The notes beneath the pieces are model-generated. The model saw only the letters and a list, made by a program, of their open reading frames with translations, had not been told where the DNA came from and ran no database searches. A stretch of DNA of 25,899 nt, taken from positions 1-25,899 of the forward strand of contig CALMPB010000305.1 in NCBI GenBank assembly GCA_937871985.1, read 5' to 3'. How positions within the stretch are numbered: the stretch's first letter is position 1; each line of letters opens with the position of its first letter. Of this stretch, positions 1 to 25,899 are shown one piece after another. The translations under genes were made by a program, and so were the position numbers. Source of the stretch: an uncultured Burkholderiaceae bacterium (GTDB taxonomy: Bacteria; Pseudomonadota; Gammaproteobacteria; Burkholderiales; Burkholderiaceae).

Positions 1-266
1 GCCGGTGTAGCCTAAATTAGCCTATCTCGGTGTCCGTCAAACCGGCAGCAGGCCAGAGGGCGAAACTCATCGCGGTGGTTCTTCATGACATCGCTCCATT
101 TAAACAGCGCGCAGACCTATTCGGCACGCCTACTGGAACCGGCCCACCTCCTCTCCCTTTGACTCAGCGGGCGGAAATTGGCAGAATTACATTCATTGTT
201 GTGCAATCATCCCTGCGGCACTGACAATTCCCTCATTCTCCCTCTCTTCTCGAACAAGGAATATTG
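1..266 (+). promoter_or_regulatory. upstream region of the MucR-like gene
   Basis: No convincing gene is seen here. Near the left edge the 7-mer TAGCCTA occurs twice (8-14 and 18-24), 10 bp apart, which is one helical turn and could be a pair of protein contacts. A weak sigma70-like promoter may lie around 178-207 (TTGGCA, then TGCAAT after about 18 bp). AAGGA at 256-260 is a well placed ribosome binding site for the gene starting at 267. MucR-family proteins often repress their own promoters at AT-rich sites, so autoregulation is possible but unproven. Confidence 0.35.
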
Positions 267-1115
267 ATGACCGAGACGGTTCAACCCGATGTCATGGCGA
301 TGACCGTGTCATTGCTGAGCGCCTATGTGTCGAACAACAATGTGCCGGCGGCCGACCTCGCTGCACTGATCGAAACGACGCGCAAGGCGCTCATCGGCGA
401 AGCGACACCGGCGGTACCAGCGGCGGAAGAGTTCGTGGCCGCAACGTCGGTGCGCAAGAGCCTCGCCTCACCTGATCATATTCTGAGTATGATCGACGGC
501 AAGCCGTACAAGACGCTGAAGCGTCATATCTCGACGCACGGCCTGACGGTCGAGCAATATCGCGCGCGTTACAAATTGCCGCATGACTATCCTCTGGTCG
601 CGGAGAATTATTCGGCATCGCGCCGTGAAGTCGCCCAACGTCTTGGGCTCGGCCGCAAGCCCGCGGTCAAGGTCGAGACGACCGTTGCACCTGCCAAGGT
701 TGCTGCGCCTGTGACCGCGAGTGCACCGGCCGTTGCCGTCGCCGCTGATAAGCCCGTCGTGAAGGCCCCCCGCGGCAAGGCAGAGTCACCGGCAGCGGCT
801 CCGGCCAAGAAGTCAGTCCGCGCCGCGAAGGCGGAAGCGAAGGAGCCGGCGGTAATCAAACGGAAGGCACCGACCAAACAGGCGAAATCCAAACCAGCGG
901 CGACCCCGGCGGTCCTTGCTGAGGCAGCACCCGCACCGACCGTTGCTCCGGTGAAGAATGAGGCCGACAAGCCAGCGCGCAAGCCGCGCGAGAAGGCGGC
1001 AGCGGCAAAGCCCGCAGCGTCTGTGACCGCCGACCTCGCCTCGGTCGAAGCGAAGGCGCCGAAGAAGCGTGCGACATTGCGTCCGCGCTTCAAGGGCGAG
1101 TCCGGCAAAGCGTAA
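267..1115 (+). CDS. MucR/Ros-family regulator with a long Ala/Lys/Pro tail
   Basis: This 282-residue protein is probably a DNA-binding transcriptional regulator. Residues 1-130 match the MucR/Ros family: a helical N-terminus, a zinc-finger-like core (GKPYKTLKRHISTH, about 78-91) and the following HGLTVEQYRARYKLP segment. The Cys found in family members just before the DG pair is Ser74 here, and the second metal Cys position is Asp77, so only His87 and His91 of the usual ligands remain. Residues from about 133 to the end are an unusual low-complexity tail rich in Ala, Lys, Pro and Val, resembling histone H1-like tails; most MucR proteins stop at about 140-150 residues. The start at 267 is chosen over an upstream TTG because AAGGA sits 6 bases before it. 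Regulator identity is fairly sure; the tail function is not known. Confidence 0.8.
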   Translation: MTETVQPDVMAMTVSLLSAYVSNNNVPAADLAALIETTRKALIGEATPAVPAAEEFVAATSVRKSLASPDHILSMIDGKPYKTLKRHISTHGLTVEQYRARYKLPHDYPLVAENYSASRREVAQRLGLGRKPAVKVETTVAPAKVAAPVTASAPAVAVAADKPVVKAPRGKAESPAAAPAKKSVRAAKAEAKEPAVIKRKAPTKQAKSKPAATPAVLAEAAPAPTVAPVKNEADKPARKPREKAAAAKPAASVTADLASVEAKAPKKRATLRPRFKGESGKA

Positions 1116-1123
1116 TATATAAT

Positions 1124-1159
1124 GGGTCCGCGGCAGCATCTTTGTCATGCTGCGGACCC
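1124..1159 (+). terminator. hairpin between convergent genes
   Basis: GGGTCCGC (1124-1131) pairs with GCGGACCC (1152-1159), and AGCAT (1135-1139) with ATGCT (1147-1151). There is a 3-base bulge and a 7-base loop. It lies 8 bases after the MucR-like stop codon. No T-run follows on the plus strand, so it is a terminator-like or mRNA-protecting hairpin rather than a textbook terminator. Confidence 0.5.
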
Positions 1160-1240
1160 TAATCGCCGCTCACGCGCGTGCGCTCATGCTGCGGTCGGGT
1201 ATCACGTCGGCGGGACCGACGGCGCACGAAGAAGCAACAT

Positions 1241-1273
1241 AAAAGCGGGGCCGTGGCGATGACCACGACCCCG
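1241..1273 (-). terminator. rho-independent terminator of the ParB-like gene
   Basis: Reading the minus strand, CGGGG-T-CGTGG pairs with CCACG-G-CCCCG around a 6-base loop, then C and four T follow (1241-1245). It lies about 20 bases after the stop codon of the minus-strand ParB-like gene, the expected place for an intrinsic terminator. Confidence 0.72.
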
Positions 1274-1291
1274 AATTGTCAGGCGGCGAGA

Positions 1292-3310
1292 TCAGGCAGC
1301 CTCGGCGGTCGCCTCATCCAGCTTGGCCTCGACAACATCGCTCAGGGGCTCGGCCTCGGTTTGGCTTTCGTCAATATCGGCGACATGCGTGAAGCGCATG
1401 ACATCGGGCACCCAAGCGAGCGCCGCCTCGCGGATCTCGGGCTCGATCGGCACGGTTCCGGCGAAGATCTTTTCGGCCGAACTCGCCAGCTCATGCTTTT
1501 TCGACGCGCCGTAGCGACTGGCGAGCGCCTTCCCGCCGATCGTTTCGAGATGGGCAAGGATCGCGCCCTTGCTGATACGGTCGAAATAATTGGTCGCCGT
1601 CGGGCGCCACCAGAGCGCGACATCAATCTCCAGTTTTGTGCCGAGGTGATCGATCAGCGCCTCGCCCGACGATCCGGCGGGTACGGCGACGATCGTCCGC
1701 GCAACTAGCCAGCCGAGCCAGGCGGCGCGGGCACCATCGTCGAGGGCGCGAAAGGCATCGAAGCGCTCAGCACAGTCACCGACATCGACCCAGGACCGAT
1801 CGAGTGCCTCGCCGAGCTTCTCCCATTGCTCGCCGGCGGGCGTATTGCTCTCATAGCCGGCCAGAGGCGACGATGCCGCATCGGCCCTGAGTTCGGTTGC
1901 GAGATCATAGACCCCGTAGTTGCGGGTGGCCTTGTCAGCCATCCAGAAAGTCATGAGATCGAGCGCGAAGCGCGGGTCGCTCGCGACATGCACGCGGAGC
2001 ATCTCGGCCTTCATCTCAGCGAGCTCATGGGTAAGGCGCTGACTATAGGCGACGACCGGCTTGCGATCGGCATCGGCCGCCTCGCCGGTGTCGTCACCCT
2101 CGTCGCCCTCCTCGCCATCATCTTCCGCGCTCGATCCGTCGTCATCGACCGGGAGGACATAGAGCTGCTCGTGGATGCGCGGCGTCCCATCGTGGCCGAT
2201 CACGAGAAAGGCGAGGGTTCCGGCCTTCTCCTCGTCAGTGAGGATCGGCGCGCGATTCTCGATTTCGTCCAGATCCGCTTCAAGCAGCTCGATCACCTGC
2301 GCATATTGTTCCGACTCGTCATCGTCGTCGGTCGCGTCATAAGCCTCGCGGGCCGCATCGAGTTCGACCTCGATCGCCTCGATCCGCGCTGCCTGTTCAG
2401 GCGTGAGCTCGGGCTGCTCGCCGGTAACCGGCCGCATGCCCCAGGTGTCACTATAGCCGACCTGGGCCCTGGACAGTACGCGAACCTCACCAAAACCCTC
2501 GCGTTCGCGCAGGGCCTCGGCGGCGGCGGCGAGTTTGTCTGCAGCGAGTTGATCGAGGATCCCGCCATCGATCCAGCGCTCGGTCGCGGCATCGGTGAAG
2601 AGGTCGCCGTGGAACCGACCGCCGGCCGCCTGATAAGCATCGCGCCCGACGAGCTGCGCCTTGGGATCACTGCCGACATAGGTGCCTTGCGCCAGTTCAC
2701 GCCGGATATGGTCGGCGTTCGAGCGGTAATAGCTCCCCTTGAGCGCTTCGAAGACCTCGGCCTGGCGCTCGCGATCGCTGCTGCCGCTGGCGTAGGCGAT
2801 GGCCACGCCGAGCGTGATTTCGCCGTTGCGCAACGCATCGAACACCGGGTCGGCGAGATCGGCGAGGCTCAACCGGCTGCGCACGAACCGCTCGGTGAGG
2901 CCGAACCTGATCGCGACCTCTTCGGGCGTCTTGCCTTCGGCCTTGATGACATCCTGGAAGGCGCGACAGGTATCTGCGGGGTTCATGGTGAGATGGAAGA
3001 AATTCTCCGCGAGGCTGGTTTCGACGACGTCATTGGCATCGCCGAGCACGAGGACCGGCAGTGCATAGTCCGGACCGAACACGCCCTTCTCGATCAGGCG
3101 GTGCACGGCATCGAGCCGGCGACCGCCCGCGATGATGCGATAATGCCCCTTTTTGCGCGATACCGGCACGCCGATCAGATTCTGGCGTACGCCTTTTGCG
3201 GCGATATTCGCCTCGAGCTGGGCGTCGGCGTACGCGTCGCTCGCCTTTCGGACATTGCCCGGCGATTTGGTGAGGTTCGCCGCGGGGACGAGGATGGGAA
3301 GATCGTTCAT
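1292..3310 (-). CDS. ParB/RepB/Spo0J-like protein, large accessory form
   Basis: A 672-residue protein with a ParB-type N-terminal nuclease/CTPase-like domain. The box-like segments GGRRLDAVHRL (about 62-72) and AENFFHLTMNPAD (101-113) are visible, followed by a KorB-like helix-turn-helix (about 125-155). Residues 300-355 look like a coiled coil and 388-417 form a strongly acidic linker; the remaining C-terminal part is not recognised. Chromosomal ParB proteins are about 300 residues, so this is the long form typical of plasmids and integrative elements, and no ParA lies beside it. An AGGAGA ribosome binding site precedes the ATG. It starts 42 bases after the primase-like gene and probably shares its transcript. 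Partition or local gene control is likely, but a role in segregation is not proven from sequence. Confidence 0.82.
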   Translation of the reverse strand: MNDLPILVPAANLTKSPGNVRKASDAYADAQLEANIAAKGVRQNLIGVPVSRKKGHYRIIAGGRRLDAVHRLIEKGVFGPDYALPVLVLGDANDVVETSLAENFFHLTMNPADTCRAFQDVIKAEGKTPEEVAIRFGLTERFVRSRLSLADLADPVFDALRNGEITLGVAIAYASGSSDRERQAEVFEALKGSYYRSNADHIRRELAQGTYVGSDPKAQLVGRDAYQAAGGRFHGDLFTDAATERWIDGGILDQLAADKLAAAAEALREREGFGEVRVLSRAQVGYSDTWGMRPVTGEQPELTPEQAARIEAIEVELDAAREAYDATDDDDESEQYAQVIELLEADLDEIENRAPILTDEEKAGTLAFLVIGHDGTPRIHEQLYVLPVDDDGSSAEDDGEEGDEGDDTGEAADADRKPVVAYSQRLTHELAEMKAEMLRVHVASDPRFALDLMTFWMADKATRNYGVYDLATELRADAASSPLAGYESNTPAGEQWEKLGEALDRSWVDVGDCAERFDAFRALDDGARAAWLGWLVARTIVAVPAGSSGEALIDHLGTKLEIDVALWWRPTATNYFDRISKGAILAHLETIGGKALASRYGASKKHELASSAEKIFAGTVPIEPEIREAALAWVPDVMRFTHVADIDESQTEAEPLSDVVEAKLDEATAEAA

Positions 3311-3352
3311 GATCAGAGTCTCCTGGCGGCGTGAGCCCGACCGTCAGGCCAC

Positions 3353-4270
3353 TCACCGCCACCAATCCCCCACTCCCTTCCCTCCCTCCCGAAGGAGGTC
3401 ATTCCAGTCATTATAGCCATCGGGCGGCCACAGCGTTTTGATCGAGCGCCCCGGCCGCGCATGAGCCGCCATCGCTTCGGCCGCACCGATCTCGCCGGCG
3501 ACATCATTGTCGGGGAAGAGAAAGAGCCGGGTCACCGTGACGGGAAGCGCGACATGCGCCATCCGCTCATTTCCGAGCGTCGCCCAAACGGGCATATCGT
3601 GCACGACCATCGCCGACATGGCGGTCTCGATGCCCTCGGCGAGCCCGAGCTCATGGGTAGCCGGTGCCAGCACGACCGCGCCGCGAAACGGGCGTCCGAG
3701 CATCCGGCGCGAATTGTCGAGATCGCGCGCACGGCGAGGCTCGCCGCTCTCGAAGAAGGTCCGCTGAATGGCAACGAAACGTCCGTGATCGTGGAGCGCA
3801 GTGATCATGGCTGGCCGAAAATCGACGTCATCGCCGCGGCCCAACGGCGTCCGCGGATGAAAGCGGAGCGCCGGCGACAGGATCGATATACCCCGACGCC
3901 GCAGATAAAGCTCGGCGATCGTCCCAGCGATCGGCCGCGCTCCGTCCCAGATCTGAAGGGCGCGCAACCGGCCGGCGAAATCGCTACCTAGTGCCGAGCC
4001 CGGTTCAGGTGATCCGTGCCCATGATGCAGTGCATCTTTGTCGAGCAGAAGAATTGCACGAATAACGTCACGGGTGTCGCACCCGGCAAAGCATTTGAAG
4101 AGCAAGGCGTGGTCGCCGACCCTCACCGACAAGCTCGGATGCTGGTCGGGATGAGCAGGACAGCGGCACATGCCACCCCCCGGCTTCCAGATGCCGCCAA
4201 GGCGCTGGACCACCTGGCGGCCCAGCGCTTCAAGCTCGGCATTTCCAGTTCGAAAGACATGATCTGCCAT
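3353..4270 (-). CDS. zinc-finger/Toprim primase-like protein
   Basis: A 305-residue protein resembling the DnaG-like primases of plasmids, phages and integrative elements. The N-terminal CHC2-like zinc-binding region shows Cys35, Cys37, His40, Cys60 and Cys64 (CRCPAH and CFAGC). A Toprim fold follows, with the acidic residue in LAEGIETAM (Glu212) and the pair in FPDNDVAG (Asp254, Asp256), which would bind metal for nucleotidyl transfer. No helicase domain is attached. The C-terminal NDWNDLLREGG is typical of this family. It lies directly upstream of the ParB-like gene in the same direction, suggesting joint use in replication or transfer-strand priming of the element. Diverges from the HU gene across 293 bp in which no other gene is evident. 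Confidence 0.82.
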   Translation of the reverse strand: MADHVFRTGNAELEALGRQVVQRLGGIWKPGGGMCRCPAHPDQHPSLSVRVGDHALLFKCFAGCDTRDVIRAILLLDKDALHHGHGSPEPGSALGSDFAGRLRALQIWDGARPIAGTIAELYLRRRGISILSPALRFHPRTPLGRGDDVDFRPAMITALHDHGRFVAIQRTFFESGEPRRARDLDNSRRMLGRPFRGAVVLAPATHELGLAEGIETAMSAMVVHDMPVWATLGNERMAHVALPVTVTRLFLFPDNDVAGEIGAAEAMAAHARPGRSIKTLWPPDGYNDWNDLLREGGKGVGDWWR

Positions 4271-4563
4271 CGATCATTCCTTTGACAAGTGCAGTGCGGC
4301 AGCGATGTGCAACCGCTTGGCCGAGCCACAGCGCGTGAGACGGGGTTTGAAGCGCAAGCAGACCCACAAAGCAGGCAGCGCCGCAGGCTTCCGCGCCCTA
4401 CTATCTCCCACTCCCCTGCCCGGACGAGGACAGGCGGTTCCGATGCGCGGCAACGTTCATCAGGTGACTGTTTTTCTGCCGTCTTGCCCGTCGCGCAAAG
4501 CGTGACGCCAATCATGCACTCGGCAAGGAGCGCTCACCCACTGATTCCCGAGGGAGAATATCG

Positions 4564-4839
4564 ATGACCAATGCCGATCTTGCGGAAACGATTTCCGCCT
4601 CACACGGCATTACCAAGACCGATGCGCGCAAGCTGGTTGACGCCGTGTTCGCCGCGATCACCGACGCGGTGGCCGCGGGCGGCGAAGTGTCACTCAACGG
4701 CTTCGGGAAGTTCAAGCTGAAGGAAACCGCCGAGCGCGAAGGCCGCAACCCGGCGACCGGCGAAACCATCAAGATCAAGGCTGCGAAGAAACTTGCCTTC
4801 CACCCGTCCAAGGTCGTGAAGGATCGCCTGAACGGCTGA
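4564..4839 (+). CDS. HU-family nucleoid DNA-binding protein
   Basis: The 91-residue length and sequence are typical of HU/IHF proteins: N-terminal helices (ADLAETISASHGITKTDARKLVDAVF), the GEVSLNGFGKF turn, the flexible DNA-binding arm with RNPATGE (residues 60-66) and the closing helix HPSKVVKDRL. It bends and compacts DNA as a dimer. An AGGGAG ribosome binding site at 4551-4556 fixes the start. Plasmids and integrative elements often carry their own HU copy to offset titration of the host pool or to assist replication and recombination complexes. A strong hairpin follows the gene. Confidence 0.92.
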   Translation: MTNADLAETISASHGITKTDARKLVDAVFAAITDAVAAGGEVSLNGFGKFKLKETAEREGRNPATGETIKIKAAKKLAFHPSKVVKDRLNG

Positions 4840-4849
4840 TTTTCGAGCG

Positions 4850-4881
4850 GCGATCCCGGTCGTGACCACGGCCGGGATCGC
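4850..4881 (+). terminator. terminator-like hairpin after HU
   Basis: The perfect 10-bp arms GCGATCCCGG (4850-4859) and CCGGGATCGC (4872-4881) flank a 12-base loop, 10 bases after the HU stop codon. No T-run follows, so it may act with Rho or as an mRNA stabiliser. Confidence 0.6.
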
Positions 4882-5032
4882 ATCGGCGCCGTGTTGAAGC
4901 GGGCCAGGACAACTTCCTCGATTTCAACCTAACGCACGTCGTAACGGTTCGACCAACAGCAGGATATCAGGGGCCGACAGCCAGCCCACGCGCTACGGCA
5001 AACTGGATGCAAAGCATTAAGATTACCCGATT

Positions 5033-5662
5033 ATGGGTTGGCCTGCGGATTCTTGGATGAAGGCGGGCGAGGAGGTGGTGGAGGATTATCGTACCACCGG
5101 ACTTTCGCTCCGCGCGCATCCGCTGTCGTTCCTGCGCGACGAGCTTGCAGGTCGGAAGATCGTGCCCTGCAGGACGCTGCTCGACATGAAGGACGGGCGG
5201 AGGGTCGATATCGCAGGCCTCGTACTGATCCGCCAGAAACCGGGATCGGCCAAAGGCGTCATGTTCATCACACTGGAAGACGAGACCGGCATCGCCAATC
5301 TCGTCGTCTGGTCCAAATTGTTTGAGAAACATCGCCGGGTTGTGCTCGGCGCCTCGATGATGGGCGTGCGCGGCCAGGTGCAGCGCGAGGGCGATGTCAT
5401 CCATGTGGTGGCCGAACGGCTCGATGACCTCTCCGGCCTGCTCGCGACCATCGGCGACCGGGGTGATGCGGCGGGCCTCTATCCGGTCGGGCGGGCCGAT
5501 GTGGTGAAGCATGGCATGGGGCCGGACCCGCGCGATCCGGCCGAGCATGCCCTGGGGCGCAAAGCGCGCGATTTATTCGACCCCGACCTGCGGCTCGGGT
5601 CGGGCATAATTCCAGGGCGGCCGACCGAAGGCATCAAGGTCAAATCGCGGAATTTTCGCTAA
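5033..5662 (+). pseudogene. C-terminal remnant of error-prone DNA polymerase DnaE2/ImuC
   Basis: The 209 encoded residues match only the C-terminal end of DnaE2/ImuC, the mutasome polymerase alpha subunit. The segment [18 protein letters not shown], the OB-fold sequence [20 protein letters not shown] with [15 protein letters not shown], and the C-terminal [12 protein letters not shown] are characteristic. The complete protein is over 1,000 residues, so the PHP, palm, finger and thumb regions are all missing and no polymerase activity is possible. Family similarity begins around residue 9, and I see no upstream exon-like remnant before 5033. The reading frame is intact over 630 bases, so it may be a recent truncation or a retained orphan OB-fold protein; no clear ribosome binding site is present. 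Confidence 0.75.
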
Positions 5663-5857
5663 CCCGGCATTGCAGCCGCCAGACGATGAATATTGCGGCG
5701 ATGGCAAGATCAAGAGCCGGCCCCGAGGCGTGATAAGGAATCGATTTTTCGTTCAATTCAAATTGGCTGCAATTTTTATTGCCAGTCAAAGCAATGCGTT
5801 CGAGGTAATGTCGGGGTCGCCGGAATAGCAGGCGGCCGGAGACCGAAGGGAGATGCC

Positions 5858-6001
5858 ATGGATCGCCGGGCACGCGCCTTTATGTATTTCGCCTTCGCGT
5901 TCATCAATTTCGTCTTCTTCCACCACCCCGGATTGTACGCGCTCGGCGCCGTATTTCTCGTCATGGGGATTCTCCAGCTGGTCGCGCTGAAACGTGGCTA
6001 A
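5858..6001 (+). CDS. small membrane protein, 47 residues
   Basis: A short protein with a basic start (MDRRAR) followed by two hydrophobic stretches, about residues 8-21 and 26-43, joined by HHPG. This fits a small two-helix inner membrane protein with both ends in the cytoplasm. GGGAG at 5848-5852 is well placed before the ATG. Its last codons overlap the GTG start of the next membrane protein by 8 bases, which implies translational coupling. I do not recognise a family. Confidence 0.55.
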   Translation: MDRRARAFMYFAFAFINFVFFHHPGLYALGAVFLVMGILQLVALKRG

Positions 6002-6689
6002 CACGTTGCTGAACTCAGCGTTGGAGGTCATTGAGGCGCCACGTACAGCGCTGACACGCAGGCTGACCCGGACCTGGCTCGCCTCAGTCTTCATGATGAT
6101 CATGATCTTTGCCCTGGACCTGTTTGATCCGGGCATCACGATTCTGCTGGTTATCCTGATCGGACCTGGCGCGTTTGCCCTGCTCGTCGCCGCTGTGGCA
6201 ATCCGCCGCCGCGAGAAATCATCCCTCGTCATTGGGCTGGTTTGTGCATTGCTCATTGCAGGCGGAACCGCCGCCATCGTCGAGCAGCAATATCGGCAAC
6301 GCCAGGATTTTCTCGCTAACGCACACCACACCGAAGGCGTCGTAATCGAGCATTATGAACTCGAATATAAATGGGGGGTCGAATTCCATCTGAAGTATCG
6401 CTTCACGCTCCCGGCGGATGGCTCACTCGATCCCAAAGACGTTGTCGCTGAAAGCGAGGTACGCGCTCGCCGTTTCCGCGGCGCGCCGGCAGGGACGTCC
6501 GTACCTGTCCGATACGACCCCCGGGACCCCACCCATGCCGAGATCGACGTCAACGAAGAGTCCGAGCTACTCCCCTATGTCGATGCGGTTGCCGCCGCGC
6601 TCCTGTTCGGGTTCATCCTCGCCTGCCAGGCGGCCTCGGCGCGGCGGAACTGGTCGAGCCGGCGATCAACCGCGATAAGCGAAATCTGA
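5994..6689 (+). CDS. DUF3592-like membrane protein
   Basis: A 231-residue protein with predicted transmembrane helices at about 28-44, 46-70 and 76-96, a soluble beta-rich region at about 105-185, and a last helix at about 192-210. The soluble part (TEGVVIEHYELEYKWGVEFHLKYRF, then VPVRYDPRDPTHAEID) has the pattern of DUF3592 proteins, whose role is unknown. The start is GTG and overlaps the stop of the small membrane gene; no better start lies before the first helix. Together the two genes look like a small membrane operon. Function cannot be assigned. Confidence 0.65.
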   Translation: MANTLLNSALEVIEAPRTALTRRLTRTWLASVFMMIMIFALDLFDPGITILLVILIGPGAFALLVAAVAIRRREKSSLVIGLVCALLIAGGTAAIVEQQYRQRQDFLANAHHTEGVVIEHYELEYKWGVEFHLKYRFTLPADGSLDPKDVVAESEVRARRFRGAPAGTSVPVRYDPRDPTHAEIDVNEESELLPYVDAVAAALLFGFILACQAASARRNWSSRRSTAISEI

Positions 6690-6785
6690 TCGCCCATTTT
6701 TTTGTGAACCGCTCCTTCAGCCGGCCCAAGCCCCTACCCGCCTCATCGAGCGGCACCGCACTTATGTAAACGCCAATCTGGATTC

Positions 6786-6855
6786 GCCGCCGCATCGGCG
6801 GCTGCCAAGCCCCGTTGGAGATGATGTTTTTCAACATCACCTCCAACGGAGCCGC
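6786..6855. repeat. nested inverted repeats, possible structured RNA
   Basis: A long near-perfect inverted repeat has 17-base arms at 6812-6828 and 6833-6849, with one mismatch and a 4-base loop. Outer arms GCGGCT (6798-6803) and AGCCGC (6850-6855) can extend it past an 8-base bulge. A separate hairpin, GCCGCC-GCATC-GGCGGC (6786-6802), uses the same bases as the left outer arm, so the two folds exclude each other. No T-run lies on either side, which argues against a simple terminator. Confidence 0.6.
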
Positions 6856-7371
6856 TCTCTGCACGGGGTTCCACGCCCCTGCCGCCGAGATCTGGCGGCC
6901 CGACCAAATCATCATATGCCCCTGATGGGCGCAAATCCGGGCGGCCGGAAAGCCCGCCCAGATCGATCTGGCGCAAACTCGGATTCCAATTTAACCAACA
7001 GAGAAATATAGCTTTTTCTCGATCATCGCAGTGACGCCCGTACCAGGCAGCAAAGGGCAGTTGCGCTGCCTCCCAATGCTCTTGCGGAGAAACCGCATAA
7101 TTCCTGCGGCTTTTCCCCGTCAATTGTGGCCCGCCACCAAGGCTTCAACTGACGCGAGTCGACCCGCCACGACGCGCATAGAGAAAAGCTCTCCCTGCCC
7201 CTGAAGAAGGTTCGCCGGCCCTCCTCGGGGAAGCCGCCCGTGGCACGGCTCATCGCGCCAATGCTCTCGATGCCGCGAGCAGCGAACTGCTCAATAATTG
7301 GGCAAAGCGGGCCGGACCGACTTTGTTTCACGAAATGGCTGGTGCGGGAAGCTGCGACACAGAGGCGGGGA

Positions 7372-7396
7372 GGTCCAATTTGGACCGATTAGGTCC
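7372..7396. promoter_or_regulatory. operator-like palindrome plus half-site
   Basis: GGTCCAA-T-TTGGACC (7372-7386) is a perfect palindrome with one central base. A further GGTCC half-site follows at 7392-7396. It lies about 100 bp before the HTH gene at 7494, a plausible binding site for that protein or another dimeric regulator. Confidence 0.5.
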
Positions 7397-7493
7397 TTGC
7401 AATTCGTTACAATATGATGACATTCTACGCAGAAGTAGGCCGACATCTCGCTCGGTGCCGTCGAGCCAGTTGGCGGTGGTAGTAGGCGTCGAG

Positions 7494-8057
7494 ATGAAAG
7501 AACGCGCTGGCCGATTGACGGTGGCTGATTGCGAGGCGTGCTTCGCCGACCTCGACGATCGTGAGCGACAGTGTCTGAGACTTGTCGCCCGCAACTATAA
7601 CTCAAAAGAGATTGCGCAGCGGACCGACCTCAGCGAATCGGCTGTCAACAAAATCGTCTTCGACATCCGGACTGAACTTGGCGGCCCGTATCGGTCTCAG
7701 GTTGGTCGGCTATTCACCGAATGGGAGGCTTTGGGTAGCGCCAGACGGCGGAACGATGATCTCTCTCCGTCGCCACATCCGGCAATATCAGTTCGGGACG
7801 ACGAAGGCGAAGCCGTGGCTCGCTTGAACGATGCACGGGCCCCTCACTCCCTCGCTGAGCCGCAGGAAGTATATACGGTCTTGGATGGCGCTCTTCCCGT
7901 CACCAGCTACGTGCCGCTTCGCGTGGGAGGAAAGCCGACCAATCGTTTCTCGCTCAGGGTGACCTTCAACACGATCGCGATCATGGCGGCGGCAGCGCTC
8001 GTTGCCCTTGGCTCGGCCCTATCCCTACTCTCCTCCTTGAGCAGCCTGAATCACTGA
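7494..8057 (+). CDS. LuxR-type HTH protein with C-terminal membrane anchor
   Basis: A 187-residue protein. Residues 20-64 form a LuxR/GerE-type helix-turn-helix (LDDRERQCLRLVARNYNSKEIAQ, then LSESAVNKIVFDIRTEL). The middle (about 70-150) is polar and probably disordered. Residues about 158-180 form one hydrophobic helix (IAIMAAAALVALGSAL), so the protein is likely a tail-anchored regulator in the cytoplasmic membrane with its DNA-binding domain inside. No receiver or ligand domain is present. The ATG at 7494 is chosen because the HTH begins soon after; the frame is open further upstream but over the operator region. The signal it senses is unknown. Confidence 0.7.
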   Translation: MKERAGRLTVADCEACFADLDDRERQCLRLVARNYNSKEIAQRTDLSESAVNKIVFDIRTELGGPYRSQVGRLFTEWEALGSARRRNDDLSPSPHPAISVRDDEGEAVARLNDARAPHSLAEPQEVYTVLDGALPVTSYVPLRVGGKPTNRFSLRVTFNTIAIMAAAALVALGSALSLLSSLSSLNH

Positions 8058-8545
8058 TTCGGCCCGACCGGGGACGCGCTAAACCTCCGCCTTCGACCAC
8101 AAGCCGCGCGGATGAGCCGGGCCGGCACAGCACCACCTGCACAGCTGAGCGCTCGACTGAACTCACTATATTATTGATTTTATTAATATAAATATTTGTG
8201 TTTTCTCTATACCTAGGCAGCCTCGCTGATTTGGCGTCTCGTCGTCCCGTCATTGTTCGAGCGAACGAACGGGTCAGCCAGGGAAAGCGCGAGGGCGGCT
8301 ATAAGCGCCGCCAAACGCGCCTCTCCTCTCGGATCCCCGTTTGCTCAGAGCCGGCGGGAGAAAGCTTCATGACCTGAATTCCGGGAGACACCTGATCGCA
8401 ATCGCGATCGGAAACGATGCATCTTCAAGCGTCGATTTCACCAGCTCGCAGTTCTGGGCGCATTGCCCAGATATCAGCGCAGCAACCTTGTCACAGTCCA
8501 GCAAAAAGGCCCGCCTTCGCTCCTGAAGGCGGGAATGGGAAAACT
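8058..8545. other. intergenic region with AT-rich island
   Basis: No convincing gene. A very AT-rich island at about 8165-8213 (TATTATTGATTTTATTAATA and following) stands out in GC-rich surroundings and could be a promoter, a nucleoid-protein site or a DNA-unwinding element. GTTCG-AG-CGAAC (8255-8266) is a short palindrome. The strong hairpin at 8510-8533 is listed separately. Confidence 0.4.
8510..8533 (-). terminator. GC-rich hairpin, possible minus-strand terminator
   Basis: CCCGCCTTC (8510-8518) and GAAGGCGGG (8525-8533) form a perfect 9-bp stem with a 6-base loop. On the minus strand it is followed after two C by five T (8503-8507), the form of an intrinsic terminator, yet no convincing minus-strand gene ends here. 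On the plus strand the right arm ends 12 bases before the ATG at 8546 and could instead occlude its ribosome binding site. Confidence 0.45.
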
Positions 8546-8890
8546 ATGCGTGCTCAACGCCAAGCCATTGCCCGAAATGTTGCCGAGAGGCTCTTCGCCG
8601 CCGAGGAAGCCCTCGATGTCGCGGCAGCACGGATCGCCGAACTGAACGCAGCGCTGCCGCTTGCCCGGCTTGATGTCGGTCTTTCGGCCGTCATCGGCCA
8701 GGAAGCGCTCACGAGCTCCGCCGCTGCGATGAAGCTCATCGCCAGGACCCGCGGGAAGATCGTCATCACCCACGCCAACCTCAAACAGGCCAGCGACGAC
8801 ATCGGCCTTGCTGAAATCAGCTACGGTGACCTCATCAAGCCCAACAAGGCCGAACTGGCGCCGCGGCGCCGACACCTGCGTGCGGCATAA
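8546..8890 (+). CDS. hypothetical alpha-helical protein, 114 residues
   Basis: I do not recognise this protein. It appears largely helical and soluble: an Ala/Glu-rich N-terminal half (RNVAERLFAAEEALDVAAAR) could form a coiled coil, and the C-terminal half ends in a basic tail (PRRRHLRAA). There is no signal peptide or membrane helix. The ATG at 8546 is preceded by a purine-rich GGGA and by the hairpin at 8510-8533. It is followed by membrane protein, RadC and MarR-like genes in the same direction. Confidence 0.5.
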   Translation: MRAQRQAIARNVAERLFAAEEALDVAAARIAELNAALPLARLDVGLSAVIGQEALTSSAAAMKLIARTRGKIVITHANLKQASDDIGLAEISYGDLIKPNKAELAPRRRHLRAA

Positions 8891-8945
8891 AGCTTAGTCA
8901 CCGGAATTATTGACGATTCCCGGTCGCTCCTGCTCCGGTAGCGAG

Positions 8946-9416
8946 ATGACGAGACTCCAGGCTTTCCTCGCGCTGGCGACGAGACAGGACGCGTTCCTGG
9001 TGCTGCTGATCGCCAGCACCGCCTACGGCTTGCTGCAAGGCGGCCGCCCCGAAAGATTCGGGGCGGTCACCCTGTTCGTCGGGGCGGTGACCAGCGCGCT
9101 GGTCATCGGCCCAGTTGGGACGCGGTTCTACCACGTCGAACCCGGCATCCTCGAAATCGACATAGTCGTCTTGGGGGTTTTTCTATGGATCTCCGTTCGA
9201 AGCACACGCTTCTGGCCCCTGTGGGTCGCAGCTCTGCTGACAGCAGAGGTGATCATCCACGTCGGCACAGTCATTGCGCCCAGTGTCCATTGGAAGGCCT
9301 ATATGAATGCGACGGCCCTATGGAGCTGGCTTATTCAGGGCATGTTGGTCGCCGGGACATTCCGACATCGCAGACGGCTGAAACGCCAGGGTGTCGACGA
9401 GCCCTGGAAGACCTGA
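8946..9416 (+). CDS. hypothetical four-helix membrane protein
   Basis: A 156-residue protein with about four predicted membrane helices (near 14-30, 38-55, 66-83 and 88-107, with a possible further helix around 125-142) and a basic C-terminus (RHRRRLKRQG). It has no catalytic motif I know. Its 3' end overlaps the probable start of the RadC gene in another frame, suggesting coupled expression. Function unknown. Confidence 0.55.
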   Translation: MTRLQAFLALATRQDAFLVLLIASTAYGLLQGGRPERFGAVTLFVGAVTSALVIGPVGTRFYHVEPGILEIDIVVLGVFLWISVRSTRFWPLWVAALLTAEVIIHVGTVIAPSVHWKAYMNATALWSWLIQGMLVAGTFRHRRRLKRQGVDEPWKT

Positions 9417-9988
9417 TCGCAATTACCCACCCGAACCGGGCGCCAGAACTGGCCGTGCGCCTCATCGAACGTTTCGGATCGATTGGGGATACTTTGTCGG
9501 CAACACCGTTCGATCGATCCGCCATCCTCGGCAGCGAACCGGATATCGAACGGACCCTTCATTCGGTATGGTTCGTGATCAATCACATGTTACGCGGCAG
9601 GATTGCCCGGCGCCCGATCCTTTCGACCGAGCCCGCCGTGATCGATTATCTTCGCTGCGGCATGGGTTTTGAGCCGATCGAGCAATTTCGGGTGCTCTTC
9701 CTCAACGCGGCGAATGAGCTGATCGCAGACGAGGTGATGGCGACCGGCACCGTCTCAGCGGTTCACCCCTACCCGCGCGAAATCGTGAAGCGCTGCCTGG
9801 AACTGGGCGCGACAGCTCTCATCCTCACCCACAATCACCCTTCCGGCAATCTCGCACCATCAAAGGCGGACATCGAACTAACCCGACACATCGTCGGTGC
9901 AGCGCATTCGCTCGGCATAGTCGTGCACGATCACCTCGTTGTGGCAAAGAACGGCTGCACGAGCTTCCGCCGCGCAGGTCTGCTGTGA
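9320..9988 (+). CDS. RadC-family JAB/MPN domain protein
   Basis: The C-terminal part is a JAB/MPN metalloprotease fold with the JAMM signature: HNHPSG (His171, His173, Ser175) followed by Asp184 in PSKADIELT. An upstream Glu in ANELIADEV (about 133) could be the acidic residue. Residues about 28-75 resemble the N-terminal helical part of RadC proteins (LEDLIAITHPNRAPELAVRLIERFG). RadC proteins are frequent on plasmids, phages and islands; their biochemical role is unsettled and the old DNA-repair assignment is doubtful. The start is uncertain: the ATG at 9320 overlaps the upstream gene by 97 bases, and homology really begins near 9404. The stop overlaps the GTG of the next gene. Confidence 0.82.
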   Translation: MELAYSGHVGRRDIPTSQTAETPGCRRALEDLIAITHPNRAPELAVRLIERFGSIGDTLSATPFDRSAILGSEPDIERTLHSVWFVINHMLRGRIARRPILSTEPAVIDYLRCGMGFEPIEQFRVLFLNAANELIADEVMATGTVSAVHPYPREIVKRCLELGATALILTHNHPSGNLAPSKADIELTRHIVGAAHSLGIVVHDHLVVAKNGCTSFRRAGLL

Positions 9989-10743
9989 ACCGCCCTCAGA
10001 GACCACTGATCGGCACACCGGTCGACGACCACCGCAGGACGGATGGCGACCTTGTCACCTTTCGCGCGCCGGCATGTAGAGCCTTGATGCGCCTTGATAA
10101 AGTACTCGAACAGAAGATCGGCAAGCAGCTCTCGGCCCGCCCCTATTGGGTACTTCTGCTTCAACTCTATCTTGCGGAGGCCGAAGGGCGGACCATCTTT
10201 CAATCGTGCCTCTCGATCGACAATGTTCCAGCGAATGCCCATCGACGATCCGCTCGCCTGGCCGAGCTCGGCATCGTGAAGCGTGAACCGGCTCACGGTG
10301 ACCATCGTCGCGTCGATCTACATTTGACAGAAGCGACCCGCGAAATGATCGAAAAGGCGTTGGATGCCGCGGTCGTCCTTTATCGCGCGGTTTCTGACGA
10401 GCTCCTACCGGGCTCGAGCACTTCCGTACTCTTGATGCCCAAGGACGACCTGTGGTACTACAAATATCTCAGTACCAAGAATGAGATTGGTCCGATGAAC
10501 GTACTTCGTGGACGGATAATCGCCGGCGGGCGGATAGCTTTGCCCGCGGAGATCCGACGCTCCCTTGGCCTTCAAAATGGCGATACCGTACTGTTCGAAA
10601 TGCAGGGCGACGAGGTGCGTATCCGCCCTGCCCGCTCGGCGCTTCGGCGCGTGCAGGAGCGCTTGCGTGAGTTCGCGCCGAAAGATGGTCTTGTATCGGA
10701 CGAGTTGATCGCGGAACGTCGCGCCGAGGCATCACGTGACTGA
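9985..10743 (+). CDS. MarR-like winged helix fused to an AbrB antitoxin domain
   Basis: One uninterrupted 252-residue frame joins two DNA-binding modules. Residues about 50-130 resemble a MarR-like winged helix (SIDNVPANAHRRSARLAELG, then DHRRVDLHLTEATREMI). Residues 171-217 are an AbrB/MazE-type swapped-hairpin domain (RGRIIAGGRIALPAEIRRSLG, then GDTVLFEMQGDEVRIRP), and the tail to 252 would bind toxin. The AbrB domain begins at an internal ATG (10497), so a short antitoxin could also be made, although the ribosome binding site there is weak. The GTG start overlaps the RadC stop by 4 bases and the end overlaps the PIN toxin by 8. The fusion is unusual: such antitoxins are normally about 80 residues. 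As antitoxin it should neutralise the toxin and repress its own promoter. Confidence 0.78.
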   Translation: MNRPQRPLIGTPVDDHRRTDGDLVTFRAPACRALMRLDKVLEQKIGKQLSARPYWVLLLQLYLAEAEGRTIFQSCLSIDNVPANAHRRSARLAELGIVKREPAHGDHRRVDLHLTEATREMIEKALDAAVVLYRAVSDELLPGSSTSVLLMPKDDLWYYKYLSTKNEIGPMNVLRGRIIAGGRIALPAEIRRSLGLQNGDTVLFEMQGDEVRIRPARSALRRVQERLREFAPKDGLVSDELIAERRAEASRD

Positions 10744-11137
10744 GGAAACAAGCGAGCGTCTCTATGTCCTCGATGCCTCCGCCCTCCTCTGCGTCATGTT
10801 TGGCGAGCCCGGCGCCGAACGCGTCGAGGAGCGCCTTACCCGCGCGTTGGTCTCGGCAGTGAACTACCATGAGGTATTCGCCAAATTGGTCGATCGCGGG
10901 GTCGACGCCGAGGAAGCAAAGACAATGCTTGGGGACCTCGATATCGATATCATCGAGGTTGACCGCGAGCAGGCCGACCTGGGAGGCGCACTACGCGCTC
11001 ATACCCGCAAGGCCGGCCTGTCGCTCGGCGATCGCACATGTCTTGCTCTGGCGCAGTCTAAGGGAGCGGTGGCGGTAACGACCGATCACGCCTGGCGCGA
11101 ACTCGATGTTGATATCGAGGTTGAGGTCGTCAGGTGA
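10736..11137 (+). CDS. PIN-domain ribonuclease toxin (VapC-like)
   Basis: A 133-residue PIN protein with all four usual acidic residues: Asp13 in LDASALL, Glu46 in NYHEV, Asp99 in LGDRTCLALA and Asp117 in TTDHAW. VapC-type toxins cleave specific RNAs with a metal ion in this pocket. It starts with GTG, overlapping the end of the antitoxin gene by 8 bases, which is the typical coupled arrangement of type II toxin-antitoxin pairs. It should help keep the mobile element in the population. The target RNA cannot be read from sequence. Confidence 0.88.
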   Translation: MTEETSERLYVLDASALLCVMFGEPGAERVEERLTRALVSAVNYHEVFAKLVDRGVDAEEAKTMLGDLDIDIIEVDREQADLGGALRAHTRKAGLSLGDRTCLALAQSKGAVAVTTDHAWRELDVDIEVEVVR

Positions 11138-11182
11138 AACCAGGGGTTGCGCTAGCACCCTGTCGAATGCTGGAATGAAAAT

Positions 11183-12130
11183 ATGCGCACCGATCTCGAT
11201 CATCTCCCCGCGGTCAAGCAGCGCGAACTCGAACGCGTCGTCGAGATGCTGTTTCGGGGGTTTCGCGAAGCGACAGAAAATGCGACCGGTCCACGCAAAT
11301 CCGCACGCATCCTCAAGGTCATCTTGTTTGGCTCATATGCGCGCGGCGACTGGGTCGATGCGCCGTCAGACCCCAATGAATATAAATCTGATTTCGATAT
11401 TCTCGTGATCGTCGATCAGAAAGAGATGACGGATCGCGCTACCTATTGGGAGAAGACCGAATATCGACTGATCGACGCGTTTTCGATCGAGAAAATCATT
11501 CGTACGCCGGTCAATTTCATCGTCCATACACTCCAGGAGGTGAATGATGACCTCTCGCATGGACGGATTTTGATGATGGAGATCGCAAAGGACGGCATTG
11601 CGCTCTATCAATCCGACGACCGCGAACTCGCCGACCCAAAACCCAAGACCCCTGAGCGATTATACTCAATAGCACAAGATAACTTTGATGAGTTCTTTCC
11701 TGATGCAATGAGACGATTCTACTTAGCAAACGTATCTTATGATAAAGGATGGAATAAAGATACTGCTTTTGATTATAATTTGGCGACCGATAGATTGTAT
11801 CGCTGCGTTCTTATGACACTGAGCTTGTACGCCCCACACAACCCCAATATTTTATTTCTTCGTGGAATGGCCGAAAGGCTCGACAAACGCTTGTTCGATG
11901 CATGGCCCCGCAAGACAAAGTCAGAGCGCGCCATGTTTCAAAAGCTCAAAGAGGCTTACCGGAAGGCGCAGTATTCCAAGCATTTCAGCATTTCGGTCGA
12001 AGAACTTGATTGGATCCGCTCTCGGATCGAGGTGCTTGGCAAGATCGTGCATGAAGTTTGTAGCGAGCACCTAGCCGCATTGAAGGCCGCGGCCGATGCA
12101 ACAAAAGGATCGCCGCCGGCAAGCGGATGA
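11183..12130 (+). CDS. nucleotidyltransferase-HEPN fusion protein
   Basis: A 315-residue protein. The N-terminal half has a polymerase-beta-like nucleotidyltransferase signature: LFGSYARGDW (Gly50, Ser51) and KSDFDILVIV (Asp70, Asp72). The C-terminal half (about 155-300) resembles a HEPN helical domain (ATDRLYRCVLMTLSLY, then DAWPRKTKSERAMFQKLKEAYRKAQYS). MNT and HEPN proteins usually form two-gene toxin-antitoxin pairs in which the transferase modifies the HEPN RNase; here both sit in one chain. I do not see a clean Arg-x4-6-His motif, so RNase activity is doubtful. Bases of about 11655-11815 are much more AT-rich than the rest and cover the start of the HEPN half, suggesting a mosaic origin. 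It is 45 bases after the PIN gene. Confidence 0.78.
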   Translation: MRTDLDHLPAVKQRELERVVEMLFRGFREATENATGPRKSARILKVILFGSYARGDWVDAPSDPNEYKSDFDILVIVDQKEMTDRATYWEKTEYRLIDAFSIEKIIRTPVNFIVHTLQEVNDDLSHGRILMMEIAKDGIALYQSDDRELADPKPKTPERLYSIAQDNFDEFFPDAMRRFYLANVSYDKGWNKDTAFDYNLATDRLYRCVLMTLSLYAPHNPNILFLRGMAERLDKRLFDAWPRKTKSERAMFQKLKEAYRKAQYSKHFSISVEELDWIRSRIEVLGKIVHEVCSEHLAALKAAADATKGSPPASG

Positions 12131-12351
12131 AGCCGAGGGCTTGAATATGCCTCTCTTTGGATTCATAACTGCCAGAACGGGCTGGAAAGTTGGCAGCCGC
12201 CCACAGGATTACCCTGCCAGGTTGATCGGAACTCGACATACGGGTCGAGTAGTCGTCATCTCCGCCGCGGAGACATAGACGACCCACCTCACAAGCTTCG
12301 CTCCGGCTCGCCGGGGACAGCTTGCTGCCGCTTGTGAGGAACTGTGAAACC
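12131..12351 (+). promoter_or_regulatory. promoter region of the sigma/FecR/receptor/isopeptidase operon
   Basis: The segment holds GGAAC at 12228-12232, the consensus -35 element of many ECF sigma factors, followed after 16 bases by GTAGTC as a possible -10. The palindrome ACTCGAC-ATACGG-GTCGAGT (12231-12250) overlaps this presumed spacer. An autoregulated ECF promoter under a second, dimeric repressor is a reasonable reading. GAGGA at 12336-12340 is the likely ribosome binding site, at 11 bases spacing to the ATG at 12352. Confidence 0.45.
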
Positions 12352-12942
12352 ATGCGCCCCCCGCCACCTGCACGCGGACCTCGTTCTGCGCACGCCGAAA
12401 TAGCTGCTCCTGTAAGCGATGCCGATCGCACATCCGAGAACGGTGATCATAAGGCGCTGGAAAGCATGTATCGCAGCGAAGCCAGGGGACTTGCTGCATT
12501 TTTCGGGCGCCGCCTGCGCGGCGACGACGAGCCCGGCGATTATGTCCACGAGGCGTTCGCGCGTCTGGCGCATCAAATGTCGCGCCGTCCAATCCTCGAT
12601 CCACGGCATTATCTCAGGCGGATCGCGCAGAACCTTCTGTTCGAGCGGACACGCCGTCTCCGGACCCGCGCGCTCTATCAATATGCACCGCTGGTCGAAG
12701 AACTGGAGCCGTCAATCGAACCGGAACAATCGCACCGGATCGAGGCTGGCGAAGTGCTGAAAATCTACACTCAGGCGCTCAATGAGCTTCCGGAAAAGAC
12801 CCGGAAGGTGTTTCTGCTTCATCGCGTTGAAGAACTGACCTACAAGGAAATCGGAGAACGATTGGGGGTCAGTATCCCCACGGTGCAATATCATGTGGCG
12901 CGCGCACTGGCGCATCTCGACGCCGCGTTGGGGCAAGAATGA
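12352..12942 (+). CDS. ECF sigma factor, FecI-like
   Basis: A 196-residue extracytoplasmic-function sigma factor. Region 2 covers about 36-102 (YRSEARGLAAFFGRRL, then GDYVHEAFARL and YLRRIAQNLLFERTRR) and region 4 about 138-190 (LPEKTRKVFLLHRVEELTYKEI with GVSIPTVQYHVARAL as the helix-turn-helix). In FecI-type systems such a factor is held by FecR and released when a TonB-dependent receptor binds its ligand. Its stop overlaps the FecR start (ATGA), so the two are coupled. It probably drives its own operon and perhaps the biosynthetic genes. An earlier TTG or GTG start is possible but ATG 12352 is preferred. Confidence 0.9.
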   Translation: MRPPPPARGPRSAHAEIAAPVSDADRTSENGDHKALESMYRSEARGLAAFFGRRLRGDDEPGDYVHEAFARLAHQMSRRPILDPRHYLRRIAQNLLFERTRRLRTRALYQYAPLVEELEPSIEPEQSHRIEAGEVLKIYTQALNELPEKTRKVFLLHRVEELTYKEIGERLGVSIPTVQYHVARALAHLDAALGQE

Positions 12943-14009
12943 ACGACGAATCCAACCCGACACCTTCGCGCAGCCAGCTTCGTGACGAGGCGTCAGAGTG
13001 GTTTGCCATCATGCGGGGTCCGGAAGCCGATGCGCGGCGCGCGGATTTCAATGCCTGGCTGGCCCGCGGCGCTCTTCACATCAGCGCATATAACAGCGTC
13101 GCGGAAACTTTTAATCTCGGCAAATTGCTCAAGGATGCTCCTCAACACGCGACCGATGACGATACGCGCGCCGATTCAGGGGATCGCATCACAAAAAGGC
13201 CGTTTCGGCACAAATTGTTGATTGGCCTCGTCGCAGCGACCGGCGTGGGCGGGGCGGGTGTTGCCCTGACCATGCATATACTTAGCGAGACTGGACACGA
13301 GATGGAGGCGCGATACGCCACGCGTGTCGGCGAAATCCGCAACTTCGCCCTATCCGATGGATCGCGCCTCGCCCTCGACACCAACAGCGTGGTGCTTGCC
13401 TCCTATACGCCCGCCGAGCGCGGACTCCGATTGATGAACGGCCGGGCGCGATTCTATGTCGCGCGCGAGAAGCGACCATTTGTCGTTCGCGCCGACACGA
13501 CCGTCGTCAGAGCCCAGGAAACCGTTTTCGACGTGGCGTTGCTTCCCACTCGGCGGGTCGCGATCAATCTCGTCCAGGGCGCACTTGACGTCCAAAGCCA
13601 GCCCGACCTGCCGTCCGCCTCCCCTGGCCTTCCACGTCCGATGCCCGCCGTATTCACGCGAATGGCTGCCGGTGATCAGCTCTATGTCGATGCGGAAAAT
13701 GGCACGCCCCAACGAACCACTCAGCCTGGCAACGAGAAGTGGCCGGAAGGGGTGGAGGCGTTCAACGATGTTCCGCTGTCGCGCGTGCTGGACGCCGCAA
13801 ACCGTTATGCGCGCAAGCCGATCTCGGTCAAAACGCGGGAGATCGGGGCGCTCCGCGTATCAGGTACGTTCCACCTTCAGGAGACCCGGCAGGTGGCGGA
13901 AAAGATCGCCGAATTCCTGAAGCTTGCGGTGTCATACGAAGACGGCGGCTATGTCCTTCGGCAGCGCTGCACACAAAATTCTGTCGTGCGGTGTCGACCG
14001 CCCTCATAA
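12939..14009 (+). CDS. FecR-like anti-sigma factor
   Basis: A 356-residue transmembrane regulator. The cytoplasmic N-terminus (about 12-60; EASEWFAIMRG, then FNAWLARGALHISAYNSV) matches the sigma-binding DUF4880 region. One membrane helix lies at about 92-115. The periplasmic part has a FecR beta domain (about 125-225; TRVGEIRNFALSDGSRLALDTNS) and a C-terminal domain (about 270-350; LSRVLDAANRYARKPISV) that would contact the receptor's signalling domain. The ATG overlaps the sigma gene stop by 4 bases. It passes the receptor's occupancy signal to the sigma factor. No features suggest inactivation. Confidence 0.9.
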   Translation: MNDESNPTPSRSQLRDEASEWFAIMRGPEADARRADFNAWLARGALHISAYNSVAETFNLGKLLKDAPQHATDDDTRADSGDRITKRPFRHKLLIGLVAATGVGGAGVALTMHILSETGHEMEARYATRVGEIRNFALSDGSRLALDTNSVVLASYTPAERGLRLMNGRARFYVAREKRPFVVRADTTVVRAQETVFDVALLPTRRVAINLVQGALDVQSQPDLPSASPGLPRPMPAVFTRMAAGDQLYVDAENGTPQRTTQPGNEKWPEGVEAFNDVPLSRVLDAANRYARKPISVKTREIGALRVSGTFHLQETRQVAEKIAEFLKLAVSYEDGGYVLRQRCTQNSVVRCRPPS

Positions 14010-14082
14010 TTTCCCTGATCAGCGCATCCATCCTCCCGAACACCGCGCGACTAACGCGCGGCCCACAAAAGGGGGGATGGAC

Positions 14083-16638
14083 ATGGGCACCTTCAATCGC
14101 TGGAACCTGAACCTGGCGGCTTCCGCGATCACGGTCGCAATGAGCAGTCCGGCAAATTGCCAGGACCTCTCGCCGCAGGAATATCATTTGCCGCGACAGA
14201 AGCTCGCGACCTCGCTTCTCGCGATCGGTCAGCAATCCAATACCGAAATACTATTCCAGCCCAAGGACGTCCGGAACATCACGGCTCCGGCACTCCAGGG
14301 TCGATATTCGCCCGAGGAAGCCGTGCGCACCATAACCTCCCCTGCTGGCCTCCGTATCGAGGTCAGCAATGGCGCAATCTTCGTTCGCGGCCATGCGACG
14401 AGCGAAGCTGATACCTCGCAGGACGACGTGGTGGTCACGGGAACCCGATTGCGCGGAGCGCCGATAACCTCGCCGGTCATCAGCCTTACCCGCAATCAGA
14501 TCGTCGATTCAGGACAGGTCAGTCTCGGCGACGTCGTGCGCACCATCCCGCAAAATTTCGGAGGCGCGCAAAATCCCGGCTCCAATATCACGACACCCGA
14601 AAAGAAGGGAAACTACATCGGATCGGGGTCGGCGATCGATCTTCGCGGCCTTGGCGGGGACGCCACCTTGACGCTGCTCAACGGGCACCGCCTGGCCTAT
14701 AGCGGCGCCTATCAGGCAATCGATCTCTCCGTGATCCCGATCGCCGCGCTCGACCGGATCGAGGTGGTCGCCGATGGCTCTTCGGCGCTCTACGGGTCAG
14801 ACGCTGTCGCGGGTGTGGCGAACGTCATCCTGAAGCGCGACTATCGCGGCCTCAGCACGTCAGCGCGGTTCGGGGCATCAACCGATGGCGGCAACCAGCA
14901 GCAGGAATATGGCGCGGTGGGCGGAACCACCTGGAGCAGCGGCGGCGTCATGCTGGCCTATGATTTCTCGCATAATTCGCCGCTGCTTGCGAGCGAGCGC
15001 GACTATGCCGCCGCCGCCTCGCCGGGACTGACGCTCCTGCCCCGACTGACCCAGCACAATGTCATCTTCACCGGGCATCAGACGCTCCTTCCCGGAATCG
15101 AATTCGACATCGACGCGATCTATAACAACCGCTCCAGTTCGCGTGGATATGCGCTGACCGCTGCCGGCGATCCCACCACGAGCGGTGCGATCCTGTCCTT
15201 TCGCAGCCGGTCGCTCTCGATCGCCCCTTCCCTCAAAATCGATCTCGGATCGGGATGGGAGGCCAAGATCGCTGGCGTCTACAGCAAGGACAGCAGTTAC
15301 TACACGTTTGACCAGGCCTTCGGCGGTTTCCATTCACTGACCGCGGGCTGCTATTGCAACGACCTCAAGAGCATCGAGGTGTCCGCCGACGGCGATCTCG
15401 CCACCTTGCCCTCAGGCGCGATCAAACTCGCAGTGGGGACGGGTTATCGCTCGACCGGCTACCACGGCTATCGGACGTCCGGCGACATTCAGAATATCGA
15501 TGTATCGCAGGGGACATATTTCGCCTTCGGCGAAATGAGCATTCCCGTGGTTTCGCCCGGGCAACAAATCCGGGGAATCAACAAGCTCAATCTCAACGCC
15601 GCGATCAGATATGAGAATTACCGCGGGATCGCGAGCATCGCCACGCCGAAATTCGGAATCATTTATTCGCCGTCAGCTCTCCTCGACATCAAGGCATCGT
15701 GGGGAAAATCGTTCAAGGCGCCAACCTTCTTCGAGCGCTACTCATTCCAATATGCCGATGTTTACAATGTCAGCACGCTTGGCGGCACGGGTTATCCGGC
15801 CTCGGCACCGGTGCTGTTGTTGAACGGCGGCAATCCGGACCTGAAGCCGGAAAGGGCGACAACCTGGACGATCACCGCTGCATTGCACCCGCCGACGATC
15901 CAGGGCTTGTCGCTGGAAATCAGCTACTTCAACGTCAATTATAACCAGCGCATCGTCGCGCCGGTCGCCTATATCTCCCAGGCGCTGAGCGATCCGCAAT
16001 ATAGCAGCTTCGTCAAATATTCGCCGTCGACCGCCGACGTGGCGCAGGCAATCGGAAGCCGTGTTTTTACAAACTATACCGGACTGCCATACGATCCAAC
16101 GAATATCGCCGCGATCGTCTATGACAGCAACGTCAATGCGGTAAGCCAATCAATCCGCGGCGTCGATTTCAGCCTCAAATATGGCTTCTCGACACATGGT
16201 GGCGGCCGGGTACAGGTGACGGCGGACGGCGCCTATCTGGACAGCAATCAGCGCCTGACCGCAGACCTCCCGCCTGTCCAACTCGCTGGTACCGTCTTCA
16301 ACCCCGCACACTTCCGCGGGCGCGCCGGTGCAAGCTGGACTCAGAACGGGCTGACGCTGACGTCCTACGTCAATTATACCGGACCAGTCGAGGACACCCG
16401 GATCGGCCTCGCCGGGCGCGCGGGCCCGATGACCACAGTCGATCTTTCTGCACGCTATCGGTTTACCGACAAGTCGGGACCATTGCGTGGGATCGACATC
16501 TCGCTTTCGGCACTCAACATCCTCGACGCGAGCCCGAAGCCGATCAAGACCACCGGCGTCTACGACACGCCCTATGATCCGCTGAACTATTCCCCGGTCG
16601 GCCGCTTCGTCAATTTTGCCATCACGAAGGAATGGTGA
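14083..16638 (+). CDS. TonB-dependent receptor with STN signalling domain, probable lasso peptide importer
   Basis: An outer membrane beta-barrel receptor of 851 residues. After a signal peptide (WNLNLAASAITVAMSSPANC) an STN domain follows (LATSLLAIGQQSNTEILFQ to IEVSNGAIFVRG), which marks receptors that signal to FecR. Then come DDVVVTGTR at the plug start, the plug (IDLRGLGGDATLTLLNGHRLA, then LYGSDAVAGVANVILKR) and the barrel ending in FAITKEW with a terminal Trp. Substrate is inferred from context: it is followed without a gap by the lasso isopeptidase. The ATG at 14083 is preferred because six G end 6 bases before it; ATG 14077 is the alternative. Energy would come from TonB-ExbBD encoded elsewhere. 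Confidence 0.9.
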   Translation: MGTFNRWNLNLAASAITVAMSSPANCQDLSPQEYHLPRQKLATSLLAIGQQSNTEILFQPKDVRNITAPALQGRYSPEEAVRTITSPAGLRIEVSNGAIFVRGHATSEADTSQDDVVVTGTRLRGAPITSPVISLTRNQIVDSGQVSLGDVVRTIPQNFGGAQNPGSNITTPEKKGNYIGSGSAIDLRGLGGDATLTLLNGHRLAYSGAYQAIDLSVIPIAALDRIEVVADGSSALYGSDAVAGVANVILKRDYRGLSTSARFGASTDGGNQQQEYGAVGGTTWSSGGVMLAYDFSHNSPLLASERDYAAAASPGLTLLPRLTQHNVIFTGHQTLLPGIEFDIDAIYNNRSSSRGYALTAAGDPTTSGAILSFRSRSLSIAPSLKIDLGSGWEAKIAGVYSKDSSYYTFDQAFGGFHSLTAGCYCNDLKSIEVSADGDLATLPSGAIKLAVGTGYRSTGYHGYRTSGDIQNIDVSQGTYFAFGEMSIPVVSPGQQIRGINKLNLNAAIRYENYRGIASIATPKFGIIYSPSALLDIKASWGKSFKAPTFFERYSFQYADVYNVSTLGGTGYPASAPVLLLNGGNPDLKPERATTWTITAALHPPTIQGLSLEISYFNVNYNQRIVAPVAYISQALSDPQYSSFVKYSPSTADVAQAIGSRVFTNYTGLPYDPTNIAAIVYDSNVNAVSQSIRGVDFSLKYGFSTHGGGRVQVTADGAYLDSNQRLTADLPPVQLAGTVFNPAHFRGRAGASWTQNGLTLTSYVNYTGPVEDTRIGLAGRAGPMTTVDLSARYRFTDKSGPLRGIDISLSALNILDASPKPIKTTGVYDTPYDPLNYSPVGRFVNFAITKEW

Positions 16639-18701
16639 TGGTCCGCGCAGCTTTCCTTCGCTCGGCCGGGGTTGCACTGGTTCTGCTGTGGGATGTACCC
16701 GCCTCCGCAGATGCGACGCGGGACCCATCGCAGCCGACCATCACCGACATCGTCGAAACTCGCCAGATCGATAGTCTCTCGATATCGCCCGATGGCGATT
16801 GGGTGGCATTTCGCGTCGTCGCCCGATCGGTCGCCAGCAACGCCGTATCCGGCCAATGGTATATCCAGCGCATCTCGGGGCGGGACGAAGCGCAACCGGT
16901 CGGGCGAGCATTCACGCCGACTGTAATCCCGCTGATGAGCGTTCCCAAGGACGGCGTCAGCCAATGGGCGCCTGATTCCGCCGCGCTCTATGCGCTCGTG
17001 GAATCGAGCTCCGGGGTGCAGGTTCATCGACTGACGACGGACGCCGATGTGGAAGTGACGGCGGATACCGCTGACGTCGATGCTTTCAGCCTGTCGGCCG
17101 ACGGGCGAACCTTATCCTATCAGGTTCGCAACCCGCGAGCGGAAATCGATCGCGAGCAGGCTGCGGAGAGCGCGCGGGGAATCCATTTTGACCGCTCGGT
17201 CATCACCGACGGCCTACCCCTTATCGACAATTTCCGAATTGGCGAGCGCACCACGACGATCAGGCGCGTTGGCGATGAGGTGGTCGATGAGGCGTGGCGC
17301 GGCGACTTGCGCCAGAAGGAGGTGCAACTCGCCACCGCGCCGGTTTTGCCGACGCGCAATTCCTCCAATTCCGTGCCGCCAGACGTTCACGCGCTCCAAA
17401 CCCATGACGCAATTTCTGGGACCGCTGAGTTGCGGCTTGGGGCGAGCGGCACTCGCATTGTTCTTCGCCAGCTGGTGAAGGCTAACCCGGATGGCCCGTT
17501 CGGAACCTATAGGATCGAAGCGCGCCTCGCTGATGGGCGCAATATGATCTGTGACGCAGCCTTCTGCGCCGGATCGCCAAACGCCATCAGACAGGTCACC
17601 TTCAACCAGCGCCACAACGAGATCGTCGTTCTTTCGGAACCAGGCGTTCGTGGGCGAACGGCGATCGAGGCATGGGATCCGAAGTCCGGCAAGTCCCGCA
17701 CGATCCGGCCTGCAAGCGGCGCGCTCGATGGCGGCTCAATCTACAGCGGTCGCGGATGCGAAGTCGCGGGAAATCAGCTTCTTTGCGTCGAGGCCGGACC
17801 GACCCGCCCTCCCCGCCTGGTTCGGATTGATCTCGATAGCGGAAGCGAGGCCGTTCTTACCGATCCGAATGCCGCATTGGCATCGAAGTCATTCCCGGCC
17901 ACTCAGCTGATCGAATGGAAAGATAGCGCAGGGCGGTTGTGGAACGGTGTCCTCGTTCTCCCCGACACGAATACGTCCGGGAAGCCTCCCCTCGTCATCA
18001 CGACATATCGTTGCAGAGGTTTCCTGCAGGGCGGCACGGCGTGGCTCGCGCCGGAGTTCATTCTTGCCCAACACGGCATCGCTGCGCTCTGCATGAATAC
18101 GAACAACGATATTTTCGCGCAGCGGGACGCGCAAAATCGCATTCTCACGATGCAGCCCTACAAGGACATGTTGGCATCGTACCAGATCGCAATCAATCAG
18201 CTGGCCGCCAAGGGCGTCATCGACCCCAGGAATGTTGGCATCTCCGGACACAGCTTCAGCGCCAATGCCGCAACCTATGCGGTGAGCCATTCCGATCTGT
18301 TTCGAGCCGCGGTTATCGGATCGGGCCCCACCATCGATCCGGGCACTTATTCGCTCGTCGCGCCCGCGGCCAATTCGTGGCGCAAGGCGGTTTATGAAGT
18401 CATCGGGCTGCCGAAGCCGCTCGACGATTCCGACCATATCTGGAAAGAGACGTCGCCTGCGCTGAACGCGAGGGCGGTCAACGCCGCTATTCTCATGCAA
18501 CCACCTGAAAATGAATATCTTTTCTGTCTGCAGCAATATGCGTTTCTGCAGGACGCGCAGAAGGACGTCGACATGTACGTCTATCCGTCGGAAGGCCATA
18601 TGGCGAGCGGTCAGCCCGTTCACCAATATTGGCGCAACAGACGGTCGATCGACTGGTTCACTCGCTGGCTTCTCCCAAAGCCGGAAGCGAAAACACCGTA
18701 A
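16638..18701 (+). CDS. lasso peptide isopeptidase
   Basis: A 687-residue secreted serine peptidase of the prolyl-oligopeptidase type, matching the lasso isopeptidases (AtxE-like) that open the macrolactam bond of the cluster's own product. A signal peptide ends at PASA-DA (about residue 24). The N-terminal half is a beta-propeller (SLSISPDGDWVAFRV, SLSADGRTLSYQVRN) and the C-terminal half an alpha/beta hydrolase. The nucleophile is Ser539 in SGHSFSANA and the His is His654 in YPSEGHMASGQ. At the acidic position I see PPENEY (Glu624 or Glu626), where relatives have Asp. The ATG overlaps the receptor stop (TGATG) and AAGGA at 16627-16631 precedes it by 6 bases. It ends 38 bases from the convergent C gene. 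Confidence 0.88.
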   Translation: MVRAAFLRSAGVALVLLWDVPASADATRDPSQPTITDIVETRQIDSLSISPDGDWVAFRVVARSVASNAVSGQWYIQRISGRDEAQPVGRAFTPTVIPLMSVPKDGVSQWAPDSAALYALVESSSGVQVHRLTTDADVEVTADTADVDAFSLSADGRTLSYQVRNPRAEIDREQAAESARGIHFDRSVITDGLPLIDNFRIGERTTTIRRVGDEVVDEAWRGDLRQKEVQLATAPVLPTRNSSNSVPPDVHALQTHDAISGTAELRLGASGTRIVLRQLVKANPDGPFGTYRIEARLADGRNMICDAAFCAGSPNAIRQVTFNQRHNEIVVLSEPGVRGRTAIEAWDPKSGKSRTIRPASGALDGGSIYSGRGCEVAGNQLLCVEAGPTRPPRLVRIDLDSGSEAVLTDPNAALASKSFPATQLIEWKDSAGRLWNGVLVLPDTNTSGKPPLVITTYRCRGFLQGGTAWLAPEFILAQHGIAALCMNTNNDIFAQRDAQNRILTMQPYKDMLASYQIAINQLAAKGVIDPRNVGISGHSFSANAATYAVSHSDLFRAAVIGSGPTIDPGTYSLVAPAANSWRKAVYEVIGLPKPLDDSDHIWKETSPALNARAVNAAILMQPPENEYLFCLQQYAFLQDAQKDVDMYVYPSEGHMASGQPVHQYWRNRRSIDWFTRWLLPKPEAKTP

Positions 18702-18739
18702 GGCCGATGCGCACGCGCGAATGGCTCACGCGCAGAGCA

Positions 18740-20503
18740 TTATTGCCAGCTGCGACACCAGGCCTCGACGTCGAGGAGCGCCAATATGCGAGCCCAGGCA
18801 AGGTCATCGTACATGCCGGGTTGGCGCAACGCGCGTCGGATTTCATCCGTTCTGAGCAACCCCGCATCCGACAGGAAACCGCCGCACAGGAGATCCTCGA
18901 TTTCACGACCTTGCTGCTCGATCAATTCTATCGCCAGGCGATCGAAGCTTCCCTTTGTCGTCCGCTCGATGATCTCAGATGGTAACCGGTTGCGAAAGGC
19001 ATCGCGCGCAACCGCCCGGTTCACGCCGCCGCGGCACCACATCCACGACGGGATTTTGAGGCACGACTCGACCACGGGCTGGGACAGTAACGGATATATG
19101 ACCGGGTATTTCCGTTCATAGCCAAAGCCTTCAGTGAAGTTCGAGACGATGACAAGCAACCCGATGTGCTCGAGCTTTCCCGGTAGACGCTCTTTTGTGG
19201 GAGCCAGCCAGGGGTGGCATCCGACATCGAATTCGACGGTGCGGTACCTGCCGCGGAGGAACGACAAGTCTGGCTTCCACATATAGCCGGGATGGCGTCG
19301 TCGGAGCCGCCTCACCGCCGCACGCGCAACCGTGAACCCGCCGGCCCCGCTTAGCGCGCTCACATCCCTCACGGTTTCACAGAATTTGAATGGGCCGCCA
19401 CGCGAGAGGGTTCGGTCAGCGACGGGCGCCGAGGACTGGATATAGCAAAAGACGTTGTCGCCGCCGCCGCCGCTGAACACCACATCAGCGCCGACCGCTT
19501 CCGCCCATTCCTTCACGTTGCGCGCGCCCGACTGCGAAAAGGCACGCGAAAGCGGCCGCGGCAGATGGGCTGCGTCTGACCGCAGGATATCGATACTGGC
19601 GATGCTCTCGGTCGCGTTGCGGACTTCCCTGCCGAGGCTATCGCCAAGCGCGTTGGCATAGTGCCGCTCGTCGCCGAGCGACCCCTCGACGCTCAGCAGA
19701 TTAAGCAATGTCAGTTCGACCCCTGCGTGATGAAGCGCCCCCGCGACAATCGAGGAATCAAGCCCCCCCGACACCCCCAGGAGCGCATGACGATAACACG
19801 ACGCCCAGGCACCAATCGTAGCGTCCACCGTCGCCGCCAGCCCCTCCGCTGCTTCGCGCCAATCATCAATTTGGACGGACCGGGCGGCAAAATCCCAGGG
19901 AGACCATCCTTGCTCGCGACGTGCGGTGCCATCCGCAATCACAAGGTGTTCACCGGGCCCGAGCTCTTCCACTCCCTCGAGCGCCGTTCGGTGAAACCGA
20001 AATCCCCGCATCTGCAAATGACCGGCAAGGTAGGCGAGATCGATCGCCGGCTTCGCGGCGCCGAGCAGTTCGAAGTCCCGCACGCTCGTCGCCATGACAA
20101 CACAGGGCCCGAACATCGTAAAATAGATCGGACGCGTCGCCGAAGCGTCCCGTACAACGCGCACCTCCTCATTTGCTCGCGACGCGAGAAAAGCAACGAA
20201 ACCACCCCACATATCGGTGTGGAGGGATCGCCCGTGAGTTTGGCCGATTGTCGCGACCTGACGCTGGTCGAACCGGTCGACCGATCTCGCCGGGAACAAT
20301 CCCTCGAAGACGGCCCCGATCACGATCCCCTTGTCCGGATCGAGCGGCAGCGCTGGTAAACTCTCGTCAGTCCAGACCATCATGTTCGCGCTACGGTACC
20401 GGATTTGGAGCGCATGAACGCCCGACAGGCGCGCAATGATCTCCGGCGCAACTATATCGCCCGGTCGCGCCGCGATTACCGCAAGGCAGCGTCCGACGGT
20501 CAT
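18740..20503 (-). CDS. lasso peptide C protein (asparagine-synthetase-like macrolactam synthetase)
   Basis: A 587-residue homologue of asparagine synthetase B, the ATP-dependent enzyme that activates the ring-closing Asp/Glu side chain and joins it to Gly1 of the core peptide. The N-terminal region (1-190) resembles the glutaminase-type fold but has no Cys at position 2, so it cannot hydrolyse glutamine, as expected for lasso C proteins. The ATP pyrophosphatase loop SGGLDSS is at 245-251, and the second acidic segment VVFSGGGGDNVF follows. The start is ATG at 20503 because it overlaps the B gene stop as ATGA; the frame is open further upstream but only inside B. It should act with B in the cytoplasm. 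Confidence 0.92.
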   Translation of the reverse strand: MTVGRCLAVIAARPGDIVAPEIIARLSGVHALQIRYRSANMMVWTDESLPALPLDPDKGIVIGAVFEGLFPARSVDRFDQRQVATIGQTHGRSLHTDMWGGFVAFLASRANEEVRVVRDASATRPIYFTMFGPCVVMATSVRDFELLGAAKPAIDLAYLAGHLQMRGFRFHRTALEGVEELGPGEHLVIADGTARREQGWSPWDFAARSVQIDDWREAAEGLAATVDATIGAWASCYRHALLGVSGGLDSSIVAGALHHAGVELTLLNLLSVEGSLGDERHYANALGDSLGREVRNATESIASIDILRSDAAHLPRPLSRAFSQSGARNVKEWAEAVGADVVFSGGGGDNVFCYIQSSAPVADRTLSRGGPFKFCETVRDVSALSGAGGFTVARAAVRRLRRRHPGYMWKPDLSFLRGRYRTVEFDVGCHPWLAPTKERLPGKLEHIGLLVIVSNFTEGFGYERKYPVIYPLLSQPVVESCLKIPSWMWCRGGVNRAVARDAFRNRLPSEIIERTTKGSFDRLAIELIEQQGREIEDLLCGGFLSDAGLLRTDEIRRALRQPGMYDDLAWARILALLDVEAWCRSWQ

Positions 20504-21177
20504 ATCGTCAGGATTGGTCGAAAGGGCGAAACGCGATCCGGGGCATCCGTGACGGTAAACTTGCCGATTTCGACCCAGCAATGTGCCTGAAATGGTCGGT
20601 CGACGACTCCGATCACCATCCGCGGCGCATAGCCGGCGGCCATCATCATTCTCATCGCGCAGATCGATCGGGGCAAGCACCAGCGATTGGCACCGAACAG
20701 GAAATCGATGAGGCGAGCAGCCGTCGATATTCCGGATATCCGCGACAAGCCATCCAGTTCGCGGGGGCCGCCCGTGCTAATGCGGGTTTTGGCCTCAATT
20801 AGTTCGGCAATAATCTCCCGTATCGGACGTTTCCGCACCTCGTACATGGTGGCGATCATCCGGACCACAGCTGACACGACCCAAACTCTGGTCGGAGCAC
20901 CTGTCAGCGCCGCCGTCGGCCGTCGCCCCCGGCGCGGCGCGGGCGCGCGATCCTTCGTCACCGGCATCGGTTCGGCTGTCAAAATGCCTCGGCTGACTAA
21001 TTTCCCAATCTGCACCTCCTGGTTTCGAGTCGGGATGCCGCCGGAAATCGCGACCTTCATCGCCTCTTCCAGCGAGCCGCTGATCAGAAGATATCGATCC
21101 GCGTTCAGATCGAGGACGACTGTTCCCGACTGGAAATCGCAAGCGTAGATCGCGTCGGCCAATCGGAGCGCAGCCAT
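20500..21177 (-). CDS. lasso peptide B protein (RRE plus transglutaminase-like leader peptidase)
   Basis: This protein binds the precursor leader and cleaves it off. Residues about 5-75 form the RiPP recognition element (YACDFQSGTVVLDLNADRYLLI). The C-terminal half is the B2 cysteine protease with Cys in RWCLPRSICAMRM (167), His in FQAHCWVEI (199) and Asp in FTVTDAP (211). The spacing of 32 and 12 residues is the same as I recall for the Cys-His-Asp triad of McjB. The two domains are fused, as usual in proteobacteria. The start at 21177 (225 residues) has GGAA 5 bases upstream; ATG 21189 is also possible. Starts further upstream are unlikely, since they would run through the hairpin at 21257-21284. 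The stop overlaps the C start. Confidence 0.9.
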   Translation of the reverse strand: MAALRLADAIYACDFQSGTVVLDLNADRYLLISGSLEEAMKVAISGGIPTRNQEVQIGKLVSRGILTAEPMPVTKDRAPAPRRGRRPTAALTGAPTRVWVVSAVVRMIATMYEVRKRPIREIIAELIEAKTRISTGGPRELDGLSRISGISTAARLIDFLFGANRWCLPRSICAMRMMMAAGYAPRMVIGVVDRPFQAHCWVEIGKFTVTDAPDRVSPFRPILTI

Positions 21178-21256
21178 GGCGAGTTCCATTTGTGCGGGTG
21201 GGCGCTTTGTACTACCGCCTACGGGCAGGCGGCAGGTAGCACCAACAGGGGCGAAA

Positions 21257-21284
21257 GGGCGCGCGACCACCTCGCCGCGCGCCC
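21257..21284 (-). terminator. hairpin between precursor and B genes, probable attenuator
   Basis: GGGCGCGCG and CGCGCGCCC form a perfect 9-bp stem with a 10-base loop, starting 10 bases after the precursor stop codon; TTTC follows on the minus strand. A second, weaker hairpin (CCGCCT 21215-21220 with AGGCGG 21227-21232) lies before the B start. Lasso clusters of proteobacteria often have such a stem after the precursor gene, which favours the precursor transcript over the enzyme genes. Confidence 0.7.
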
Positions 21285-21294
21285 TCGAAGGCGA

Positions 21295-21432
21295 TCAATC
21301 GTCCGCGTCGGACAGACCCGGATTGGTGATGCCCGAGACGCCGTCGAAGTGTCCGCCGAGCGGCCCCTTGGTCTCGGCGCTTGCGGCGCCCAGATCGATC
21401 ACCTCGATATCGCGATCGTCATACCGGTCCAT
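21295..21432 (-). CDS. lasso peptide precursor
   Basis: A 45-residue precursor recognised from context and pattern. The 22-residue leader ends with VIDLGAASAETK; Thr21 is the conserved penultimate leader residue, and the LG-AS-ET spacing resembles known astexin-type leaders. The 23-residue core begins with the ring GPLGGHFD, closed between the Gly1 amino group and the Asp8 side chain. The tail GVSGITNPGLSDADD has three acidic residues and no bulky plug apart from Leu18 and Ile13. If uncleaved, my calculated neutral monoisotopic mass of the lasso is about 2178.98 Da; C-terminal trimming would lower it. A strong ribosome binding site (CGGAGG, 5 bases before ATG) is present. Only one precursor copy is seen. 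Confidence 0.9.
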   Translation of the reverse strand: MDRYDDRDIEVIDLGAASAETKGPLGGHFDGVSGITNPGLSDADD

Positions 21433-21451
21433 ATGTACCTCCGTTGCAGAG

Positions 21452-21494
21452 TGGCTGCACCATTGCAGCCATCGCAATTCTAGCAAGGCCTTGC
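21452..21494 (-). promoter_or_regulatory. palindromes upstream of the lasso precursor
   Basis: TGGCTGCA (21452-21459) and TGCAGCCA (21464-21471) are perfect 8-bp arms around a 4-base loop, ending 19 bases before the ATG, so they may fold in the mRNA leader or bind a regulator. GCAAGGCCTTGC (21483-21494) is a perfect 12-bp palindrome. On the minus strand TTATAAG lies just upstream (about 21510) and could be a -10 element, without a clear -35. Confidence 0.5.
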
Positions 21495-21556
21495 AGACGG
21501 CTGCGATCTTATAAGGTCTCGTTCGGGCGACTATTCTTTGAAACTGATAAAGATCA

Positions 21557-21577
21557 GGACCGCGACATTCGCGGACC
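21557..21577. promoter_or_regulatory. operator-like inverted repeat between GntR and precursor genes
   Basis: CCGCGA (21560-21565) and TCGCGG (21569-21574) flank CAT, with GG and CC further out separated by one mismatched base. It lies in the 178-bp gap between the GntR-type gene and the precursor gene and is a candidate site for the GntR protein. Confidence 0.4.
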
Positions 21578-21610
21578 ACATGAATTCCCGGCGACAAATC
21601 GCCCTTCTCG

Positions 21611-22225
21611 CTACGTTGCTAACGCCTCGATAATCTTATTGGCGCGGCGAATTCTTCGGCGATGATAGGCTCGAATTGCCGCAAAACGGTTATGATCCGA
21701 ACCGCGAAGGAGTGCATTTCGAAGGTGTTCGAGTTCCCCCGTCAAGTTCGCGAGGACCACCGACTCACGTTGCCGGACCGGCTGTAGACGATCATTTGCG
21801 GCAAGTAGCGCCCGCGCATGCTCCCGGTTATCACTTAGCGCAGCAATCGAACGAAAAAGTCGGGTTCCCATGGAGGCGGCATTGTCGCCCGAAAGGGCGT
21901 CGAATTCCCCGACGGATAGTGCGTCGAACAGCGAATGATCGGTCAATTTGACGATCAGGCGAACCAGGTGTTCGTGCCATTGATAGAGATCACGGAGCTC
22001 GGCTTCAGAAATCGCCGGCACGCGGTATCCACCGCGCTGGACCGGTTCGAGCAGCCCCTCGCCCAGGAGGCGCTGCGCCCCATCCCGCAATGGCGCGATC
22101 GACACTCCATGTTCGGCAGCCAGCACGCGTTCAACGATGGTCTCGCCTGGCTTAAACCGGCCTGCGACAACATCGGCTTTGAGCATTTGATAGGCCCGCT
22201 CCGCGGCGACAGCTTCCGGCGCCAT
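21611..22225 (-). CDS. GntR-family regulator (FadR/FCD-like)
   Basis: A 204-residue regulator. The N-terminal winged helix (1-75; AYQMLKADVVAGRFKPGETI, then VSIAPLRDGAQRLLGEGLLE) is typical GntR. The rest (about 80-200) is helical and fits the ligand-binding FCD domain (ELRDLYQWHEHLVRLIVKL, then AIRAYHRRRIRRANKIIEAL), although metal-binding His residues are only partly evident. It starts 13 bases after the XRE gene and precedes the lasso precursor in the same direction, so it likely controls the cluster. The inducer is unknown; a precursor metabolite or the peptide itself are possibilities. Confidence 0.85.
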   Translation of the reverse strand: MAPEAVAAERAYQMLKADVVAGRFKPGETIVERVLAAEHGVSIAPLRDGAQRLLGEGLLEPVQRGGYRVPAISEAELRDLYQWHEHLVRLIVKLTDHSLFDALSVGEFDALSGDNAASMGTRLFRSIAALSDNREHARALLAANDRLQPVRQRESVVLANLTGELEHLRNALLRGSDHNRFAAIRAYHRRRIRRANKIIEALAT

Positions 22226-22238
22226 CCCCGCCTCGCTC

Positions 22239-22649
22239 TCAACGCTCGCCCGGCCGACTAAGGCCAGCTTGTGCGCTCAATCTCGACGTGATGCGGTTCT
22301 GGTGACGAACAACGACATCAAGGAGTTCGCATTCGAGTTCCCAGAGATCATCCTGCAGCAACAGTTCGCGCGGTACGGTCATTTGGTGCTCCATTGCGAG
22401 AATTGGAATAAAAAGGTGTGGGGTCGTCATCGCCAGCGCATGCGCACAGCGAATATGATCCTCGAACCTCGACGTCGCAGCACCGGCCTCAATTTCACGC
22501 ACCCACCGCTCGCTACGCCCGGTCTTTTGGGCGAGACGCGCTTGCGGAATCTTGTCCCGGCGCCTTCGTCGCTCGATGAGCTTTCCGGAAAGCTCCTTGA
22601 TCGACGCAAAATCTTCCCTGTCGGTCGTTTTTGGATTTTGGAGCGTCAT
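22239..22649 (-). CDS. XRE-type helix-turn-helix regulator
   Basis: A 136-residue protein with a Cro/CI-type helix-turn-helix at about 18-82 (SGKLIERRRRRDKIPQARLA, then GRSERWVREIEAG). The C-terminal part (85-136) is helical and not recognised. The ATG at 22649 is chosen because the likely promoter at 22702-22730 leaves a leader of about 45 bases; the open frame further upstream starts inside that promoter. It forms a two-gene unit with the GntR-type gene, 13 bases apart. It could report cell state to the lasso cluster. Role inferred from position only. Confidence 0.75.
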   Translation of the reverse strand: MTLQNPKTTDREDFASIKELSGKLIERRRRRDKIPQARLAQKTGRSERWVREIEAGAATSRFEDHIRCAHALAMTTPHLFIPILAMEHQMTVPRELLLQDDLWELECELLDVVVRHQNRITSRLSAQAGLSRPGER

Positions 22650-22701
22650 CTGCCGGACTCCGTGGCAGCGCCTCAAAGATCCAAACTCACAGCCCGCAGA
22701 G

Positions 22702-22730
22702 ATGATGTTGTACAATAATCATGTCGTCAA
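22702..22730 (-). promoter_or_regulatory. sigma70-like promoter of the XRE-GntR unit
   Basis: On the minus strand TTGACG (-35) and CATCAT (-10, four of six consensus bases) are separated by exactly 17 bases. Transcription would begin about 45 bases before the ATG at 22649. Confidence 0.5.
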
Positions 22731-22743
22731 TTCTCGTCTTGTC

Positions 22744-22795
22744 GCGCGCGCGAGAGTATTTTCCGAGTGACACGGGAAAATAGTCTCGCACGCGC
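22744..22795. repeat. 52-base inverted repeat upstream of the XRE promoter
   Basis: The 15-base arms at 22750-22764 and 22775-22789 match with one mismatch around a 10-base centre. GCGCG at 22744-22748 and CGCGC at 22791-22795 extend the stem past one unpaired base on each side. It sits between the end of the upstream gene and the -35 element, so it may be a terminator-like hairpin for the first or an operator for the second. Confidence 0.65.
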
Positions 22796-22803
22796 AACTA
22801 ATT

Positions 22804-23238
22804 TTAACAATCCGATGGTGACCGCCCAATCTCGCCGCACACCTCGTCATAGATTTTCAGCAATCGACGGTCATCGCGCTCTTCAAGGAGCATGAGAGCT
22901 ACGAGGAAGGTCTTCCAGACCTGGGGAGTCGGATGGACTGGTTGCGCGGTCGTCGCGCGTGCGATTGCATCCTCGACGTGATCTGCAAGCGCGGGCGACG
23001 TTCCGACATAACGAACAATCCTGCCGCCCAGGCGGTCAAGCTCAGGATCGAGCAGACAGGCCGCGATTGTTTCGCCGCTCGCGTGCCGGAGCCCGGCTAC
23101 AGCGACATATAGCGTTGCACCGTGCGGCAGGAGATCTCCTACCAGTCGGCACAATCGACAATGACCGCGCAGAAACAGCTGAATTCCTTCAGCTGAAAGC
23201 TGCAACTTGAAAGCTCGTGATCGTATCCCAGTCGCCAT
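22804..23238 (-). CDS. hypothetical protein, 144 residues
   Basis: I do not recognise this protein. It has a Cys/His cluster (GHCRLCRLVG, about 25-34), a middle hydrophobic segment (ATLYVAVAGLRHASG) and a helical C-terminal half (VWKTFLVALMLLEERDDRRLLKIYDEVCG). No signal peptide is evident. GGAAAA precedes the ATG at good spacing, which supports translation. It diverges from the transfer genes and is followed by the 52-base inverted repeat and the XRE-GntR unit. The Cys pair could bind metal, but no family supports that. Confidence 0.5.
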   Translation of the reverse strand: MATGIRSRAFKLQLSAEGIQLFLRGHCRLCRLVGDLLPHGATLYVAVAGLRHASGETIAACLLDPELDRLGGRIVRYVGTSPALADHVEDAIARATTAQPVHPTPQVWKTFLVALMLLEERDDRRLLKIYDEVCGEIGRSPSDC

Positions 23239-23578
23239 CGCCGTTTTCCGTTTCCAGCTTGAAAACCGAATCGAGCGACCCTGCTCTGCCCCAAACCGTC
23301 TTGCGGGGCGGTTTACGAGCGCTTTGCCGTCACGAGAACAGATCGTGAAACCGGAAATGTATTTCCGGTTTTCGGAAATTCATTTCCGATAATCGGCAAT
23401 ACACTGCCTCAAACCGGAAACTAACTTCCTCCTGCCTTGCGGGGCGGCGCTCGCCGCTGCCATCCGTGCCGTGTCGAAACGACGAAGCCAGGGCGCCCTT
23501 TTTCGAACGAACGGCCTGCCCTTCGCCAGATTTCCATCCCCAGCACCCGCGAGCGGGCGAAAGTGGAGACATGCGTCC
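23239..23578. other. palindrome-rich control region between divergent genes
   Basis: The perfect palindrome AAACCGGAAAT-GT-ATTTCCGGTTT (23348-23371) is directly followed by TCGGAAAT-TC-ATTTCCGA (23372-23389), and a half-site AAACCGGAAA lies at 23411-23420. All share GGAAAT/ATTTCC. The 12-mer CTTGCGGGGCGG occurs at 23300-23311 and again at 23436-23447. No gene is seen. The array lies upstream of the transfer operon and is a likely regulator binding site, or less likely part of a transfer or replication origin. Confidence 0.6.
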
Positions 23579-24406
23579 ATGACCAGAACGCCAACCAGCA
23601 ATATGGGCCTGCTCGTCGCTCTTGTGGCGGGTGTTATGCTCCCTGGCGGGGCGCAAGCACAAGCCGCGCCGGTCACTGGTGCAGGCGAGACCTCCATCAC
23701 GCGGGGCTTGTCGGCATTGGGTACTGCAGCTGAGGCTGCTGAGCGCCAGCTCCATCAGAGCTTCGCCAACCTGCAATTCGAGGATTTCGGGCCGGCCCCG
23801 GTCAAGGGTCCGATTTACCAGGCAAACGCGGGAGGCAGGATCATCTATTACGCGCCGGAGAGCGAGCATCTCCTCTTCGCCTCGATCTACGACAAGAACG
23901 GCATCAACCTCACAGCGCTGACGCAGGAACAAGGGGCGTCGAAGCGATTGAAGGCGATCGATCCGACCAAAGCGCTGGCGATCGGGCCTGCAGGCGCGCC
24001 AACGGTGATCGAATTCACCGACCCGGACTGCCCCTATTGCCAGGCGCTCGAGCGCTTCTGGAACACCAAGGCGGTCGAGGGGAAGAAGGTCCGCCGGCTC
24101 GTGTTCTTCGTGAGCGGCATCCATCCATCCGCCGCGGCGAAGGCCGAGCACATACTCTGCTCAAGCGACAAGGAGGCGGCGTTCAGAGCGGCCTATGCCG
24201 GGCAAACCCCGCCGGTGTTCAGACAATGCGCCGAGGGGCACGCCAGGGTCGAAGCCGATGCCGCGCTCGTCGCCAAAATCGGGATCACCGGCACGCCGAC
24301 GCTGATCGTGGATGGCAAGCTCGTCTCCGGCTTCCAGCAGGGAGAGCTCGAGGCTTTCCTCGATCGCCAAGGCGCCTCGAAGGCGTCGCCCGGCGCCGAC
24401 AACTGA
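23579..24406 (+). CDS. DsbC-like periplasmic thiol-disulfide protein of the transfer system
   Basis: A 275-residue secreted protein. The signal peptide runs through MGLLVALVAGVMLPGGAQAQA. A thioredoxin fold with active site CPYC at residues 151-154 (TDPDCPYCQ) and the cis-Pro loop GTPTLIV follows a region resembling the DsbC dimerisation domain. Two more Cys (194, 217) lie in the helical insertion. Such proteins (DsbC/TrbB type) shuffle disulfides in assembling F-type type IV secretion parts. It is the first transfer gene here, followed by the pilin after 136 bases. ATG 23579 is chosen because the signal peptide then has a usual length. Confidence 0.83.
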   Translation: MTRTPTSNMGLLVALVAGVMLPGGAQAQAAPVTGAGETSITRGLSALGTAAEAAERQLHQSFANLQFEDFGPAPVKGPIYQANAGGRIIYYAPESEHLLFASIYDKNGINLTALTQEQGASKRLKAIDPTKALAIGPAGAPTVIEFTDPDCPYCQALERFWNTKAVEGKKVRRLVFFVSGIHPSAAAKAEHILCSSDKEAAFRAAYAGQTPPVFRQCAEGHARVEADAALVAKIGITGTPTLIVDGKLVSGFQQGELEAFLDRQGASKASPGADN

Positions 24407-24542
24407 GTGCAGCGATCTTTCGCGCCGCGGGCGCCGCGAACACCAGATCCAGCAAAACCGGAGACGGCGGGCTCGTCAGGAGCCGTCCACCGACGCCCCG
24501 GCTGAAATCGATCGGACGGCTCCCAGCCAATGGAGCTTAGCA

Positions 24543-24857
24543 ATGATGCGAAATTTCGGATCCCGGGCGCTTGGCGTCGCCAATGTCGCCCTCCCTTTTG
24601 CCGCGATGGCCGTGATCGCCGGGCCCGCCCATGCCTTCTCGGCCCCGGCGCAAGGCGATCTTGGCTACGACATCTACGACATTGTCGTGAACAAGGGCGT
24701 GAAGGGCCCGCTGGGCTTCGTTGGCGGCGTTGCCGCCTTCCTGTTCGGCGTCTCTCGCCTGTTTTCCAACATCATGATCGGCATCCCGACGATCGTCGCG
24801 GCGGTCTGCCTCATCAAAGCGGACAGCATCCTCCAGACCTTCGGGATGATCGTCTGA
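24543..24857 (+). CDS. traA: TraA-like conjugative pilin
   Basis: A 104-residue prepilin. A long leader ends at PAHA-F (residue 31/32), leaving about 73 residues, close to the F pilin size. The mature part has two hydrophobic helices (GPLGFVGGVAAFLFGVSRLF and IMIGIPTIVAAVCLIKA) separated by a short polar loop, the F-type pilin pattern. GGAG at 24531-24534 fixes the start. It lies between the DsbC-like gene and traL, matching the order of F-type transfer operons in sphingomonad plasmids. In the 132 bases before traL I see GC-rich inverted repeats but no gene. Confidence 0.82.
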   Translation: MMRNFGSRALGVANVALPFAAMAVIAGPAHAFSAPAQGDLGYDIYDIVVNKGVKGPLGFVGGVAAFLFGVSRLFSNIMIGIPTIVAAVCLIKADSILQTFGMIV

Positions 24858-24989
24858 CACCCGCGGCGCACTCACGCCCGGGCTGAAGCCCGCGCGCGGA
24901 TTTCGCGCCGCCCACGAGCTGGGGGCCGATGGTCGGTCCCCGGAGACCGATGTCCTTTGCGGGCATCATGAAGCGGAAGGAGGAGGGCG

Positions 24990-25256
24990 ATGGACGAACG
25001 TCTGCCGCAATATCTGCACCGTCCCGTCCAGATCCTGTGGTTCGGATCGGACGAGTTCGTCCTCGCGACCTCGACGGTGTTCGTCGCCGCGATCGTCGGC
25101 GGCATGATCGGTTGGGCGCTCATCCTTGCCCTCCTCCTTTTCATTCCCTGGAAGCGCTCGAAACCACGCGGCTATCTCGCGCACCTTGCGTGGCGCTGGG
25201 GCGTGGTGGGCTTCAAACATTATCCGGGTCCGACCCAGACCCGGTTCTGCGAGTGA
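24990..25256 (+). CDS. traL: TraL, F-type transfer protein
   Basis: An 88-residue inner membrane protein matching TraL of F-type secretion systems. The opening MDERLPQYLHRPVQILWFGSD (at residues 1-21, shown by its LP-YL-P pattern) and two adjoining hydrophobic segments (about 24-51) are typical, as is the closing PGPTQTRFCE. TraL is needed for pilus assembly at the inner membrane. An AAGGAGG ribosome binding site lies 6 bases before the ATG, and the stop overlaps the traE start (TGATG). Confidence 0.88.
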   Translation: MDERLPQYLHRPVQILWFGSDEFVLATSTVFVAAIVGGMIGWALILALLLFIPWKRSKPRGYLAHLAWRWGVVGFKHYPGPTQTRFCE

Positions 25257-25897
25257 TGGGGATGCGCATGTTCATGCGTCCCTCACCCGACAGTGACCCG
25301 CTCGCGGCCAAGCCGGCGAGCTATGGGCTGCATCGCTATCTCCAGGGCTCGGCTAACCTCTTCGAAGAGAACCGGCTCTTGAAGGCGGCGATCGCCGGCC
25401 TGTTCGGGGTGAGCGCGGTGCTCGGCGCGGTCATCTATTCGACCAACCAGAATGCGCGGACCGTGGTCGTCCCGTTTGGCGCGGGCGGCGACCTCTACAT
25501 CACCGGGAACAAGCCGTCGGAAGCCTATATCCGCACGATGACGCGCGACATCATCGCGCTCTCAGGGACATGGTCGACCTATTCCGCCGACCGGCAGTTC
25601 CAGGAGCTGCTGTCGATCGTCCACCCGTCAGCCTACAATGCGATGCGCGACAGCCTCAATCGAGTGCTCGACGAGCTCGCCAACAACCCGACCCTGTCGA
25701 TCGCCACCTACATCCGTGGCGACCAGTCGGTGACCTGGACCGCGCACGACATCGTCGTGCCGGTCGAAAAGGTCCGCGTGATCGGCGGGGTGATCCGCAA
25801 ATTCCGGGGCAATATCCGCATCGGCTATGCGATCGACCACGGTCGCTTCTGGCTGACGCGCCTCACCGAGGAGCAGTTCGATGCCGAAGCTCGCTAG
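25256..25897 (+). CDS. traE: TraE, F-type transfer protein
   Basis: A 213-residue protein of the TraE family, the VirB5/VirB8-like part of F-type systems. One N-terminal membrane helix (AAIAGLFGVSAVLGAVIYS, about 44-62) is followed by a periplasmic domain (YIRTMTRDIIALSGTWS, then VRVIGGVIRKFRGNIRIGYAI) that matches TraE. The start is taken at the ATG overlapping the traL stop; ATG 25262, 25268 or 25274 are alternatives. The gene is complete, with TAG at 25895-25897. The next gene (expected traK) lies beyond the window. Confidence 0.88.
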   Translation: MGMRMFMRPSPDSDPLAAKPASYGLHRYLQGSANLFEENRLLKAAIAGLFGVSAVLGAVIYSTNQNARTVVVPFGAGGDLYITGNKPSEAYIRTMTRDIIALSGTWSTYSADRQFQELLSIVHPSAYNAMRDSLNRVLDELANNPTLSIATYIRGDQSVTWTAHDIVVPVEKVRVIGGVIRKFRGNIRIGYAIDHGRFWLTRLTEEQFDAEAR

Positions 25898-25899
25898 CC

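Follow-up and report, generated by a model that had tools for sequence, protein, structure and literature searches.

The window, meaning the whole stretch of 25,899 nt analysed here, carries a complete lasso peptide cluster of the isopeptidase type, in which gntR-A-B-C on the minus strand face fecI-fecR-TonB receptor-isopeptidase on the plus strand (Table 1). The precursor encoded by gene A is a new sequence in a known lasso peptide family with a canonical cluster, and is ordinary as a molecule; the less expected part of the finding looks to be the place of the cluster, an exchangeable cassette position beside a conjugation region. Taken as a whole, the data are very probably best explained by a class II lasso precursor that would be matured by the B and C proteins, its product then being taken up, signalled and opened, with all these genes forming an exchangeable module beside F-type transfer genes.

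Table 1. Features of the lasso cassette and its surroundings in the window
Feature	Position	Strand	Basis or remark
ECF sigma factor, FecI-like	12322-12942	+	PF08281
FecR-type signal transducer	12939-14009	+	PF04773, PF16220
TonB-dependent receptor with STN signalling domain	14077-16638	+	PF00593, PF07715, PF07660; start assumed, ORF opens at 13924
Gene E, AtxE2-family lasso isopeptidase	16632-18701	+	NF033523, 427.8 bits (cut-off 400)
Gene C, asparagine-synthase-type lasso cyclase	18740-20503	−	PF00733, 70.4 bits (cut-off 21)
Gene B, lasso leader peptidase	20500-21189	−	NF033537, 66.6 bits (cut-off 33); PF13471, 59.3 bits; start codon assumed
Strong hairpin, A-B intergenic transcript	21255-21286	−	Folding of the 105-nt region
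Gene A, lasso precursor	21432-21295	−	45 codons and stop; ATG at 21432
Gene A, leader	21367-21432	−	22 aa
Gene A, core	21298-21366	−	23 aa
Gene A, stop	21295-21297	−
Ribosome-binding site of A, GGAGGT	21437-21442	−	Read directly; immediately 5′ of the ATG
Inverted repeat TGGCTGCA-4 nt-TGCAGCCA (GCTGCA/GCAGC repeat)	21452-21471		Just 5′ of A
Palindrome CTTATAAG	21508-21515		5′ of A
GntR-family regulator	21611-22225	−	PF00392; before A
Helix-turn-helix protein, probably backbone	22239-22715	−	TIGR03070, below its cut-off
DsbC-family protein, start of F-type transfer region	23579-24406	+	PF10411, PF13098
TraL homologue	24990-25256		Homology to pCHQ1; directly before TraE
TraE-family transfer protein	25256-25897	+	PF05309

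Precursor and biosynthetic genes

Translation of gene A gives MDRYDDRDIEVIDLGAASAETKGPLGGHFDGVSGITNPGLSDADD followed by a stop, which divides into the leader MDRYDDRDIEVIDLGAASAETK and the core GPLGGHFDGVSGITNPGLSDADD. Both models of the benenodin/subterisin family place it in that family above their curated cut-offs (PF24178, 54 bits against 27; NF033522, 45.5 bits against 33). It has the features of a class II precursor, namely, Thr at leader position −2, Gly1 of the core and an acidic residue within core positions 7-9 (ETK-GPLGGHFD), and its core, like those of class II, offers no disulfide, being devoid of Cys. Asp8 is the sole acidic residue among positions 7-9, and the Gly1-Asp8 ring predicted in the earlier note, the only standard ring possible, is supported by the family models, the gene context and the relatives, as is the lasso class itself. 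A contains each element named in the earlier note (Gly1, Asp8, the leader Thr at −2 and the terminal GLSDADD), and recomputation returned its monoisotopic masses, 2196.99 Da for the linear and 2178.98 Da for the cyclised core.

Searching a large protein collection with A yielded three entries, its own cluster (3 member sequences, 101 contigs) among them. The two near-homologues are 87% and 82% identical over 45 aa; the latter comes from Ca. Sphingomonas colombiensis (P0004) and carries the database name 'benenodin family lasso peptide'. The model scores, these homologues and the lasso B and C genes downstream together make A more than a chance ORF. The plasmid DNA and precursor searches gave no match, and neither did a sequence search of the PDB with A, B or C; the 23-aa core alone had no match in 397 genomes, an empty answer that is no evidence of absence.

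B and C adjoin A on the same strand and score above the cut-offs of NF033537 and PF00733, as in a lasso biosynthetic cluster, and C overlaps B via ATGA. Of 19 B proteins compared, at least 94% retain one Cys and one His of B; of 53 C proteins, at least 96% retain the SGG.DSS residues of C. NCBIfam cyclase models match C below their cut-offs only. B would cut behind Thr(−2)-Lys(−1) to release the leader of 22 residues, and C would close the ring by bonding the amine of Gly1 to the side chain of Asp8, with the tail threaded through it. The 105-nt region between A and B folds more stably than expected (z −3.39; 0 of 200 shuffles fold equally well), and a sequence resembling its hairpin also lies 3′ of A in Ca. 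S. colombiensis, represented here by the locus L124, which was taken as genome P0004.

Comparison with this relative indicates what is kept in A. Between the two genes 8 of the 23 core codons differ, 7 of the 8 changes being synonymous; the leader has 10 changed codons out of 22, and 3 of these changes are synonymous. The residues are identical at 22 of 23 core positions and throughout the tail (15 of 15), so the core is under purifying selection as a peptide. It is the most conserved of all parts compared between the two loci, the protein identities being 62% for B (59% by tblastn), 70% for C, 76% for E, 81% for the receptor, 64% for the sigma factor and 66% for FecR. Such conservation is to be expected if receptor and isopeptidase must recognise the core.

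Tail, thread lock and trimming

For a survey of family cores, a leader pattern was applied to 126 sources (blank in 11), giving 105 distinct cores, or 103 once two weak matches judged false (L120, L121) had been removed; this set leaves out loci added later in the analysis and places lacking a locus. Ring closure is possible at position 8 in 89 of the 103 and at position 9 only in 14. Nearly all (98/103) end in Asp or Glu, and 64 contain the motif G[LI][STA][DEN][DEN]. Tails of 13 residues are the most frequent (58/103); 15, as in the window, occurs in 16. Plasmid pSA2 of N. resinovorum (L168:11731-12054) has two tandem precursors, the second with an aromatic-rich tail (GPPGPFIEFVGTGYPYGMHDD).

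The earlier note had seen in a tail without aromatic plug residues an open question of how the thread is locked. The absence is real, but it poses no special puzzle: 48 of the 103 cores likewise lack F, W and Y in the tail, which makes it ordinary, and there is a precedent in benenodin-1, whose thread is held between Glu14 and Gln15 according to PMC13352647. Less common is a tail from which bulky and basic residues (F, W, Y, H, R, K) are missing altogether, as in 20 of 103 cores including that of the window. This trait, and the listing of sphingonodin II as not heat-stable in a table of PMC7549694, would suit a branched-cyclic or fast-unthreading product with nothing bulky to lock the thread; we consider such a product unlikely, given the benenodin-1 lock and the statement in PMC9266682 that isopeptidases act only on threaded lasso substrates, one such enzyme being kept here with its catalytic residues. 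In the preferred threaded product, ordinary non-aromatic residues would hold the thread, Ile13-Pro16 being the candidates. With its aromatic-free tail and proposed uncharged lock, the window peptide is a further example in which thread stability can be measured.

A tail of 15 residues, as stated earlier, is what the gene encodes, but the mature one may be shorter. Sphingonodin II has been published as GMGSGSTDQNGQPKNLIGG (table in PMC12427821), while the pCHQ1 precursor encodes the core GMGSGSTDQNGQPKNLIGGISDD, four residues longer; because sphingonodin II lacks these last four residues, the window tail may also mature to fewer than 15. Benenodin-1 was isolated with five tail residues missing (PMC13352647). 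By analogy, a trimmed product of the window peptide is plausible, in which the acidic C-terminus would be removed, perhaps at Gly17; core residues 1-17, cyclised, have a computed mass of 1562.75 Da.

Isopeptidase, receptor and regulation

A GntR gene before A, a receptor and a sigma/anti-sigma pair together with E, and no exporter in a Pfam scan of 20 window proteins give the layout of isopeptidase clusters, the gene order being an almost constant architecture of such clusters according to PMC9266682. In gene E, S541, E628 and H656 align with S527, E610 and H638 of AtxE2, so that by alignment a Ser-His-Glu triad is retained in this AtxE2-family protein. We take AtxE2 residue 610 to be a member of the catalytic triad; its position holds Glu in the window isopeptidase and in the five relatives aligned. 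The idea of an isopeptidase without the acidic catalytic residue, with an AtxE2 Asp facing Glu, was dropped, residue 610 being Glu and conserved. The AtxE2 structures 5txe and 5txc differ at S527. Judging by domains alone, the TonB receptor would import the peptide and, by way of its STN domain, signal its presence to FecR and the ECF sigma factor, after which the isopeptidase would open the peptide ring. Upstream of fecI, in 12131-12321, there is an inverted repeat, CTCGAC-ATACGG-GTCGAG, which is also present in Ca. S. colombiensis.

The two sites upstream of A, the inverted repeat and the palindrome CTTATAAG, are common to the window, Ca. S. colombiensis, RAC03 (L165) and G641 (L155), in a comparison that left out N. 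humi and KACC 22771. Neither was found in G147 (L129), though it is a member of the window's transfer-flank group (see below); the GntR protein of G147 is distant (31% identity). The inverted repeat is a possible operator, and the palindrome a possible site for the GntR regulator. A common sigma-factor promoter for the cassette and the transfer operon was looked for and not established, and Rfam gave no match over 11000-25899.

Position beside F-type transfer genes

On its right the cassette is flanked by an F-type conjugation region, represented by dsbC, a small ORF, traL and traE before the window ends; the window's TraE is 72-79% identical to that of 8 sphingomonad plasmids. On the other side, the cassette is preceded (9985-12130) by genes for an AbrB/MazE-domain protein, a PIN-domain protein and a nucleotidyltransferase, also found in RAC03, G641 and Ca. 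S. colombiensis and likely a stability module of the element. MucR regulator, ParB-like and Toprim/DUF7146 proteins are encoded at 264-4270 and suggest a plasmid or integrative-element backbone.

To see how regular this position is, we collected TraE relatives at E 1e-20, namely, 20 loci in 18 of 397 family genomes and 17 loci in 12 of 295 genus genomes, which with 8 plasmids of at least 72% TraE identity make 45 TraE loci. A lasso precursor or B/C genes occupy the same place in 22 of them (7 family, 8 genus, 7 plasmids), and the cassette is absent from 18 (12 family, 5 genus, 1 plasmid); five are outside this verdict, four because the contigs end early (one after gntR) and one in G519. These counts include near-copies, four lasso-free loci having identical flanks and two plasmids coming from one species. 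At the TraE loci the precursor pattern had missed L127, L166, L160, L162 and L167, whose precursors were later found, and falsely matched L161. The helix-turn-helix protein is matched in 16 of the 18 lasso-free loci too. For the family sample, rough arithmetic (about 90 precursor places, about 1.5 Gb, 20 TraE loci) gives a chance expectation of about 0.01 TraE neighbours within 6 kb versus 7 seen. One cassette, in G060 (L134), has a short cyclase frame (402 aa), with receptor and isopeptidase not found at E 1e-5, and is perhaps decaying.

The transfer-gene neighbourhood is probably a mere cargo slot, the lasso system serving the host cell (e.g. as scavenger or signal) in a way unrelated to conjugation. 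Beside the same block, the lasso-free loci carry integrases, resolvases, a TonB receptor with an oxidoreductase, and a PhyH protein (from a scan of 20 out of 70 listed ORFs, 5 of which matched no family), which makes an accessory slot the plainest explanation. The 18 lasso-free loci point the same way, as do the precursor-bearing genomes in the family sample (66/397), where only 7 cassettes are TraE-linked, and the further lasso plasmids, 8 of 10 lacking transfer-gene annotations across the 16-18 kb examined. What such a slot accounts for less readily is that 21 of the 22 lasso-bearing rows are confined to three groups of the transfer-flank tree, and that the remaining 2 of the 10 plasmids have the cassette beside transfer genes, TraF-TraH-TraG in S. 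panacis (L190) and, in PP1Y (L191), trb genes of another transfer type.

Exchange of cassettes

A tree of the transfer flank (dsbC, small ORF, traL, traE) unites the window with N. humi, KACC 22771, RAC03, G147 and G641 (support 100). Lasso-bearing rows make up 6 of 6 in this group and 10 of 11 and 5 of 8 in two others, with one elsewhere, and are lacking from a group of 13. The cyclases of the same six do not form a group in their own tree: RAC03 is joined there to S. fribergensis, and G641 to S. panacis (support 100 each). Monophyly of the six cyclases plus that of Ca. S. colombiensis was rejected (p-AU 3e-6; 2e-42 without the long-branched G147) for a group that was defined by the transfer-flank tree, the cyclase tree having already been seen. 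Tra-linked cassettes are more clustered in the cyclase tree than shuffled labels (9 changes versus a mean of 14.9).

Protein identities between G641 and RAC03 follow the same division, being 94% for TraL, 88% for TraE, 67% for the nucleotidyltransferase, 71% for FecI, 60% for the helix-turn-helix protein, 53% for FecR and 51% for GntR, versus 38% for the receptor, 36% for E, 32% for C and 28% for B. G641 is closer to S. panacis in the latter four (receptor 58%, E 51%, C 45%, B 37%). The cores pair likewise, GNSSVDIDQAGKRLQSGLSDD of G641 with GNDGNDIDMAHQRLQGGLSDD of S. panacis and GPGFDNSDGIGGQQLVPGLSDD of RAC03 with GVGEILTDGVGGQLPRAGLSDD of S. fribergensis. Cyclases and transfer genes have discordant histories in the window and the five transfer regions nearest to it, and we conclude that the cassette has been exchanged. 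On these sequence comparisons, receptor, isopeptidase, cyclase, peptidase and peptide have been exchanged together, while the regulator and the upstream sites stayed in some members, not all. Fast divergence alone fails to explain the supported cyclase pairings, but the cyclase tree reaches far back, with 19 of 50 inner branches unresolved.

The exchange, at a single place, of cassettes whose cores are unrelated is reminiscent of bacteriocin-type polymorphism, and the peptide could accordingly be pictured as a competition agent against neighbours, uptake and isopeptidase providing immunity. We find this improbable: known peptides of isopeptidase clusters have no antimicrobial activity except for the narrow-spectrum astexin-1, according to a review (PMC9266682), and linearising an imported peptide fits feeding or signalling equally. 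It is more doubtful still that the peptide is an element-specific recognition signal, which carriers would export, sense through receptor-FecR-FecI and destroy with E, thereby tuning transfer or exclusion; cores and receptors would then swap as specificity cassettes while the transfer genes, along with the regulator and its sites in some members, stay, like pheromone types. A literature search on lasso peptides and conjugation, subscription papers excluded, showed no mention of lasso peptides among the matches listed, which is weak evidence of novelty. Returning to the exchangeable module in a probable cargo slot, its recurrent place by transfer genes, with peptide, receptor and isopeptidase co-exchanged, offers a testable setting for the role of isopeptidase-type lasso peptides, called enigmatic in PMC9266682, including a possible link to conjugation.

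Comparison with known systems

Benenodin-1 of Asticcacaulis benevestitus, the family namesake, shares with the predicted window peptide an 8-residue ring and non-aromatic locks, but its core is unrelated and its thermal switching is not predictable for the window peptide. Sphingocin of Sphingomonas BPH, as described in PMC11006600, resembles it in the 45-aa precursor, the Gly-Pro start, Asp8-Gly9-Val10, the GLSDD end, the isopeptidase, the TonB receptor and the lack of a D gene; its core differs (GPGFINNDGVGGKLPFAGLSDD) and has an aromatic tail residue. The same paper links sphingocin to phenanthrene use by one transposon mutant.

In Ca. S. colombiensis the cassette and its left-hand neighbours are collinear with the window, and the core has Leu7 where the window has Phe7. 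Next to this cassette the match to dsbC is limited to the N-terminal 98 of 275 residues (L125:1803-2093), and a TraE search of that genome gave no match; the fragment may be what is left of a transfer region since lost.

The position itself has a parallel in sphingonodin II of Sphingobium indicum UT26S. This peptide belongs to the same family, with a Gly1-Asp8 ring, an acidic end and an aromatic-free tail, but its core (GMGSGSTDQNGQPKNLIGGISDD) is unrelated, and the cyclase and isopeptidase are only 36% and 27% identical to those of the window. Its plasmid pCHQ1, typed as conjugative, has the same cluster layout and the same place beside dsbC-traL-traE, in the order sigma factor, FecR, receptor, C, B, A, GntR, helix-turn-helix protein, two hypothetical proteins, DsbC, a hypothetical protein, TraL and TraE, as in the window; the isopeptidase gene, unannotated on pCHQ1, was found between receptor and C. 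The likeness to sphingonodin-type peptides that the earlier note saw in the C-terminal end of the core is supported by the family models, the gene context and the relatives, and the sphingonodin II precursor holds the equivalent place on a conjugative plasmid.
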